DNA from: Eubacterium sp.
GTDB taxonomy: Bacteria > Bacillota > Clostridia > Lachnospirales > Lachnospiraceae
Direction of reading: 5' to 3'
Length of the DNA stretch: 64,000 nucleotides
Assembly (NCBI GenBank): GCA_017437905.1
Contig: JAFRWY010000040.1
Coordinates: forward strand, 33,299-97,298
The translations under genes were made by a program, and so were the position numbers. Below, in pieces: positions 1 to 64,000 of this stretch (within the stretch, counting starts at the first letter, position 1; every line of letters starts with the position of its first letter). The notes below the pieces were generated by a model. The model ran no database searches, was not told the origin of the DNA, and worked only from the letters and a program-made list of their open reading frames with translations.

Positions 1-1
1 C

Positions 2-835
2 ATGCTGTCCGACCGGTTCAATTCCATGGCGGATTCCGTTGAGAATCATGTAGAGGAGCTGAATGACATGATCCATCGCCGGGAACAGTTCGTGGCGGAT
101 TTCACCCATGAGATCAAAACGCCTATGACCAGTATCATCGGCTACGCGGACACCATGCGGTCCCTGGACCTGTCAAAAGACGAACAGCAGCAGGCCCTGG
201 GGTACATCTTCTCCGAAGGAAAGCGTCTGGAATCCATGTCCATGAAGCTCTTCGACCTGCTCTATCTGAAGGATCATCCCATTGAAAAGAAAAAGATCTC
301 CGCAGAAGCGCTGGCGGAGAGTGTGAAAACAAGTATGACGCCCCTGCTCACCGCATCCGGACAGACCCTGTCCGTGAATGTGGTTCCGGGGTTCCTGGAG
401 GGTGATGCGGAGCTGCTGAAGACCGTCTTCATCAACCTGATCGATAATGCAAGGAAGGCCTCCAAGGAAGGAGATACCGTTCTGTTCTCGGGAAGTCCGG
501 CGAAGGACCCGTCCGAAGGCAGCACATCGCCTGCTTCCGGTGAATCCGGAAGTATCTCCGGAAAAGGTTCCAACACAACCGACAGCCAGGAAGCTGCCGT
601 ATACCGGTTCACCGTATGTGACCACGGGATCGGAATCCCGGAGGAAGATCAGAAGAAGATCTTCGATGAATTCTTCATGGTGGATAAATCCAGAACCCGT
701 GCCGCCGGCGGTGCCGGACTCGGCATGTCCCTGGTGACGGTGATCCTGGAACGGCATGGTGCAAAGATCGATCTGGAAAGCAAACCCGGCGAGGGAACCA
801 CATTTACCGTGACCTTCAACGCCGGATCCGAATGA
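2..835 (+). CDS. Sensor histidine kinase, C-terminal part (cut by left window edge)
   Basis: This is the cytoplasmic half of a membrane histidine kinase, which autophosphorylates on His and passes the phosphate to a response regulator outside the window. The open frame begins inside a HAMP-like linker, so the methionine at base 2 is probably internal and the membrane part lies upstream. The H-box FTHEIKTPMTS has its His near residue 36, the N-box NLIDNARKA is at 145-153, the G1 box DHGIGIPEED near 207, and the G2 box GGAGLGMSL near 236-244. About 35 Ser/Gly-rich residues (163-198) are inserted between the N-box and the G1 strand, which is unusual. A small membrane-anchored protein follows 32 bases downstream on the same strand. 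Confidence 0.9.
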   Translation: MLSDRFNSMADSVENHVEELNDMIHRREQFVADFTHEIKTPMTSIIGYADTMRSLDLSKDEQQQALGYIFSEGKRLESMSMKLFDLLYLKDHPIEKKKISAEALAESVKTSMTPLLTASGQTLSVNVVPGFLEGDAELLKTVFINLIDNARKASKEGDTVLFSGSPAKDPSEGSTSPASGESGSISGKGSNTTDSQEAAVYRFTVCDHGIGIPEEDQKKIFDEFFMVDKSRTRAAGGAGLGMSLVTVILERHGAKIDLESKPGEGTTFTVTFNAGSE

Positions 836-867
836 CAATATACAGAAATGAAAATGAGGCATAACCC

Positions 868-1386
868 ATGACAAGCAACCGGAAAAAAAGGAATATCTTC
901 TTTATCCCCGCTCTTCTTCTGACAGCCGGGGCCATCGTTGCCGCCCTGCTTCTGCCCGATCTTCTGATCCGGAGGGAAGCCGCTGCCGAGACCGGTCAGG
1001 TAACCACCGTTCCCACCGCATATTATGCGGGGCCGTCGGAGGCGGTGGTGAAAAACGCTTCCCGCCAGCTTACGGAGGAACAGCGTGTCAGTCTGATCTA
1101 CGGCGAGTGGGAAAGCACCATCTCTCCCGCATCCGAAAGCGAGCGGACCCTCTCCGAGTATGAGGCTGTCCATCTCGACTTTCCCATCGAATCCGAGTAC
1201 CAGCACTGGTACACCTGGAGTGCGGTTTCCTACAAGGCGGTGGATACCACCTTTGAAACCTATGCCGCCATTTTCTGGAAATGTACCTTCACCAGATATG
1301 ACGGCTCCGAAACGTTAGTCTATTATATCACCGAAGGCGGCACCCTGCTGGATCCGGACAAGCTTCCGGAGGATGCAGGACTGTAA
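868..1386 (+). CDS. Membrane-anchored or exported protein of unknown function
   Basis: I do not recognise the family. The 172-residue product has a basic N-terminus (NRKKR) and one hydrophobic segment at about residues 11-31, so it is either anchored in the membrane or exported by an uncleaved signal. The rest is polar with many Trp, Tyr and acidic residues and lacks a lipobox Cys. The start is supported by a GAGG site nine bases upstream. It directly follows the sensor kinase gene on the same strand and is probably co-transcribed, so an accessory role in that kinase's sensing is possible but only inferred. It converges with glmM. Confidence 0.75.
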   Translation: MTSNRKKRNIFFIPALLLTAGAIVAALLLPDLLIRREAAAETGQVTTVPTAYYAGPSEAVVKNASRQLTEEQRVSLIYGEWESTISPASESERTLSEYEAVHLDFPIESEYQHWYTWSAVSYKAVDTTFETYAAIFWKCTFTRYDGSETLVYYITEGGTLLDPDKLPEDAGL

Positions 1387-1458
1387 ACCGGCCTTCTGCC
1401 GTATTCTAAAACCATGCAGGATCAGCACACCACCCGATCCCGTCCGGCATTCCGGACC

Positions 1459-2850
1459 TTATGCCTCTACGGCATATCCCTTCGAACGGATCACCTTCAC
1501 CACCGCATCCACATTCTCGCGGCAGGTCTCCTCCGTCGGTGCTTCCACCATGACACGAACCACCGGTTCGGTTCCGGACTCACGGACGAGGATCCGTCCG
1601 CTGTCCCCGAGGGCTTCCTTCACCTCGGCCACCTTAGCCTGTACATCCGCATCCTCCTGCGCTTCCTTCTTATCGCTCACCCGGACATTCTCCAGCACCT
1701 GCGGATAGATCTTCAGGGGCGCCACAAGTTCGGACAGTTTCTGCTTCTTCGCCATCATCACTTCCATGATCTTGAGGGAGGTCAGGATTCCGTCACCCGT
1801 GGTCGCATATTTCGAGAAAATGATGTGCCCGGACTGCTCGCCGCCGATCCGGCAGCCGTTCTGGGACATATATTCATAGACGTACTTGTCGCCCACATCG
1901 GTCTTCGCATAATCGATACCGATCTTGTCAAAGGCCTTGTAAAGACCGAAGTTGGACATGACCGTGGTAACTACCGTATTGTTCAGCAGGTCACCCCGTT
2001 CCTTCAGATACACGCCGCAGAGATACAGGATATGGTCACCGGTAATGACCTCGCCCTTGTCATCCACAGCCAGGCACCGGTCCGCATCCCCGTCATAGGC
2101 AAAGCCTGCATCCATGTGATTTGCAAGCACATATTTCTGCAGACCCTCGATGTGTGTGGAACCCGCATCCCGGTTGATGTTCGTTCCGTTGGGCTCCGCA
2201 TTCAGCAGATAGGTCTTGGCACCCAGCGCATCAAAGACAGCCTTGGCGATGTTCCATGCGGCACCGTTCGCGCAGTCCAGTGCGATCCGCTTATCCTTAA
2301 AGGAATACTGTCCCAGGGAGATAAGATATCCCACATACCGGTTCCGGCCTGCCACGTAATCCACGGTGCAGCCGATCTTCTCCCGCTTGGCCAGCGGAAG
2401 TTCGGACCAGTCACGGTCAAAGAGATGTACCGAACCGTCCAGGAAATCCTCGATCAGCGCGATCGTGGACTCCTCCATCTTCTCACCGGAGCCGTTCAGC
2501 AGCTTGATCCCGTTATCATAGTAAGGATTGTGGCTGGCGGAGATCATGATCCCGCAGTCGAAGCCGTCCATCCGGGTCACATAGGCAACCGACGGAGTGG
2601 TGGTCACATGCAGCAGGTAAGCATCCGCACCGGAAGCCACCAGACCGCCCACCAGCGCATATTCAAACATGTAGCTGGAACGTCTGGTATCCTTTCCGAT
2701 CACGACCTTCGGCATCTCATCGATCCCGTTCTGCCGCTTCAGTTCTCCGTAATACCAGCCGAGAAAACGTCCGATCTTATATGCATGATCCGCTGTAAGA
2801 CTGCAGTTTGCTTCCCCCCGGAAGCCGTCTGTTCCGAAATATCTACCCAT
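1459..2850 (-). CDS. glmM: Phosphoglucosamine mutase GlmM
   Basis: Converts glucosamine 6-phosphate to glucosamine 1-phosphate, the step feeding UDP-GlcNAc and peptidoglycan synthesis in the cytoplasm. The alpha-D-phosphohexomutase signatures are in order: N-terminal GTDGFRGEAN, the active-site loop ISASHNP with phospho-serine near residue 106, the metal-binding loop DGDADRC, the sugar-binding loop GEQSGH, and the C-terminal phosphate loop RESGTEPVVRV. The length of 463 residues is slightly above the usual 445-450. The start has an AAAGGACAGG site just upstream. A related phosphoglucomutase is possible in principle, but the N-terminus and phosphate loop fit GlmM best. Confidence 0.93.
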   Translation of the reverse strand: MGRYFGTDGFRGEANCSLTADHAYKIGRFLGWYYGELKRQNGIDEMPKVVIGKDTRRSSYMFEYALVGGLVASGADAYLLHVTTTPSVAYVTRMDGFDCGIMISASHNPYYDNGIKLLNGSGEKMEESTIALIEDFLDGSVHLFDRDWSELPLAKREKIGCTVDYVAGRNRYVGYLISLGQYSFKDKRIALDCANGAAWNIAKAVFDALGAKTYLLNAEPNGTNINRDAGSTHIEGLQKYVLANHMDAGFAYDGDADRCLAVDDKGEVITGDHILYLCGVYLKERGDLLNNTVVTTVMSNFGLYKAFDKIGIDYAKTDVGDKYVYEYMSQNGCRIGGEQSGHIIFSKYATTGDGILTSLKIMEVMMAKKQKLSELVAPLKIYPQVLENVRVSDKKEAQEDADVQAKVAEVKEALGDSGRILVRESGTEPVVRVMVEAPTEETCRENVDAVVKVIRSKGYAVEA

Positions 2851-2982
2851 CGTACCTGTCCTTTCATTTTGTCTTTTTTATTCTCCGGTAAAGTACTTCA
2901 CCGGAGCCTGCCGTCCGTCCGGAAACGAACCGCCTTTTTTCAGATAATGCCCGCTCCATACGGGCGGTGACGCGTGTCCCCG

Positions 2983-3924
2983 TCAGGACCCGGTCCTTCG
3001 CACATTGGAATCCAGCAGGCGGTTAAAGCCCAGCCAGTCCGTGGTGTCCGGATTTGCCTGAAGAAGTTCGGTAAAGGTCTCGATCTTCGCATCCATATTA
3101 TCGGCAAATGCCAAAGCCAGGGCCTCGATCAGCGCCGGCTTCTTGGGCGACCCGAATTCCAGCTCCCCGTGGTGCGCCACGATACAGTGCAGCAGCTCGT
3201 CCTTCGTCTTCTTCGGGAAGCCCGGGATGGCATCGCATTTCTCACCGATCCACATGGCCCCGATCACGATATGCCCCAGGAGCTGCCCCTCATCCGTGTA
3301 GTCGTTCTCCGGAAAGTCGGAGATCTCCCGAAGCTTTCCCACATCATGCAGAAGCGCCGACGTGATCAGCAGGTCACGGTTCAGCACCGGGTACTGCTTT
3401 GCCAGGAATTCACAAGTTCTCGCCACGAAGAGACTGTGGTGCAGCAGACCGCCGATAAAGCCATGGTGGACCATTTTCGCCGCACTGTGTTCTTTGAAGT
3501 TTTTGATAAATGCCGTGTCCTCGATAAAGAAGGCAGAAAGCAGTGCATGCAGATTCGGATCCTTCGTATCCGCGATCAGCTTCAGGAGCGAATCATACAT
3601 CTCCTCCGTCTTGTAGGGGGAACAGGGCATGTACTCTGCCACCACGTACTCTCCCTCATGCGCCTTCCGGATGCGGGACACGTTCAGCTGCAGCTGGTTG
3701 TTGAAGCTGGTGACCTGGGCATCGATATTGATATAATCCAGTGCCTCGAAATGCTCGATACCGTTGGACAGGTTCCACACCTTCGCATCGATGGTTCCGG
3801 TCTTGTCCTGCAGGATCAGGCTGTAGTAGGTCTTCTCCGCCTTGGTCTTGGCTATGGTCTTGACCTTGCAGAAATATACGCCGGAGATATTCTCTCCCTC
3901 ACGCAGTTCACGTATGTACCTCAA
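2983..3924 (-). CDS. yhaM: YhaM-type 3'-5' exoribonuclease (OB fold plus HD domain)
   Basis: Resembles the YhaM/CBF1 family, Mn-dependent 3'-5' exonucleases of RNA and single-stranded DNA in Firmicutes. An N-terminal OB-fold nucleic-acid-binding region covers about residues 10-95. An HD phosphohydrolase domain follows, with GGLLHHSL near 158-165, LLHDVGK near 191-197 and IVAHHGE further on, giving the usual metal-binding His/Asp set. The 313-residue length matches the family. It lies between a sensor kinase gene (36-base gap) and glmM on the same strand. A hairpin with 7-bp arms (CTCCGGT/ACCGGAG, 2883-2906) in the leader of glmM lacks a T-run, so it is not a clear terminator. Confidence 0.88.
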   Translation of the reverse strand: MRYIRELREGENISGVYFCKVKTIAKTKAEKTYYSLILQDKTGTIDAKVWNLSNGIEHFEALDYINIDAQVTSFNNQLQLNVSRIRKAHEGEYVVAEYMPCSPYKTEEMYDSLLKLIADTKDPNLHALLSAFFIEDTAFIKNFKEHSAAKMVHHGFIGGLLHHSLFVARTCEFLAKQYPVLNRDLLITSALLHDVGKLREISDFPENDYTDEGQLLGHIVIGAMWIGEKCDAIPGFPKKTKDELLHCIVAHHGELEFGSPKKPALIEALALAFADNMDAKIETFTELLQANPDTTDWLGFNRLLDSNVRRTGS

Positions 3925-3960
3925 AATATATCCTCACTTTCAGTATTCAGGTTTCTCTCG

Positions 3961-5454
3961 TCATTTTCCCGCCACCGAGCTGGCCTTGCTCAGGGTGAAG
4001 ACGAACTCGGTTCCTTCATCCACCTTACTGTTCACGGTGATCACCTCATGATGTGCCTTGATGATCTCCTTCGTGATGGCCAGTCCGATGCCGGAGCCGG
4101 TCTTATCCTTACCACGGGAAGAATCTCCCTTATAGAAACGGATGAAGATCTTCTTCTGGGTTTCCTCATCCATACCCATACCTTCATCCCGGATGGAGAT
4201 ATGGAGCTTATCATCCTTCTCCTTATCCGTTACGGTCACGAAGATCCGCTTGCCCTCGGGAGTGAATTTCAGCGCATTGTCGATCAGATTGTAGATCACC
4301 TGCTGGATCTTGGTCTTATCCGCCATGACCATGGTCTCATCCGCATGGTTGTTCAGGTAGATCGCAACCCCCTTCTCGATACATTTGATCTCAAATGTAT
4401 TCAGCGTCTTGTTGATGACCTCTATGATATCGAAGGCCGTCATCTTCACATACGGTCCGTAGCTTTCCAGATTGTTAAGATCCAGAAGTCCCTGGGTCAG
4501 CTTCGTCAGACGCTGGGTCTCGTTCAGCACGATATCCAGGTACCGTCCCTGCTTCTCCGGCGGAATGGTCCCGTCCTTCATGGCCTCGATGTAGCCTTTG
4601 ATAGAGGTGAGCGGTGAACGGAAATCATGAGAGATATTCGACACGAAATCTCTCCGGTAATCCTCCAGCTTCGCCAGCTCGTCCGCCATGTATTCCATGG
4701 ACTCCGCCAGCTGACCGATCTCGTCGTTGGAATGAACCTCCGTCCGCACCTCCAGATTCCCCTTGGAATACTCCTGAGCCACAACCGACAACTTCTTTAC
4801 CGGGGTCAGGACCTTCTTGGATACCACTGCCAGGAACACGAAGGCGATAACGATGATGACCAGACAGGGAATCAGGACGATACTGTAAATGTTACGCATC
4901 AGCTCATTGATCTGGGATACCGTCGCATGCAGGATCAGTGCACCCCTCTGCTCGGTGCTGACCACCTCTCCGAAGAGATTCAGCTGATCCAGGTGTACCG
5001 GCACATTGACCGAGATCATGTCATTCTTATACAGGCCGTAGAAATTACCGGTCTGGGAATGATCCTTGTTCACTTCATACTCCGGATCCAGCTGGTAAAT
5101 GTTGTAGGGTATATTTCCGATTCTCTGCTTCTCTGCGTTGTTCTGATCCGATGGCGCCTCCTGGGACGTGGCAACAACACGTCCGTATTCATCCAGATAC
5201 CAGACATCCGCATCCAGCGCCGAAGCATAATACTGAAAGAGATACTCCAGTGTCGGCTTATCATACCGTCCGGACACGTATCCGACGACGGTCTGGGACG
5301 CGATCAGCGCCGCCTCATTCTGAAGTGTTTCGGTCTTCTCCGACACGAGGGAACGCCGCGTCATAAAGGACGTAAAAACAATCAGCACTCCAAAGGACAC
5401 GATCAGTATCGCAAGGAATGCTATATAGATTCGGTCCAGAATGGAATGCTGCAT
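3961..5454 (-). CDS. Sensor histidine kinase with extracytoplasmic domain
   Basis: A full-length 497-residue PhoR/WalK-like kinase. Transmembrane segment 1 is at about residues 11-33, followed by an extracytoplasmic domain of roughly 140 residues, transmembrane segment 2 near 176-200 and a HAMP linker containing KKVLTPVKKLS. The H-box is NISHDFRSPLTSIKG, the N-box NLIDNALKFTP, the G1 box DEGMGMDEET and the G2 box GSGIGLAITKEI. No PAS domain is evident. It is 15 bases downstream of its response regulator gene, with AGGTGAG as ribosome binding site, so the two form a cognate pair. The signal is unknown; an envelope cue is likely from the extracytoplasmic domain. Confidence 0.93.
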   Translation of the reverse strand: MQHSILDRIYIAFLAILIVSFGVLIVFTSFMTRRSLVSEKTETLQNEAALIASQTVVGYVSGRYDKPTLEYLFQYYASALDADVWYLDEYGRVVATSQEAPSDQNNAEKQRIGNIPYNIYQLDPEYEVNKDHSQTGNFYGLYKNDMISVNVPVHLDQLNLFGEVVSTEQRGALILHATVSQINELMRNIYSIVLIPCLVIIVIAFVFLAVVSKKVLTPVKKLSVVAQEYSKGNLEVRTEVHSNDEIGQLAESMEYMADELAKLEDYRRDFVSNISHDFRSPLTSIKGYIEAMKDGTIPPEKQGRYLDIVLNETQRLTKLTQGLLDLNNLESYGPYVKMTAFDIIEVINKTLNTFEIKCIEKGVAIYLNNHADETMVMADKTKIQQVIYNLIDNALKFTPEGKRIFVTVTDKEKDDKLHISIRDEGMGMDEETQKKIFIRFYKGDSSRGKDKTGSGIGLAITKEIIKAHHEVITVNSKVDEGTEFVFTLSKASSVAGK

Positions 5455-5469
5455 AAATCAACTCACCTG

Positions 5470-6177
5470 CTATCTTACTTCAAATTTGTATCCGACACGC
5501 CATACAGTTACGATGGACCAGGGGAAATCTCCCTCCAGCTTCTCACGGAGACGTTTGATATGCACGTCCACGGTTCTGGTATCGCCCATGAAATCGTAGC
5601 CCCACAGCTGGTTCAGCAGCTGCTCGCGGGTAAACACCTGATTCGGCTGGCTGGCCAGGAAATAAAGAAGCTCCAGCTCCTTCGGCGGCATGTCGATATT
5701 CTTGCCGCAGAATGTAACGGTATAATTTGAAATGTTCACGATCAGACGGTCGTACTCCACGTACTCGCCCTTCCGCTCCGGCTTCTCAGCGGGTGCCGGC
5801 TCCTCAGGACGCTTGGTCCTTCGGAGTACCGCCCGGACGCGGGCCACCATTTCATTGGAATCAAAGGGCTTGATGATATAATCATCCGCTCCCATCTTTA
5901 ATCCGAGCACCTTATCAAAAACCTCACCCTTGGCAGACAGCATGATGATCGGTGTCTCCCGGGTCCTGCGGATCTGCTGGCAGACCTCATAGCCGTCCAT
6001 GCCCGGAAGCATCAGATCCAGAAGGATCAGATCCGGATTATACTCCTCCACCTCCATAAGCGCGGTCTCCCCGTCCGGTGCGATACGTGTATCGAAACAC
6101 TCCTTATTCAGATAGAGGGAGATCAGCTCTGCGATATTCTCGTCGTCATCAACGATCAGAATTCTGGGTTTATCCAT
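5470..6177 (-). CDS. OmpR/PhoB-family response regulator
   Basis: A DNA-binding response regulator of 235 residues. The receiver domain (1-120) shows the acidic pair VDDDEN, the phospho-acceptor in LILLDLMLPGMDG, the switch Ser in MLSAKG and the conserved Lys in IIKPFDSNE. A short Pro/Glu-rich linker (AEEPAPAEKPE-like) leads to a winged-helix effector domain ending in TVDVHIKRLREKLEG and VGYKFEV. An AGGAGC ribosome site precedes the start. It is first in an operon with the histidine kinase downstream. A 15-bp palindrome over the predicted transcription start suggests autoregulation. Confidence 0.94.
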   Translation of the reverse strand: MDKPRILIVDDDENIAELISLYLNKECFDTRIAPDGETALMEVEEYNPDLILLDLMLPGMDGYEVCQQIRRTRETPIIMLSAKGEVFDKVLGLKMGADDYIIKPFDSNEMVARVRAVLRRTKRPEEPAPAEKPERKGEYVEYDRLIVNISNYTVTFCGKNIDMPPKELELLYFLASQPNQVFTREQLLNQLWGYDFMGDTRTVDVHIKRLREKLEGDFPWSIVTVWRVGYKFEVR

Positions 6178-6206
6178 GGGTTGCTCCTTTCTTCCGGCAC
6201 AAAATC

Positions 6207-6228
6207 CACTAAACTTTAGTGTATCATA
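6207..6228 (-). promoter_or_regulatory. -10 box plus palindrome ahead of the response regulator
   Basis: CACTAAACTTTAGTG (6207-6221) is a perfect inverted repeat with 7-bp arms and a single central base. It directly follows a good -10 hexamer on the minus strand, TATGAT (6223-6228), so it would overlie the transcription start of the regulator-kinase operon. No convincing -35 hexamer is visible, consistent with activation. Binding by the encoded regulator itself is an inference. Confidence 0.45.
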
Positions 6229-6297
6229 ATCTCTGATTTTTTTCCACTTTAACTATGAAGAAATGCACCGAAAATGCGGGACGGATTCCAAAGAAAG

Positions 6298-8661
6298 CTA
6301 CAGGGAAACCACCGTTACCCCGGCATCTCCCTCACCGAACTCACCGAGTCGGTAGGCCTTCACATAACGAAGGGTCCGAAGGTGCTCATGGATCCCCTTC
6401 CGAAGCGCTCCGGTTCCCTTACCGTGTACGATACGGACCGTTGTTGCGTGCGCCAGCAGCGCATCATCCAGGAACTTGTCGATCTCCATCAGTGCCTCAT
6501 CCACGGTTTTACCCAGCAGATTCAGCTCCGGCTGGAAGGTAGAGCCCTTATGCATATTTCCTTCTCCTGCCGCGCGGACCTTCGGAAGCTTCACCTTCTC
6601 TTCCGCCAGGATCAGAAGATCCGACGCAGGGAAACGGGATGTAAGGATACCCATCTCCACGGTAAAGAGTCCCTTGGAATCCGCCAGTTTGATGATATGT
6701 CCTTCGGTGTCCAGACTCAGCACCTTCACCCGGTCTCCGATATGGAAATCACTGTCCTTATGACCGGACTTTGCCTGCTTCTTCTCTGTTTTATCCGTCA
6801 GCGCTTCCTTCTTCTTCCGAAGGGCTGCCCGCTGTTCCTCCATGCGCCGGGCATCGGCCGCCGCCGGATTCCTTGCCCATTTCTGGTAATCACGGATGGC
6901 TGCATCGGCAGTCTCCTTCGCATCCTCGATGATCTCCCTGGCTTCCTCTCTGGCCTTCGCCAGAATCTCTTCCTTCTTCTCGGACATCTTCGATTCCTGC
7001 ACGGAAAGGCGTTTCCTGAGAGCCTCCGCCTCCTTCCGGTAGTGCTCCAGTTCTGCCTGATCCTTCTCCATGCGGCTTCTTGTCTCGGTAAGATCCGTCA
7101 GGATCTGATCCATGCGGATGGAATCCTCATCCAGCCGCCCCCTTGCCGCATCTATGATATCCTCGGGCAGTCCCAGTCTCCTGGAGATTGCAAATGCATT
7201 GGAATTCCCCGGAATTCCGATCATCAGACGATAGGTGGGCCGCAGGGATGCCACGTCGAATTCGCAGGAGGCATTCTCCACACCCGGTTCGGAAAGCGCA
7301 TAGGTCTTCAGCTCCGTATAGTGTGTGGTCGCCATGACCCGGGCTCCCCGGGCCTTCAGCTCGGACAGGATGGAGACTGCCAGCGCAGCGCCCTCCACCG
7401 GATCGGTCCCTCCGCCGGGCTCATCAAAAAGACAGAGACAGTTCTTTGTTGCATGTTGTATTATGTAAACTATATTGCTCATGTGGGATGAGAAGGTGGA
7501 AAGGTTCTGCTCGATGCTCTGCTCATCTCCGATATCCGCAAAGACATCCTCAAAGACGGATACCCTGGAGCCGTATTCTGCAGGGATATGAAGCCCTGCC
7601 TGCGCCATCAGCGTCAGCAGACCAAGGGTCTTTAAGGACACAGTCTTACCACCGGTATTCGGGCCGGTGATGATCAGGACGGAATAATCCTCCCCAAGTT
7701 TTATGTCAACCGGAACCGCCGTATTCCGCTCCAGCAGCGGATGCACCGCACGCCTGAGATCGATGATCCCGTCCGTTCCGACGATAGGCTCCGACGCCTT
7801 GATCTCCCTTGCAAACTTCGCCTTTGCGAAGATGAAGTCCAGCTCCGTAAGCAGCGTCATATCCGTATGGATCTCGTCCCGTACGGAGGCAGCCATCTTC
7901 GATAACTCCGCCAGGATCGCTTCGATCTCCAGGCGTTCCTCTGCCTCCAGCTCCTTGATCTTATTGTTCAGATTCACGATCTCCATGGGCTCGATGAATA
8001 CGGTACTTCCGGTCTGGGATTGGTCATGGATCATGCCCGGGAACTTCGCCCGGTACTCTGCCTTTACCGGAATACAGTACCGGCCTCCGCGCATGGTGAT
8101 CAGGGCATCCTGCAGGGTGCCCTTGTCCGATTCCCTCTTTACGATCTTCTCCAATTGCTGGTGCAGCTGACTTCCGCAGGTGAGGATCTCCTTTCGGATC
8201 TTTTTTAAATTGGAGGATGCGTCATCCGCCATATCCTCTTCCGACAGGATACACCGGCGGATCTCAGAGGATACATCCCGGACGGGAAGCAGGCTCGAAA
8301 ACCGGTCCGTCAGGGTATCCGGCTCCGGAGCTTCCCGCCTTGCCCCGTAGCTTTGCACCTGGTCCGCCGTCTCCAGCAGGGATGCGATATCCAGCAGCTC
8401 GCTCTGGTTCAGGGGCGAACCCATTTCCAGGAGACGCAGCGAGTCCGTGATCTCCCGGACACCCGAGAAGCCGACAGCCCCGTATTCCTCCCAGCGCCGT
8501 GCCGCATCTCTCGTCTCCGACTGCAGCTGCGCGATCTCCGTGAGTTCCTTCCTCGGCGTCAGTCTCCGGCAGCGCTTCTTTGCCCCCTGAGACACCGCAT
8601 GCACAGCAAGCATCTCCAGGATCTTTTCAAATTCAAGTACTCGTATGGTTCGTTTATTCAA
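6298..8661 (-). CDS. mutS2: MutS2 endonuclease/ATPase
   Basis: MutS2 acts on branched DNA and, in Bacillus, in rescue of collided ribosomes; it does not take part in mismatch repair. The 787-residue protein has the MutS core and ABC-type ATPase with Walker A GPNTGGKT and Walker B LCLFDEPGGGTDP, a long charged coiled coil, a KOW-like segment (GDRVKVLSLDTEG) and a C-terminal Smr domain with VRIVHGKGTGALRKG. The usual Smr LDLRG motif is LNLLG here, so nuclease activity is uncertain. The start codon is TTG, supported by AGGAG eight bases upstream. It begins only 15 bases after the stop of the accessory HTH gene, so readthrough from the toxin-antitoxin promoter could reach it. Confidence 0.93.
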   Translation of the reverse strand: MNKRTIRVLEFEKILEMLAVHAVSQGAKKRCRRLTPRKELTEIAQLQSETRDAARRWEEYGAVGFSGVREITDSLRLLEMGSPLNQSELLDIASLLETADQVQSYGARREAPEPDTLTDRFSSLLPVRDVSSEIRRCILSEEDMADDASSNLKKIRKEILTCGSQLHQQLEKIVKRESDKGTLQDALITMRGGRYCIPVKAEYRAKFPGMIHDQSQTGSTVFIEPMEIVNLNNKIKELEAEERLEIEAILAELSKMAASVRDEIHTDMTLLTELDFIFAKAKFAREIKASEPIVGTDGIIDLRRAVHPLLERNTAVPVDIKLGEDYSVLIITGPNTGGKTVSLKTLGLLTLMAQAGLHIPAEYGSRVSVFEDVFADIGDEQSIEQNLSTFSSHMSNIVYIIQHATKNCLCLFDEPGGGTDPVEGAALAVSILSELKARGARVMATTHYTELKTYALSEPGVENASCEFDVASLRPTYRLMIGIPGNSNAFAISRRLGLPEDIIDAARGRLDEDSIRMDQILTDLTETRSRMEKDQAELEHYRKEAEALRKRLSVQESKMSEKKEEILAKAREEAREIIEDAKETADAAIRDYQKWARNPAAADARRMEEQRAALRKKKEALTDKTEKKQAKSGHKDSDFHIGDRVKVLSLDTEGHIIKLADSKGLFTVEMGILTSRFPASDLLILAEEKVKLPKVRAAGEGNMHKGSTFQPELNLLGKTVDEALMEIDKFLDDALLAHATTVRIVHGKGTGALRKGIHEHLRTLRYVKAYRLGEFGEGDAGVTVVSL

Positions 8662-8676
8662 TTTTCCAACTCCTAT

Positions 8677-9483
8677 TTACCATGTATTCTTTATTACGTC
8701 CCCTTTGCTATACAGCGTCCCCTTTACATCTTCCCGCAGTGGCGTGAGCTGGTTCTGCTTCACCATATAAGCGATATTTTGGCGGGAACATCCGAGCAGG
8801 GAACAGCTTTCCGATGTATCCAGCGTATTCCTTTTCACGAAGGACACAAAATCGCTTCGCCTCAGCGGAATCTGTTCTCCGGTGGCATAAAGTCCGGTAG
8901 CCGGAAGATCTATGGAATCATTAAAGGTCACAAAATAACCTCCGGTTCCGATTTTACAGGATCGATACAGACTGTCATTCGTTAAAACCGCATCCATTCC
9001 TTCGATGGAATCAAATTTAGAAAGCTCCGACCGCTTCACCTTCCGTATCGTTTCATCCGCAAAGAAAATGAGAAGCGCTTCATCCTCTGTAATAAAACAT
9101 TCTACAACATTTTTCTTCATCCGCTCGGTCACATAATCCGGCAGCTCACTCAGTCTGCGTATGGCAAGGCTATCCTGAGAGCACCGCCCCTCCGCAATCT
9201 CGAGGATCTTCATTTCATCATAGGATCCGAGCTTATGATTCCTGAGGATAGCATCTATATTCTGCCTGTCGCTCGGAACAACCCTTGCCATAACCCAGAG
9301 CCGACTGATATCCCGCGGAATGGAGTAGATTCCTTCTCTGACATAACGGGAGAACAGGATCGGGGCAGTCCATTCATCCAGAGAAGCAGAAAGCTCAATC
9401 AGAAACGTATGCTCCTTTTCATAATACAGCAATACCCCTACCGATAAAAGATCTTCTTCATTTATGATCTCGTAAATCTTCAT
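8677..9483 (-). CDS. DUF2442-like and HTH protein, putative antitoxin/autorepressor of the HipA-like kinase
   Basis: A 268-residue protein with three parts: an unrecognised N-terminal region (1-125), a DUF2442-like beta-rich segment at about 128-215 containing ALLIFFADETIRKV, and a C-terminal excisionase/MerR-like helix-turn-helix (221-266) with LLGCSRQNIAYMVKQ as the likely recognition region. The ATG at 9483 was chosen because it overlaps the upstream kinase gene by 26 bases, which fits translational coupling, and because residues upstream of it do not look like protein. By context it would be the DNA-binding partner of the kinase and the probable reader of the two palindromes upstream. The antitoxin role is inferred. 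Base composition appears more AT-rich than in neighbouring genes. Confidence 0.75.
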   Translation of the reverse strand: MKIYEIINEEDLLSVGVLLYYEKEHTFLIELSASLDEWTAPILFSRYVREGIYSIPRDISRLWVMARVVPSDRQNIDAILRNHKLGSYDEMKILEIAEGRCSQDSLAIRRLSELPDYVTERMKKNVVECFITEDEALLIFFADETIRKVKRSELSKFDSIEGMDAVLTNDSLYRSCKIGTGGYFVTFNDSIDLPATGLYATGEQIPLRRSDFVSFVKRNTLDTSESCSLLGCSRQNIAYMVKQNQLTPLREDVKGTLYSKGDVIKNTW

Positions 9484-10282
9484 ACACCTTATACCTTTTT
9501 GATAGCATCTCCCAGATCTTTTGAAAATAAATATCCGACAGCGTACCATCCAATCCGTAAAACAGAAGCTCCCGATCCGCATCCTTCAACCCTGAGGAAA
9601 ATACATCTCCGGCATCGGATATCCGTTGCAGGTTTTCAAAACAGGACTTACTCCCGATATAATTGTTGCACCTCCTGTCCTCCATCACATCAAACCGCTC
9701 CGCCTCATCCTCCGACATGCAGGAACAAAGAAGGGACAATCCATGATCAAACATGGGGGCCATCCGGAGCTCATGCAAACGGGAATTGCTCAGAATCTCA
9801 ATATTTCCTCCGTGTCTGTCCCGATTCAGGATAAGATAATCCACAGCGATCATCTGATCGACTGTACGCTTCCATCCGTTTCTGACGCAGAATTCATAGT
9901 GATCTTCTCCGGGGTTCGCGTTCACCCTGTAATAATCATCGAGCGCCGCCTTGCTTTCCCCCTGGCTTTTGAAATCCTCAGAAGAACAAAGCCAGGTACG
10001 GAACCGCCTTCCATCCACCCGGATATCCGCGTGGATCAGTTCATATTCCAGATGCTCCACTCCAAGGATCGTAAGAAGCCTGTCCACAATGATCTCGTTG
10101 ATGCACTCATGACCGATCACACCGTACTCCGGATCAAAGTTGGACAGCTTGTAATACTTCTTCTTTTCCCCGATCACGGACCGGGCCTTAAGGAAGGTAC
10201 CGGCCGTTCCGCTGGATCCCCGAATATGCGACCACTTCAGATAGGTCAGATCCTGCACCTCTTTTGTAACATCCTTACGCAT
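9458..10282 (-). CDS. Compact HipA-like Ser/Thr kinase, putative toxin
   Basis: HipA kinases are toxins that phosphorylate translation factors such as aminoacyl-tRNA synthetases. This 274-residue version keeps a Gly-rich loop RGSSGTAGTFLKA (21-33), a candidate ATP Lys in YYKLS (45), the catalytic loop LILNRDRHGGN with N153, D155, H157 and N160, and a metal-binding DHG at 179-181. It is much shorter than classical HipA (about 440 residues) and seems to lack the N-terminal subdomain, as in HipT-type proteins. The ATG at 10282 is preferred over one nine codons upstream because GAGGAG lies seven to eight bases before it. The gene precedes its HTH partner, the reverse of hipBA order. The exact target cannot be read from sequence. 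Confidence 0.82.
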   Translation of the reverse strand: MRKDVTKEVQDLTYLKWSHIRGSSGTAGTFLKARSVIGEKKKYYKLSNFDPEYGVIGHECINEIIVDRLLTILGVEHLEYELIHADIRVDGRRFRTWLCSSEDFKSQGESKAALDDYYRVNANPGEDHYEFCVRNGWKRTVDQMIAVDYLILNRDRHGGNIEILSNSRLHELRMAPMFDHGLSLLCSCMSEDEAERFDVMEDRRCNNYIGSKSCFENLQRISDAGDVFSSGLKDADRELLFYGLDGTLSDIYFQKIWEMLSKRYKVYEDLRDHK

Positions 10283-10321
10283 AATCCACTCCTCACATTG
10301 CGGAGACATTCATTAAAACAA

Positions 10322-10381
10322 ATTTGACGCACGTCAAATATCTGCGTTTCATTATATCGCAATATTTGACGCGCGTCAAAT
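10322..10381 (-). promoter_or_regulatory. Toxin-antitoxin promoter with two palindromic operators
   Basis: Two near-identical 18-bp palindromes lie at 10322-10339 (ATTTGACGCACGTCAAAT) and 10364-10381 (ATTTGACGCGCGTCAAAT, perfect). Their centres are 42 bp apart, four helical turns. On the minus strand the distal palindrome contains the -35 box TTGACG (10374-10379). A 17-bp spacer leads to a perfect -10 box TATAAT (10351-10356), and the proximal palindrome covers about +5 to +22. This is the layout of a tightly autoregulated promoter for the kinase/HTH pair. Confidence 0.85.
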
Positions 10382-10411
10382 TCATTTTATTTTCAAACCC
10401 ACATCTGAACA

Positions 10412-10567
10412 CTACGGATTCATGCATACTCCATCGGCTCCGAACTTGTATTCTTTTCCGCTGATGGTTCTGGTCGCACCTGTTACCATAGCCCCATCTC
10501 TTCCGAGGTAGTACCAGTTGTCCTGGCAGTGCAGCCAACCGGTCTTCATAGCTCCATTCCCTGTATC
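10412..10567 (-). pseudogene. 3' remnant of a cell-wall-binding repeat protein
   Basis: In one minus-strand frame this stretch reads as the end of a choline/glucan-binding repeat protein: DTGNGAMKTGWLHCQDNWYY, then LGRDGAMVTG and KEYKFGADGVCMNP followed by TAG. The repeat pattern (Gly-Trp, Trp-Tyr-Tyr-Leu, Gly-Ala-Met) is the same as in the C-terminus of the secreted peptidase at 46010-48520. Homology stops abruptly near 10567, where the remnant of another gene on the opposite strand begins. The 5' part of the gene is missing. Confidence 0.7.
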
Positions 10568-10704
10568 ATGGATATGGATTGAAAAACATTGAGCAAATTG
10601 TTGACGAGCAAAGCGGCATCATTCTGATCGATAATGACAACGAAGATGATTTTCGGTCAACATCTCCATCCCTATCACCAATCCTGCAAAAAGACAATTC
10701 CTAA
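10567..10704 (+). pseudogene. 3' remnant of a GHKL-type histidine kinase (AgrC-like)
   Basis: On the plus strand the frame reads HGYGLKNIEQIVDEQSGII followed by an acidic tail and TAA at 10702. The Gly-Tyr-Gly-Leu-Lys-Asn-Ile motif is the last ATP-binding box of GHKL/AgrC-type sensor kinases. An in-frame TAG lies just upstream (10549-10551), and the recognisable part starts exactly where the opposite-strand cell-wall-binding remnant ends, so the rest of the kinase was lost at this junction. Confidence 0.6.
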
Positions 10705-10723
10705 CCCTGAAATAGCGCGAATC

Positions 10724-11227
10724 CTAACTGTCTCTTGCCCAGGACAGCCGGTGCAGCTCGCCTTCCCCCTCCAGCCCCGGGAAGTCCAGCTGGCGCAGGG
10801 CTTCGTAGGTTACAATGGAAACGGCGTTTGCCAGATTGAGGGACCGTTCCTCCGGAAGCATGGGGATGCGGATGCACTTCTCCGGGTGCTGCACCAGGAT
10901 TTCTTCCGGGATGCCGGCGCTTTCCTTTCCGAACATGAGGAAGCAGTCCTCCGTATACTTCACGTCGGAGTATCGTTGCTTAGCCTTCGTTGTGGCATAG
11001 AATATCTTCGCACCAGGATTCCGTTCCATAAAGTCATGATAATCCATATAGCGCGTAACATCGAGCCGGTCCCAATAATCGAGGCCGGCTCTTCGTATCA
11101 TCTTCTCATTCAAATGAAATCCCAGCGGCTCGATCAGATGCAGCCGGGCTCCCGTGATCACACAGGTTCTGCCGATGTTGCCCGTATTCGCAGGCATTTC
11201 GGGTTCGTAGAGGACTATATTTAACAT
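10724..11227 (-). CDS. trmL: tRNA (cytidine/uridine-34 2'-O)-methyltransferase TrmL
   Basis: A SPOUT-fold RNA methyltransferase that modifies the wobble base of certain leucine tRNAs using S-adenosylmethionine. The family hallmarks are all present: MLNIVLYEPEMPANTGNIGR at the start, LHLIEPLGFHL, DYWDRLDV, the loop LMFGKESAGIPEEI with the knot Gly, and IPMLPEERSLNLANAVSIV at the knotted C-terminus. The length of 167 residues is slightly above the family norm (about 155) because of a short tail. It is transcribed away from the aminotransferase gene in the same direction. Confidence 0.93.
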   Translation of the reverse strand: MLNIVLYEPEMPANTGNIGRTCVITGARLHLIEPLGFHLNEKMIRRAGLDYWDRLDVTRYMDYHDFMERNPGAKIFYATTKAKQRYSDVKYTEDCFLMFGKESAGIPEEILVQHPEKCIRIPMLPEERSLNLANAVSIVTYEALRQLDFPGLEGEGELHRLSWARDS

Positions 11228-11278
11228 ATGTTCACTCCAACATATTGAATCGGATCTGATATTTCAGAGATTTTTTCA

Positions 11279-11318
11279 ATGATTTTTGAGCCAAAATACA
11301 AACTTTTTCAAAAATCAT
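11279..11318. repeat. Inverted repeat overlapping the aminotransferase stop codon
   Basis: Perfect 11-bp arms ATGATTTTTGA (11279-11289) and TCAAAAATCAT (11308-11318) flank an 18-base loop. The right arm contains the TGA stop of the aminotransferase. Without a following T-run it is not a standard intrinsic terminator; it may act as a transcript-end hairpin. Confidence 0.5.
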
Positions 11319-12478
11319 CCTCTCAGCTTGCGGATGAAACGTGACATCCGGTCCATCGCCTCTCTCAGCTGGTCGATGGAATATGCATACGAGATTCTGA
11401 GGAATCCTTCGCCGCAGTCGCCAAATGCATTTCCGGGCACAACCGCCAGCTCTTCTTCCCGGAGCAGGGTGGTTGCAAAATCATCACTGGACATACCGAA
11501 TTCCTTAATGCACGGGAACATATAGAAGGCTCCCTTCGGCTCGAAGCAGGGAAGACCCATCACTTCGAACTGCTTCATGAGGAAATGTCTGCGCTTATCA
11601 TAAGATTCCCGCATATGGTGGATGTCCTTCTCACCGTTCTTGATCGCCTCGACCGCCGCATACTGGCTGGTGGTGGGTGCACACATGATGCAGAACTGAT
11701 GGATCTTCGTCATCTCCTTCGCGATCACCTCGGGGGCAAGCGCATAACCAAGACGCCAGCCGGTCATGGCATACGCCTTGGAGAAGCCGTTGATCACGAT
11801 GGTCCGTTCCTCCATCCCGGGTATGGCAGCGATGGATGCATGAGGTGCATCTCCGTAGGTCAGCTCGCTGTAGATCTCATCCGAGATCACGTAAAGATCA
11901 TACTTAATCGCCAGCTCCGCGATGGGAAGAAGCTCCTCCCTGGTCATGATGGCTCCTGTCGGGTTGTTCGGGAAGGACAGTACCAGAGCCTTGGTCTTCT
12001 CTGTGATGGCACTCTCCAGTTCCTCAGCCGTCAGCTTGAACTGATTCTCATTCTTCAGGGACAGGGTTACGGGAACGCCTCCTGCCAGGGCCACACATGG
12101 TACATAACTGACATAGCTGGGTTCCGGAATGATCACCTCATCCCCCGGTTCCAGCAGCGCACGGATTGCAAGATCGATGCCCTCGCTTCCGCCCACGGTG
12201 ATCAGCGCTTCCTTTGCCGGATTCCTGTGGACGCCGTACTTTGTAGCGTACCATTTGCAGATCTCCTCACGAAGCTCCATAAGACCGGAGTTGGATGTAT
12301 AGAAGGTTCGTCCCTTCTCCAGGGTATAGATACCCTCATCACACACATGCCAGGGGGTGTCGAAGTCCGGCTCACCTACACCCAGGGAGATTGCATCCGG
12401 CATCTCGCTTACGATGTCGAAGAACTTCCGGATTCCGGAGGGTTTCATGTCAAGAACTGTCTGATTTAACGGTTTCAT
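11315..12478 (-). CDS. Class I/II PLP-dependent aminotransferase (aspartate/aromatic type)
   Basis: A 387-residue fold-type I aminotransferase. Visible features are the N-terminal SLGVGEPDFDTPWHV, the substrate/PLP region SEGIDLAIRAL, the Asn/Pro cluster LSFPNNPTGAIMT, the PLP-phosphate and Asp segment YVISDEIYSELTYG, the Schiff-base Lys in INGFSKAYAMTGWRLGY, and the C-terminal Arg in FLRISYAYS. It resembles the PatA/AspC-like subgroup, so an aspartate or aromatic amino acid:2-oxoglutarate role is likely, but the substrate cannot be fixed. An Lrp-type regulator gene lies immediately upstream on the same strand, a recurrent pairing that suggests amino-acid-responsive control. Confidence 0.9.
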   Translation of the reverse strand: MKPLNQTVLDMKPSGIRKFFDIVSEMPDAISLGVGEPDFDTPWHVCDEGIYTLEKGRTFYTSNSGLMELREEICKWYATKYGVHRNPAKEALITVGGSEGIDLAIRALLEPGDEVIIPEPSYVSYVPCVALAGGVPVTLSLKNENQFKLTAEELESAITEKTKALVLSFPNNPTGAIMTREELLPIAELAIKYDLYVISDEIYSELTYGDAPHASIAAIPGMEERTIVINGFSKAYAMTGWRLGYALAPEVIAKEMTKIHQFCIMCAPTTSQYAAVEAIKNGEKDIHHMRESYDKRRHFLMKQFEVMGLPCFEPKGAFYMFPCIKEFGMSSDDFATTLLREEELAVVPGNAFGDCGEGFLRISYAYSIDQLREAMDRMSRFIRKLRG

Positions 12479-12591
12479 TGTGTGTCCTTTCTGTTATCAG
12501 TACTCCTGCCGGGCACGATCATACCCCGCCATTCATGGCCTCTCCGAATGTTTTGCATTCATCGATGCTGCGGATGTGCATGGCTCGTGGC

Positions 12592-13080
12592 CTACGGCAT
12601 GATCTGTATCCGCTCGTCTGCGCCGCGGGTTTCACCGAGGATCACGTTATGATCCTTATACTTCTTCAATACAAAGAAGGTAGATGTGGAGAGTACGGTC
12701 TCCATCGGCGCGATCTTCTCATAAACAAAATGGGAAATATCCTTCATGGACTCTCCCTCGATGGTCAGTACCAGATCATGACTGGCACCGGACATAAGAT
12801 ACACGGAATCCACCTCTTCGAAACGGCTGATCCGCTCTGCGATCCGGTCGAAACCTTCCCCACGCACCGGAGAGATCTTCACTCCGATCTGTGCCATAAC
12901 CTTCTCGTCATTGGCCTTCTCCCAGTTGATCACGGCGCTGTAACCGCAAATGATCTTCTCCTTCTCCATCTCCGAGATTGCCGCTGCCACTTCCTCCTCG
13001 GACGCGCCGATCATGGCTGCGATATCCGCTGCCGAAAGACGGCTGTTCTTTTCGAGGATTTTCAGGATTTCTTCTTTCAT
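12592..13080 (-). CDS. Lrp/AsnC-family transcriptional regulator
   Basis: A 162-residue regulator. An N-terminal helix-turn-helix (about residues 5-50, LSAADIAAMIGASEEEVAAA) is followed by the linker sequence IICGYSAVINW typical of Lrp proteins and by an RAM ligand-binding domain with VDSVYLMSGASHDLVL. The family binds amino acids and forms octameric DNA-wrapping assemblies. AAGGAAC precedes the start. The aminotransferase gene follows 113 bases downstream on the same strand and is the likely target, together with its own gene. The Ala-rich stretch in the DNA-binding domain is normal for the helices. Confidence 0.9.
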   Translation of the reverse strand: MKEEILKILEKNSRLSAADIAAMIGASEEEVAAAISEMEKEKIICGYSAVINWEKANDEKVMAQIGVKISPVRGEGFDRIAERISRFEEVDSVYLMSGASHDLVLTIEGESMKDISHFVYEKIAPMETVLSTSTFFVLKKYKDHNVILGETRGADERIQIMP

Positions 13081-13178
13081 ACCCTTGTTCCTTTCTATCG
13101 TTCCCGGCTTCCTTCCCTGCGTACTTCCGCAGAGGACCGGATAACTTCGTTCATCATGTAATATCAGACACGCTTCAT

Positions 13179-14579
13179 CTACGTTTCAGGGCTCCGGGCT
13201 TCCTCAAATGCATCCCCGTCCGGCAGGTTCAGATATCGTTCCATATGGAAATTCTCCGCAGTCACAAGCCGGGCCTTCTCCTTCGTAAGCTGTCCCGCAT
13301 ATGCCCATGGAAATGATCCGCCGCTCCGTCCGTCAGCCCCCGGATCTGCATCCGGCTGAGTCTTCCGGATCGTCATGCTTCCCTCAAATTCGGCTGCCGT
13401 ATCCTCCGGAACCACTGCCAGCAGTCCGCCGGTTCCCAGAAGAAGGTACGGATTGATCTCCAGCGCCTCCGAAAGTTCGATCACGCTTTGCCGGACAGTC
13501 AGTCCCTCATGCCTTACGTGAATCCCGCAGCCGGCCGCTTCCGCCAGCTGGTAGAGCGCCGCATGAACACCTCCGTTTGAAACATCATGCAGAAATACCG
13601 CTCCTGCCTCCAGCGCCGCTGCCGCCTTCTCCTGTACGGAATAATCTTCAACCCCGTATTCCATGGTTTCGATATAGCTTTCCGGGAAATGCCGGCGCAG
13701 TTCTTCCCGGCGGCTCCTCGCCAGAAGATCCGCCCCAAGGCATCCCACCTCTCCGAGAAAATATACCCGGTCACCGGGTGCCGGTTTCCGCAGTAACCCG
13801 GATGCAGCATTTGCCGAACCGGGAGATTCCTCTTCCGTTCCCGCCGGCCGGTTCTGCACACGCTCGCCATCCGACGCTTCTCCGTCCTGCACACGCTCGC
13901 CATCCGGCGCTTCTCCGTCCTGCACATGCTCACCATCCGGCGCTTCTCCGTCCTGCACACGCTCGCCATCCGGCGCTTCTCCGTCCTGCACACGCTCGCT
14001 ATCCGACGGTTCTCCGTCCTGCACACGCTCGCCATCCGACGGTTCTCCGTCCTGCACATGCTCACCGGCCGGCAGGCGTCCCGTCAGAACCACCTGCACC
14101 AGACAGTCCGTGCCTTCCAGGAAATGTACCGTATTTCCGCCTACGATGGGACAGCTTCGCTCCGCGGCAAACTGTGCGAGCCGCTGCATCTCCCTTCGGA
14201 TCCTGCTCTCGGGGCAGGACATCCCCGCCACCAGAAGCACCTGTGCGGCCACGATCCTTCCCGCGTTCTGCCGTTTCGACACATCATCCGGTGACACGCC
14301 GGTAGCAAATATGCCCTTCGTCGCCAGCTGATTCTCGGCCGTGATCCATGCCGCCTCCCCAGCTGTCAACGGATAATCCTCCGGAAAACGGGAAGTGGGC
14401 TGAGCGCCCACTGCCTGTATCTCTGTAATGTCTCCATTTTGAAAGATGGCTGCGTCGTAACCGATCGCAGCCCCTTCCAAAACTCCCTCCGGCTTACGGC
14501 GAATATGCTTCAGCACACTTTGCCGGAGCATCCGTCCCAAGGCCGGTTTGAAATATGAATTATTCATAGTTTGTTTCAC
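13179..14579 (-). CDS. AIR synthase-related (PurM/HypE-like) protein with internal 11-residue repeats
   Basis: A 466-residue member of the PurM/HypE ATP-binding superfamily. The N-terminal half has GYDAAIFQNGD and the conserved GVSPDDVSKR region; the C-terminal half has GAVFLHDVSNGGVHAALYQLA and LLLGTGGLLAVVPED as in HypE. No [NiFe] hydrogenase genes are nearby, so a HypE role is not supported and the reaction is unknown. Between the two halves (about residues 172-245) sit six copies plus part of a seventh of an 11-residue unit related to GERVQDGEAPD. The start used is GTG at 14579; an ATG four codons later is possible. Confidence 0.8.
   Translation of the reverse strand: MKQTMNNSYFKPALGRMLRQSVLKHIRRKPEGVLEGAAIGYDAAIFQNGDITEIQAVGAQPTSRFPEDYPLTAGEAAWITAENQLATKGIFATGVSPDDVSKRQNAGRIVAAQVLLVAGMSCPESRIRREMQRLAQFAAERSCPIVGGNTVHFLEGTDCLVQVVLTGRLPAGEHVQDGEPSDGERVQDGEPSDSERVQDGEAPDGERVQDGEAPDGEHVQDGEAPDGERVQDGEASDGERVQNRPAGTEEESPGSANAASGLLRKPAPGDRVYFLGEVGCLGADLLARSRREELRRHFPESYIETMEYGVEDYSVQEKAAAALEAGAVFLHDVSNGGVHAALYQLAEAAGCGIHVRHEGLTVRQSVIELSEALEINPYLLLGTGGLLAVVPEDTAAEFEGSMTIRKTQPDADPGADGRSGGSFPWAYAGQLTKEKARLVTAENFHMERYLNLPDGDAFEEARSPET
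13854..14066 (-). repeat. In-frame minisatellite, 33-bp unit, about 6.4 copies
   Basis: Units begin at 13854, 13887, 13920, 13953, 13986 and 14019, with a partial one at 14052. Copies differ by a few substitutions, which produce the residue changes His/Arg, Pro/Ala and Ser/Pro in the encoded 11-residue unit. Because the unit is a multiple of three, copy-number change leaves the host reading frame intact. It is contiguous, without spacers, and so is not a CRISPR array. Confidence 0.95.
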
Positions 14580-14650
14580 TTTTGTTCTCTATCCGCTCGG
14601 CAATATCCTTCGTTCAAGGAAATGTTACCGGGAACAGCTTCTGCAGATCA

Positions 14651-16222
14651 TCATTCCGGAAGATCTTCTCCGGGGTTTCCTCCGGGTCCCTCCGGATCTC
14701 CGGGCTCTTCCGGCTGTTCCTGACCGCCGGGTTCCTCCGGACCTCCCGGTCCTCCCGGGCCTTCCGGATCTCCGGGTTCCTCCGGCTGTTCCTGACCGCC
14801 GGGTTCTTCCGTATCCTCGATTGCTTCCGTGACCTCGGTCTCCTCCGTGGTCTCACTTTCTTCCGTGGATTCCGCTTCGGGTCCCTTCTTGATCTTCTTC
14901 GGCGTTGCGCTGTATTCGCTCCGGTTGATCAGAACACTGTCCTGCAGCTCGCCGTCATAGTAAACATATTTCCAAAGCTCTGTCCGGTAACCGGTCTTAC
15001 CGTTGGATACGACCTCCTCGGTCCCCGGCGCCATTTCCGGATCCACCGTAACCTCATCCTCCGGAGGATCGATCTTCTCCACGATGTTGTTATCAAATTC
15101 GATCGTTCTTCTCGGATCACGGTATTCATGTCCGTAAATGTTGGCGGTGATATATCCCTCATCCCGGTTGCAGTCGATCTCAATATAGATCGGGTATTCC
15201 AGATTGTTCCGGAAGATCAGATCCAGATAACCGCCTGCCATGGTTGCATCATAGGACAGCGGTACGTATGATACCGGAAGTCCGTGATAATCACGCTTCA
15301 CGATCTCCACCTCTGCCCAGAGCAGGGCATTGTACAGTGTGGTGGACATCTGGCAGACACCGCCGCCGATTCCCTGTACCACCTCATTGTTTACAAATAC
15401 ACCGGCCATGGCATAACCGTTATAATCCTCGATGGGATCGATGGTATAATATGTGGATACCTCTTCTCCCGGATATACGATCTTACCGTTCATCAGCTCG
15501 GATGCACGGGCGATGTTCTGATTTCTTCCGCTGTCCCCGCTGCCGAATTCGGTGGTGTAGGTTCCCAGCAGATCTGTAATATAGGACAGCGCTTCCGTCT
15601 GTCCGTTCTCATTGTTCACGATCACCAGCGGGATCTCCAGTTCGGAATGATCCCAGTCGGTGGAAAGTACGGCATCTACCGCTTTGGTTGTGGCTTCCGC
15701 ATCCAGACGCACGCTCTTCTCTCCGGGCACGACCGATACCTCGGTCTTGCTCTTCTTGATCAGCTTTGCATCCTCGGAACCATCGAACACTTTCTTCAGC
15801 TGGTCGTTGACCAGAGTCTTGATCCGTGCATTGCTGACCGATCTCCGGATTCCCACATCCAGTGCCTGATCCGTCTGCTGCTCTCTGTAACGCTTCAGGA
15901 TGCTTCCCGCATTTCCGTAGCCGGCCGCCTCACGGACCGCACCGTCCACATCACCGAAGAAACCCAGTTCTCCCAGCGTAGTCTCCACATCGCCATACTC
16001 ACTGGTCAGCTTGATAGCCACTTCCTTCAGCTGTGTCTCGCGTTTCTCCAGCATGTTCCGGGCCTGTGCTTCCGAGTAACCGCCCAGGTTCATGCCATCC
16101 ACGGAGATGCACTCCTGAATCGTCAGTCCGGCCGGAGCCGCCTCTATGGGGGCCGGCACATAAATCAAAAGGAACGCAGCCACCAGCAGAGCCGTAAGCA
16201 GACATCTTCCTCTTCTCTTCAT
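14651..16222 (-). CDS. Exported VanW-family protein with Pro/Glu/Gly-rich tail
   Basis: A 523-residue secreted or membrane-anchored envelope protein. A signal/anchor segment covers residues 5-28, then a peptidoglycan-binding-4-like region (about 35-215). The VanW domain (about 230-370) contains GDSGRNQNIARASELMNGK, YPGEEVSTYYTI, VQGIGGGVCQMSTTLYNA and YDATMAGGYLDL. A G5-like segment follows (YRTELWKYVYYDGEL). The tail from about 445 is Glu/Thr- then Pro/Gly-rich, and the block GGQEQPEEPGDPEGPGG occurs twice. VanW domains are found in vancomycin clusters and widely in clostridial envelope proteins; the biochemical role is not established. Downstream of a small membrane protein gene on the same strand. 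Confidence 0.88.
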   Translation of the reverse strand: MKRRGRCLLTALLVAAFLLIYVPAPIEAAPAGLTIQECISVDGMNLGGYSEAQARNMLEKRETQLKEVAIKLTSEYGDVETTLGELGFFGDVDGAVREAAGYGNAGSILKRYREQQTDQALDVGIRRSVSNARIKTLVNDQLKKVFDGSEDAKLIKKSKTEVSVVPGEKSVRLDAEATTKAVDAVLSTDWDHSELEIPLVIVNNENGQTEALSYITDLLGTYTTEFGSGDSGRNQNIARASELMNGKIVYPGEEVSTYYTIDPIEDYNGYAMAGVFVNNEVVQGIGGGVCQMSTTLYNALLWAEVEIVKRDYHGLPVSYVPLSYDATMAGGYLDLIFRNNLEYPIYIEIDCNRDEGYITANIYGHEYRDPRRTIEFDNNIVEKIDPPEDEVTVDPEMAPGTEEVVSNGKTGYRTELWKYVYYDGELQDSVLINRSEYSATPKKIKKGPEAESTEESETTEETEVTEAIEDTEEPGGQEQPEEPGDPEGPGGPGGPEEPGGQEQPEEPGDPEGPGGNPGEDLPE

Positions 16223-16249
16223 ATCCTCATCTCTTTTCCGGGACGATCC

Positions 16250-16360
16250 CTAAAATGCAGTCACAAGCAGTCCGATCACCATGCCTGCCACCAGCAGAAT
16301 ACAGATGACAGCTGCGATGATCCGTGTGCTTTTCTTATTCTTCTTGCTGAAATCTACCAT
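16250..16360 (-). CDS. Small single-pass membrane protein (36 residues)
   Basis: A short open frame with a strong ribosome site (AGAAGGAG, about eight bases before ATG) encodes MVDFSKKNKKSTRII followed by one hydrophobic helix (AAVICILLVAGMVIGLLV) and a stop. The basic N-terminus would stay in the cytoplasm. The pattern resembles small DUF4044-type membrane proteins of Firmicutes, but the match is general. It lies 27 bases ahead of the VanW gene and is probably co-transcribed with it. Confidence 0.7.
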   Translation of the reverse strand: MVDFSKKNKKSTRIIAAVICILLVAGMVIGLLVTAF

Positions 16361-16477
16361 TTTCAACTCCTTCTCAATGTATGTCACGCGCGTGTATCGT
16401 GTCCCTGCATAAATGCCAGGGGATTCTCCGTCCGAAATGACATATCATATGTCTATACTTAGTTCCATCCATGTTAT

Positions 16478-16506
16478 GTTCTACACGTTTCTTCTGCAAT
16501 TGTCAA
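16478..16506 (-). promoter_or_regulatory. Possible sigma-A promoter for the small protein/VanW operon
   Basis: On the minus strand TTGACA (16501-16506) is followed after 17 bases by TAGAAC (16478-16483). The -35 is perfect, the -10 is weak. The rest of the gap between 16361 and 16593 shows no gene. Confidence 0.4.
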
Positions 16507-16593
16507 ATCATTTAATGGATTCTTCACAGAATTCCGTAAATGTGCCGACGCCCGGAGATTCACGTGCTGCTTTTTGGTGATTTTGTATGATGG

Positions 16594-17277
16594 CTATGCC
16601 TTCTGATCCCGCTTCCCGTTCCTCTGTCCGGCTTTCTTTCCGGCAGGTGCGGATCCGGTCATGCAGCATTCCCGAAGGATACACGCTTCACACTTCGGCC
16701 GTCCCGACACGCACCAGGTCCGTCCCACGGCAATGGCCTGAACATTGTACAGCGTCCACTGCTCCTTCGGCAGGATCTTCATCAGATCGAACTCCACCTT
16801 CGTGGGATCGGTCTCTTTGGTAAGACCGGTCAGCCGGGACACCCGCTTCACATGGGTATCCACCACGATGGAATCGATGTGGAAGATATTCCCGCGGACC
16901 ACATTTGCGGTCTTTCTTCCTACTCCGGGCAGCGATGTCAGTTCATCGATGTCCGACGGAACCTCTCCGTTATACCGGTCCAGAAGCGCCTGTGCACAGG
17001 CCTTCAGGTTCTTTGCCTTGTTCTTGTAAAAACCCGTGGAATAAATGTCCTTCTCCAGCTCGGAGAGATCCGCATTTGCAAAATCCTCCACGGTCCGGTA
17101 CTTCTGATAAAGTTCCTTCGTGACCAGATTCACCCGGTCATTCGTACACTGTGCTGAAAGGATCGTTGCAAACAACAGCTGCCACGGGGTCTCGAAATGC
17201 AGATAGGTGAACATCTCCGTTCCGTATTCACGATTCAGCGCCTCCGTCACCAGACGGGCCCGTTCCTTACGTGTCAT
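16594..17277 (-). CDS. nth: Endonuclease III (DNA glycosylase/AP lyase)
   Basis: Removes oxidised pyrimidines and cleaves abasic sites in base excision repair. The 227-residue protein has ILSAQCTNDRVN at the N-terminus, the helix-hairpin-helix LTSLPGVGRKTANVV with the catalytic Lys, the catalytic Asp in VVDTHVKRVSRL, and a C-terminal 4Fe-4S motif of the form C-x6-C-x2-C-x5-C beginning at WCVSGRPKCEAC. The ATG at 17277 was chosen because a GGGGGA site precedes it; a longer open frame upstream runs into the interspersed repeat. A short basic tail (KKAGQRNGKRDQK) follows the cluster. Confidence 0.94.
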   Translation of the reverse strand: MTRKERARLVTEALNREYGTEMFTYLHFETPWQLLFATILSAQCTNDRVNLVTKELYQKYRTVEDFANADLSELEKDIYSTGFYKNKAKNLKACAQALLDRYNGEVPSDIDELTSLPGVGRKTANVVRGNIFHIDSIVVDTHVKRVSRLTGLTKETDPTKVEFDLMKILPKEQWTLYNVQAIAVGRTWCVSGRPKCEACILRECCMTGSAPAGKKAGQRNGKRDQKA

Positions 17278-17297
17278 AATGTCCCCCTTTCCAATCA

Positions 17298-17374
17298 TGT
17301 CATTCTGAGGCGAAGCCGAAGAATCCTGCCAATAGGAAGGGATCCTTCGGTCGCTATGCTCTCTCAGGATGACA
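17298..17374. repeat. Interspersed inverted repeat, copy A
   Basis: Two imperfect complementary arms begin TGTCATTCTGAGGCGAAG and end CTCTCAGGATGACA, each running through a GAAGAATCC or GGATCCTTCGG core. The right arm (17341-17374) is almost identical to the left arm of copy B. The last codons and the TGA stop of the DUF815 ATPase gene lie inside this arm, so the element supplies that gene's end. Confidence 0.8.
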
Positions 17375-19007
17375 GGTCCGAGTACTTCGCTGCCAGATAA
17401 TCTATGCATTGCTGCGCGGTCCGTCCGGACATGCCGCCGTGGGACACCTCCCACTTCGCCGCTTCCTTCTGCAGCTCCTCCGGATCGATGGAGAGTCCCG
17501 GCACACGCTTTGCCAGCTCCTCCACGATCAGTGCATACTCCTTCTTGTTGGGCTTCATGTAAGGGATCGTAATCCCGAACCGGTCCACCAGAGACAGCTT
17601 CTCCTGCAGCGTATCCCCGCGGTGCTTCTCCAGATCCACATCCGCGGTGTCGTTCCAGGTCTCCTTGATGAGATGTCTCCGGTTGGAGGTCGCGTAGATC
17701 AGAACATTATCCGGCCGGTTCTCCAGCCCGCCCTCGATCACGGCCTTCAGATACTTATACTCCACCTCAAAATCTTCAAACGAAAGATCATCCATATAAA
17801 TGATGAACTTATAATTCCTGTGCTTTATGGTGGAGATCACGGCCGAAAGGCTCTGCATCTGGTGCTTGTAAAGCTCGATCATGCGAAGGCCCTGGTCGTA
17901 ATACTCGGTAATGAGCGCCTTGATGCTGGTGGACTTGCCGGTGCCCGCATCTCCGTAGAGAAGGCAGTTATTCGCCCGGTGTCCGCGCACGAATGCTTCC
18001 GTATTCTCACGGAGCTTCTGCTTCTGTACCTCATAACCCACCAGATCGGACAGCCGTACATCCTCGGTATTGTTGATGGGTTCAAATGTGATCCCTCTCG
18101 GAGAGGAACCGTCTCTGAATCCGGTGATCCCGGCATCCTCATCCTTCTCCACCAGCCGGAACGCCCGGTTCAGACCGAACATACCGACCCCGTAGGTTTT
18201 ATAGAAACCGGAAATGACGGAAAGCACCTCATCCGCCGCTTCCCGAAGCATCCCGGAGCCTTCTTCATTTACTGCTCCGTCCTTCGGGATACCCTTCAGC
18301 AGATCAGCGGAAACCCCGTGCTTTTCCAGCACTTCGCTGATGGCATCGCTTACCTCCCGGACACGGAGGCTTACATTTCTGTTGTAATTCTGAGCCCTCT
18401 TCGGAACAGCCCTGTAATCCGTGATCACGGAGAAGCAGTCGATTCCGAGAGCCTGCTGGATGGGAGAAAAATCATAACAGAACAGCCGGCAGAAGATCTC
18501 CATATCCTGCCTTGCAAAGGTCTGCACGCTTCCGCCGCTGATCCCCTGCTTTTCCGCCGTCAGGGAAAATGGATTCTCATTTGTGATGAGAAGAAATGCG
18601 AGGTAATCTCTCCAGAGATTCTTGTCAAAGCCGTAGGAGGTTGCAACCTCCAGCAGCTTCCGGACGGCGTCATAGACACGGTCCACCAGTATCTCCTTCG
18701 GTATCTTCCGGAAAAAGGGAGGCAGGTGATGCGGTCCCCGGTCACATGCCTTCGGGAATTCGGGAAAGAACGGAGATGCCGGAAATCCGGGGTGCTCCGG
18801 ATGACCCGGGTGTTCAGAAAACCCGGGGTGCTCCGGATGACCCTGTTGTTCGGGATACCCCGGGTGTTCCGGGAATTCAGACCCGTCAGGACTACCCAGT
18901 CCGGCTTCCCGCATGGATACAGCCAGAGCCACCTCCGCAAAGGCCTGCAGGATCGGATCCTTCTCAAGGTCATGATAATAAACAAGTCGGGACAGTTCCT
19001 TCTTCAT
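17364..19007 (-). CDS. AAA+ ATPase of the DUF815 family with proline-rich insertion
   Basis: A 547-residue ATPase. The C-terminal DUF815 core has Walker A GDAGTGKSTS, Walker B FIIYMDDLSFEDFE and a sensor segment VLIYATSNRRHL. The N-terminal half is helical and family-typical but of unknown role. At about residues 40-85 there is an inserted run built on PEHPG units (for example PEHPGFSEHPGHPEHPGF). The ATG at 19007 follows a strong GGGAGGTG site; a longer frame upstream is only repeat DNA. The final residues (Asp-Leu-Ser-Ser) and stop come from interspersed repeat copy A. The cellular job of DUF815 proteins is not known. Confidence 0.85.
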   Translation of the reverse strand: MKKELSRLVYYHDLEKDPILQAFAEVALAVSMREAGLGSPDGSEFPEHPGYPEQQGHPEHPGFSEHPGHPEHPGFPASPFFPEFPKACDRGPHHLPPFFRKIPKEILVDRVYDAVRKLLEVATSYGFDKNLWRDYLAFLLITNENPFSLTAEKQGISGGSVQTFARQDMEIFCRLFCYDFSPIQQALGIDCFSVITDYRAVPKRAQNYNRNVSLRVREVSDAISEVLEKHGVSADLLKGIPKDGAVNEEGSGMLREAADEVLSVISGFYKTYGVGMFGLNRAFRLVEKDEDAGITGFRDGSSPRGITFEPINNTEDVRLSDLVGYEVQKQKLRENTEAFVRGHRANNCLLYGDAGTGKSTSIKALITEYYDQGLRMIELYKHQMQSLSAVISTIKHRNYKFIIYMDDLSFEDFEVEYKYLKAVIEGGLENRPDNVLIYATSNRRHLIKETWNDTADVDLEKHRGDTLQEKLSLVDRFGITIPYMKPNKKEYALIVEELAKRVPGLSIDPEELQKEAAKWEVSHGGMSGRTAQQCIDYLAAKYSDLSS

Positions 19008-19028
19008 GTTACACCTCCCATTTACGAC

Positions 19029-19107
19029 GGGATCCTTCGGTCGCCATGCTCCCTCAGGATGACAAGCCCTCCGTGTCATTCCGGGTCCCGCAGGGGCGAA
19101 GAATCTC
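19029..19107. repeat. Interspersed inverted repeat, copy B
   Basis: Left arm GATCCTTCGGTCGCCATGCT, continuing through CCCTCAGGATGACA (19031-19064), matches copy A with only a couple of differences. The right arm begins TGTCATTCCGGG and ends GCGAAGAATC. It fills most of the gap between the ATPase start and the end of murJ. Confidence 0.8.
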
Positions 19108-19122
19108 ATGACTTTATCATCA

Positions 19123-20703
19123 TTATGATTTCTTCAGTTTCCTCATAAAGATACTCTTCACGGCCTCCACCTCACGCATCCGGAGCAGGATCGCCACAAC
19201 GAAGAATACAGCCACACCTGACACGAAGAGGATTCCGATCTCCATCAGCTGGAACAGCTTTCGCTCGATCGGAAGGACACGCTCCAGAAGGTTATTCAGG
19301 AAGAACAGCGCCAGAAACATGGCCCCGCTGGCTGCCAGGGTCTTCACCGCGGATATGATGACCTCTCTCCAGGGGAGAGAACCCACACGTTTCCGAAGGA
19401 ATACCGAAAGCAGTATCATACTTGCGATACCGGCTACCGAATAAGCCAGTGCAAGTCCGTTCGCATCCCAGATCCGTACGAAGATAAAACTGAGAAGCGC
19501 ATTTAACAGAAGACATACCACGTTGATCAGCATCGGCGTCTTCGTATCCCGTGCCGAATAAAAGGCACGGTTCAGAACCAGCTGCTCCGAATAACCGATG
19601 GTACCGATGGAGTAGATCAGCATGAAGCCCGCCATCACGGCGATATCCGACACCTTGAATTCACCCTGCAGGTACATGGCGCGGATAAGCGGTGTTCGGA
19701 GTGCCACGATTCCCAGAGCCGCGGGGATCGTCAGGAAGAAAACCGTCCGGAAGGACAGAGAGAAATCGCTCCGGTAGTCCTCCGTCTTCCCTGTCGCAAA
19801 ATGCTCCGACATGGTGGGGAAGATGGAAAGTGAGATCGTTGCTCCGAAGATCAGAACCGGAAGCTGACTGATGCTCTGCGCATTTTTCATGGAAGATACG
19901 GTACTGTTCCCGAGACCGGACGCGAAATACTGATTCACCAGAAGATTCACATGGTTCACGGAAAGTCCGAGAAGCACCGGTCCCAGCATGCGGAAGAATT
20001 TCCGGATACCGTCCTGTTTTAGGTCGATCACCGGCTGATACCTGTAACCGACTCTGTGCATGGGCCGGATGTGGGCTGCCAGGTTCGCCACCGCACCGAT
20101 CACGACACTGATGGAGAAGCCTTCGATCCCGAGGCCGAAGACCTGGGACAGCAGTACGCCGAAGCCGACGATGGAGATATTGTAGTAGATCGAGCCCAGC
20201 GCCGACGGCACGAAATTCTTATACGACTGCATGATGCCCATGCAGACACCGGTGAGACACATGAAGAAGCACTGGAAGAACATGATCCTGGTCAGCTTCA
20301 CCGTCAGCTCAAAAGCCTCGCCCTCGAACTGCATAAAGGTATTCACCAGCCAGGGAGTGAAGATCTCGCCCAGCAGACAAAGCAGCATGGCAAGAATAGC
20401 CACCAGGTTCAGGATCGTATTGCCCATCCTGAGTCCCTTCTCCTTCTCTCCTGTGGCGATATATACGCTGAAGATCGGGATGAAGGCAGTCGAAAGAGCC
20501 CCGCCTACAAGGATCGTGTAGATAAAATCCGGGATCGTAAAGGCAGAGATATAGGCATCATTTTCCATTCCCATACCGAAGATACTGGAAATGATGATAT
20601 TCCGGGCAAACCCCACCACACTGGCGATCAGGTTCGAGATCGCCATGATGGTCGAGGCTTTCATCACGCCCTGGGCTGTACTTTTCTGTTCACTGGTGTT
20701 CAT
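19123..20703 (-). CDS. murJ: Lipid II flippase MurJ
   Basis: A MATE/MVF-type polytopic membrane protein that moves lipid II across the cytoplasmic membrane for peptidoglycan synthesis. The 526 residues form about 14 hydrophobic segments. Recognisable family stretches are VVGFARNIIISSIFGMG near the N-terminus, FIYTILVGGALSTAFIPIFS, and GNSTVSSMKNAQSISQLP with the central loop. The ATG at 20703 is chosen because the longer upstream frame consists of repeat DNA; an AAGGA lies about 12 bases before it, somewhat far. Flanked on both sides by interspersed repeats. Confidence 0.92.
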   Translation of the reverse strand: MNTSEQKSTAQGVMKASTIMAISNLIASVVGFARNIIISSIFGMGMENDAYISAFTIPDFIYTILVGGALSTAFIPIFSVYIATGEKEKGLRMGNTILNLVAILAMLLCLLGEIFTPWLVNTFMQFEGEAFELTVKLTRIMFFQCFFMCLTGVCMGIMQSYKNFVPSALGSIYYNISIVGFGVLLSQVFGLGIEGFSISVVIGAVANLAAHIRPMHRVGYRYQPVIDLKQDGIRKFFRMLGPVLLGLSVNHVNLLVNQYFASGLGNSTVSSMKNAQSISQLPVLIFGATISLSIFPTMSEHFATGKTEDYRSDFSLSFRTVFFLTIPAALGIVALRTPLIRAMYLQGEFKVSDIAVMAGFMLIYSIGTIGYSEQLVLNRAFYSARDTKTPMLINVVCLLLNALLSFIFVRIWDANGLALAYSVAGIASMILLSVFLRKRVGSLPWREVIISAVKTLAASGAMFLALFFLNNLLERVLPIERKLFQLMEIGILFVSGVAVFFVVAILLRMREVEAVKSIFMRKLKKS

Positions 20704-20739
20704 AGAAATGTCGATTCCTTTTTCGTCAATATGCAGAAA

Positions 20740-20889
20740 TGTCATTCTGAACACGGTAAGGTGTGAAGAACTCCGGCCACGCCATGGGATTCTTCGCTTC
20801 GCTCAGAATGACAATCTGTCTGTCATCCTGAGATGCGAAGGCTCTCTCTTTCCACGGGATTCTTCGTCGCTATGCTCCTCAGAATGACA
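20740..20889. repeat. Interspersed inverted repeat, copy C (double unit)
   Basis: Two units in tandem: about 20740-20813 (TGTCATTCTGAACACGG to GCTTCGCTCAGAATGACA) and 20821-20889 (TGTCATCCTGAGATGCGAAG to ATGCTCCTCAGAATGACA). Each unit starts and ends with the same TGTCATYCTGA/TCAGAATGACA termini seen in copies A, B and D. It fills the gap between murJ and nfnB. Confidence 0.8.
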
Positions 20890-20901
20890 TATCATAATTA
20901 T

Positions 20902-22287
20902 TTACTTCCCTGCCAGATCCGCGTCGATGGCCGCTGCTGCGGTCTTACCGGCTCCCATGGCAAGGATAACGGTTGCCGCACCTGTTACGGCGTCACCGCC
21001 GGCATATACATGTTCACGGGAGGTAAGTCCTGTTGCCTCATCCGCCACGATACCGCCCCATTTCTGGGTCTCAAGGCCCTCGGTGGTGGACTTGATCAGC
21101 GGGTTCGGAGAGGTTCCGATGGACATGATCATGCAGTCGCAGGGAACCGTGATGAACTTGCCTTCCACCGGTACCGGCTTCCGACGGCCGGACTCATCCG
21201 GATCGGACAGCTCCATTACCTGACAGCGGACAGCCTTCACCCAGCCGTTCTCACCCTCGACTTCAACCGGATTGTGCAGGAATGCGAACTTGATGCCCTC
21301 TTCCTCTGCATGCTCCACTTCCTCTGCACGGGCCGGAAGCTCTGCCTTGGTCCGGCGGTAAACGATGGTCACATCGGAGCCGAGACGCTTTGCACAGCGT
21401 GCCGCGTCCATAGCTACATTTCCGCCACCCACAACCACGGTGCTCTCCGGATACTTGATCGGAGTCCGGGAATCATCCTTATAAGCCTTCATCAGATTGA
21501 TACGGGTCAGGAACTCATTGGCGGAATATACACCGTTCAGGTTCTCACCCGGGATATTCATGAAACGCGGAAGACCTGCACCGGAGCCGATGAATACGGA
21601 CTCGAAGCCGAACTCATCAAAGAGCTCATCGATGGAAATGGTCTTGCCGATCACCACATTTGTCTCGATCTTAACGCCCAGCGCTTTAAGACCGTCAATC
21701 TCCTTCTGCACGATGGCCTTCGGAAGACGGAACTCCGGGATACCGTAAGCCAGTACACCCCCCGCCAGATGAAGCGCTTCGTAGATCGTTACATCATAGC
21801 CCTTCTTGGCCAGATCACCTGCACATGCAAGTCCGGAGGGACCGGAACCGATCACGGCTACCTTGTGGCCGTTGCTCTCCGGCTTCACCGGTTCTTCCTT
21901 GCAGTTCGCCATATGCCAGTCTGCCACGAACCGCTCCAGACGGCCGATGGCAACCGGCTCTCCCTTGATGCCCCGGACACAGTACTTCTCGCACTGGGAT
22001 TCCTGGGGGCATACACGTCCGCAGACCGCCGGAAGGGAACTGGACCGGGTGATCACCTCGTATGCACCCTCGAAATCTCCCTCGGCAACCTTTGCGATAA
22101 ATGCCGGGATATCGATCTGCACCGGACATCCGCCGGTACAGGGCTTATGCTTGCAGTTCAGGCAGCGCTGTGCTTCGTCGATGGCCTGCTCCTCGGTGTA
22201 GCCGAGGGCAACCTCGTTAAAATTCTTATTTCTGACATCCGGCTCCTGTGCAGGCATCGGATTCTTTGTCATGGACATGTTGGGCAT
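20902..22287 (-). CDS. nfnB: NADPH-binding subunit NfnB / glutamate synthase small-chain-like protein
   Basis: A 461-residue flavoprotein of the GltD family. The N-terminus carries Cys clusters for 4Fe-4S centres (CLNCKHKPCTGGCP and CGRVCPQESQCEKYC). An FAD-binding GSGPSGLACAG motif and an NAD(P)-binding GGGNVAMDAARCAKRLG motif follow, and YAGGDAVTGAATVILAMGAG binds FAD at the C-terminus. Its partner gene ends one base upstream, as in nfnAB, where the complex couples NADH and reduced ferredoxin to NADP+ by electron bifurcation. A glutamate synthase role is less likely because no large subunit gene is nearby. Confidence 0.88.
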   Translation of the reverse strand: MPNMSMTKNPMPAQEPDVRNKNFNEVALGYTEEQAIDEAQRCLNCKHKPCTGGCPVQIDIPAFIAKVAEGDFEGAYEVITRSSSLPAVCGRVCPQESQCEKYCVRGIKGEPVAIGRLERFVADWHMANCKEEPVKPESNGHKVAVIGSGPSGLACAGDLAKKGYDVTIYEALHLAGGVLAYGIPEFRLPKAIVQKEIDGLKALGVKIETNVVIGKTISIDELFDEFGFESVFIGSGAGLPRFMNIPGENLNGVYSANEFLTRINLMKAYKDDSRTPIKYPESTVVVGGGNVAMDAARCAKRLGSDVTIVYRRTKAELPARAEEVEHAEEEGIKFAFLHNPVEVEGENGWVKAVRCQVMELSDPDESGRRKPVPVEGKFITVPCDCMIMSIGTSPNPLIKSTTEGLETQKWGGIVADEATGLTSREHVYAGGDAVTGAATVILAMGAGKTAAAAIDADLAGK

Positions 22288-22288
22288 C

Positions 22289-23131
22289 TTACTTTACCTC
22301 CATCTTCAAAAGGTTACATGCTTCTTCTCTCGCCTTCTGCTCGAAAGGCTTGTAGGATGCGCCGCGGGCCATAGCCTCATCGAAATCAACCTCAAAGCCG
22401 TCGAAGTCCGGTCCGTCCACGCAGGCGAACTTCGTCTTGCCGCCGACGGTCAGACGACATCCGCCGCACATACCGGTTCCGTCCACCATGATGGGGTTCA
22501 TGCTGACAACCGTCTTCACATTATACTTCTTCGTAACCGCAACCACGAACTTCATCATGATCAGCGGTCCGATGGCGATCACCTCGTCATACTGTTCACC
22601 GGACTGGATCAGACGCTCCAGTGCGGCGGTCACAAGACCCTTCTCTCCTGCAGAACCGTCATCCGTCATCAGGACATACTTATCGCTGGCTGCCTCGAAC
22701 TCTTCCTTCAGGATGATCAGATCCTCATTCCGGAAGCCTACGATAGAGTGAACCTCGCATCCGATATCATGCAGCTTCTTTGCAACCGGATATGCGATGG
22801 CACAGCCGACACCGCCGCCGACAACCGCCACCTTCTTCAGGCCCTCGGTCTCGGTGGCCTTACCCAGCGGTCCCACAAAGTCATGGATATACTCACCTTC
22901 ATTCAGTGAATTCAGGATTTCCGTACTTCCGCCTACAATCTGGAAAATGATGGTTATGGAGCCCTTCTCTCGGTCATAACCTGCGATGGTCAGCGGGATA
23001 CGCTCGCTGTCGTCCTTCGCACGAAGGATGATGAACTGTCCGGGTTCACATTTCCGGGCTACCAGCGGTGCCTCAACCTCCATCAGCGTAACCGTGGGGT
23101 TCAGACTCTTTTTCTGAATGATCTTGTACAT
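22289..23131 (-). CDS. nfnA: Ferredoxin-NADP reductase-type subunit NfnA
   Basis: A 280-residue PyrK/NfnA-like protein. The N-terminal FAD domain contains EPGQFIILRA and RIPLTIAGYD; the NAD domain follows with VAVVGGGVGCAIAYPVAK. The C-terminal Cys set MCGGCRLTVGGKTKFACVDG holds a 2Fe-2S cluster. The start at MYKIIQK is preferred over an ATG nine codons upstream because GGGAGAA lies six bases before it. Transcribed first in the pair from a clear promoter. Together with NfnB it balances NADH, NADPH and ferredoxin pools in an anaerobe. Confidence 0.88.
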   Translation of the reverse strand: MYKIIQKKSLNPTVTLMEVEAPLVARKCEPGQFIILRAKDDSERIPLTIAGYDREKGSITIIFQIVGGSTEILNSLNEGEYIHDFVGPLGKATETEGLKKVAVVGGGVGCAIAYPVAKKLHDIGCEVHSIVGFRNEDLIILKEEFEAASDKYVLMTDDGSAGEKGLVTAALERLIQSGEQYDEVIAIGPLIMMKFVVAVTKKYNVKTVVSMNPIMVDGTGMCGGCRLTVGGKTKFACVDGPDFDGFEVDFDEAMARGASYKPFEQKAREEACNLLKMEVK

Positions 23132-23224
23132 GTTCGATTCTCCCATATAACTAAACATTAAAATTTCGAAAAAACGCTACTTTCGGGCACAATAAATGCG
23201 CCCTCGTAGGGCAAAATCGGTAGT

Positions 23225-23253
23225 ATTATAGCATTATAGGCAGGGAAACACAA
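23225..23253 (-). promoter_or_regulatory. Sigma-A promoter of nfnAB
   Basis: On the minus strand TTGTGT (23248-23253), a 17-base spacer and TATAAT (23225-23230). A second TATAAT occurs within the spacer (23233-23238). The transcript would have a leader of about 85 bases containing a short GCCC/GGGC hairpin. Confidence 0.75.
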
Positions 23254-23285
23254 GAAAAACATCCCCGAATACCGGAGATGTTTTC
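23254..23285 (-). terminator. Intrinsic terminator after the ABC transporter ATPase gene
   Basis: Stem AAAACATC/GATGTTTT extended by a CCG/CGG pair, followed on the minus strand by TTTTTCTTG. It lies just after the ATPase stop codon and directly abuts the -35 box of the nfnAB promoter. Confidence 0.75.
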
Positions 23286-23305
23286 CTCTGATGATCCTGC
23301 GATTC

Positions 23306-24010
23306 CTATGCTGTCTTAATGATGTGGCGGATGTCATCCACCGACTCAACCTCGCCATCCACGATGCATACCAGCTTGGTGCCGAACATGGCAGCATCCT
23401 CGGAGTGAGTTACCTGCACGATGGTCGTGCCGTACTTACGATTGATCCTTCGGAACAGATCCATGATCTTCATACCGGTCTTGGTATCCAGATTTCCGAT
23501 GGGCTCATCCAGGAAAAGGATCTCGGGACTGAAGACAAGCGCACGTGCGATGGCAACTCTCTGCTGCTGACCGCCGGACAGTTCCCGCGGAGTCAGCTTC
23601 CGCTTATCCGTCATACCGATCAGTTCCAGACACTCATTGATCTTATCCATGTAATCTGACTTCTTCTTGCCTGCCAGAATAAGGGGCAGTGCGATATTGT
23701 CCTCCACATTCAGGTTCGGAACCAGATTATAGAACTGGAACACGAAACCGATCTTCTCATTTCTCATGGCGCAGAGCTTCTTGTCGGAAAGCTTGGCCAG
23801 ATCGATGCCTTCGATACGGACAGAACCGCTGGTGGGCTGATCCAGTCCGCCCAGAAGGTAAAGCAGTGTGGACTTACCGTTTCCGGAAGGTCCCATGATG
23901 GATACGAACTCCCCCTGCTCTACCGTCAGGTTGATATGCTTCAGAACTTCGGTTGTCTGTTTTCCGTTAACGAATGATCTGTTTAAATCCCTTACCTCGA
24001 TTGCGTTCAT
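23306..24010 (-). CDS. ABC transporter ATPase, MacB/LolD type
   Basis: A 234-residue nucleotide-binding subunit. Walker A is MGPSGNGKSTLL, the Q-loop is near FVFQFYNLVPNL, the signature is RELSGGQQQRVAIARAL, and Walker B is EILFLDEPIGNLD, with the switch His in VTHSEDAA. It pairs with the FtsX-like permease encoded 173 bases upstream on the same strand. MacB/LolD-type systems use a mechanotransmission cycle, commonly in antibiotic, peptide or lipoprotein handling; the substrate here cannot be inferred. No adaptor protein gene is nearby, as is usual in Gram-positives. Confidence 0.92.
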   Translation of the reverse strand: MNAIEVRDLNRSFVNGKQTTEVLKHINLTVEQGEFVSIMGPSGNGKSTLLYLLGGLDQPTSGSVRIEGIDLAKLSDKKLCAMRNEKIGFVFQFYNLVPNLNVEDNIALPLILAGKKKSDYMDKINECLELIGMTDKRKLTPRELSGGQQQRVAIARALVFSPEILFLDEPIGNLDTKTGMKIMDLFRRINRKYGTTIVQVTHSEDAAMFGTKLVCIVDGEVESVDDIRHIIKTA

Positions 24011-24183
24011 TTTATATTCCTCCGTTTTTTATACATTTAAATTTTCAATGATTGCTTCTGTATCTGATTCCCCACCCCGGACTGCAGCCCAGCCGCTTCC
24101 ATGGTGCGACTGTCGCCCGATCGCGAAACGACTGCAGTGTAAGGGAGGATTGTAACGCCTTTGATCTGATTATTTTTCGATAT

Positions 24184-26664
24184 TTACTCGTACTTCAGTT
24201 CCTGTACCACACTCAGCTTGCGGCTCTTCAGCATGGTCGAGAAGGTTGCGATGAAGATGATCAATGTGATCACTCCGCCGTAGAGCGGGAGCTGAGCCCA
24301 GCTGAACACGATATTCATCGGAAGTCCGATAAAGCTGCAGAATGCTGTCATGGCTGCCGCCAGCAGGATCGTGAAGGGGATCGCGATGGCGATGCTCAGT
24401 GCTACCGAAAGCAGGCTTTCGGAAAGGACAAGCCCCATTCTCTTACTCTTGTTCATTCCCAGCGATGCCATCACTGCCATCTCCCGCTTTCTCTGGAAGA
24501 AGCAGATGGTGATATTGTTGAAGACACCGATGGATGCGATGATCATTGCGAGATATGCAAAGATTTCCATGATCATGACGATCTGCTGATTCTGCTCATT
24601 ATTGGTCCTGGTATCCTCGGCCTTGGTAGACCAGGTGGCCCCGAGATTCTTCAGGAAGGGCTTCATATCATTTTCAACCGAAGCCGCATCCCCGTTTACA
24701 CTGAAATACAGAGTGTCTGCTTCCTTTATGTGGAACTCCTTCTTAAAGACCTCTTCTTTCATCAGGATTCCGAGTCCCGCATCGAAGACCTTGCCGTCGT
24801 AGATTCCGATGATGGTGAAGGGAACCTTATTTCCGCTGACGGTAAGCTCCACGGTATCACCCACATCCTTCTTGATCTGCTTCTTCACCTTGATGGGAAG
24901 CAGAACCGCATTTCCTTCGCTGGCCTCCAGTGCCTCAAATTCTTCGGCGTACTTTTCCCTGACTTCAAAGTACCGGTCCATGTCACGCGCAAATGCTGCA
25001 GGTCGGATACCGATCGCAACTGCCGCAACATCATCTGCCTTGGTTTCTCCGAAATACATCGGGTTGATGTTTTCACTGCTTATATTCTCGTAAGACTCCA
25101 GTTTCTCAATAATCTTATCTGTGGTTGAGTGTGAGGGATCACTTTCCAGGATACCGGAGATGGAGTAATCATATTCCATATCCTCATACGCCTTGGTTAC
25201 CAGATCCGTCATGCTCTTCCCGAAGGAAGCGATCATCAGAACCGATGAGAGGGAAATGACGATCAGCACGATATTGTTCCTGAGCAGCTTGGAGCTGTGG
25301 ATATTGTTCATGGCCAGGTAGACCGTTGCATTGTTCCTGAACAGTTTGCAGAGAAGCCATGTCACGCCCTTCACGATGGAAGGTGTGATGAGCACGATGC
25401 CTGCATATGCTGCTGCAAATGCGAAGGGGGCCATGTTGCTCTTTGCGTCGCCGCTGAGACAGCAGCAGACGATGGCAAATGTCATAAGGGTTCCGCCGAT
25501 GATCCGCTTTGCCAGAACCTTGCCGGCTCTCTGCTCTACCCGGTTCAGGATCACGTCCTTGGCTTCCAGCTTCCGGATCGAACGTACCGGGAAGTATGCG
25601 GATGCTACCGAAAGGACTACCGAGAAGGCCATACCTGCAGCGATATAGATCCAGTTGATCTCGAAGGGTGTGTAGATTCCGTAATCTGCCAGCGGAGATA
25701 CCAGCCGGCCGATGATATAAAGAAGTGTTTCACCGATCACGCATCCGATCACACCACCGATCAGGCCGTAGAGCAGTCCCTCCAGAAGGATGATCCGCTC
25801 AACCTTCTTCTTGGTTGCGCCCTGGCTCATGAAGGTTCCGATCACGGACATCCGCTCAGTCAGGATCAGCTTGAATACGCCGTAGATAATGATCGCACTG
25901 ACGATCACGACGATCAGCATCATGGTATAGAGTCCGATGCTGACGGAGGAATCCATCACGATTTCCCCCTTGGTACTGAGAGCCGTAAGACCCGGATGAC
26001 TCTCATTAAAGCTCTCTGTGAAGGCATCAACCTCACCCTCGGTCACATTTCCGAAGATGCAGTTGTACTTGCCGTCCGCTCCCAGCTTTTCATTCATGTA
26101 GGAGTACGGAACGACCAGGGAGAAGGCTTCCGGCTTATCCGAGTAGAAGACCTGCTCGTCTGCGCTGATGGCGCCGACCTTGAATCGGATCTCCTCACCG
26201 GACAGGAAGATGGAGAAGCTGTCACCAACCTTCAGGTTGTCATGCTCTGCCACTCTTCTGGAAATGATACAGGAGGGCTCGCCTTCCGCCTTCTCACGGA
26301 TGAAATCCGTATTTCCCTCTGCCATCTGTCCCGTGTACTCCTGCCTGCCCCGGAGGCTGACATATCGTATCTTTTCTTCCGAGTTGATGATTCCGGTTAC
26401 CAGAAGCTCACCGGTCACATCCTTTAACTTATCATCTTTTACGGCTTCAATGTCGATGTACGGATCCTCCGCATCGGATACGATCCTGACATCCGAGGTG
26501 TTTCCCGCCTCATTCTGGGCGTCGAAACTGTCTACGACTACATTCACGACCCCGGCGCTGGCTACCAGCAGGGCCGTACTGATCGCGATCGAGAAAAGCA
26601 GCAGAAAGAACCGGCCTTTTTTCTCGAGCATGTTTTTTGAGATGTACTTCAGAAAGACACTCAC
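24184..26664 (-). CDS. FtsX-like ABC transporter permease
   Basis: An 826-residue permease with an N-terminal transmembrane helix (about 17-38), a large extracytoplasmic domain, and two FtsX/MacB_PCD-type membrane modules. One is around 260-400 (containing TERMSVIGTFMSQGATKK) and one at the C-terminus (containing KREMAVMASLGMNKSKRMG). The coupling-helix signatures in both modules are well conserved. The start is GTG at 26664 with GGGGAGGA nine bases upstream. The 173-base gap to its ATPase gene holds no recognisable feature. Divergent from the sugar-sensor/GGDEF gene. Confidence 0.9.
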   Translation of the reverse strand: MSVFLKYISKNMLEKKGRFFLLLFSIAISTALLVASAGVVNVVVDSFDAQNEAGNTSDVRIVSDAEDPYIDIEAVKDDKLKDVTGELLVTGIINSEEKIRYVSLRGRQEYTGQMAEGNTDFIREKAEGEPSCIISRRVAEHDNLKVGDSFSIFLSGEEIRFKVGAISADEQVFYSDKPEAFSLVVPYSYMNEKLGADGKYNCIFGNVTEGEVDAFTESFNESHPGLTALSTKGEIVMDSSVSIGLYTMMLIVVIVSAIIIYGVFKLILTERMSVIGTFMSQGATKKKVERIILLEGLLYGLIGGVIGCVIGETLLYIIGRLVSPLADYGIYTPFEINWIYIAAGMAFSVVLSVASAYFPVRSIRKLEAKDVILNRVEQRAGKVLAKRIIGGTLMTFAIVCCCLSGDAKSNMAPFAFAAAYAGIVLITPSIVKGVTWLLCKLFRNNATVYLAMNNIHSSKLLRNNIVLIVISLSSVLMIASFGKSMTDLVTKAYEDMEYDYSISGILESDPSHSTTDKIIEKLESYENISSENINPMYFGETKADDVAAVAIGIRPAAFARDMDRYFEVREKYAEEFEALEASEGNAVLLPIKVKKQIKKDVGDTVELTVSGNKVPFTIIGIYDGKVFDAGLGILMKEEVFKKEFHIKEADTLYFSVNGDAASVENDMKPFLKNLGATWSTKAEDTRTNNEQNQQIVMIMEIFAYLAMIIASIGVFNNITICFFQRKREMAVMASLGMNKSKRMGLVLSESLLSVALSIAIAIPFTILLAAAMTAFCSFIGLPMNIVFSWAQLPLYGGVITLIIFIATFSTMLKSRKLSVVQELKYE

Positions 26665-26779
26665 TTTACCATCCTCCCCTGTTAATTTGTTGTTTGCTGT
26701 TGACAGTGTTAACTGTATCGCATGAACATTAATTCATCTTTTGTGAATCATTTAAGATTTATTAGAGAAAGATTAATAT

Positions 26780-26808
26780 TTGATTAAAATGGAATTTCAT
26801 TGTATATT
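26780..26808 (+). promoter_or_regulatory. Sigma-A promoter of the PBP-GGDEF gene
   Basis: TTGATT (26780-26785), 17-base spacer, TATATT (26803-26808), giving a leader of about 65 bases. Upstream in the same divergent region is the inverted repeat ACAGTGTTAACTGT, whose role is unknown. Confidence 0.6.
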
Positions 26809-26881
26809 TAAGATAGGGGGAATGAAGGTATTTCAACCTTTTGCACGCAGAGTATTTGTATAGCAGTTTCAGGAGAAGTGT

Positions 26882-28762
26882 ATGTATCAAAACCACCCCA
26901 TTATCGGAATATGCATGGTCCGGGCGGACGACGAGCGGAACTTTACCATGATCGAAGCTCTGTCCCGGAAGATCCACGCCATCGGAGGGCGACTCATCAT
27001 CTACCAGTCCACCACACTCATGTCCTGGCAGTCCAAGCCGGAGGGCGGTGAAAAGGCTGTATTTAACATGGTGAACTACGACTATGTGGATCTGATGATC
27101 GTTTTCTCCGAGATCATTAATGATGAGGAACTGATTGATTCCATCATTCAGAATGCAAAGGCGCACAATAAACCGGTATTCACCATCGGCAAGCCGAAGC
27201 CCGGATGCACCAACTTCGGTTTTCTTTACGTGGACGGCATCGAGAAAGCGATCCGCCATGTGTATGAAGAACACGGCTGCCGCGATTACTGCTTCGTAGC
27301 AGGTCCTGAGGGGGAGGCTACTTCCGAGCTCCGGGTTGCAAAATACAGGGAAATGATGGACGAGTACGGACTTACGGAATCCCGTGACCGGATCTTCTAC
27401 GGCGGGTACTGGTCTGTGCCGGCAACCGAAGCCGCACACGAGATCCTGCAGCTGGACCATATGCCGAAGGCCATCATCTGTGCCAACGATATCATGGCGA
27501 TCACCATCGCCGATATCCTCGGTGAACAGGGGATCCGGGTTCCCCAGGATGTGATCATGACCGGTCTGGACGGAACGGTAGAGAGTCAGGCAAATGTGCC
27601 GTCCATCACCACCAGCGGCTGTGATATGGACGAACTGGCGGATATGATCGTCTCCGCATTTCAGAAGACACAAAAAAGCGAACCGCTGGAAGCGGAATAC
27701 CTCAGTCATTTCAGCCTGATCCCCAGTCAGTCCTGCGGATGCGCGGACCGCACCGACGGTGTTCACCTGTCCAGGTTCCTGAAGCAGAATATCGAGCGGC
27801 AGAATGAGAAGCTCTTCGTGGAGCTTTCCTTCCATGATATTTATGAAAAGATCCTCGGATCACCGGATGTGAAGAACATCCCCCGGATCCTGAGATCCAT
27901 GAAGTTTGTTGATCATCTGGAGATCATGGTAAATGAGGACAGTCTCCGGAACAACGTGAACCCCCTGATCGAGGACTATCGTGTCGGTCTGGACTTCCGT
28001 CAGCGTGTGATGTACCAGAGCGGACGGGACCTGTCCGAGCTTCCGTCAGCGACCCGGCTGCCGGATTTCTCACCGGATTTTGACCACCTGATCGGACTGG
28101 AGCGTCCCATAATCCTGTCCCCGCTCTGCTTCTTCTCCCGGGCCGTGGGCTATCTTGTCTACGCACCGGAGGTTACGATCCTGAACTATTATATGATCAT
28201 GCCCTACACCAACTCTCTCAGTGAGATCGTCGGCAGCTACAGCATGGTTCGCCATCTGGAATTCAACGTGACCCAGATGGACCATATGGCCCGGCATGAT
28301 TATCTGACGGATCTTTACAACCGGAACGGCTTCTATACGCATCTTCCGCAACTGATGAAGCGCTGCTCCACGCCGTTCTACGCCGCCATCACCATAGATA
28401 TGGACGGACTGAAGTATATAAATGATAAATACGGCCACGAAACCGGGGATCTTGCCATCCGTTATATCTCCCGTGCCGTTGCGGCTGCCGTAAATGCAAA
28501 TTCCATCTGCGGCAGGTTCGGCGGTGATGAGTTCGTGATCTGTGCGGCGCTGAACAATGTCCATGAGGCTGAACAGATCCGCCGCAGCATTCATAATTAC
28601 CTGACGGAACACATGACCAATACCAGCCTTCCCTGCGATGTCACTGTCAGCATAGGAACCTGTGTCATGGACAGCGAGGAGTTTGAGTTCGACGCCGCCC
28701 TGAAGGTATCCGACGAGCGGATGTATAAGGAAAAGAGCGGAAAGAAAAACCGAAGGACATAA
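26882..28762 (+). CDS. LacI-type ligand-binding domain fused to a GGDEF diguanylate cyclase
   Basis: A 626-residue soluble protein with no signal peptide or membrane helix. Residues 1-300 form a periplasmic-binding-protein-like domain as in LacI regulators (IGICMVRADDERNFTMIEAL, ICANDIMAITIADILGEQG, GLDGTVESQANVPSITT), but the DNA-binding helix-turn-helix is absent. A middle region (300-460) is unassigned. The C-terminal GGDEF domain (about 465-620) has the active motif RFGGDEFVIC and DMDGLKYINDKYGHETGD. No RxxD inhibitory site precedes GGDEF. It probably makes c-di-GMP in response to a cytoplasmic small molecule, perhaps a sugar. Confidence 0.9.
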   Translation: MYQNHPIIGICMVRADDERNFTMIEALSRKIHAIGGRLIIYQSTTLMSWQSKPEGGEKAVFNMVNYDYVDLMIVFSEIINDEELIDSIIQNAKAHNKPVFTIGKPKPGCTNFGFLYVDGIEKAIRHVYEEHGCRDYCFVAGPEGEATSELRVAKYREMMDEYGLTESRDRIFYGGYWSVPATEAAHEILQLDHMPKAIICANDIMAITIADILGEQGIRVPQDVIMTGLDGTVESQANVPSITTSGCDMDELADMIVSAFQKTQKSEPLEAEYLSHFSLIPSQSCGCADRTDGVHLSRFLKQNIERQNEKLFVELSFHDIYEKILGSPDVKNIPRILRSMKFVDHLEIMVNEDSLRNNVNPLIEDYRVGLDFRQRVMYQSGRDLSELPSATRLPDFSPDFDHLIGLERPIILSPLCFFSRAVGYLVYAPEVTILNYYMIMPYTNSLSEIVGSYSMVRHLEFNVTQMDHMARHDYLTDLYNRNGFYTHLPQLMKRCSTPFYAAITIDMDGLKYINDKYGHETGDLAIRYISRAVAAAVNANSICGRFGGDEFVICAALNNVHEAEQIRRSIHNYLTEHMTNTSLPCDVTVSIGTCVMDSEEFEFDAALKVSDERMYKEKSGKKNRRT

Positions 28763-28787
28763 AACCTCTTTCAAGAGGATAGATAAG

Positions 28788-28821
28788 AAAAGACAGGAAG
28801 CTTTTTCGCTCCCTGTCTTTC
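28788..28821. terminator. Bidirectional intrinsic terminator between convergent genes
   Basis: Stem AAGACAGG/CCTGTCTT extended by AGC/GCT around a T-rich loop, with T-rich DNA after it on the plus strand (TTTCTTAATT) and TTTTCTTATC on the minus strand. It separates the GGDEF gene from the lipoprotein gene. Confidence 0.75.
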
Positions 28822-28839
28822 TTAATTCCGTCTCCGGCT

Positions 28840-30867
28840 CTACGGTGCCACACTTTCGAGGCGTTCTTCCCACGCGGTCTTCTCCGGCCAGCCCGTGGTA
28901 TCAAAGCCCTTCCGGATCAGCCGGAAGAAGAATTTCCCCTTTTCCTGCATATGAGGTCCCGAGAAATACGCCGGCACCTCCTCATTGTCCCCCATCAGAT
29001 TCCCCATAAAATCGGCGATATCCTCTGTCTCGTAGGTCTTACTGTAGTTTCTGATAAAATACACATTTTCGTAGGTGTCCTCCGAATTGCCGACAGCGGT
29101 GTAGGTGTCGTCCGGCAGATCATTTTCCTCATAGGTGGATCCGTACTCAAAATCCTCCGGATTCAGATCCTGCCACGCCTCATAGAACTCACTGTAGTAT
29201 CCGTCGGCCAGCAGCTTATCGAAAATGGCATGGGCCGTTTCATGATAAATGGTTTCCGGATCCGGCGCCGCATCCGTTGCGGCAAACGCGATATATGTCT
29301 CCGTATAATCCGAGAACTCGATTCCTCCGGCTTCCTGAACCGTCCCTTCCCCATTTCCGATCAGATTCTTAACCAGATGGATCTGAAGGGGTGTCCCCGT
29401 CTGGTTCAGCTGCTGAAAGAACCCATCCGGATAATTCCCGTATGCCCGTCTCAGCCCTGCCAGTGACGCAAAGATCACCTGCCGGTCTGTCTGGGGCTCC
29501 GAAAGATAATCCCCGAAATCCAGCCGCGCATCCGTTCCCGTATGGATCTCGATCCCGAAGGCATCCTCGATCTCCTTCTCCATGGCCGAAAGATCCACCT
29601 CATCAAGCCGGAGCACCCGGTAGGGCACATGCTCCGGTTCCGGCTCCCCGGAAGGCGCCACCCGGCCAAAGGCCCAAAGCAGGAAATGCTCTCCGTCCCC
29701 GGCATATCCCTTCATGAACAGACATCCGTCATCCAACGCAAATGCGCCTACCGACACCGCATTTCCGAGATAATCGATCTCCGGCTCCGCCTCCAGCTGC
29801 CGGCATTTCCCTTCCGTATCCCGGAGCATCACCTGACGCACCCCGTATTCCCCGTAGTCCGTGGCGATCTGATATCCATTCAGGAAAATGTCGGCCCGGC
29901 ACTTATCTCCGTAATCCGCGGTATAGGTGTCCACCGTTTTTCCTGTGGTAAGATCCACGTCCATATATACGGCGAGTGTCCTATCATCCAGCAGCGGCGT
30001 GGCCGAAAATGTGGCCAGGCTCCCACTCACCCGAAAGAGATCATAGAAGGTGCATCCCTCCTCCGGCTCCCAGATGAATTCCGTATGAAAGCCCCTGCTC
30101 TTTCGGCAGAGTTCGTAGATCTTCAGTTCATAATCCTGAAAGAAGATCCTCCCGTCCGTCTGGGGAAGAAAGCGGAAGATCTGTCTGTCCCCCGTAAGAC
30201 CGAGGCTGGTGATCTCATCACTGCTCTGATCATAGATAAGCCCGTTCCCTGCCACACAGATGACCAGCGGATCCGGATTTACGATCTGCGGATAGACCAG
30301 CCAATGGTCCTCCCCGGGGATCTCTATCTCCCGGTTTTCTACAATATAGGACCGTTCTCCCGTGATCAGGTCCAGCCGGACCACGGAAAGACGGTATGCG
30401 TCCTCATTTTCGGGAAGCGTCACCTGTTCTCCCCGGTCCGCATTCATATACAGAAGACGCAGGACGCCCTTCTCCTCCACCGTCCAGTCCCAAAGCTGAA
30501 GCCCTTCCTCCACGGGAAGTAGTTCTGTCAGATCATAGACCCTGTTTGTCGCATCAAAAACCTGCACCGTATCCGGGAGCAGTTCCTCAAGGGGCAGACT
30601 GCTGCGGAGATACCCTGCTGCTTCTGCTGAACGATCCGCAACCTGTACCATCTCACCCAGTGGATCCTCCATCCCGCAGCCGGTGAAAAGGAGCAGCAGA
30701 ACCATAACAAGAACGACCGGAAGCCATCCCTGTCTGCCGGCCCTTCGGGCACTTCGCCCGGGTATTCGGTTGTCCGGTTTCCAAACACGGTTCCTTCTCT
30801 GATCCATGCTCTGCTCCATGCTCCGATCCACGCTCCGGTCCATGCCATGACCCATGCTCCAATCCAA
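28840..30867 (-). CDS. Lipoprotein with a HExxH zinc-peptidase-like C-terminal domain
   Basis: I do not recognise the family. A long basic N-terminus is followed by a membrane segment and lipobox (VLLLLFTGC), so the protein is probably anchored outside the membrane by lipidated Cys. The middle contains repeated hydrophobic/Trp-rich strands as in beta-propellers. The C-terminal quarter has IYHETAHAIFDKLL, a HExxH motif, with TEDIADFMGNL about 60 residues later as a possible third ligand; a gluzincin-like metallopeptidase is inferred. The start is uncertain: TTG at 30867 and several ATGs each follow GGAGC-like sites in a repetitive stretch. It is the last gene of the ABC/two-component operon, six bases after the regulator. 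Confidence 0.78.
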   Translation of the reverse strand: MDWSMGHGMDRSVDRSMEQSMDQRRNRVWKPDNRIPGRSARRAGRQGWLPVVLVMVLLLLFTGCGMEDPLGEMVQVADRSAEAAGYLRSSLPLEELLPDTVQVFDATNRVYDLTELLPVEEGLQLWDWTVEEKGVLRLLYMNADRGEQVTLPENEDAYRLSVVRLDLITGERSYIVENREIEIPGEDHWLVYPQIVNPDPLVICVAGNGLIYDQSSDEITSLGLTGDRQIFRFLPQTDGRIFFQDYELKIYELCRKSRGFHTEFIWEPEEGCTFYDLFRVSGSLATFSATPLLDDRTLAVYMDVDLTTGKTVDTYTADYGDKCRADIFLNGYQIATDYGEYGVRQVMLRDTEGKCRQLEAEPEIDYLGNAVSVGAFALDDGCLFMKGYAGDGEHFLLWAFGRVAPSGEPEPEHVPYRVLRLDEVDLSAMEKEIEDAFGIEIHTGTDARLDFGDYLSEPQTDRQVIFASLAGLRRAYGNYPDGFFQQLNQTGTPLQIHLVKNLIGNGEGTVQEAGGIEFSDYTETYIAFAATDAAPDPETIYHETAHAIFDKLLADGYYSEFYEAWQDLNPEDFEYGSTYEENDLPDDTYTAVGNSEDTYENVYFIRNYSKTYETEDIADFMGNLMGDNEEVPAYFSGPHMQEKGKFFFRLIRKGFDTTGWPEKTAWEERLESVAP

Positions 30868-30872
30868 ATATC

Positions 30873-31673
30873 TTAGCCAAGCTTCCGCAGGCGGTAGCCC
30901 ATGCCCCAGACCGTTTCGATATAATCGAAATCATCCATCTTCCGTAGCTTGCTCCGGAGATTGCTCATATGCACCTTCAGTGCCTGATCCTCCGGGTAGT
31001 ATTCTTCGTTCCATACGCTCTCAAAAAGATTCGCCTTCGAGAAGAGCTTCGTCGGATTCTCCATGAAAAGCCGGAGGATCTCATACTCCTTCGTTGTAAG
31101 GCCCAGCGGTTCTCCCTTCACGGTCACCTGCGCCGATTCCGTATCCAGCGTGATGGTTCCGTAGGAAAGCGGTTTCCGACCGGAGCCGCCTGTCCCTCCG
31201 GTTCTGTCGGTTCCTCCGGTTCTTCCGGTTCTTCCGGTCCGGCCGTTTCTGTCCGTAGTTTTCCCGCCGGTACCTTCCCGACCATCCCCTTCCCCGCCTC
31301 TAAGCTGCAGGGAGTACCGCCTTGCTACCGCTTCGATCCGCACAAGCACATCCGGCAGTTCGAAGGGCTTGATGATATAATCATCCGCTCCGGACCGCAT
31401 CATGCCGATCCGTTCATCCAGATTCGATACCGCGGAAATGACGATCACCGGGATATTCGTGATCTCCCGGAATCTGGGAAGCAGTTCATCCCCGGAGAAG
31501 CCCGGCAGCATCATGTCCAGCAGGATCATGCCATAGTCTTCCGTATGCGCCCGCAGTTCATTCAACCCGGCCACACCGTCGTACCGCTCGGTCACATCAT
31601 ATCCGTTCTTCTTTAGATAGACCGCCAGCAGCCCCGCGATCTCCTTATCGTCTTCGATTATGAGTAGTTTCAT
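30873..31673 (-). CDS. OmpR-family response regulator with repetitive linker
   Basis: A 266-residue regulator. The receiver shows LLIIEDDKEIAG, the phospho-acceptor in MILLDMMLPGFSG, VIVISAVSN and IIKPFELPD. The winged-helix domain ends in DQALKVHMSNLRSKLRK and GMGYRLRKLG. Between them the linker is expanded by a Gly/Arg/Thr repeat (GRTGRTGRTGGTDRTGGTGG) encoded by 9-bp units near 31182-31255, unusual for this family. ATG at 31673 is chosen because AAGGAA lies just upstream. The sensor kinase gene is 25 bases upstream, and the pair probably controls the ABC transporter genes of the same operon. Confidence 0.92.
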   Translation of the reverse strand: MKLLIIEDDKEIAGLLAVYLKKNGYDVTERYDGVAGLNELRAHTEDYGMILLDMMLPGFSGDELLPRFREITNIPVIVISAVSNLDERIGMMRSGADDYIIKPFELPDVLVRIEAVARRYSLQLRGGEGDGREGTGGKTTDRNGRTGRTGRTGGTDRTGGTGGSGRKPLSYGTITLDTESAQVTVKGEPLGLTTKEYEILRLFMENPTKLFSKANLFESVWNEEYYPEDQALKVHMSNLRSKLRKMDDFDYIETVWGMGYRLRKLG

Positions 31674-31698
31674 GGGTGGATTCCTTCCGTTTTCATAA

Positions 31699-32733
31699 TC
31701 AGTCGCTCTGAACACGCCAAACATATTTACCGGCCTTGCCTGAAGTTTCCGCCTTCGGCATGGAAAGCTTCAGTTCAAACACGCCCCCGGTTACATTTCC
31801 CTCAATCGTAAAATGCATGGCTTCCGCCAGTTCCTTACATACGTAGAGTCCCAGTCCCGTACCCTGACCGGTGCGGCCCTTCGCCCGGTAGAAGGGTTCG
31901 AAAATGTGGGCGGTATCCATCTCCGTGTATTCCCGGATATCGTTCCGGATGGTGAAAATGACTGCCTTTCCGGATTCCCCGGAACCCGGATTTCCATCCC
32001 CCGCATCACAGTTTTCCGTAATCTCCACCGCAAGGAAGCTCTTCGTATATTTTCTGGCATTGGAGAAAAGATTCTCCAGAATCCGTTCCAGATAATGCTT
32101 GTCCGCAAGAATCTCCATCTTCTCCTCGGGGATCTGAAACCGTGTCTCGATCTGCTCTTTCTCGATCCACTGGTACTGGCCGAGGATCACCTCGGACAGC
32201 ACGGTGTCCAGCCGGACCTTCTCAAGAGGGATTTTCTTCCTTGCATCCAGGTAAGTCACCTCAAAGAACTCATCCGAAAGAGAGCGAAGATACCGTACAC
32301 GCTCGGAAACGATGGTTAGATAATCCCGGATCTCCTTCAGATCATTCAATGCTTCCGGATACCTCTTCAGGATCTCATCCACCATTTGCAGATAGCCATC
32401 CGCCGCGGTAAGAGGCGTCCGGAAATCATGGGAAACTCCTGCCATAATGATCCGCACTCTCCGTTCCTCATCCTCGGATCGGTTCACCGCCTCCCGCAAT
32501 TCCTTCACCAGAAGGTTGATCTCCTTTGCCAGGTCAACCGTAGGCGCACCAAAGGAAGCAACCTTGATGGGTTGCTCCCTGTCGGTGGTTCTTATTTCAT
32601 TTATCTGCTCCCGAAAGTTTCTCAATTCCGCCCGCATACGGAGGTATCGCACCAGAAAGAACAGCGTGAGGATCAAAAGTACGCCGACGGCACAGAGGAG
32701 CAGGATGGTTGATGTGTCCATATTTGATACCAT
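31699..32733 (-). CDS. Sensor histidine kinase with a single N-terminal membrane helix
   Basis: About 344 residues. One transmembrane helix (TILLLCAVGVLLILTLFFLV) is followed by a coiled linker, the H-box GVSHDFRTPLTAADGYL, the N-box NLFSNARKYTK, and the ATP lid with GQGTGLGLYVCKELAE. With almost no extracytoplasmic part it may sense through its membrane neighbours, as kinases linked to ABC peptide transporters do. Several in-frame starts exist (32748, 32733, 32721); the most upstream one lies inside an interspersed repeat, so 32733 is used here with limited certainty. Confidence 0.88.
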   Translation of the reverse strand: MVSNMDTSTILLLCAVGVLLILTLFFLVRYLRMRAELRNFREQINEIRTTDREQPIKVASFGAPTVDLAKEINLLVKELREAVNRSEDEERRVRIIMAGVSHDFRTPLTAADGYLQMVDEILKRYPEALNDLKEIRDYLTIVSERVRYLRSLSDEFFEVTYLDARKKIPLEKVRLDTVLSEVILGQYQWIEKEQIETRFQIPEEKMEILADKHYLERILENLFSNARKYTKSFLAVEITENCDAGDGNPGSGESGKAVIFTIRNDIREYTEMDTAHIFEPFYRAKGRTGQGTGLGLYVCKELAEAMHFTIEGNVTGGVFELKLSMPKAETSGKAGKYVWRVQSD

Positions 32734-32742
32734 TCTTAAGCC

Positions 32743-32818
32743 TGTCATTCTGACGAACGAAGTGAGGAAGAATCCTTTCGTTCCGTTTCGGATTCATTAC
32801 ACTGGGGATTAAATGACA
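32743..32818. repeat. Interspersed inverted repeat, copy D (degenerate)
   Basis: Left end TGTCATTCTGACGAACGAAG, continuing to GAAGAATCC, resembles copies A to C. The right end (GGGGATTAAATGACA) is weaker. It lies in the gap between the permease and kinase genes of one operon and overlaps the most upstream possible start of the kinase. Confidence 0.6.
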
Positions 32819-32825
32819 CGCCGGT

Positions 32826-33581
32826 TTAGTAGTCCTTCTTCGAATATATGATATAAGAAATCACACCCCAAAGCAAGACTTCCCCCAAAAATCCGAGGAC
32901 AACCTCCGTGATCATGGTCCCGCCCATGGGTTGCATCAGCACAGTGCCCTGCTGGGATAGGCAGATGGTATTGATGATCGCGCTACTGTCCCCCCCAACC
33001 ACCAGGTCGGTGCCCTCGTCAAACATGAGCTCCTTTCCCGTGACGGCAGATGCGATCATAAGACCGATGGTTTCCACGATACTGCGGACATACACCAGCG
33101 CTGTTCCCACCATGCTCTTTACGATCATGGTAAGCAGTACGCCGAAAATGGTGGCGCGAAAGATCGAAAGGAAGAAGAGAGGCTCCCTTGCCATGATATC
33201 CCCGAGTCCGTCACTGTTCATGGCCGCTGCTATGGCAACCCCGATCATATGGGACAGGAATACGATCAATGCGGGGGGAAAAGCGATGGATACGATCTTG
33301 GAGAAAATGATCCGGACAGGACTATTTCCTGCCATTACCTCATACATGCTCGTTCTGTGATAATACCCCCGGCCCGTGATATAGGAAGCCATAAGAGAAG
33401 CCATCATCATGAATACCGTGATACCGGACATGCTCTGCCGGAAGAATGCATCCGCCGAATCCACTTTATCACCTGTTGTGAAGGGGACTGCGATCATCAT
33501 CAGCATCATGCAGATCGTGAAGATCCAGAACCCGTTGATCCTCTTGTTTCGATAGAATTCAGCCTTGATCAGCTTACCCAT
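32826..33581 (-). CDS. ABC-2-type transporter permease
   Basis: A 251-residue integral membrane protein with six hydrophobic segments, starting MGKLIKAEFYRNKR as is typical of ABC-2 permeases whose first helix follows a basic cytoplasmic end. The ATPase gene ends four bases upstream of this start. An AAGGAGGG site supports the ATG at 33581. Together with the ATPase, two-component pair and lipoprotein it resembles self-protection or bacteriocin/lantibiotic-immunity modules, but the substrate is unknown. Confidence 0.88.
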   Translation of the reverse strand: MGKLIKAEFYRNKRINGFWIFTICMMLMMIAVPFTTGDKVDSADAFFRQSMSGITVFMMMASLMASYITGRGYYHRTSMYEVMAGNSPVRIIFSKIVSIAFPPALIVFLSHMIGVAIAAAMNSDGLGDIMAREPLFFLSIFRATIFGVLLTMIVKSMVGTALVYVRSIVETIGLMIASAVTGKELMFDEGTDLVVGGDSSAIINTICLSQQGTVLMQPMGGTMITEVVLGFLGEVLLWGVISYIIYSKKDY

Positions 33582-33585
33582 ACTC

Positions 33586-34539
33586 TTATGCCCTCCTTCC
33601 GAACAGATTCTTCCTCGGAGAATCGGGATTCTCCTTACTTCCATGGGAAACCTTTGACAGATAATACTCCTCCAGGCTGTCGCTGGTCAGTGCAAAACGC
33701 AGGATCGTAAAGCCCGCATCCGTGATGGCGCGAGACACCGTTCCCACATCCTCGAGCCCTTCGTAAAGACGAAGTTCTTCATCCTCCATCACCTTATAGT
33801 CATGCACCGAAAGCGTCTGTTCCAGCGTTGCCACCGTTTCCGCCGTCCGGTCCGTCCGGATGGAGATATAGCTCCGGGAGTGCAGCATCAGTTCTTCCTT
33901 GGAAAGGGATTCCACGATCTGCCCTTCATTTATGATCACGTAGTCCGTGCAAAGCTCCGACAGCTCCGATAAGAGGTGACTGGAAATGATGATGGTCTTC
34001 CCTTCCTTCTCACAGAGATCCTTTAAAATGTGCCGCACCTCCACGATGCCCTCCGGATCCAGACCGTTCACCGGCTCATCCAGCACCAGCACTTCCGGAT
34101 CCGGAAGCAGGGCCATGCCGATACCGAGGCGCTGCTTCATTCCCAGAGAGAAATGCTTCGCCGCCTTCTTCCCCGTATCCGCAAGGCCTACATATTCCAG
34201 CAGGCTCTCACACCGGGCCTTATCCGCCACTCCCCGCACCAACCGGACATACTCCATATTCTCTCTTGCCGAAAGGGATCCGTCGATGATGGGATTCTCG
34301 ATCATGAAGCTGATGCGGTCCCGGTACTTATCCAGCTGATTATCATGTTCAAACAGCCGGACTGTTCCGTCCGTGGAGTGCGCCAGCCCGCCGACAATCT
34401 TCATGATGGTGGTCTTGCCGGCCCCGTTTGGCCCGATCAGCCCTACGATATGTCCCTTCTCCACGGAGAAGGAGACATCATGAAGGACCTGGTTCTTTCC
34501 GTAGATCTTATTCACATGCTTTAGTTCGATAACCTTCAT
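33586..34539 (-). CDS. ABC transporter ATPase (ABC-2 exporter type)
   Basis: A 317-residue nucleotide-binding protein. Walker A is GLIGPNGAGKTTIM, the signature HFSLGMKQRLGIGMALL, and Walker B VLVLDEPVNGLDPEG, with the switch His in IIISSHLLSELSEL. About 90 C-terminal residues form a DUF4162-like accessory domain. First gene of an operon that continues permease, histidine kinase, response regulator, lipoprotein. Typical of exporters for antimicrobial peptides or of unknown drugs. Divergent from the XRE/membrane-protein operon. Confidence 0.92.
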   Translation of the reverse strand: MKVIELKHVNKIYGKNQVLHDVSFSVEKGHIVGLIGPNGAGKTTIMKIVGGLAHSTDGTVRLFEHDNQLDKYRDRISFMIENPIIDGSLSARENMEYVRLVRGVADKARCESLLEYVGLADTGKKAAKHFSLGMKQRLGIGMALLPDPEVLVLDEPVNGLDPEGIVEVRHILKDLCEKEGKTIIISSHLLSELSELCTDYVIINEGQIVESLSKEELMLHSRSYISIRTDRTAETVATLEQTLSVHDYKVMEDEELRLYEGLEDVGTVSRAITDAGFTILRFALTSDSLEEYYLSKVSHGSKENPDSPRKNLFGRRA

Positions 34540-34642
34540 ACATACCTCTTTTCTGCTTTGTGCCGGTCACAAAAACAGACTAAAACAAAGAGGTAAAGAA
34601 ATGGTAAAGAATGGATATTCCAGGGAGATTCATATTATTTTC

Positions 34643-34690
34643 GACAATATGTAATATATACTTGACATTTTGTAAATCGAGTGATAGGAT
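34643..34690 (+). promoter_or_regulatory. Promoter with paired repeats for the membrane-protein/XRE operon
   Basis: TTGACA (34662-34667), 17-base spacer, TAGGAT (34685-34690). Two direct repeats of the form GACANNNTGTAA occur at 34643-34655 and 34664-34676, 21 bp (two helical turns) apart; each contains the small dyad ACA-N3-TGT. The second overlaps the -35 box, as expected for a repressor operator. The XRE protein encoded in the same operon is the obvious candidate. Confidence 0.65.
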
Positions 34691-34757
34691 GAGCATACAA
34701 CGAGACGACAAGACAATAACCCCATCGGATGTAGTTTCCTCCGGGAAAGGATCTATC

Positions 34758-35852
34758 ATGAAAAAGAAAAGTGTACTCACCATCATGCTGATATTGATGA
34801 TCGTCCTGACAGGCTTCGGTATCATCAACCTTCTGAAGGATAAGGGAGACAGCTGGTCCAGCCGCTGGGATCACACCGTTACGGTACAGAACAAGGCAAC
34901 CGATCCGGGCCAAAGCGTAGCCGAATTCACCATCAGTGAAGGAGCGGAATACAGTATTGCCCTCTCCTGGAATCTGCAGGGTGAAGGGAAGGATCTGACC
35001 AAAGCCTCGGAAGACGGCGGTATCGGATTCGTTACCGGCTGTGTGATCTCGGATCCGGAAGGAAATATGGTCTACGGCACCGCCGCAACGGCGGTTTATC
35101 TGGATACTACCCTCCGGATGGAGCCGGGAAACTACCAGATCACCTATACCTATCTTACAAGTGAAGAGGATTATATCGAATTTGCAAAAAAATATCTCTG
35201 CGGCGAGATGTCCGCAAAGACATGGGCAAAGGATCTGGATTTCCAGAGGATCGTAACCGACGGCTCCCGGACCCTGGACTTTGAACTGAAGGTGCATAAA
35301 CAGCTCGACGGAACCTGGCAGGTATTTGCCGCACTCTTCTGCATACTGACCGCCATCTGCGTTGCAGTCATTCTCCTGGCGGCATTCTCCAAGGGAAAAC
35401 AGCTCCAAAGCCCCCGGTATGATGAACGTCAGGAACTGGAACGGGGACGCGGATTCCGCTACGGTTTCTTTACACTTCTGATCTCCATCGGCTGTGTACT
35501 CTGCTTTGACTGGACAGGAGTTATTCCGGAGCATAACCAGACAGTCTTCTACGCCACCTGTATTTTTATGGGTCTTCTGGTGTATGCCTCCTACTGCATC
35601 TGGCATGAGAGCTACTTTGCCCTGAATCAGAAAACAAATGCGGTCCTCGTCTTCTTCACCCTGATCGGTCTGTTCAATATTGCACTGGGAATCTCCTCCA
35701 TCGTGGACGGAAGCCTGGTACAAAACGGCATTTTCGAGACGCGTTTTCTGAATCTGGAATGCGGTGTGCTCTTCCTCATCCTGATGGTTGTCCTGCTGGT
35801 CAAGCGGGCCCGTGATAAGAAGAAGAATGCTGCTGATGAAGATGAAGAATAG
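34758..35852 (+). CDS. Polytopic membrane protein of unknown function, partner of an XRE regulator
   Basis: A 364-residue protein with an N-terminal membrane helix (about 5-24), an extracytoplasmic domain of roughly 185 residues, and a C-terminal module of about five helices. After the first of these comes the cytoplasmic motif PRYDERQELERGRGFRYG. This DERQ-type motif followed by paired helices is seen in DUF2178-like membrane proteins that often sit next to small XRE regulators. The ATG at 34758 follows AAAGGA at good distance. The regulator gene follows after 18 bases. Function unknown; a role in sensing or resisting envelope stress is only a guess. Confidence 0.8.
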   Translation: MKKKSVLTIMLILMIVLTGFGIINLLKDKGDSWSSRWDHTVTVQNKATDPGQSVAEFTISEGAEYSIALSWNLQGEGKDLTKASEDGGIGFVTGCVISDPEGNMVYGTAATAVYLDTTLRMEPGNYQITYTYLTSEEDYIEFAKKYLCGEMSAKTWAKDLDFQRIVTDGSRTLDFELKVHKQLDGTWQVFAALFCILTAICVAVILLAAFSKGKQLQSPRYDERQELERGRGFRYGFFTLLISIGCVLCFDWTGVIPEHNQTVFYATCIFMGLLVYASYCIWHESYFALNQKTNAVLVFFTLIGLFNIALGISSIVDGSLVQNGIFETRFLNLECGVLFLILMVVLLVKRARDKKKNAADEDEE

Positions 35853-35870
35853 ATCCGGGGAGGTGTGCAT

Positions 35871-36065
35871 ATGAAGAATTTACGATTAAAATCCGCCCGC
35901 GCCGCCCTGGATCTCTCCCAGGAGGATCTGGCGAAGAAGGTCGGAGTCTCCCGGCAGACCATCAATGCCATCGAAAAGGGGGACTACAACCCCACCATCA
36001 ATCTCTGCCGCGCGATCTGCAAGGTCCTCGGAAAAACATTGGATGAGCTGTTCTGGGAGGAATGA
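35871..36065 (+). CDS. Small XRE-family transcriptional regulator
   Basis: A 64-residue Cro/CI-type helix-turn-helix protein: KSARAALDLSQEDLAKKVG, then VSRQTINAIEKGDYNPTINL with the recognition helix, and KVLGKTLDELFWEE. Proteins of this size (YozG-like) usually repress the operon that encodes them together with a membrane protein. GGGGAGG lies seven bases before the ATG at 35871; an alternative GTG two codons upstream is less well placed. Likely binds the paired repeats near 34643-34676. Confidence 0.9.
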   Translation: MKNLRLKSARAALDLSQEDLAKKVGVSRQTINAIEKGDYNPTINLCRAICKVLGKTLDELFWEE

Positions 36066-36103
36066 TCCCGGACACAGCCCATCCAAATGGGACTCTTATT
36101 CTG

Positions 36104-36925
36104 TTACTCAGTTACAAGGAAACGCCGCTTCAGTTCTTCCTGCATGGGCCGGCCCACTCCGAGTTCCTGCTCCAGATACTGCAGGACGGAACCGTATTCC
36201 CGGATCATAAAGTCTATGGCGCTGTTCATGTATTCCGGCTGTACCCCGCCGGACATGAAGAGCAGAAGATTCAGCTTATCCTCCGGCATTCCGAGGGGCG
36301 CTACCTTTGCGCGGATCCCTTCCAGTGACGCGGCATTGAACTCATTTGTCAGCAGATAATCCTGCATCACCAGTTCCCGGTCTGCACCCAGGGCAAAAAG
36401 GAGCAGCATGGCTCCGCAGCCGGCACGGTCCTTTCCGTCGGCGCAGTGCCAGAGAAATGCTCTCCCCTCTTCGCTCTCCGTCAGAAGTTCAAAGAATCTC
36501 CGGTAGGCTTTCTTCCCTTTCTCAAAGGCCAGAAACTGTACATATAACTGATCATCGAGCAACTGATTCTCATAGCAGAATTCAAAAAGTGCCATGCGGT
36601 TTCCGGAATTCTTCTTATAGAATTCAAGTTGTTCCGGAGCCGCGCCTTCCATCATATCCTCCATTTCGAAAACCGGAAGATGGACATAGGCAGCCCCCGG
36701 GATCTCCGGATCCTTTACAATCCTTTGTTCACTGCTCATCCTGAAATCCACGACGGTCTGGAGCTTGTATGTGCTGCTCAGCAGTTCGATCGCCTCCGGC
36801 GCAGCCTGTACAAGGGTTCCCGTCCGGAGCAGGACATTTCGACGGATCACCTGATCCTTGATCCTGTATCCTCCCAGTTCTCTTGCATTTCCGACACCCG
36901 GAAGCAGAATGGCCTGTTTATTCAT
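36104..36925 (-). CDS. Tyrosine/serine-protein phosphatase-like protein
   Basis: A 273-residue member of the Y_phosphatase3 family. The N-terminus has GVGNARELGGYRIKDQ and NVLLRTGTL, the general-acid region follows TVVDFRMSSEQRI, and the active-site loop is LWHCADGKDRAGCGA, a C-x5-R motif near the middle. Such enzymes dephosphorylate phosphotyrosine, phosphoserine or phosphoinositides; the natural substrate is unknown. It is 54 bases upstream of, and in the same direction as, ... no further partner; the GH94 gene that ends at 36980 is transcribed towards it, so co-transcription with the phosphorylases is possible. Confidence 0.85.
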   Translation of the reverse strand: MNKQAILLPGVGNARELGGYRIKDQVIRRNVLLRTGTLVQAAPEAIELLSSTYKLQTVVDFRMSSEQRIVKDPEIPGAAYVHLPVFEMEDMMEGAAPEQLEFYKKNSGNRMALFEFCYENQLLDDQLYVQFLAFEKGKKAYRRFFELLTESEEGRAFLWHCADGKDRAGCGAMLLLFALGADRELVMQDYLLTNEFNAASLEGIRAKVAPLGMPEDKLNLLLFMSGGVQPEYMNSAIDFMIREYGSVLQYLEQELGVGRPMQEELKRRFLVTE

Positions 36926-36979
36926 CTGACATCTCCTTCAAAGCATTTCCTTCGGTTAATGTGCGGATGCCGGGTCGGA

Positions 36980-39394
36980 TCATCCAAGCGTTACTACAAT
37001 TTCATTCTCATCCTTCAGCTGCTCTGCGGGGATGTAATCTCCTTCAAGAGCACTTCCGTTCAGAAGGATCTCCTTCACACCGGACTCCTTATGCTCCGGA
37101 TTCATCACCTTGATGGAAAGCTTCTTACCGCGGAACTCCTTCCCGATCTCGAAGCCATCCCAATCCGAAGGAATGGACGGGCTGATGTGCAGACCGTAGA
37201 AGTCGGGGCGGAAGCCCAGGATACCTTCCACGCAGCCTACCATAACGGTGGATGCGGTTCCCGTCAGCCAGTGTACATGGGACTGACCGAAGCAGGGGCT
37301 TGCCTTACCTTCCGTAAACTGACCGAAGCAGTAGGGCTCCATCTGACGGATCTCCGCCCGGTCGTTGAAGGCTGCGGGACAGTTCTCCATATAGTACTCA
37401 AATGCACGGTTGCCGTGTCCCATCAGAGACTCTGCCAGGATCAGCCATCCCTGGGTCTGGGAGAAGATACCGGAGTTCTCCTTTGTGCCTGCATTGTAGC
37501 CGACAGCCAGCGCACCGTCAATGGCATGTGCATGGAACGGAGGATCCATCAGGATCGCACCGTACTTCGTGTTCAGGATGTTGTATACGGAATCCATGGC
37601 CAGCTGTCTTTGCTCCTCGTCTGCCTGTCCGGAGATAACCGCCCAGCTCTGGGGATTCAGCCACATATTTGCCTCCGGATCCGCCTTTCTTCCCACAACG
37701 GTTCCGTTCTCCGCAAAGCCGCGGATAAAGCGGTCCTCGTCCCAGCAGATCTCGTTGATCAGAGCCTTCATCTTCTTCGATTCTTCCTGAAGGAATACGA
37801 CATAAGCATCATCCTTCTTGTACTCCGCAAACTTCTGCAGGATCTCCAGTGCATAGACAAACTGCAGGGCCACGAAGGAAGACTCACCGTTTGCACCCAG
37901 ACGGAGGCAGTCGTTCCAGTCTGCATAAAGACCCGCCGGCATACCGTGGGGACCCAGATGCTTCAGAGTGAAATCGATGGCTCTCTTCAGATGGTCATAT
38001 ACCGTTCCCTCATCCTTATTCGCATAGGGGATCACATCATCAATAAAGGAAAGGTCGCCGGTCTCGGTGATGTACTTATAAACCGTGGGGAAGAGCCACA
38101 GCGCATCATCCGCACGGTATGCGGGATGTCCGGTCTCCTGTACGTAGGAAAGATCATCCGGTGTATCCTCATGGCCCGCATTGTGTGTGAACTTTACAAG
38201 CGGAAGTCCGCCGCCGTTATCCACCTGCGCCGACAGCATGAAGCGGATCTGCTTTTCTGCCATCTCGGGAGCCAGATGGATCACGCCCTGGATATCCTGT
38301 ACGGTATCACGGTAGCCGTAGCCGTTCCGGAGACCGCAGTAGATAAAGGAAGCCGCTCTGGACCAGATAAAGGTCATAAAGCAGTTGTAGGCATGCCATA
38401 CATTCATCATGGAGTTGAACTCTGCGCTCGGTGTCTTCACCACGAAGCGGCCGAGATACTTCTCCCAGTAGCTTCTCAACTCCCCGATCTCCTTCTCCAC
38501 GATACCATCTTCGACATCATACTTTGCGATGATCTCGGAGGCTTCCGCACTGTACTTCTCACCCAGCAGGAAGATCACTTCCTTCGTCTCTCCCGGCGCC
38601 AGGGTAACTACCGTTGCCAGACCGCCGCAGGAATTCTGGTTATAATTCATCTTTCCGGAAAGCTTACCCTCCGCAACCCCCTGGGGATCCCGGTAATCAT
38701 GGTATGCTCCGAGGAATGCGGTCTTATCGCCGCAGCAGGAGTCAACCTCCGACTTTGCCATACCGAAGAAGCGCTCCAGCACCTTCTTCCCATCCATCAG
38801 CACACCGTCCGGATAAGCATCCAGGTTGCCGTGGATCTGCTGCATCACCCGGTTCTTCTCGAAGTAAGTCCTGGAAATGAACAGGGAATACTGCAGGTTC
38901 ACCTGATCCTGCTCATAATGGCTGTTGTTCGTGAACTCCGCATAGCCGGTCACCGTAAGGGACCGTTCCTTGTCGGACTTATTTGTCACCTTCAGGGCCC
39001 ACACCTCATATTCCTTATCCTTCGGAACATAGTAGGATACAGTACTCTTGATCTCTGCATAGTCTGCTTTGATCAGGGTGTAGCCGAGACCGTGACGGCA
39101 CTCGCTCTTATACTGATCCAGCGGCTTGCCCACCGGCTGCCAGGAAGCAGACCAGTAATCCTTCGTGTCATTGTCCCGAAGGTAGATATACCGTCCCGGA
39201 CGGTCAAAGCTGTTGAACTGATACCGAAGGATCCGTCCGCTGGCTCCGGACTTTGCGAAGCTGTAGCCGCCTGCGTTGTTGGAGATCAGGGCTCCGTACT
39301 CCGGAGAACCCAGATAATTGGCCCATGCTTCCGGTGTATCCGGACGGTCGATCACGTATTCTCTTGCTGCATCATCAAAAAATCCATACTTCAT
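36980..39394 (-). CDS. GH94 disaccharide phosphorylase (chitobiose/cellobiose type)
   Basis: GH94 enzymes split a beta-linked disaccharide with phosphate to give a sugar 1-phosphate and a free sugar in the cytoplasm. The 804-residue protein has the N-terminal GFFDDAAREYVI and NYLGSPEYGALISNNAGGYS, the phosphate and substrate segments RDTVQDIQGV and GHEDTPDDLSYVQ, and the acid-catalyst region LYADWNDCLRLG. Overall length and the stretch FDRPGRYIYLRDNDTKDYWS recall diacetylchitobiose phosphorylases as well as cellobiose phosphorylase, so the acceptor sugar is not settled. GGGAGG precedes the start. Second in an operon, 28 bases after another GH94 gene. Confidence 0.88.
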   Translation of the reverse strand: MKYGFFDDAAREYVIDRPDTPEAWANYLGSPEYGALISNNAGGYSFAKSGASGRILRYQFNSFDRPGRYIYLRDNDTKDYWSASWQPVGKPLDQYKSECRHGLGYTLIKADYAEIKSTVSYYVPKDKEYEVWALKVTNKSDKERSLTVTGYAEFTNNSHYEQDQVNLQYSLFISRTYFEKNRVMQQIHGNLDAYPDGVLMDGKKVLERFFGMAKSEVDSCCGDKTAFLGAYHDYRDPQGVAEGKLSGKMNYNQNSCGGLATVVTLAPGETKEVIFLLGEKYSAEASEIIAKYDVEDGIVEKEIGELRSYWEKYLGRFVVKTPSAEFNSMMNVWHAYNCFMTFIWSRAASFIYCGLRNGYGYRDTVQDIQGVIHLAPEMAEKQIRFMLSAQVDNGGGLPLVKFTHNAGHEDTPDDLSYVQETGHPAYRADDALWLFPTVYKYITETGDLSFIDDVIPYANKDEGTVYDHLKRAIDFTLKHLGPHGMPAGLYADWNDCLRLGANGESSFVALQFVYALEILQKFAEYKKDDAYVVFLQEESKKMKALINEICWDEDRFIRGFAENGTVVGRKADPEANMWLNPQSWAVISGQADEEQRQLAMDSVYNILNTKYGAILMDPPFHAHAIDGALAVGYNAGTKENSGIFSQTQGWLILAESLMGHGNRAFEYYMENCPAAFNDRAEIRQMEPYCFGQFTEGKASPCFGQSHVHWLTGTASTVMVGCVEGILGFRPDFYGLHISPSIPSDWDGFEIGKEFRGKKLSIKVMNPEHKESGVKEILLNGSALEGDYIPAEQLKDENEIVVTLG

Positions 39395-39422
39395 TTTACT
39401 TTCCTCCCAATATGTAGTGCCC

Positions 39423-42134
39423 TTACTCCAATACGATAAGAATCTCAGTTACGGTTTCTCCGAAGCCGCTTACGGTATCCAGGCTGATCACTGCCTCTTC
39501 TCCCGCCTCACAGACCTTTGTATCGCCGTTTACGGAAATGCTGCCCACACGGTAGCTTCCGTATTCCAGTCCCTTCGGATTCCGATATACCACCCGAAGC
39601 GGCTTTCCCGCAAAGAAGAGCTCGATGGCCGCTTCCTGCTTCTCGTCAAACTGTTCCGCCAGAAGTCTCGGATTGAACCAGAGGTCTCCGTTCCTTCCCC
39701 GCACGCCGTACACTTCCAGGATCATGGTCATAAGATACCAGGAAGCCGCTCCGGTAAGATACGGATACATGCCCCGTCCGTCGATGTTGAAATACTCCGG
39801 AATACCCGGGTACATACGGCTCACCTCGAAATCAAGGGAGGTATCGGACAGGGACTTCAGAACCTTGTAGCCTTCCTTTGCAAAGCCGCGGGTGTAAAGT
39901 GCATTTCCGTACATCACCGCCATATGCGCGAAGACGGCGCCGTTCTCCTTCTCACCGTAGGAGAAGCCGAACATACGGCCCATATCCATCTTCAGCTCCC
40001 GGAAGTCCGTATTCAGGCGGTAACCTCCGATCTCCTTCCGGTAAAGATAATGATCCGCTGCCTTTGCGATCTTCCCTACCTGTGCTTCCTCCGCCGTTCC
40101 GCTCATGACCGCAAATACCTGACCGGTGAGCATCATCCGCACATCCTCGTCCGCTTCCGCATACCGCTCCACCCGGTTTGCATGATCATCATAATAGCTG
40201 TTGAACCAGCCCTCGCCGTCGGCTCCGTCGATCCACTCCTGTCCGCGAAGGAAATCCTTCTCCCAGGCAGCCATCTTCCGAAGCGCCGCCGCGATCTCGT
40301 CGATCCCGAACTCCGCCTGCTCTCCGGAGATATTCCGTACGCAGCTGTCGCAGTAAGCGCTGAGTACCTCCAGCTTCTTCGCCGCATCCCCGTAGACCGT
40401 CTCGTCCATTTCGATCAGGGTGGTCAGTTCCTTTGCCACGGATACGGTGCTTCTGCCGGTTCTTTCCTTATACTCCGTCAGGGTCTCTGCGATCTCTTCC
40501 AGGTTCATGGCGTAGGCGAAGGTAAATGCAACGCTTTCACCCCGTTTTGCCGCCATATCCAGTGCATCGTTCCAGTCTGCACCCCGGAGACGGATGATAC
40601 CGTGCTCTCCCACCTCACAGAAGGCGGTCAGTGTCTCCACCAGCAGGTGCTCGATGATGCTTCCGCTGTACACCTGTCCGTCCGTGGTCTTTAAGCAGTT
40701 GCCGTCCTCCGGCTTCCAGTCCCCGTCGATGCCGGTGGCACGGCCTGCCTGGGGATCCTTGAAATATCCTGCCGCTTCATCCAGGATTCCGATATCTCCG
40801 GTCTGGTCGATATACAGTTTCAATGTCCGGAAGGGCCAGAATGCGTGATCCATCCATACCCGGGCGATGCCGTTCCTGTCTGCGATGAAGTTTCCGAGAC
40901 CGTCGCCGATGATGGTGGCATTGGTTCCGTCCGCGCGTACGCCGCCGAAATTCGCAACGATCATCTTCCGTACATTGTCCGGCTCCATGAAGAGCAGGGA
41001 CAGGCAGTCCTGCCAGAGATCCCGCCAGCCTCTTCCACCACGGCCGTAATCATGATACGGCAGGAAGGAGCATCCGTAGATCCGGCGAAGGAAGGGCTGG
41101 AAGGATACCCATGCCATGAAACGGTCGAAGTCCGCATCTCCGGTATGGAAATGTACATTTACCTTATTCTTCCAGTACTCCGTGGTCTTCGCCAGGGCGC
41201 TCTCCACATCCGCTTCCGTCCGGTAAGCCGCGTCCGCCGCGCTGATCTTCTCTTCTTCTGTTTCCGCACCGATCCGGAGGATGTAGCTGCATTCCTCTCC
41301 CGGAGCCAGTGTTTTCTTCTTAAACTTTAATCCGCCCACGGCCTCACGTCCGTCGATCTTCGTTCCCGCAGGAAGACCTTCCCTGTCCAGGATCACTGCC
41401 TCCGGGCGAAGGAAGCTTCCGCCCTCGCCGATCAGGCTTTCCGTGGTGGGGAAGAAGCTTACCGCCGGTTCCCCTTTGCCTTCGGATCCGTGCACATAGT
41501 AGATCGTCTGGTTCAGCCGGTGTCCCTTCTCATCAAAGGACATGGTGGGCTTTACCTGAACCCCCTCCTCCGACACGCTTACACGATGCAGCATGGAGGT
41601 TACATTTCTGTGATCCCGGAGATTATCCGCGGACCGTCCGTAAAGGGGGATCACCGCCACCGGTGTGAACTCTGCCGGCTGACCAGAGGTGTTCTTCAGC
41701 TTCACCATCATGATCTCCACATTTGCTTCCACCGGAACGAAGGAGGTCACTTCCGCCTCGATCCCGTACTTCTTCGAAGCTCTCACGGCCTTCTGCCAGA
41801 GGAATCCGCCTTCGACCCGGCTCTCCTCCTGGTCCTTTGTAAAGCGCTGTGCCTCCTGCTCTGCCGAGCTTCCCACGGCGGACCATGTACGTCCTTCACC
41901 GAAGTTCAGCCAGAAATTTCTTGTATTCTTGTTATTATGGAGATTCTCCACGCTTACCGGCTCCAGCACAAAATGCTCCTGATCCAGTTTGGAATCTCCG
42001 CCCAGATTCGGAGTTACACAGGCCTTCAGTCCTGCCTCACCCGCGATCGGAAAGTACAGATAATTCGTATTCTCCGCCGACGAAAGCACAAAGCTCTCGT
42101 CCTTTCCCGAAAATTGTATCGTCCCCTTTGCCAT
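39423..42134 (-). CDS. GH94-type phosphorylase, long form (about 900 residues)
   Basis: A second GH94/GH36-like phosphorylase with 903 residues. The catalytic region includes LPYHDYGRGGRGWRDLWQD and, later, IRLRGADWNDALDMAAKRG with the probable acid catalyst Asp. SGSIIEHLLVETLTAF and GIPEYFNIDGRGMYPYLTG are further family features. Length and motifs are closer to laminaribiose phosphorylase-like enzymes than to the neighbouring 804-residue type, which implies a different linkage or chain length; this is an inference. First gene of the pair, with GGAGGAACGATCG just before ATG. The 299-base upstream gap holds AT-rich promoter DNA for both directions. Confidence 0.85.
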   Translation of the reverse strand: MAKGTIQFSGKDESFVLSSAENTNYLYFPIAGEAGLKACVTPNLGGDSKLDQEHFVLEPVSVENLHNNKNTRNFWLNFGEGRTWSAVGSSAEQEAQRFTKDQEESRVEGGFLWQKAVRASKKYGIEAEVTSFVPVEANVEIMMVKLKNTSGQPAEFTPVAVIPLYGRSADNLRDHRNVTSMLHRVSVSEEGVQVKPTMSFDEKGHRLNQTIYYVHGSEGKGEPAVSFFPTTESLIGEGGSFLRPEAVILDREGLPAGTKIDGREAVGGLKFKKKTLAPGEECSYILRIGAETEEEKISAADAAYRTEADVESALAKTTEYWKNKVNVHFHTGDADFDRFMAWVSFQPFLRRIYGCSFLPYHDYGRGGRGWRDLWQDCLSLLFMEPDNVRKMIVANFGGVRADGTNATIIGDGLGNFIADRNGIARVWMDHAFWPFRTLKLYIDQTGDIGILDEAAGYFKDPQAGRATGIDGDWKPEDGNCLKTTDGQVYSGSIIEHLLVETLTAFCEVGEHGIIRLRGADWNDALDMAAKRGESVAFTFAYAMNLEEIAETLTEYKERTGRSTVSVAKELTTLIEMDETVYGDAAKKLEVLSAYCDSCVRNISGEQAEFGIDEIAAALRKMAAWEKDFLRGQEWIDGADGEGWFNSYYDDHANRVERYAEADEDVRMMLTGQVFAVMSGTAEEAQVGKIAKAADHYLYRKEIGGYRLNTDFRELKMDMGRMFGFSYGEKENGAVFAHMAVMYGNALYTRGFAKEGYKVLKSLSDTSLDFEVSRMYPGIPEYFNIDGRGMYPYLTGAASWYLMTMILEVYGVRGRNGDLWFNPRLLAEQFDEKQEAAIELFFAGKPLRVVYRNPKGLEYGSYRVGSISVNGDTKVCEAGEEAVISLDTVSGFGETVTEILIVLE

Positions 42135-42362
42135 CGATCGTTCCTCCTCCTTTTGCCACCCGTTTCACTGTCCGACGGTTCCTTCGTTCCGTCGGATCAC
42201 CCCTGCTTCGCCCGGGACTCCCGCCCCTCACTACACGCAAGTATAATTATTATATAACATCCGGACCTGCTTCTAATATAGAAATCATGCGAATATTATC
42301 ATTTTACTGACTTCGTTTTCCCGTGGCTCCACCAAGATAAATATAACACATTTTGCTATCTA

Positions 42363-42391
42363 TTGTTTTCAAAAAACGAATATGTTATATT
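42363..42391 (+). promoter_or_regulatory. Sigma-A promoter of the REC-EAL/Hpt operon
   Basis: TTGTTT (42363-42368), 17-base spacer, TATATT (42386-42391), about 45 bases ahead of the start codon. Confidence 0.6.
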
Positions 42392-42433
42392 GGAAATCAG
42401 AGACACAGATCTGATAAAGAAGGAGACTTGTGT

Positions 42434-44119
42434 ATGCAAAATTTCGGTGACATTTCCAACCTGAAAAGACACGTTCTTGTTGTGGAAGACGAACTGATCA
42501 ACCGGGAGATCCTTTCGAATATCCTGTCCAAGGATTACGAGGTTCACAGCGCCGCAAACGGAGAAGAAGCCCTCCGGATCCTCCGGTCCGGAACCTGCAG
42601 TTTCTCCCTGATCCTGGCAGACCTTCTGATGCCGGTCATGGACGGATTCGAAATGATCCGCCTCCTGAAGGAGGACGAATCCCTGCGTACCATCCCGGTC
42701 ATTGTCATGACATCGGAGACGGACGCGGAGGTCCGGTCCATCAAGATGGGTGCGGCGGACTTTATCACCAAGCCCTATGACATGCCGGATGTGATCCTGG
42801 CAAGATGCGAACGGATCATAGAGCTGCAGGAGAATAAGAGCATCATCCACGGCACCGAGAAGGATCACCTGACCGGACTTTATTCCAGAGAGTATTTCGT
42901 GGAATATATCAAGCTGACCGAGAAATACAAGGCCGACAGGAAGGTGGACATCCTGGCGATCAATATCGAGCATTTCCACCTGCTGAACGAGCTGTACGGC
43001 CGCAAGGCGGGCGACAATGTGCTGATCCGGATCGGTCAGATCCTCATGGATCTCTATGACGAGATCTCCGGCATCGGCTGCCGTACCGAAGCGGACTGCT
43101 TCTACATCTACTGCGGTCACGATACGGACTATGCTTCCATTCTGAACAAACTGAACCAGGGACTTTCCGATACCTTCACCTCCCATAGGATCCGGCTTCG
43201 GATGGGGGTTTACCGGGATGCGGACAAATCCCTTATGGTGGAGAACTGGCTGGACAGGGCCAAAACCGCCTGCGACCGTATCCGGGGCGACTACAGCACG
43301 GACATCGCCATTTATAACAACGATCTTTTTGACCAGTCCAAATTCCAGGAACGTCTGATCAATGATATCGATGACGCCATCGAGCATAAGGATTTCATCG
43401 TATTCTATCAGCCGAAATATGATATCCGGGGCGATAAGCCCACCCTTCGAAGTGCGGAAGCCCTGATCCGGTGGAATCATCCCGCTCTCGGGATGATCAG
43501 CCCCGCCAGCTTTATTCCTCTTTTCGAAAGCAACGGACTGATCCAGAAGCTGGACCGTTTTGTGTGGCAGGAAGCCGCAAAGCAGATCGGCCTCTGGAAA
43601 GAGAAATACGGCGTAGCCATCCCGGTATCCGTGAATGTATCCCGGATGGACATCTACTATCCCGAACTGAAGGAGAATTTCCTCCGTCTGCTCCGGGAGA
43701 ACGACCTGTCGCCGAAGGATCTTCTGCTGGAGATCACCGAATCCGCCTATTCCGAAAATGCGGAGCAGCTGATCTCCATCGTGGAGAATCTCAGGGAAAG
43801 CGGATTTATGATCGAAATGGATGACTTCGGTTCCGGCTACTCCTCTCTCAACATGCTGACCTCCATCCCCATCGATGCGCTGAAGCTGGATATGAAATTT
43901 GTCCAGAACATGAAGAAGGACGCGAAGAGCATGAAACTGGTGGAGCTGGTTCTGGAGATCGCCGACTTCCTTCAGGTGCCCATCATCGCCGAAGGCGTGG
44001 AGACCGAGGAACAGCTGAAGCTGCTGAAGGACCGGGGCTGTGACATCATACAGGGCTACTACTTCTCAAAACCCGTTCCGCCGGAAGAATTCGCCGAATT
44101 CATCGAACGGGAATTATAA
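42434..44119 (+). CDS. Receiver, degenerate GGDEF and EAL c-di-GMP phosphodiesterase
   Basis: A 561-residue cytoplasmic protein that probably breaks down c-di-GMP under phosphorelay control. The receiver (about 10-130) has VVEDELINREIL, the acceptor Asp in LILADLLMPVMDGF and ITKPYDMPD. The GGDEF domain (about 140-290) is degenerate: the signature position reads CRTEADCFYIY. The EAL domain (about 300-555) keeps the catalytic set: SAEALIRWNHP, VNVSRMD, LLEITESAY, EMDDFGSGYSSL, LKLDMKF, AEGVETEEQ and QGYYFSKPV. ATG at 42434 follows AAGGAGA. An Hpt gene is next in the operon. Closely parallels the C-terminal half of the 1459-residue fusion at 56539. Confidence 0.94.
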   Translation: MQNFGDISNLKRHVLVVEDELINREILSNILSKDYEVHSAANGEEALRILRSGTCSFSLILADLLMPVMDGFEMIRLLKEDESLRTIPVIVMTSETDAEVRSIKMGAADFITKPYDMPDVILARCERIIELQENKSIIHGTEKDHLTGLYSREYFVEYIKLTEKYKADRKVDILAINIEHFHLLNELYGRKAGDNVLIRIGQILMDLYDEISGIGCRTEADCFYIYCGHDTDYASILNKLNQGLSDTFTSHRIRLRMGVYRDADKSLMVENWLDRAKTACDRIRGDYSTDIAIYNNDLFDQSKFQERLINDIDDAIEHKDFIVFYQPKYDIRGDKPTLRSAEALIRWNHPALGMISPASFIPLFESNGLIQKLDRFVWQEAAKQIGLWKEKYGVAIPVSVNVSRMDIYYPELKENFLRLLRENDLSPKDLLLEITESAYSENAEQLISIVENLRESGFMIEMDDFGSGYSSLNMLTSIPIDALKLDMKFVQNMKKDAKSMKLVELVLEIADFLQVPIIAEGVETEEQLKLLKDRGCDIIQGYYFSKPVPPEEFAEFIEREL

Positions 44120-44142
44120 TCCAGGAAAAGGAGGCACATACT

Positions 44143-44490
44143 ATGCTTACAATTGAAGCTTTGAAGGAATACGGCGCCGGAGTTGAGGAAGGCCTTGCAC
44201 GCTGCATGGGAAATGAAGCCTTCTACTTAAGGCTGGTCTCCGTCATACAGAACGAGAAAAACTTCGATACCTTAAAGGAAAGCCTCGAAGCCGGGAATCT
44301 GGATACGGCATTTGAAGCCGCCCATGCCCTAAAGGGCGTAACGGGAAATCTGGCGCTTACGCCGCTTTACAAACCGGTCTTCGAGATCACGGAGCTTCTG
44401 CGTGCCAGAGAGGATACCGATTACGGACCATTGTTGAAAGAGATCCTGGACAAGAAGGATCAGCTGATGAAATTGATACAGGAACCATAA
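44143..44490 (+). CDS. Histidine-containing phosphotransfer (Hpt) domain protein
   Basis: A 115-residue four-helix phosphotransfer protein. The phospho-acceptor His lies in FEAAHALKGVTGNLALTPL, the standard Hpt motif. It relays phosphate between a hybrid kinase and a receiver domain. Located 23 bases after the REC-EAL gene behind an AAAAGGAGG site, so the receiver of that phosphodiesterase is the most likely partner. No hybrid kinase is encoded nearby. An intrinsic terminator follows the stop codon at once. Confidence 0.9.
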   Translation: MLTIEALKEYGAGVEEGLARCMGNEAFYLRLVSVIQNEKNFDTLKESLEAGNLDTAFEAAHALKGVTGNLALTPLYKPVFEITELLRAREDTDYGPLLKEILDKKDQLMKLIQEP

Positions 44491-44492
44491 GC

Positions 44493-44533
44493 AAAAAAGA
44501 TGGGCAGCCCTTACCCGGCTGCCCGTCTTTTTT
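44493..44533. terminator. Bidirectional intrinsic terminator
   Basis: Stem GGGCAGCC/GGCTGCCC with loop CTTACCC, flanked by AAAAAAGA on the left and TCTTTTTT on the right. It ends the Hpt operon on the plus strand and the phosphotransferase operon on the minus strand. Confidence 0.9.
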
Positions 44534-44548
44534 GTCTGATAGCATTTC

Positions 44549-45460
44549 CTATCCTGCCACCTGCAGTATGTTCTGTATATCCTGCACACACCGGTCGATA
44601 CAGCGCTGCCGGTCCGGAAGCTCCGAATGCCGATCCATATAATCCACAACCCGGATACAGCCGAAAAGCTGCGCCCTCCGTTTTGTACTACGGATCGTCT
44701 CCTCATCCGCCCCCTCCAGATAGAGCGCGAACATCCGGTCACAGATGGTGGCCGCAGTCTCCACATCGATCCCCAGAAATGCTGCCGCCATGGGTTCTAT
44801 GGACGGAAACTGCCGGTAGGATACGTACACGGTGGCCAGTTCAAAGATCGGATCTCCCATGCAGAGTGTATCCATATCGATCAGCATCAGTTCATCACCG
44901 CAGATCAGGATATTCTTCAGATGAAAATCCGCATGCAGGATCGAGCGGCTGTCCGGCACAAGGTCAAGGATCTCCCGCAGCTTCGAATAAAGCTCCTCAG
45001 GGATCCGATCCTTTACCTTCGGCAGCCAGCCCAGTGTATTCTGCTTCATATCCGGAAGTTCTCCCGGCTCCGCTTTCATGGCATGGACCTGTTTCATCAG
45101 CTCCACGGACCGCCGGAGGAAGCGTTCAAAATGCTCCGGGGATTCCTTCATGTAATCCACGGAAGGCCTGGCATTCAGATGTTCAAACACGGTACCGTAC
45201 CGGTCACCCACCCGCACGATGTCAAAGGGGATCGCTGTGGGAATCCCCTTCACAAATGCCCAGCGGGCCAGCTCCCTTTCCTTTCGGATGGAATCCAGCG
45301 GAACATTTTCGTTGTAGACCTTAACCAGCATATCCGGTGCGGTCCGGTATACGATCCCGTGCGCCCCGCGCCCGATCTCAGGACAGCCGTCTATGCTTAT
45401 CTCCCGGATCTTATTCATGCCATTCGCCCCGTCTTTCACATTTCTGTCGAAAATGATCAT
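44549..45460 (-). CDS. APH-family phosphotransferase/kinase-like protein
   Basis: A 303-residue aminoglycoside-phosphotransferase/choline-kinase-fold protein. Visible are the Gly-rich ATP loop EIGRGAHGIVYR, the Lys in MLVKVYNE, the catalytic loop ILHADFHLKNILI and the metal-binding LIDMDTLCMGDP. It resembles the TIGR02172-type clostridial family, whose substrate is unknown; antibiotic resistance is not implied. The ATG at 45460 overlaps the TGA of the upstream gene (ATGA), suggesting translational coupling; an ATG 14 codons later (45418), nearer the conserved N-terminus, is an alternative. Confidence 0.82.
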   Translation of the reverse strand: MIIFDRNVKDGANGMNKIREISIDGCPEIGRGAHGIVYRTAPDMLVKVYNENVPLDSIRKERELARWAFVKGIPTAIPFDIVRVGDRYGTVFEHLNARPSVDYMKESPEHFERFLRRSVELMKQVHAMKAEPGELPDMKQNTLGWLPKVKDRIPEELYSKLREILDLVPDSRSILHADFHLKNILICGDELMLIDMDTLCMGDPIFELATVYVSYRQFPSIEPMAAAFLGIDVETAATICDRMFALYLEGADEETIRSTKRRAQLFGCIRVVDYMDRHSELPDRQRCIDRCVQDIQNILQVAG

Positions 45461-45996
45461 CCGATCATTTCAATATGATCGATCTTCTGGGTCTGAAGGA
45501 ACTGCTTCACCTGATCCGCATAGAGTTTATTCACGATCACCACGCTCATCTTGTACTCCTTTGCGATAAGACAGAAGTTCTCATTAAATACACGCAGGGC
45601 TGCGATATCCTTCCATTCCTGGCGCATTACGGACTTTCCGTCCTTCTTTACTTCGATCCCTTCTTCGTCCAGCTCGATCTCTCTCTTCCGCTTATCCGCC
45701 TTCATCTGCTCAACCGCCTTTTTCATCCGGATCTGGATCCCGAACCCTAAGATCGCATCAAATGCCAGGATCGCGATGGCGATGATCGTCAGTGTACTGA
45801 ATCCCCAGAAAATAACGGACGCGATCACCATGGCGGTAAGTACCGCCAGGCTGACACAGACATATATGAGTCTGCTCTTGAATCCGTCACTGATCTTTGC
45901 ATTATGGTTCCTGACCAGTCGTCCGTACTGGGAAGCGATATCCAGCGCTTCCCTGCAGGCAGCATCCGTGATTTTATTATCCAAATTGATCGTCAT
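45457..45996 (-). CDS. Two-helix membrane protein with YcxB-like domain
   Basis: A 179-residue protein with two adjacent membrane helices (about 45-90) and a C-terminal cytoplasmic domain: ELDEEGIEVKKDGKSV, a Trp in RQEWKDIAALRVF and a following FNENFCLIAKEY. This fits the YcxB-like (YcxB/DUF) pattern of small PH-like domains; function unknown. It lies between the secreted peptidase gene (13-base gap upstream) and the phosphotransferase gene (4-base overlap downstream), so the three form an operon. Confidence 0.75.
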   Translation of the reverse strand: MTINLDNKITDAACREALDIASQYGRLVRNHNAKISDGFKSRLIYVCVSLAVLTAMVIASVIFWGFSTLTIIAIAILAFDAILGFGIQIRMKKAVEQMKADKRKREIELDEEGIEVKKDGKSVMRQEWKDIAALRVFNENFCLIAKEYKMSVVIVNKLYADQVKQFLQTQKIDHIEMIG

Positions 45997-46009
45997 AAGT
46001 CATACCCTC

Positions 46010-48520
46010 TTATCCGATAAATATACCCTCTTCGTTGAAGGTGTAGGTCTCTCCGTCGATCACCTGCTTCCCGGTAACGATGTAGCCCGAAGCATCGAAG
46101 TAATACCATTTGCCGTCGATCCGCATCCACCGTTTCTTCGCATACCAGCCGGCGGTATCACCGTACCACCAGCCCTTCTCATCCTTCTTCCAGGATGCCC
46201 TCGGCTCGTAGGTCCAGGTTCCGTTCCGGTTCAGCCAGTAACCCCGGATCCACTCTCCGGATGCCATGCTTCCGTTTGCCTTCAGGTAGTACCAGTCCGT
46301 CCCGTCCTTCTTCCAGCCCGTAGCCATGGCGCCTGTGGCATTCAGGTAGTACCATTTGTTCTTATACTTCACCCATCCGGTCCGCATCTCGCCGGTGTTT
46401 TCATCCAGATAGTACCACTTCGACGCATATTTGAGCCAGCCGGTCACCATGGTTCCGTCTTCCGCATAGTAGAACCATTTGCCCTCTTCCCCGGACTGCC
46501 AGCCGGTCAGCACCTCCTGCAGCACGGTGAAATCACCTGCGGAGAGATCCGCATTCGGGGTTTCCTCACATACCTTGCTGTTATAAAGGACCGCCTCATT
46601 TCCTGCCGTATCCTTCGCAATGATCCGCTTCACGTGCCATGGGCCCGTCGAAGTTCCGTCCATAATTTCAAATACGCCTTCCCACTGCCCCGGGGTTTCT
46701 TCACTCTCACAAAGCTCCGCAATAAAAATCTCATCCGCTTTCTCAGCCTCAAACAGAGCGGAGACCGAATCCACTGCCACCTCGTCCTTTACCTGAACGG
46801 CGACACCGACCTCACTGCCGGCATAAACCGCTCCGCCGGCTCCCGGATCGACCCTCAGGGAATCTCCGTCGATCACCGGAGCTGTACTATCCTCATAGTC
46901 GTTGGCAAATGCCTTGATCCGGAAGCAGGCTTCGTATTCCGCCATATCCGTCCATACCCCGGAGGATGCCGGACGGAAGAAGCTCTGTTCCTCCTCTATG
47001 TGTGCCTTGAAATTGTAGGTCCCAAATCGATTTACTTCCGTACCGAAGGCCGTATAATCCGGGAACCGGAAGACCACCGAATAGGTTTCGCCCGGTGCCA
47101 CGATCGCCGTGTAGTCCAGCTCCGCCGTCTTACAGCCCGCTGTGGTGGAGGAGATCCGTGTTGTACCTGCACAGGTCCCGCTCTCCGGATCCGCAGGATC
47201 CGTAAGTCCCGTGTAGACAGATACATCATAATACGTCATGCCCAGATTATATGTGGTATATCCCACAGCTTTGATCTCGATGGGATGACCTGTGGTGTTC
47301 GTGAATACATTTGCCGCATGTGTTCCCGGCATGGTGTAATAATCGAGGAACGCACTATCATCGTCTCTGTCCGAGGCATCCGCGATACCACCGGTTCCAT
47401 CGTAGAAGAAGTTGTACTGATAGGTATCCGCCGGCTGAACATCAAATGCAAGGATATAATTATTGCTACCTTGTTTTACCTCCCGGCTTTCGTAGGATAT
47501 GTAGAATATCCCATGTTCATTTGCTTCCTCTCCCCAGCTGTTCTGAACGATAAATGCTCCGTCCTTCTCCGGCATAACCGTCTTCGTCTCCTCATCCGTC
47601 ACCTGAACCTCATGCTTAAAGTTCTCCTTCGGATACTCATCATCCCAGCCGATCAGAGTTACCGCGTGATTCAATCCGGAGCCGGATTCAAAGTTATAAT
47701 AGGACCGCCCTGCATCGTACGGCTCCCCTGTCTCCGGATCGATCTCATCCTGATTCATATAGTCATTGGAATGCCTTATCGCGATTGCAACCGCGCCATA
47801 CTGCATCACAAGCCCCTTCAGGATATCCGGATCCGAATTCATATACACAACGCTCTCCTGCAGCACAAGTTCATTCTTATAAGCCAGATCCGCAGAGAAG
47901 GGATTGATCGTACCGTCCCATTCATCGGAAACGATATGCTCAAACACCTTATCGATGGGTGCTGTCTCCTCCGAAGCCAGACCGCCCCAGCCTGCCAAAT
48001 GCTGCGCCCCGTAGATCGGATTCCCGCCAACGACTGCCCAATGATACGACTTATCCAGATAATTCATGTCGCCTTCCGTATTGCCCAAAGGATCCACCAC
48101 CCGCCAATAGAAAAACTGAGCCAGGTGCCCCGGAGAAAGCTCTGTCACGGGAACAACCTCCCCCGTAGTCTCGTACATTTCCTTTGCATATGAATACTCG
48201 CAGGCCGTTGTCGTGGAGAAGGCCCAGCAGAGAGCGCTGTTCTTCTGATCCTTGATCTTGATATCCTTCCCCCAGGGCTGCTCATCCGCACGATACCGCT
48301 TGGCGTAAGACTCCCCCGCCCTCAGCAACGGTGCAGACCTTCCCGACTGGGGAACCACGTAAAGTTCCTTCTCTACCGGAATGATTCCACCTGCATATTC
48401 TTCCGGCTCCGCTTCACTTTCCTCCGCGGAGACCACCCCCATATTCATGCCGATCATGGCAAGCGCCATTCCGGCAATAACCGGGAAACCGTATAGTTTC
48501 TTTCGAAAACTTTTTCTCAT
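46010..48520 (-). CDS. Secreted papain-family (C1A) cysteine peptidase with cell-wall-binding repeats
   Basis: An 836-residue extracellular protein. A signal peptide covers residues 1-32 (ending VVSAEE). The C1A peptidase domain has the active-site Cys98 in KNSALCWAFSTT, the His in GSGLNHAVTLIGWDDEY and the Asn in FIVQNSWGEEAN. A lectin-like/beta-sandwich region (about 380-650) follows, typical of clostridial C1A peptidases. The C-terminus (about 680-836) has six or seven cell-wall-binding repeats such as WLKYASKWYYLDENTGEMRTG. It should be attached to the cell surface and degrade proteins there. AAGGAGA supports the start. The remnant at 10412-10567 carries the same repeat type. Confidence 0.93.
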   Translation of the reverse strand: MRKSFRKKLYGFPVIAGMALAMIGMNMGVVSAEESEAEPEEYAGGIIPVEKELYVVPQSGRSAPLLRAGESYAKRYRADEQPWGKDIKIKDQKNSALCWAFSTTTACEYSYAKEMYETTGEVVPVTELSPGHLAQFFYWRVVDPLGNTEGDMNYLDKSYHWAVVGGNPIYGAQHLAGWGGLASEETAPIDKVFEHIVSDEWDGTINPFSADLAYKNELVLQESVVYMNSDPDILKGLVMQYGAVAIAIRHSNDYMNQDEIDPETGEPYDAGRSYYNFESGSGLNHAVTLIGWDDEYPKENFKHEVQVTDEETKTVMPEKDGAFIVQNSWGEEANEHGIFYISYESREVKQGSNNYILAFDVQPADTYQYNFFYDGTGGIADASDRDDDSAFLDYYTMPGTHAANVFTNTTGHPIEIKAVGYTTYNLGMTYYDVSVYTGLTDPADPESGTCAGTTRISSTTAGCKTAELDYTAIVAPGETYSVVFRFPDYTAFGTEVNRFGTYNFKAHIEEEQSFFRPASSGVWTDMAEYEACFRIKAFANDYEDSTAPVIDGDSLRVDPGAGGAVYAGSEVGVAVQVKDEVAVDSVSALFEAEKADEIFIAELCESEETPGQWEGVFEIMDGTSTGPWHVKRIIAKDTAGNEAVLYNSKVCEETPNADLSAGDFTVLQEVLTGWQSGEEGKWFYYAEDGTMVTGWLKYASKWYYLDENTGEMRTGWVKYKNKWYYLNATGAMATGWKKDGTDWYYLKANGSMASGEWIRGYWLNRNGTWTYEPRASWKKDEKGWWYGDTAGWYAKKRWMRIDGKWYYFDASGYIVTGKQVIDGETYTFNEEGIFIG

Positions 48521-48601
48521 ACGTTATCTCCTTCCCACTTCTTTCCCGGAGTCCCGGGGTATCCGAAAAGCCCCCCCGGAATTCCGTGTTCAGATAGCGT
48601 A

Positions 48602-48630
48602 AGTATAGCATAAAACAGTGTCATTTGACA
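48602..48630 (-). promoter_or_regulatory. Extended -10 promoter of the peptidase operon
   Basis: On the minus strand TGC precedes TATACT (48602-48607), an extended -10 element. The -35 position (48625-48630, TGTCAA) is poor. The leader to the start codon is about 80 bases. Confidence 0.45.
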
Positions 48631-48653
48631 GACATAGAGAGAGGAAATATGAC

Positions 48654-48693
48654 AAACGACCGGATTCCTGTTCCCACAGGTTCCCGGTCGTTT
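48654..48693 (-). terminator. Hairpin at the end of the hexuronate operon
   Basis: Perfect 10-bp arms AAACGACCGG and CCGGTCGTTT, with an inner CCTGT/ACAGG stem. On the minus strand it follows the uxaC stop by about 30 bases and runs into TTTGTCATATTT. The T-run is short, so termination strength is uncertain. Confidence 0.65.
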
Positions 48694-48724
48694 CTCATGC
48701 TCCCCGATCATAACATTCGTACAT

Positions 48725-50023
48725 TCAGTTTTCGGTGCGTCGGAAGAATCTCACTGCATTTTCATAGCAGACATCCTGCACAAGTCTTCCCAGATTCTCC
48801 ATATCCGCCGGCCATAAACCGTCTTCCACCATCCTTCCCAGTTTACGGCAGAGGATCCTTCGGAAATACTCATGTCTCGGAAATGAAGTGAAGCTTCTGG
48901 AATCCGTGAGCATACCCACAGACGCCGCAAGACTTCCCGTCTCCATCAGCTCATCCAGCTGATCCCCGATCCCCCGGAGCATATCGTTGAACCACCAGGC
49001 TGCGCCATACTGCATCTTCGGCGCATAGTTCACTGCCATGGTGGAAAGCATCCGGTTATCCGCCGGATTCAGATTATACAGAATGGTCTTCGGAAGCTTG
49101 TCCCTGCTCTCAAGCTCCCTGAAAAAAGCACTGAGGGCGGCGGGATCCGTGGTCTTTCCCACGCTGTCACCGCCTGCATCGGGACCGAAGGCCGAAAAAA
49201 GCTTCGTGGAATTATTCCGGATCGCGCCCAGATGCAGCTGCATCACGATCCCCCGCTCCGCATAGGCCGTTCCCAGTTTCAGAAACAGATCCCGGAACCC
49301 TGCATCCGTAAGGTACGGGAATTCCGGGAAACCGTGATCAGACACAAGACAGCCCTGCTCCAGGAAATGATCCAGCGCCCGGATCAGTGCCTCCGACAGG
49401 TCCTCCGTATCATATTTTCCGCAAAGAGCCTTGGCCGCTTCTCCGTGAGGCTCCGTAAGATACCTGTCCGGGCGGAAAGAGGGGCAGACCTGAAAACGGA
49501 TGGTCTCATCCTCCCGGATCCGCCGGTGCCACTCCAGTGTATCTGCCGGATCGTCCGTGGTACAAAGCACCCGGACGTTCATTTTCTCCAGCAGTGACAC
49601 GGTGTCGAACCCGTCCCCGGCAAGAAGTTCCTCCGTCTTTTCCCATATTTCCTGCGCCGTATCCGGTCCGAGAAGGGTGTCGATCCCGAAATACCTCTGC
49701 AGCTCCAGATGGATCCAGTGATACAGCGGATTTCCCACGAGCCGGGGAAGTACGCCAGCCCAGGCCCGGAACTTCTCATAGTCCCCGGCCTCTCCGGTGA
49801 TATATCGTTCCTCCACCCCCAGAGCCCGCATGGCCCGCCATTTGTAGTGGTCCGTCTCCAGCCAGAGTTCCGTCAGATTGCGGAAGCGCCGGTGCTCCGC
49901 AATATCCTTCGGAGACAGATGGTTATGATAATCAAAGATCGGCCTGTCAGCGGCATTCTTAAAATATAGCTGCCTTGCAAAGTCCGTATCCAGCAGATAA
50001 TTCGAATCCGGGAATTTTGTCAT
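48725..50023 (-). CDS. uxaC: Glucuronate/uronate isomerase UxaC
   Basis: Isomerises D-glucuronate to D-fructuronate (and galacturonate to tagaturonate). The 432-residue protein, a little shorter than the usual 460-470, has the metal-binding start FDYHNHLSPKDIAEHR, the segment VRVLCTTDDPADTLEWH, LVSDHGFPEF, MQLHLGAIRNNST and MLTDSRSFTSFPRHEYFRR. It is the last gene of a five-gene operon (kinase, gnd, SDR, LarA-like, uxaC) and starts three bases after the LarA-like gene. It supplies the entry reaction of the proposed pathway. Confidence 0.95.
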   Translation of the reverse strand: MTKFPDSNYLLDTDFARQLYFKNAADRPIFDYHNHLSPKDIAEHRRFRNLTELWLETDHYKWRAMRALGVEERYITGEAGDYEKFRAWAGVLPRLVGNPLYHWIHLELQRYFGIDTLLGPDTAQEIWEKTEELLAGDGFDTVSLLEKMNVRVLCTTDDPADTLEWHRRIREDETIRFQVCPSFRPDRYLTEPHGEAAKALCGKYDTEDLSEALIRALDHFLEQGCLVSDHGFPEFPYLTDAGFRDLFLKLGTAYAERGIVMQLHLGAIRNNSTKLFSAFGPDAGGDSVGKTTDPAALSAFFRELESRDKLPKTILYNLNPADNRMLSTMAVNYAPKMQYGAAWWFNDMLRGIGDQLDELMETGSLAASVGMLTDSRSFTSFPRHEYFRRILCRKLGRMVEDGLWPADMENLGRLVQDVCYENAVRFFRRTEN

Positions 50024-50026
50024 ATG

Positions 50027-51373
50027 CTACCCTCTTCCAAACGTCGTACAATAAACATCGCGTTTCCCCGGTTTCTTTCCATGTTCCCGGTTCGGATCAT
50101 GAAAACGCTCCCGGTCGATCCAGAGCCCCAGCGCCGGGTTGGGGATATAAAATACCTCTTCCCCGTTCACCATGTTCCGGCCATAGACCAGCTTCTCAGG
50201 ATCATAGATCTTTACCATATCGTCATATGCAGCCGCATGGAATCCCACCGCCTCCATCTCCTCCGCGGAAATCCTCCGTAATGCATAGGTAACGGAAAAC
50301 CTCCCTTCCGTGGAGCCGTGGATCAGATGTGCCGCCGCACTCATATTCTCCCGGAGATCCTGATTCTCCGGCTTCCGGAACGCCTCCAGAACAGCCTCAC
50401 GCCCCCGGTAACCGTATTTCCGGATCAGCCGGTCACACTCCGGATCCTCTCCGAACCGCCGAACGCCGGGTGCCAGTATGATCAGCTCCCCTCCGTCCGC
50501 CATCAGCATCCGTGTCCTGTAGATCGCCTTATTCCCCAGCCAGGTACTGTGGTACTCCTCCGGATCCAGCCGGACCACGCATTTCTTTATTCCCCGGTCA
50601 ATAAAATCGATATTCTTCTCCTGTGCAAGCCGGATCGCTTCGGTAAGGCATTCCCTGCCCTCTCCGATGAAAAGTCCGTGGGTCCGTACCCGTCCTTCGG
50701 GCGCAGTGGTGACCGTCAGCACCCAGAGCACCGGCCGTTCCGCCAGAAAATGCTCCGCTGCATAGTCAAAGATCTTCCGCACCGGCGTATGATCCCTTCC
50801 CATCATGCGTTCCATGCCGTAAACCGCACCGATCATATGGGAGCTGTTGATCATTTCCGCACCGCCGACCCCCACGAAGATATTCTTCGCATGATTCGAC
50901 ATGCCGATCACCTCATGCGGTACAACCTGTCCCGGAGAAATGATCAGGTCATATTCCGGATCCATGATCCGCCGGTTCACCTCCACAATGACACGCTTCT
51001 CCCAGAGGCCCTCCGTGATCTCTGACACATACTCCGCCGGAACCTCTCCGATCCGGATTACATCCTTCCGCCAGTCATGGTCGATAAAGCAGGTGCCGGG
51101 AATATCCCCGAACATGGCCTTCCGCTGCTCCTCCGACACCGGCGCATGGGTTCCAAGGGCCGGAAGGATATCCACCACGGCCCCGCGCTCAGCCAGTGTA
51201 TGATAATAGATCTGCGTGATCCGTCCCGCATTGGAATGTACCCGCGTATAATCCGGCGGTACCATCAGAACCTTCCGGAGTGTCCGCCCTTCCAGAGACA
51301 TAAGCAGTGCCTCCCGGATCTCCGCTTCGGAAAGCCCCTGCCAAGACGGGCTGATCCTGTAAATATCCTTCAT
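50027..51373 (-). CDS. LarA-family nickel-pincer epimerase/racemase, candidate gluconate/mannonate 2-epimerase
   Basis: LarA enzymes use a nickel-pincer nucleotide to invert the hydroxyl-bearing C2 of 2-hydroxy acids by hydride transfer. This 448-residue homologue keeps the likely functional set: PPDYTR with D41 and R44, GTHAP with H76, PHEVIGMSNHAKN with H153 and cofactor Lys K163, and SSH with H179. It is encoded between a fructuronate reductase-like SDR and uxaC, next to 6-phosphogluconate dehydrogenase. Because mannonate and gluconate differ only at C2, and a gluconate 2-epimerase activity is known within the LarA superfamily, interconversion of these two is the best guess. The cofactor genes larB, larC and larE are not in the window. 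Confidence 0.85.
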   Translation of the reverse strand: MKDIYRISPSWQGLSEAEIREALLMSLEGRTLRKVLMVPPDYTRVHSNAGRITQIYYHTLAERGAVVDILPALGTHAPVSEEQRKAMFGDIPGTCFIDHDWRKDVIRIGEVPAEYVSEITEGLWEKRVIVEVNRRIMDPEYDLIISPGQVVPHEVIGMSNHAKNIFVGVGGAEMINSSHMIGAVYGMERMMGRDHTPVRKIFDYAAEHFLAERPVLWVLTVTTAPEGRVRTHGLFIGEGRECLTEAIRLAQEKNIDFIDRGIKKCVVRLDPEEYHSTWLGNKAIYRTRMLMADGGELIILAPGVRRFGEDPECDRLIRKYGYRGREAVLEAFRKPENQDLRENMSAAAHLIHGSTEGRFSVTYALRRISAEEMEAVGFHAAAYDDMVKIYDPEKLVYGRNMVNGEEVFYIPNPALGLWIDRERFHDPNREHGKKPGKRDVYCTTFGRG

Positions 51374-51533
51374 ACTTCATCCTCACTGCATGCCGCTGTC
51401 CGCTCTGCCGTACTGCATGCATACCGTTTTCTGCTCCACCCGCAGTGTAATCCGCACTATGTGTCATCTCACGGTTCAAACGCCGCTCTTCATATCATCC
51501 CACACATACCCCGCGCTATGCGTCATTCCCGGC

Positions 51534-52385
51534 TCACACCCCGGAGTATGCGTTAAAGCCGCCATCCACCGGCAGCACAACCCCGTTAACAAAGCCTGAG
51601 CAGCTATCATCCACCAGGAACAGCAGCGCTCCGATCAGCTCCTCCGGTTTGCCGAAGCGTCCCATGGGGGTTGCCGCCAGGATCTTCCCGGCCCTGGCCG
51701 TAGGTTCACCGTCCGGCTGCATGAGCAGCGACGCATTTTGTGCCGTCAGGAAGAAGCCCGGCGCGATGGCATTGCACCGGATCCCGCTCTTCGCGAAATG
51801 CACCGCCAGCCATTCCGTCAGATTCGACACGCCGGATTTTGCTGCGGAATAAGCCGGAATCCGGGTCAGCGGCGTAAAGGCATTCATGGAGGAAATGTTG
51901 ATGATACATCCCTTCTCCCGTTCCGCCATATCCACGGCGAAGACCTGTGTCGGAAGGATCGTTCCCTGAATATTCAGGGAAAAGACCTCGTCGATGGCCT
52001 CCCGGGACAGATCAAAGAAGCTCTTCTTCTCCGGATCTCTCAGGGTATCCACGGAGAAATACTCATCATCTGCCGTAGCCGCCGGCCGGTTTCCTCCCGC
52101 CCCGTTGATCAGGATATCACAGGGTCCGAAGCATTCCAGAATCTCCTCATGTACCCGTTGAAGCCCTTCCTTATCCAGTACATCCACCGAAAAGCCTCTG
52201 GCCACACCGCCTTCCCGGGCGATCTCCTCCTCCAGGGAATCCAGCTTCTCCCGGGAGCGTCCCAGGATAGCCACCTTTGCACCGCAGGCAGCCAGTGCCC
52301 TGCAGAACCCGCTGCAAAGAACGCCCGTTCCGCCTGTTACCACTGCCACCTTATCCGTTAAATCAATCCTGACCGGTAACTTCAT
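51534..52385 (-). CDS. SDR oxidoreductase, likely fructuronate reductase (mannonate dehydrogenase)
   Basis: A 283-residue classical short-chain dehydrogenase. The cofactor motif is TGGTGVLCSGF, the NAG motif is INGAGGN, the catalytic Ser lies in INISSMNAFTPL, and Tyr/Lys in YSAAKSGV; the C-terminus has FVNGVVLPVDGGFNAYSGV. It resembles the SDR-type D-mannonate oxidoreductases of Firmicutes, which reduce fructuronate to mannonate. Position between gnd and the LarA-like gene and upstream of uxaC supports this. AAGGGAAGGA precedes the ATG at 52385. The 160-base gap after it contains two related copies of CCGCRCTATGYGTCAT (51452 and 51511) of unknown meaning. Confidence 0.88.
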   Translation of the reverse strand: MKLPVRIDLTDKVAVVTGGTGVLCSGFCRALAACGAKVAILGRSREKLDSLEEEIAREGGVARGFSVDVLDKEGLQRVHEEILECFGPCDILINGAGGNRPAATADDEYFSVDTLRDPEKKSFFDLSREAIDEVFSLNIQGTILPTQVFAVDMAEREKGCIINISSMNAFTPLTRIPAYSAAKSGVSNLTEWLAVHFAKSGIRCNAIAPGFFLTAQNASLLMQPDGEPTARAGKILAATPMGRFGKPEELIGALLFLVDDSCSGFVNGVVLPVDGGFNAYSGV

Positions 52386-52431
52386 AATATCCTTCCCTTC
52401 ATTCTCTGATCTGCCGGTCATGGTGACCGGC

Positions 52432-53883
52432 CTATGCGTTATAGGTCGTTGCGGAAATATCCCCGCCGTGGCCCGTCCAGTTCGTATGGAAGAACCTGCC
52501 GCGTTCCGCATCCTTTCGCTCATAGGTATGCGCTCCGAAATAATCCCGCTGGGCCTGCAGCAGATTTGCCGGAAGATCCTCCGTGGTATATCCGTCAAAG
52601 TAGCTGAGGGCAGAGGTAAATGCCGGCGCCGGAACACCGTAGGTCACGGCCGTGGCACATACCCTGCGAAAGGCAGGGATCAGCTTTTGGATCTCCTCCC
52701 TGAAGTAGGGATCCAAAAGAAGATTCGTAAGCTGCGGATCCGCTGCAAAAGCGTCCCGGATCTTCCCCAGGAAGACCGAACGGATAATACAGCCGCCCCG
52801 CCACATCATGGCGATGCCGCCGTAATTCAGATTCCAGCCGTAGGTCTCTGCCGCTGACCGCATCAGGGCATATCCCTGGGTGTAGGAAATGATCTTGCTG
52901 GCATAAAGCGCTTTACGGATATCCTCCACCAGTTCCGCCTTATCCCCCGTATATTCCGGAATCTCCCGGGGGTAGAGGGCCGATGCGCTGACCCGCTCCT
53001 CCTTCATGGCAGAGAGACATCTGGAGAATACCGCCTCACTGATCAGCGTCAGCGGAACTCCTTCGTTCAGAGCGGATATACCGGTCCATTTCCCGGTCCC
53101 CTTCTGTCCTGCCGTATCCAGGATCTTCTCCACCAGGGGTTCTCCGTCCTCATCCTTAAATTTCAGGATCTCTCCGGTGATCCGGATCAGATAGGAATCC
53201 AGCTCCGTCTGATCCCAGGACCGGAAGATATCACTCATCTCATCATCGGAAAGCCGGAGCAGTGAACGCATCAGCTGATAGGCTTCGCAGATCAGCTCCA
53301 TATCTCCGTATTCGATGCCGTTATGGACCATTTTCACAAAATGTCCTGCACCGTTCTCACCCACCCAGTCGCAGCAGGGTGTACCGTCCTCCGTCTTCGC
53401 CGCTATGGACTGGAAGATGGGCTTCACTCTCTCCCATGCTGCAGGGGATCCTCCGGGCATCATGGACGGACCGAGGAGCGCTCCTTCTTCGCCTCCGGAA
53501 ACGCCTGTCCCGATGAAGAGCTTGCCGCAGGACTCCACCAGGGCCGTCCGACGCATGGTGTCCTCATAGTTTGAGTTTCCTCCGTCCACCAGGATGTCTC
53601 CATCCTCCAGCAGCGGAAGGAGTGCCTCTATGACCATGTCCACCGGCTTTCCGGCACGGATCATCAGAAAGACCACCCGCGGCTTCCGGATACTGTCCAC
53701 CAGACTCTGATAATCATAACTTGCAATGAAATTCTTCCCTGCTTCCTTCTCCATGAAAGCGTCCGTCATTTCCGGTTCCTTGTTGTAAACCGCAACCGTG
53801 AACCCCTTCGACTCCATATTTCTTGCGAGGTTAGACCCCATGACCGCAAGGCCTACCATACCGATATCCGCTTTTCTTTCCAT
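52432..53883 (-). CDS. gnd: 6-phosphogluconate dehydrogenase (decarboxylating)
   Basis: Oxidises 6-phosphogluconate to ribulose 5-phosphate and CO2, making NADPH or NADH. The 483-residue protein has the dinucleotide motif IGMVGLAVMGSNLARNM, the signature GVSGGEEGALLGPSMMPGG, the catalytic Lys in GHFVKMVHNGIEYGDM, and the C-terminal substrate-binding tail FHTNWTGHGGDISATTYNA. The ATG at 53883 follows AAAGGATC. Its place in a hexuronate operon is unusual; it makes sense if the operon ends in 6-phosphogluconate rather than in KDPG. The sugar kinase gene lies 122 bases upstream. Confidence 0.95.
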   Translation of the reverse strand: MERKADIGMVGLAVMGSNLARNMESKGFTVAVYNKEPEMTDAFMEKEAGKNFIASYDYQSLVDSIRKPRVVFLMIRAGKPVDMVIEALLPLLEDGDILVDGGNSNYEDTMRRTALVESCGKLFIGTGVSGGEEGALLGPSMMPGGSPAAWERVKPIFQSIAAKTEDGTPCCDWVGENGAGHFVKMVHNGIEYGDMELICEAYQLMRSLLRLSDDEMSDIFRSWDQTELDSYLIRITGEILKFKDEDGEPLVEKILDTAGQKGTGKWTGISALNEGVPLTLISEAVFSRCLSAMKEERVSASALYPREIPEYTGDKAELVEDIRKALYASKIISYTQGYALMRSAAETYGWNLNYGGIAMMWRGGCIIRSVFLGKIRDAFAADPQLTNLLLDPYFREEIQKLIPAFRRVCATAVTYGVPAPAFTSALSYFDGYTTEDLPANLLQAQRDYFGAHTYERKDAERGRFFHTNWTGHGGDISATTYNA

Positions 53884-54005
53884 GTATCCGATCCTTTCCT
53901 GATCTCTCTCCCTGACATCTCTTCCGATGCCCGTCCGCTTCCTCTCCGGATGCCCTGCCTTTGTTTTAACTCTGCAGTGCAATTATCTCTCCGGTTCCGG
54001 CCCTG

Positions 54006-55088
54006 TTATCTCTGAACCCTGGCATTTCCGGCATAGATATCCCATACCTGCTTCTCATCCGCCGGTTCTGCATAATCATTGAGGCTGGTCACCACCAACG
54101 CTCCGCAGGCCCAGCCGAACTGTACCCATTTCTCCGGCTCAAAACCGCTCACGATACCGTAGAGCAGGCCGCCGGTGAAGGCATCTCCACCACCGATCCG
54201 GTCCAGAATGTCGATCTCTCTCGGTTCCTCCACATACCAGTCATCTCCCGCCAGCATGACTACTCCCCAGAGATTCCGGTTGGCGGAGATCACTTCCCTG
54301 AGGGTTGTTGCAAAGACCTGTGCATTCGGATAGGCAGACTTCACCTCACGAATCATCTGCTTAAAATTCCCGATCTTCCCATCCAGTCCCTGCCCGCCTG
54401 CTTCAGGTCCCCGGAAGCCGAGACAGAGCTGGAAATCCTCTTCATTTCCCACCAGAATGTCCGCCAGCCCGGCAATCTCCCGAAAGGCGTTCCGGAGTTC
54501 CTCCTCCCTGCCCTTCCAGAAGCTGGCCCGATAGTTCAGATCAAAGGAAACCAGGGTTCCGTAGCGCTTTGCTTCCTTCGCCAGAGCGATGCAGCACCGG
54601 GTCGTCTCCTCACTCATGGCGGCGATCAGTCCGGAAATATGGAAGATTCCCACTCCCACCTTCCCGAAGATCCGTTCCGTATCAAACTCCTCCGCGGACA
54701 GGGTTCTGCCCACCTCTCCGGCCCGGTCATTGAACACCCGCGCCGCACGAAGGCCGTAACCGGAATCCGCGATATTGAACTGGTGACGGTATCCCCAGGG
54801 GCCCCCCTGCGGAACCGACACTCCCTCATAATCGATATTTCTCGCCCGAAGCTCCGAACGGATCAACGCGGCGATGGGGCTTCCCTCCACAAATTTCGTC
54901 AGCGCCACCGCCCTTTTTCCCAGGGACGAAGCAACATTACACACATTGGTTTCCGCAGATGTGGCCTGCATATAGAACCGGCGGCTGTTATGCACCCCCA
55001 TCCGGTCCTCCGGCGTGATCCGTACTCCCATGCTGGTTACACATCCGATGGCATATCCGGCATCTTCTCTTAATTTCGGTAGCATCAT
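54006..55088 (-). CDS. PfkB-family sugar-acid kinase (gluconate or 2-keto-3-deoxygluconate kinase)
   Basis: A 360-residue ribokinase-fold kinase. It has NVASSLGKRAVALTKF, GIFHISGLIAAMSEE, SFDLNYRASFWKGREE, ILVGNEEDFQLCLGF and the anion-hole/catalytic loop DRIGGGDAFTGGLLYG. These fit the KDG-kinase-like branch of PfkB. In the usual hexuronate route it would make KDPG, but neither the dehydratase nor the aldolase is encoded here, whereas gnd follows directly; phosphorylation of gluconate to 6-phosphogluconate is therefore also plausible. The start (55088 or the adjacent ATG at 55085) follows AGGAGGGAG. First gene of the operon. Confidence 0.85.
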   Translation of the reverse strand: MMLPKLREDAGYAIGCVTSMGVRITPEDRMGVHNSRRFYMQATSAETNVCNVASSLGKRAVALTKFVEGSPIAALIRSELRARNIDYEGVSVPQGGPWGYRHQFNIADSGYGLRAARVFNDRAGEVGRTLSAEEFDTERIFGKVGVGIFHISGLIAAMSEETTRCCIALAKEAKRYGTLVSFDLNYRASFWKGREEELRNAFREIAGLADILVGNEEDFQLCLGFRGPEAGGQGLDGKIGNFKQMIREVKSAYPNAQVFATTLREVISANRNLWGVVMLAGDDWYVEEPREIDILDRIGGGDAFTGGLLYGIVSGFEPEKWVQFGWACGALVVTSLNDYAEPADEKQVWDIYAGNARVQR

Positions 55089-55146
55089 TCTCCCTCCTCG
55101 CCCCATGATCCGGGAACTACTCCGACATTGACACATCCTATCTCGT

Positions 55147-55178
55147 ATTTTAGCATATTCCGATCACGTTCCGTTATC
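55147..55178 (-). promoter_or_regulatory. Putative promoter and operator of the hexuronate operon
   Basis: An extended -10 (TGC followed by TAAAAT on the minus strand, 55147-55155) lies about 60 bases upstream of the kinase start. Just upstream of it, GATCACG-TTC-CGTTATC (55162-55178) is an inverted repeat with one mismatch, placed between the -10 and where the -35 should be. This is a plausible operator, but no regulator gene is in the operon. Confidence 0.45.
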
Positions 55179-55209
55179 AAAAATCAGTGCATTTTACCGC
55201 TTTTATCAC

Positions 55210-55238
55210 AAAAAAACCACCGGCCGAACCGGTGGTTT
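55210..55238 (-). terminator. Intrinsic terminator after the AraC/transglutaminase scar
   Basis: Perfect arms AAACCACCGG and CCGGTGGTTT with a 5-base loop; on the minus strand it runs into seven T residues. It separates the scar region from the hexuronate operon promoter. Confidence 0.9.
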
Positions 55239-55312
55239 CAATGTTCTCCCCCTCAAATGATTGATTCCCATAATGTATCTCGATCAAATCAGGTTCATGC
55301 GTCTTGAAATGT

Positions 55313-55813
55313 TCAGCATAAACCGTAAATCATCATACCCTGTTTCTCCCTAAGACGTATTTTCCTTACATTTCTGTTCATCTTTTTCCGCCCGTAATGA
55401 ACATAGGCGATATTTTTGATCTTGCTCCATGTCTGCGGATGGCCCTTAAAAAAGGCATCCGGATCATCATAGACTCCGAAATCCTTTACCACGGATTCGT
55501 TCTGTACAAAAATATCCTCACCATGCCATTCAAGAGAAAGAGTACACAGATCCTTTACCGAAACAGCATAACGGGCAAAAGGCCCTTTTACAACTTTATA
55601 CTTATTCTTTATTCCTTTGATATACGGCTCATCTGTGATAACTCCTTCCAGCGCTATCCAGTCACCCTTATAATATACCTCTGCCCAGGTGTGTACAATC
55701 GTACCCGGTGCCAGTACGGAAATAAGCCCGGAAGTTACTCCTTCCTGAAAATGTTTATCCACTTCCGAACCATGTAATCTGCAGGGAATTCCGACGGCCC
55801 TGAGCAATGCCAT
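55313..55813 (-). pseudogene. C-terminal fragment of a transglutaminase-like protein
   Basis: The frame begins at MALLRAVGIPCRLHGSEV, the part of a transglutaminase-like domain that normally follows the catalytic Cys helix. The later His and Asp/Glu regions are present (IVHTWAEVYYKGDWIALEGV), but the upstream half with the catalytic Cys is missing. The preceding sequence belongs to an AraC-type regulator. The fragment is therefore unlikely to be an active enzyme, although it could still be translated from the TGATG overlap with the regulator stop. A terminator follows. Confidence 0.7.
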
Positions 55814-56391
55814 CAGCTAAGATATTTCTTGATGGGGATTCCGACCTGTTCGGAAAAAAGATGTGAGAATCTGCTGGAAGATAAGCAGAGTTTTCCGGCA
55901 TACTCATCTATGGAGTGATCTTCACAGTCACAGTGATCCAACATATCCAGGAATTCGGCAATACGCTCGTCAAGAACCTTATTTGCAGGCACAAGATCAA
56001 AACACCCGTACATCGCATCTTTAAGCTCGGGATAAACCACTTTGTCCGATTCATCTTTCATAAGAAGCACTTTCTCTTTCAGCGTCCCCAGGCCTGATCT
56101 GTCAATAATCAAATAATCCCGTCCCTTAAGAAGTTCATCCAGAGCCATTCCAAAATCCGATACCGGTTCTATGATAACCGTAAGGCAGATTTTTTTGTCC
56201 GCTTTGAAAGAATGACTGACATTCTTATTGACCAGGACACATTCAGCATCGACTTTGTTTTTCCCGATCTTAATATTAAGTTTATCTTCCGCGCATAAAA
56301 AGAACTGCATCATCGCATGACTATGTGAAGATGCATCCATGGAGTCAGTCAATATGGATATTCTGTCCAAGTCCCAATAAATCCGATTCAT
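55813..56391 (-). pseudogene. AraC-family regulator truncated between its two HTH motifs
   Basis: A 192-residue product with an N-terminal cupin-like sensing region and then the start of an AraC DNA-binding domain (SIDEYAGKLCLSSSRFSHLF, then SEQVGIPIKKYLS), stopping there. Normal AraC proteins continue with about 50 more residues holding the second helix-turn-helix. The truncation coincides with the start of the transglutaminase fragment (TGATG overlap), so this looks like a deletion joint. It may still be expressed but should bind DNA poorly. Confidence 0.7.
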
Positions 56392-56485
56392 TCCCCTACC
56401 TTTTGCTCCATCTCATAATCTTTGACTTATAATCACCGAGCGAACCCTGAGCTGATCGGGCAGCCTTATAGCCGAAACCATGCAC

Positions 56486-56526
56486 AAAGTGATAATGCGG
56501 AGGATCCTTCGCATTATCACTTTTTT
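56486..56526. terminator. Strong hairpin terminator between the fusion gene and the AraC remnant
   Basis: Perfect 12-bp arms AGTGATAATGCG and CGCATTATCACT with a 10-base loop, followed by six T on the plus strand. On the minus strand, the direction of the 1459-residue fusion gene, it follows the stop codon closely but runs into only TTTGTG, so it may work mainly as an mRNA-end hairpin. Confidence 0.75.
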
Positions 56527-56538
56527 CATGCTGTCTTC

Positions 56539-59500
56539 TTATGCAATTCCCGCCTCCTGACGCACTCCGATCACAATGTGATTATGGTCACTCTCGCGGG
56601 TCCTTATGGTCTGCAGCAAATAAGCGGCGGACACGCCGTTTCGGTTTTTACTGAAGGAAATGGATATTGTCTCTTCCTGTTCTGCAACCCGGATCAGGTT
56701 TGCCTTACCGGTTGCTTCCCTGACTTTCTCTGCATCCGCTTCACTCACATCCTTCAGCAGCTTTTCCCGGGCCTCGTTGAAGAAATCCACCCCGCCCGGC
56801 CGGATCTCCAGATCCCCGTCCTTTCCCGTATAGAACTCAAGATAGAAATCCGTAACCACATCTACATAGAATATGCTATCAAAATCACTGGTCAGCGCCT
56901 TGGAAATGCTCATATATGTTTTCTTGGTGGATGTCGGAACCACATCACCGGCCTTTGACCGTTCGATCAGGAACTGATCAAACGCCTCAGGCGGCACAGG
57001 CTTCGAGAAATAATAACCCTGTACCAGATCGCAGCCCATGGTCTTCAGCACCAGATACTGTTCCTCGGTTTCCACACCCTCGGCGATCACAGGTACATGC
57101 AGATAATCCGCAATATCGATGATGAGCTCGATCATCCTCACATCTCTTGTTTCTCCAAATGCACTGCGGATAAAGCTTATATCCAGCTTCAGCACATCGA
57201 TGGGAAGATGTGCCAGCATGGAAAGAGATGAATACCCGGTTCCGAAATCGTCCATCTCGATACGGAATCCCATACCCATGCCACGCAGTTCCTTCGCGGT
57301 AGAAATAACCTGAGCCGAATCCCCGGTATAGGCAGACTCTGTAATCTCCAGCATAAGATCATCCGCTTCTATCCTGTACTCTTCCAGTATCTCTTTGAAA
57401 ATAGCTTTAAGGTTCGGTGTAAGCATATCAATCCGCGATACATTTACCGATACAGGAACGGAGAATCCGAAGCGGTCCTTCCAGTCCCTTATCCTTGCAG
57501 CCGCCTCGCGCCATACAAACTGATCCAGATCAAGGATCAGGCCGTTATCCTCAAGAAGCGGGATGAAAACACCCGGACTGATCAGGCCGAGTTCCGGATG
57601 ATCCCAGCGCACCAGTGCTTCCGCACTTGCCAGAACGGGCGTATCCGGACGGATATCGTATTTCGGCTGGAAATATACCACAAAACGGTTGCTTTCCAGC
57701 GAAGGCTTGAAGTCCTCCAGCAGGCGTTCCCTGTAGAGCTCTGCTTCGTGCATTTCCGTATCATAGATCCCCACAGCCTTCCGGTAACCGCTTTTCACGG
57801 AATTTGCGGCGATCTTCGCATAGTCAAAACGGTGCTCGATCTGAAGGGACTTATCCACCTGGGAGTAAACACCCATGCGAAGCCGGACTCTGTTCTCTGA
57901 AACATTTTCGTCCACCAGCCCCTCTGACGCCTTTTCCAGAATGCTGCCGTAATCCTCCTGATGGGGACAATAGATGAAGAAGGTATCCGCTTCCCGGCGG
58001 CATCCGACGCCCCCCAGCTCCCGGGAGATCTGACGGACACGCTTGCCGATCCTTGCCAGCACGCTGTCACCATACGGCTTTCCGTAACGCTCATTGATCA
58101 TATGGAAATGGTTCACGTCCAGAACGATGGCATCCATGGGCATATCCATATAATGCTGATCGAACAACCGGATATAACGGAGGAAGTAATCCAGATTAAA
58201 GAGGTTGGTCAGACTGTCGCGCTCTGTTGTCCGGATGATGCTGCTCTTCTCGGAAAGCTCGATGCAGCGGTTCACCCGGGCGCGGATGATCTCCGCGGAC
58301 GGATAGGGCTTCGGGATGAAGTCATATGCACCCAGCTTCAGGCACTCCACCTCTGCGGTTTCGTCCGCAGTCATAACGATCACGGGGATATCCCTTAGTT
58401 CTTCCTCCTCCTTCATGATCTTCAGAACATCCTTACCACTCATCATGGGCATCTGCAGATCCATCAGTACGATGGCGATGTCCTCCATGTGGGTCTTGAT
58501 CTGCTCCAGGGCCTCGCTGCCGTCGGCAGCAAGCAGGATATCATAGCTGTCCTCAAGCATGCTCTCCAGGATGGCCTGATTGATATGCTCATCTTCGGCA
58601 ATGAGGATGTAGCGCTTGATCTTCAGGATGTCCGGTTTCTCTTCTTCGATGAATACCGGCTGCGCTGCAACCTCCGCATCCTCTCTTGAGATAGACCCCA
58701 TGCCCTTCAGCAGCTTCTTCTCCTCGTACATCAGCCCATCCGCCCGTTCGAATACATCATGGAAGCAAGTATCCTCTTCGGGATTATAGTCCGAGAATCC
58801 ACCGGAAACCACAACGTCCTTGGTGCTGATATGTTCCACGGAGCGGCCATGCAGTGCCAGCATCAGTTCCTTGCGGATCAGATAATCTCTTCCGGTGAGG
58901 ATCACCACGAACTCATCACCGCCGGTCCGATAGACGGGACTGTGCTGGAAGATATTGCAGACCATCCGGCAGGCCTTGATGATATATTCATCGCCCGCCT
59001 TATGGCCGAGAGTATCATTTATGACCTTCAATCCATTTACATCACAGACGGCCACGGCAAAGGGCTTTGACGCTTTATTCTCAATGGCGGCATCGTGATC
59101 CTTCTGGGCGAGAAGGAAGGCGTGCTTGCTCTTCACCCCTGTCATGGGATCTGTAAGGGCAGTGTTTCGCGCCTGATCCCGTTCGCTTACGGCCTTCTGT
59201 TCCCATTTCTGCATGGAGCGGTAATTCACCAGCATGACCACCAGGGACATGCCGAACAGGGACATGATGATCATGGCGCTGGTATTGTCCATATCATGCA
59301 GCTTCTCGCTCTGGGTCTCCAGGAAATGTTCCGCATCCATGGAAAGCAGCTCCTGATCCGCGGTTTTGCTGATATAGCCGTGAATGTCCTTCATCACCGC
59401 ATTTTCTCTGCTCTCATTGATCCGTTCCGACCAGGCCAGGGTCATCAGAACGATAAAGGCCAGGAGCAAGATCCAGACAATGATCGCCTTGCCGAATCTT

Positions 59501-60918
59501 CGGGCGTGATCCCGCTGGATCACCCAGTGGAAGAAAAACAGGCCCATCACAGACCAGATGGTCATAAGGGCGTAGGTCTCCGTCTCGATGGTGTGGTCGG
59601 AGAAAATGCCCGGGAAGGTCAGGAACAGCATGAATATGACCAGGATGATCAGACAGATCCCGCTCAGGAAGCGGTCCTTCGTCTTGCCTTCTTTCCCCGA
59701 GACCTTGAAAACCGCCACGGATACAAAGCCATACAGGATGGTGGCGCCGATGGTGGTGGTATCCACGATCCAGCCGATGGCTGTTCTTCCGATAAAGGGG
59801 ATCGGCAGGGATAGGAGGAGCACCAGGAGAATGGCGTTCACAGGAATCTGCTTATCGCTCAGCCTGGCGTAACGTTCCGGCAGGATGTCATCCTTCGCCG
59901 TTGCGTAGCAAAGACGGCTGAGGGCACGAAGCATTCCGATGAGGCTGGTCAGGACCAGGGCCAGAAGAGAGGCCATCAGGATATAGACGCCGGCGGATCC
60001 GAGATAATGCTTTGCCGCATAGAATGCCGGCAGCCCCTCGATCCCCTCAAACTCATCCAGACGGCTGATATAATCAAGCCAGCTTGAGCAGCCTGCGGGA
60101 TAGGCAGAGGTGCTGAGAAGTATGACGAAAATGTACAGAGCCGTGGTAACGATCAGGGAAATGAGAAGCACGCGGAATAACTGACTGTGCTTGAATTTGT
60201 ACTCCGATGCGGAGTGAGAAACGCTTTCAAAGCCGATGAAGGCCCAGGGAGAAATGAACGCGATACGGACAACCTGGCGCACCACATTTGCATCCGGAAG
60301 GAATGCCGGCTCCATGGTCATATCGGACCCGCCGAAGCCGAACATGGCGGCCACGAAACAGAAGGTAATGCCGATGGTGAAGATCAGGACCATGATCACC
60401 ATGAGGTGGGCCGTGGCCTTTTTCTGCTTCGCGCAGAGCAGTCCGATCAGCGCGATGACCGCCAGCGTCACCAGGGCTTCGCCGAGATAAACCTCATAGC
60501 CGAATATGGTATAAAGATATCCCACCTTGAAGATCCCCTGAAGGAAATATCGCGCAAAAAGGGGGAGACTTGTGGCATTTGCCCAGAAAATGGCAATATA
60601 GATCAGGAACATGAACCAGCCCACAAGAAAGGCCCGGTCATATCCGAAGACGTGTTTGATATAGTTGTACAGCCCGCCCGTGCCGGGATAGCGGTTCGCC
60701 AGAAAGCTGTAATGATTTGCCACCATGAGCATCATGGCAAATCCGATCAGTAATCCCAGAATGGATCCCAGCGGTCCTGCCTGGGACAGATAGTTATTGC
60801 TGGTAACGACCAGAGATCCCCAGCCGATCGCCGAGCCTACCGACAAAGCCCAGACCGCCCGTTTCGACAGATAAGGTTTCAGCTCGGTTGAAGTGTTCGC
60901 AGATGATGTATCGTTCAT
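56539..60918 (-). CDS. Amino acid permease fused to GGDEF, receiver, degenerate GGDEF, EAL and a C-terminal domain
   Basis: A 1459-residue single polypeptide. Residues 10-490 form an APC-superfamily permease (AVWALSVGSAIGWGSLVV, ANRYPGTGGLYNYIK, AFIGFESVSHSASEYK). A further loop and membrane helix end near 565. An active-looking GGDEF domain follows (about 580-740, CDVNGLKVINDTLGHKAGDE, YRTGGDEFVV). A receiver (765-890) has the acceptor in IVLMDLQMPMMSG. A degenerate GGDEF (CRREADTFFIY) precedes an EAL domain (1070-1320) with intact SAEALVRWDHP, LEITESAY, MDDFGTGYSSL, LKLDISF and AEGVETEEQ. The last 130 residues resemble a PAS-like module. ATG at 60918 follows GGGAGGG. It could couple amino acid uptake to both synthesis and breakdown of c-di-GMP. 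Confidence 0.93.
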   Translation of the reverse strand: MNDTSSANTSTELKPYLSKRAVWALSVGSAIGWGSLVVTSNNYLSQAGPLGSILGLLIGFAMMLMVANHYSFLANRYPGTGGLYNYIKHVFGYDRAFLVGWFMFLIYIAIFWANATSLPLFARYFLQGIFKVGYLYTIFGYEVYLGEALVTLAVIALIGLLCAKQKKATAHLMVIMVLIFTIGITFCFVAAMFGFGGSDMTMEPAFLPDANVVRQVVRIAFISPWAFIGFESVSHSASEYKFKHSQLFRVLLISLIVTTALYIFVILLSTSAYPAGCSSWLDYISRLDEFEGIEGLPAFYAAKHYLGSAGVYILMASLLALVLTSLIGMLRALSRLCYATAKDDILPERYARLSDKQIPVNAILLVLLLSLPIPFIGRTAIGWIVDTTTIGATILYGFVSVAVFKVSGKEGKTKDRFLSGICLIILVIFMLFLTFPGIFSDHTIETETYALMTIWSVMGLFFFHWVIQRDHARRFGKAIIVWILLLAFIVLMTLAWSERINESRENAVMKDIHGYISKTADQELLSMDAEHFLETQSEKLHDMDNTSAMIIMSLFGMSLVVMLVNYRSMQKWEQKAVSERDQARNTALTDPMTGVKSKHAFLLAQKDHDAAIENKASKPFAVAVCDVNGLKVINDTLGHKAGDEYIIKACRMVCNIFQHSPVYRTGGDEFVVILTGRDYLIRKELMLALHGRSVEHISTKDVVVSGGFSDYNPEEDTCFHDVFERADGLMYEEKKLLKGMGSISREDAEVAAQPVFIEEEKPDILKIKRYILIAEDEHINQAILESMLEDSYDILLAADGSEALEQIKTHMEDIAIVLMDLQMPMMSGKDVLKIMKEEEELRDIPVIVMTADETAEVECLKLGAYDFIPKPYPSAEIIRARVNRCIELSEKSSIIRTTERDSLTNLFNLDYFLRYIRLFDQHYMDMPMDAIVLDVNHFHMINERYGKPYGDSVLARIGKRVRQISRELGGVGCRREADTFFIYCPHQEDYGSILEKASEGLVDENVSENRVRLRMGVYSQVDKSLQIEHRFDYAKIAANSVKSGYRKAVGIYDTEMHEAELYRERLLEDFKPSLESNRFVVYFQPKYDIRPDTPVLASAEALVRWDHPELGLISPGVFIPLLEDNGLILDLDQFVWREAAARIRDWKDRFGFSVPVSVNVSRIDMLTPNLKAIFKEILEEYRIEADDLMLEITESAYTGDSAQVISTAKELRGMGMGFRIEMDDFGTGYSSLSMLAHLPIDVLKLDISFIRSAFGETRDVRMIELIIDIADYLHVPVIAEGVETEEQYLVLKTMGCDLVQGYYFSKPVPPEAFDQFLIERSKAGDVVPTSTKKTYMSISKALTSDFDSIFYVDVVTDFYLEFYTGKDGDLEIRPGGVDFFNEAREKLLKDVSEADAEKVREATGKANLIRVAEQEETISISFSKNRNGVSAAYLLQTIRTRESDHNHIVIGVRQEAGIA

Positions 60919-61005
60919 AAATAACCCTCCCATGCACAGCAAGTCACGTCACAATCCCCCCCCCATAACGATCAATCTCGCATACAAATGCCGATACTTA
61001 TGAAT

Positions 61006-61035
61006 ATTATACCTTATTTCCGACACTTCAATCAA
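61006..61035 (-). promoter_or_regulatory. Sigma-A promoter of the permease-c-di-GMP fusion gene
   Basis: On the minus strand TTGATT (61030-61035), an 18-base spacer and a perfect TATAAT (61006-61011), with a leader of about 80 bases. The rest of the 289-base gap to the next gene (61036-61207) shows nothing recognisable. Confidence 0.7.
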
Positions 61036-61207
61036 TACAGAATTGCCTTCCTCTCTCTGAAAAACCTTACCATGAAGGACTGCAACGAAAGTGTGATCTA
61101 CTTCCACGGCACATTACAATCCGATGGCTTTCATTTGATGTATGTGTATCTAAATATCCTTCCTGAAGCATATGATCCGATTTGCCTCCTCAAATCTCAG
61201 CGCTTTC

Positions 61208-62761
61208 TTATAGATACTTTTCTTCATATTCTTCAAGAGGAATCGGTTTACTGTAGTAGTAACCCTGAATGACCTCGCAACCAAGGTCACGCAACCGGTC
61301 AATCTGTATGCGGCTTTCTGCTCCTTCGGCAAGACAGACAAACCCAAGTTCTTTTGCAAGGGTGATTATATGCCGCAGAAGGATAATGTCTTCTTTACAA
61401 TCAGCATCATCTGCGATCTTGTCGACAAAGCTCTTGTCAATCTTTAAAGTATCGATCGGCATCTGTGTCAGAAGCGACAGTGAAGAATAACCTGTTCCAA
61501 AGTCGTCCATGGATATTTTAAACCCGCGATCACGGAGCTCCCGCAAAACAGATAACATGCGGTCCATATTATCGTATGTGGCGCTTTCAGTAAGCTCAAA
61601 ATCTATAAGGTGATGGTCAACCCCATAGGAATCGACAATGCCTGTAAGTTTATCTACAAGGTGTTCATCATACATGCGGCTGCGCGAAAGATTCACCGAA
61701 ATCGGATAAAGAGGTTTTCCCTCCTTTTTCCAGCGTCCCATGGTCTTACAGATTTTATTCAAAACAAGATCATCTATTTTTTCAATAGTGCCGTCTTTTT
61801 CAAAAAACGGAATAAATCTGTAGGGCGATAGAAACTCCTTGTTTTTGTAATTCCAGCGGATAAGCGCTTCGGCACCCTTTATCTTTTCCGTCGAAATACT
61901 AATTTTGGGCTGAAGATACACGACGAATTCATCCTGTTCTAACGCCGTTTCCACATAGGCCTTTATGTAATTACCCCACGAAAGGTCGTCATGCATTTTA
62001 TCTGTGAAGAAAACCACCTCCATTCCCTTTAGATCTGTACACAGCGCCTGAGCCATCTTGGCTGCATCTGCAACTCTGTTTCCGGACAGCATTGCACGCC
62101 GCATAGGAACAACTCCGCACTTGTAATAGACTTTATAATTGGGATCTTCTTCCAACACAGATATTTTTTCAAATAGATCCAAAAGCTTTTGTTTCAGTTC
62201 CGGCTCCGGCATATCTTTAATGAGCATTGCAAAATTATCATTATGACACCGCGCACTTGCATAGACGAAATCCGCTTCATTCAATGCTTTTACCGTATTG
62301 ATCAGAACCCTGTTGGCTGCTATGTGTCCGTATGCTTCATTTATTACGCGGAACTGCTTTATGTCAAAATGTGCGAAGGCATAATCATAGATCTCTCTGT
62401 TTCCGGGCATTTCCAGAAAGGCCACAAGATGACTCCAGTTATAATGTCCGGTTATCGGATCTGTAAATGCCATCCTGTATAACTCATCTTTGGGAAAATG
62501 ATCATGATCATCGTTTATAACATACTTCGCCCTGTCGTTATAAAGCTTGCATTCATGCAGGATCCTGAATTTATTATAGCTGTGAAAAACACTGATCACT
62601 TCAGGTTCTTCTTCTATGCGTAAATCGCTGAAGAGTCTGTGTGCATTATCTTCCCGGGCAATCTCCTCAAATAAACTCCTGATAAAAGGAAGACTTATCT
62701 CTGCATCATCATCGATTTCGATTGAATAATAAAACGCCGCATCAAGCTCTATAGATTTCAT
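61208..62761 (-). CDS. Degenerate GGDEF and EAL protein, probable c-di-GMP phosphodiesterase
   Basis: A 517-residue cytoplasmic protein. An N-terminal region (1-90) is unassigned. A GGDEF-fold domain (about 95-245) has lost the signature (ARCHNDNFAML) but keeps the framing AFTDPITGHYNWSHL. The EAL domain (about 260-515) keeps GAEALIRWNYK, SVNLSRSRM, FELTESATYD, SMDDFGTGYSSL, LKIDKSF, LAEGAES and IQGYYYSKPIPL, so hydrolysis of c-di-GMP is likely. No good ribosome site is visible before the ATG. The sequence is visibly more AT-rich than the fusion gene it follows. Confidence 0.9.
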   Translation of the reverse strand: MKSIELDAAFYYSIEIDDDAEISLPFIRSLFEEIAREDNAHRLFSDLRIEEEPEVISVFHSYNKFRILHECKLYNDRAKYVINDDHDHFPKDELYRMAFTDPITGHYNWSHLVAFLEMPGNREIYDYAFAHFDIKQFRVINEAYGHIAANRVLINTVKALNEADFVYASARCHNDNFAMLIKDMPEPELKQKLLDLFEKISVLEEDPNYKVYYKCGVVPMRRAMLSGNRVADAAKMAQALCTDLKGMEVVFFTDKMHDDLSWGNYIKAYVETALEQDEFVVYLQPKISISTEKIKGAEALIRWNYKNKEFLSPYRFIPFFEKDGTIEKIDDLVLNKICKTMGRWKKEGKPLYPISVNLSRSRMYDEHLVDKLTGIVDSYGVDHHLIDFELTESATYDNMDRMLSVLRELRDRGFKISMDDFGTGYSSLSLLTQMPIDTLKIDKSFVDKIADDADCKEDIILLRHIITLAKELGFVCLAEGAESRIQIDRLRDLGCEVIQGYYYSKPIPLEEYEEKYL

Positions 62762-62958
62762 TTCAGTCGGATAATCGATGCAGGGATCTCCAATATCTTA
62801 AACTAAGATCCAATCACATCCGGACACTCTGCCCCCTGCAGGTTCACTCGTAATTTCATCCATGACTGCTTGCGGAATCATTATATGACTCGATCGCTTT
62901 CCTTAATTTTATATTTAACACCTGACAATTACAAGTCTTCTCTTGGCATTTCACCGGT

Positions 62959-62988
62959 AAAAAATGCGCCCCTGTCGAGGCGCATTTC
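62959..62988 (-). terminator. Orphan intrinsic terminator
   Basis: Perfect 9-bp arms AAATGCGCC and GGCGCATTT with an 8-base loop, followed by six T on the minus strand. No intact gene lies upstream on that strand between here and 63181, so it probably ended a gene now lost. The wider 62762-63181 gap has no supportable coding region. Confidence 0.75.
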
Positions 62989-63057
62989 AAACAAATCATA
63001 ACGTTTTTGCAGTCGGGCAAGAAACCAAAAGAACAAAAAAAGTCGCCCTGGCGGGCT

Positions 63058-63180
63058 CTGAGGCAAATCTGAGGCAAATCTGATGTGTACTTGCCGATTT
63101 TTCGATTTTCGTCTTTTTTCGTGTTTTGATACCAAATTCGTTTTCAAGAGGTACAGTAAATGGTACAGTTGTGGTACAGT
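63058..63180. repeat. Short direct repeats in a degraded gap
   Basis: CTGAGGCAAAT occurs twice in tandem (63058-63068, 63069-63079), and GGTACAGT occurs three times (63150-63157, 63162-63169, 63173-63180), spaced 11-12 bases, one helical turn. Clusters of this kind are seen at integrase gene ends and attachment sites, but no integrase is recognisable here. Confidence 0.55.
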
Positions 63181-63181
63181 A

Positions 63182-63585
63182 TTAATACCCTATCTCCTCA
63201 AATAGTTTATTAATCGCTGCTAAAACATATGGCCACTCAAACATAGTTGCATAGTCGTATTTTTCCTGATAGTCCTGCCAGTGTTTTTGAATATCAGCAT
63301 CTCCTTCAATCTGTTCCATAACACCAACTCGGTCACTTAACAACGGCAAGGAGTCTCTCTTTGCTGCAGTGGCATAAACCGCCTCATGCAATAAAGCAGA
63401 ATCATATTCTCTGTATATTCCGGATAAAGCAGCTGCTTCTCCGGAGATGCTTTCTCCAGTTCCTCCTCTGACGGGATACAGCTTCCGACATAGATGCTCC
63501 GCTGCAGATCACTGCCGAAGTCCATCACATTTTCCTTAAACAGGAAATCCGCTTTCTCCATATCCGTCAGCATCCGGGCCTTCAT
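63182..63585 (-). pseudogene. Frameshifted hypothetical gene
   Basis: Two overlapping minus-strand frames together look like one protein. The first starts MKARMLTDMEKADFLF (63585) and runs to about 63391; the second carries YDSALLHEAVYATAAKRDSL and ends ...FEEIGY at 63182. The protein-like character switches frame between about 63390 and 63470, implying a single-base indel. Protein-like sequence in the first frame (LNLAEAALDFKSVGWG) also continues upstream into the end of the CPBP gene, so the original start is unclear. Family not recognised. Confidence 0.5.
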
Positions 63586-63637
63586 CTCGTCGATATGGTT
63601 TCTGCAATACGTCAGTCCCCAGCCGACAGACTTAAAA

Positions 63638-64000
63638 TCAAGAGCAGCCTCTGCCAGATTCAGGATCTTCTTTCTTCGCTTGGAGTAACTCTACGCCCTC
63701 TGTACCGGCGGCAAGCGCCGCATCCGCTTCCAGCTCCGCCTCAGCCCAGTAATCCTTCGGCTGCAGCTTCCTTCTCCGGGCGATCAGCAGAACCACCGCA
63801 ATGATCACTGCCAGCATAAGGCATCCTCCGGGGCTGCCCTCCACACCGAAACCGGTATGATAGAAGAAGCCCGTTCTCGCTTCGCCCTGCTGCCGGTAGA
63901 TGGAGTAGATCGCCGCCGTTCCGCTGTTCTTCAGCCCAAAGATGATATTCTGGCTGTAATTCCACGCGGTATGGAAGAAGATTGCCAGCCAGAGACTGTC
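63638..64000 (-). CDS. CPBP-family intramembrane protease-like protein, C-terminal part (cut by right window edge)
   Basis: The frame is open to the window end and reads SLWLAIFFHTAWNYSQNIIF, the conserved last motif of CPBP/Abi (CAAX protease-like) membrane proteins with its His and Asn. A Gly-rich loop and a final membrane helix (CLMLAVIIAVVLLIA) follow, then a charged cytoplasmic tail. CPBP proteins act in protein processing or bacteriocin self-immunity. The N-terminal two thirds, including the EExxR motif, lie beyond 64000. Its tail overlaps possible coding of the frameshifted gene downstream. Confidence 0.8.
   Translation of the reverse strand, partial: DSLWLAIFFHTAWNYSQNIIFGLKNSGTAAIYSIYRQQGEARTGFFYHTGFGVEGSPGGCLMLAVIIAVVLLIARRRKLQPKDYWAEAELEADAALAAGTEGVELLQAKKEDPESGRGCS

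Follow-up and report, generated by a model that had tools for sequence, protein, structure and literature searches.

We analysed 64,000 nucleotides of the Eubacterium sp. contig JAFRWY010000040.1 (hereafter the window). In its list of open reading frames we observed five on the minus strand, at 48725..55088, encoding in order a PfkB-type kinase, Gnd, an SDR, a LarA-like protein and UxaC. This gene order on one strand, and the lack of a mannonate dehydratase or KDPG aldolase within the operon, agree with a preliminary description of this DNA and were borne out by the family assignments; the operon also lacks UxaE. The features are as follows.

55213..55239, minus strand: terminator-like hairpin, end of the upstream transcript (terminator scan and folding, z −4.7)
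55152..55180, minus strand: sigma-70-like promoter (TTGATA-17-TATGCT), some 60 bases ahead of the start of the kinase gene (consensus scan)
54006..55088, minus strand: PfkB-family sugar-acid kinase of the LarAH18-linked clade, proposed gluconate (or mannonate) 6-kinase (PF00294)
52432..53883, minus strand: Gnd, 6-phosphogluconate dehydrogenase (decarboxylating) (TIGR00873)
51534..52385, minus strand: SDR of the D-mannonate oxidoreductase/fructuronate reductase type (NF006132)
50027..51373, minus strand: LarAH18 nickel-pincer-nucleotide epimerase, proposed D-mannonate/D-gluconate 2-epimerase (NF052594)
48725..50023, minus strand: UxaC, glucuronate (uronate) isomerase (PF02614, NF002794)
48645..48700, minus strand: strong hairpin directly 3′ of the last gene, probable transcript end (−30.9 kcal/mol, z −7.0)

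For PfkB, gnd and SDR we chose the start codons ourselves; the mechanical list has longer versions of these three. The promoter scan found 8 matches against 4.6 expected in shuffles, which makes this signal weak when taken alone, and the hairpin at 48645..48700 was missed by the terminator scan that called the upstream one. The GC content of the operon (0.55–0.58) is not distinctive.

Gnd scored 726 bits with TIGR00873 (cut-off 427), and its gene is the sole 6-phosphogluconate dehydrogenase (6PGD) match of its own genome in the profile search. The SDR gave 424 bits with NF006132, 'D-mannonate oxidoreductase' (cut-off 281), and UxaC gave 526 bits with PF02614 and 491 bits with NF002794 (cut-off 387). 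The LarA-like protein belongs to LarAH18, NF052594 (NPN_18_hexonate), with 608.4 bits against a cut-off of 500. NCBIfam labels this model 'putative', and its substrate is only hypothesised in PMC7583248.

The NPN-binding and catalytic residues R44, K163, H179, D41, H76, H153 and K282, which answer to R75, K184, H200, D72, H108, H174 and K298 of LarA (mapping of PMC7583248 and a 4NAR alignment), are present in the window protein and in 42/42 aligned LarAH18 sequences. The hexonate signature consists of EV/S after the catalytic His, a Trp in alpha11 and A/V in alpha14, the columns being chosen by our own mapping from PMC7583248; we found it as E154-V155 and W278 in all 42 LarAH18 sequences and as A or V at position 346 in 39 of the 42. 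The predicted structure of LarAH18 has the LarA fold, and comparison with the PDB (VIA-align) matched it far better to Thermotoga maritima GntE2 than to lactate racemase, with 29% identity to GntE2 over the structural alignment; the modelled fold is that of GntE2. GntE2 was assayed in PMC7583248, where mannonate/gluconate 2-epimerase activity of LarA homologues was demonstrated. R286, R288, K319 and R358 are invariant in LarAH18 (K319 in 41/42) but are occupied in GntE2 by K, Q, E and T, so that the two may not be alike at the substrate end of the site. Of the sub-cut-off LarA matches considered for comparison with group 20, the seven proteins scanned are relatives of malate/lactate racemases or LarAH10, not GntE. 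Our literature search found no published activity for LarAH18 enzymes or for the LarAH18-linked PfkB clade. The operon context points to mannonate and gluconate, or their 6-phosphates, as the likely pair of LarAH18.

The kinase scored 78 bits with PF00294 (cut-off 26), and no NCBIfam kinase model matched it above its cut-off. With the KDG-kinase models NF052444, NF040938 and NF041332 it gave 27.1, 55.3 and 98.5 bits, below the cut-offs of 400, 400 and 440, respectively. The nearest solved structure by sequence is the T. maritima KDG kinase 2AFB (116 bits). The KDG-kinase motifs GGxEANV and GxYxxE, which we take from the Thermus enzyme to be substrate-contact motifs, are replaced by TSAETNV and WGYRHQFN. 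In the alignment, T43, S44, W98, R101, H102, Q103 and N105 occur in 41/41 clade members and in 0/4 KdgK-like rows. A domain scan at E 0.001 found PfkB alone, with no P-loop gluconokinase or FGGY domain. Judged by scores and motifs, the window kinase stands apart from typical KDG kinases, and at this level the KDG-specific enzyme that would have spoken against the earlier proposal was not encountered.

Profile searches of the own genome gave 0 matches to UxuA (PF03786; enolase-type mannonate dehydratases are outside its scope) and 0 to the KDPG aldolase (PF01081; DHDPS-type KDG aldolases are outside its scope), and hence no separate uxuA or eda. G6PD was also absent at the profile level. The cofactor genes, whose absence would have weakened the earlier proposal, were all present, each over its cut-off:

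larB: C58 of the own genome, 14007-14651
larC: C58 of the own genome, 14705-16243
larE: C58 of the own genome, 16384-17163

In the proposed route, UxaC would convert glucuronate to fructuronate and the SDR would convert fructuronate to D-mannonate. LarAH18, with a nickel-pincer cofactor supplied by LarB, LarC and LarE from elsewhere in the genome, would form D-gluconate by inversion at C2, the PfkB-type kinase would phosphorylate this to 6-phosphogluconate, and Gnd would yield ribulose 5-phosphate and CO2, leading into the pentose phosphate pathway. As Gnd can return the reductant spent by the SDR, the conversion to pentose phosphate could be redox-neutral. We consider it probable that the operon is a complete dehydratase-free route for D-glucuronate into the pentose phosphate pathway, with activities and an epimerase-before-kinase order that we infer. 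The observed basis comprises the gene content, the families, the absence of UxuA, PF01081 and G6PD at the profile level, the cofactor genes and the conserved module.

The preliminary description had taken this pathway to be undescribed, which is not the case. A UxaR-regulon route with GntE (LarAH20/GntE2), GntK and Gnd was proposed for T. maritima (Rodionova et al. 2012, as cited in PMC6978723, PMC7583248 and PMC7953866). The window likewise links a fructuronate reductase, a LarA homologue, a sugar-acid kinase and Gnd. However, its predicted epimerase belongs to LarAH18 and not LarAH20/GntE2, and its operon holds a PfkB kinase, an SDR reductase and UxaC, with no UxaE, UxuA or eda. The GntK of T. 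maritima has a different fold from PfkB. What is new relative to the Thermotoga proposal is the uncharacterised putative epimerase group LarAH18 together with an unrecognised PfkB kinase, both with relatives in many rumen and gut bacteria. With the Ashwell pathway (UxaC-UxuB-UxuA-KdgK-Eda) the window shares UxaC and a fructuronate reductase, whereas its genome has no UxuA or PF01081 aldolase match.

According to PMC6978723, the galacturonate pathway of Lactobacillus suebicus leads from mannonate to 6-phosphogluconate and ribulose 5-phosphate in a redox-neutral manner and bypasses UxuA, KdgK and KdgA, as we propose for the window. There, mannonate is phosphorylated first, a 6-phosphomannonate 2-epimerase follows, and the pathway feeds phosphoketolase; the genome holds uxuA, kdgK and kdgA, and their products were not detected. 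The kinase acts first in L. suebicus, where the genes are not assigned, whereas in our best reading of the window the epimerase does. By the former order, PfkB would be a mannonate 6-kinase and LarAH18 would convert 6-phosphomannonate to 6-phosphogluconate, with the same genes, inputs and outputs and only the middle steps swapped. We regard this order as unlikely. In its favour, both activities were demonstrated in L. suebicus cell extracts (same source), and in the substrate-side alpha14 region LarAH18 invariably carries the loop H-(G/S)-S-x-x-x-R in place of the NVRGAGT of GntE2. However, characterised sugar-acid LarA homologues use free mannonate or gluconate (PMC7583248, PMC11770544), the glutamate after the GntE2 catalytic His is kept in LarAH18, and the modelled fold is shared with GntE2. 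A phosphate site in LarAH18 is a guess from sequence, and since GntE2 itself carries Lys where LarAH18 has R286 and Arg where it has S354, the two differ less in charge than they seem to. More doubtful still is an extended version, in which LarAH18 and its partner PfkB would be the missing genes of the mannonate kinase/6-phosphomannonate 2-epimerase chemistry, neighbouring phosphatases would correct misphosphorylated acids, and many rumen and gut lineages would use their neighbours' nickel-pincer cofactor, because those lineages have no larB, larC or larE. The earlier claim of a route from glucuronate to pentose phosphate through a LarA-type epimerase was supported (no uxuA/eda profile match, larBCE present, conserved module), but its epimerase-then-kinase order was not established, in view of the L. 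suebicus extracts of PMC6978723.

LarAH18 was over the cut-off in 58 of the 391 genomes of the class, and the 42 that are at least 90% complete formed the LarAH18 genome set. The 60 control genomes had matches below the cut-off, which we counted as other LarA homologues and did not confirm one by one; G002 and G128, with sub-cut-off LarAH18 fragments, were excluded from both sets. The 17 comparison genomes were not random, 15 being from the window's own family. Neighbourhoods were compared at the best 80 of 581 LarAH18 loci, which are biased towards close relatives. Within 6 kb and on the same strand, gnd was present at 61 and pfkB at 43 of these 80 loci; the gene association seen in the window therefore recurs among homologues and is not due to chance. 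Within the same best 80, related loci carried either an SDR or UxuB and never both, and by this pattern the reductase ahead of mannonate is replaceable. No fructuronate reductase lies nearby in 29 of the 61 gnd-linked loci and no gnd in 8 of the 48 loci whose flanks are long enough (both among the best 80 of 581), and therefore the module is not tied everywhere to uronates, nor even to gnd. UxuA also occurs in 13 of the 42 LarAH18 genomes. The larC query had no match in the best 80 loci. Of the 42 genomes, 30 have none of larB/C/E over the cut-off, so that the cofactor source is unexplained for most relatives, not for the window genome. Phosphatases recur beside LarAH18. The flanks of three relatives have no clear uronate transporter; an ABC-transporter ATPase and dehydrogenases are found there. 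Named LarAH18 relatives include rumen and gut Clostridia, Spirochaetes, Kiritimatiellae, Verrucomicrobia and Acholeplasmataceae, and the LarAH18-linked kinase occurs in Clostridia, Spirochaetes, Acholeplasmataceae and at one Kiritimatiellae locus.

The 29 loci without a reductase gene would suit a reading in which LarAH18 epimerises another aldonate, the operon serves a different acid (e.g. an imported hexonate), and UxaC and the SDR handle side substrates. We find this very improbable: Gnd acts on 6-phosphogluconate and the product has to match it, the window operon itself contains UxaC and a mannonate-type SDR, with only 3 bases between LarAH18 and uxaC, and SDR and UxuB substitute for each other. 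KDG kinases are the nearest named relatives of PfkB, but an ordinary Ashwell-type operon, with PfkB as KDG kinase, the dehydratase and aldolase elsewhere, and LarA and gnd as bystanders, is hardly credible: its plain form was rejected on the zero UxuA and PF01081 matches of the own genome (within the search scope given above), PfkB is far under the KDG-kinase cut-offs (55/400 and 27/400 bits), both motifs are replaced throughout the 41-member clade, a KdgK-like kinase is additionally present at five related loci (among the best 80 of 581), and gnd accompanies LarAH18.

None of 15 same-family genomes had LarAH18 over the cut-off, 6PGD or G6PD, and the window LarAH18 clusters with two sequences of ruminant MAGs, L032 and L053, at supports of 100/96 and 99/94. 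On these two observations we rejected vertical inheritance, and they make it likely that the operon was acquired laterally. MutS2 on the same contig has 47–60% identity to 15 same-family genomes and 39–45% to 17 others (main match); being nearer to the former, it places the contig in its family, and a contaminant was rejected. A GH94-like protein served badly as a marker of contig origin.

The above results offer a candidate function for the LarAH18 nickel-pincer group and for an unnamed PfkB kinase clade. The LarAH18 genomes devoid of larB/C/E raise cofactor sharing or another maturation route. If the proposed route is true, anaerobes would convert glucuronate to pentose phosphate and CO2, and not to pyruvate and triose phosphate, and galacturonate probably likewise where UxaE is present. 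The redox and ATP balance of uronate fermentation would then change, and annotating the kinase as KdgK, with an Entner-Doudoroff-type route deduced from it, would be misleading.

The preliminary description had reported five genes on one strand in the order PfkB kinase, gnd, SDR, LarA-like protein and UxaC, and this order was borne out by the open reading frames and their family matches. In transcription order, these are:

54006-55088, minus strand: PfkB kinase, first gene
52432-53883, minus strand: 6-phosphogluconate dehydrogenase (gnd), second gene
51534-52385, minus strand: SDR, NCBIfam 'D-mannonate oxidoreductase' (424 bits; cut-off 281)
50027-51373, minus strand: LarA homologue, NF052594 'nickel-dependent putative hexonate epimerase' (608 bits; cut-off 500), hereafter LarAH18
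48725-50023, minus strand: UxaC, last gene

The spacers, in the same order, are 122, 46, 160 and 3 bases, and the operon is flanked by a terminator-like hairpin upstream and a strong one downstream. Also upstream, the AT-richer DNA at 55313-56391 holds a 192-aa open reading frame with a weak AraC-type regulator match and a short transglutaminase-like one; these may be gene remnants.

The genome that holds the window spans 3.09 Mb in 133 contigs and has ratings of 100% completeness and 4.12% contamination; we searched it using profiles that each matched in some of 14 control genomes of the same search. Neither the UxuA nor the PF01081 (KDPG/KHG aldolase) profile had a match, so this genome lacks the classical mannonate dehydratase and the KDPG aldolase, in line with the dehydratase-free route proposed earlier. 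The G6PD profile was also without a match, so Gnd there lacks a recognisable G6PD supply. The single 6PGD is the window gnd, and the single Lar_N match is the window LarAH18 gene. The pathway for the nickel-pincer-nucleotide (NPN) cofactor, on which the proposal had leaned, is present, its genes larB, larC and larE being adjacent to one another on a different contig. Near the start of its dinucleotide fold (53740-53820), the window Gnd carries NKE, versus NRT within the first 60 residues in 43 of 50 linked Gnd proteins; this site presumably bears on NADP preference, a change of which is possible in the window enzyme.

The gene linkage recurs elsewhere. We compared the best 80 of 581 LarAH18 loci from a scan of named genomes, which span Clostridia, Spirochaetes, Kiritimatiellae, Verrucomicrobia, Victivallales, Acholeplasmataceae and one Bacilli MAG; twelve genes were queried, at most 6 kb from LarAH18, on the same strand and at 40% identity or more. 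Among these best 80, gnd was nearby in 61 and pfkB in 43, every time with gnd, followed by the SDR (25), UxaC (20), UxuB-type reductase (10), UxaE (10) and UxuA (2); 14 had none of the twelve. Where flanks were ample (48 loci), gnd was found in 40 and pfkB in 35. The SDR and UxuB never occurred together in the 61 gnd-linked loci of this set (p 0.011), and a reductase was also present in 19 of the 20 UxaC loci, the exception (L081) having its UxuB on the opposite strand. In this analysis, the strongest argument for mannonate as the entry point is this interchange of the mannonate-forming reductase with an unrelated enzyme. No fructuronate reductase was found nearby in 29 of the 61. In relatives, UxaE (PF16257) probably opens the module to galacturonate as well. 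In the loci of Kiritimatiellae, Verrucomicrobia and Victivallales, some on short contigs, gnd was nearby in 3 of 13 and pfkB in 1 of 13; since most of them lack gnd, LarAH18 use there may differ.

Phosphatases (Cof-type HAD, HAD_2 or PHP domain) lie beside gnd and larA18 in 25 of the best 80 loci, including L032, L038, L048, L054, L101, L103 and L108; among gnd-linked loci they are rarer with a fructuronate reductase (6/32) than without (17/29). A single locus, L064, has both branches from mannonate, with UxuA, UxuB, KdgK and Eda next to PfkB-Gnd-HAD-LarAH18 (about 1-11245).

The window PfkB passed none of the named NCBIfam kinase models and is related to KDG kinases (2AFB, 116 bits). The cluster kinases form a separate clade: in 41 of 41, GGxEANV of KDG kinases is replaced by TSAExNV and the GxYxxE strand by WGxRHQFN, neither replacement occurring in the four KdgK-like proteins of the same alignment. 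From the Thermus KDG kinase, we take both segments to be substrate contacts. Five loci (L064, L079, L081, L089 and L093) hold a KdgK-like kinase besides the cluster kinase, which is therefore no stand-in for KdgK. By its sequence alone, either gluconate or mannonate may be its substrate.

We consider it probable that the epimerase acts before the kinase, because the characterised enzymes work that way. Phosphorylation of mannonate first, with epimerisation of 6-phosphomannonate, seems unlikely here, although it is real chemistry: in PMC6978723, L. suebicus extracts given mannonate yielded no gluconate when ATP was left out, and 6-phosphomannonate with some 6-phosphogluconate when it was added. 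That route was seen there as activity with no genes assigned. The invariant R286, R288, H352, S354 and R358 of LarAH18 (K, Q, N, R and T in the Thermotoga epimerase GntE2) could form a phosphate site; this hint is weakened by GntE2 itself being basic at two of the five. The structural result favours a GntE-like enzyme without deciding the step order, and left our estimate unchanged.

Of the 391 genomes of the class, 58 hold a LarAH18 above its cut-off. All 42 of these with at least 90% completeness have 6PGD, versus 0 of 17 genomes without LarAH18, a contrast partly of families as 15 of the 17 are from the window's family; G6PD occurs in 20 of the 42, and UxuA in 13/42 versus 11/17. In 30 of the 42, none of larB, larC and larE reached its curated cut-off. 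Eight of these 30 have their LarAH18 in our alignment (A1), and all eight keep the invariant NPN residues, one being the single-contig genome G042. LarC was matched in 12 of the 42, versus 36 of 60 control genomes assumed to carry other LarA homologues (Fisher p 0.002); some of the control matches were weak, and 24 controls had no match. LarA without cofactor genes thus looks frequent in these bacteria, the more so where the protein is LarAH18; such proteins may scavenge the cofactor, make it with unrecognised genes or use a different one. In five genomes of one family (G052, G177, G198, G219 and G276), LarC-like matches were weak and covered the model in part, in frames of 211-261 aa, suggesting a divergent short LarC-like protein.

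The preliminary description knew of no account of this as a single pathway; the idea itself is already known, since, as cited by PMC6978723, PMC7583248 and PMC7953866, Rodionova et al. (2012) proposed for Thermotoga that GntE converts mannonate to gluconate, with subsequent entry into the pentose phosphate pathway. The epimerase activity was demonstrated in PMC7583248. Among the titles and abstract openings listed in searches of the open-licence literature, we found no description of this LarAH18-PfkB-Gnd operon.

The contig belongs to its genome, because its MutS2 has its nearest relatives in the family of that genome. LarAH18 above cut-off, 6PGD and G6PD each occur in 0 of 15 same-family genomes; UxuA is in 10 and LarC in 12. 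A tree built from 61 LarAH18 proteins joins the window protein first to L032 (support 100/96) and next to L053 (99/94), loci that both come from Clostridia MAGs. L032 has the window's gene order plus a HAD-like gene between gnd and SDR, with identities of 82% (PfkB), 86% (Gnd), 77% (SDR), 76% (LarAH18) and 68% (UxaC). Eight same-family genomes (G026, G087, G137, G181, G202, G295, G313 and G331) have larB, larC and larE, with the LarAH18 model unmatched at E 0.001. The cluster was probably imported into the window's lineage, and the simplest reading is that the whole operon was gained laterally and would be served by a pre-existing larBCE cluster.
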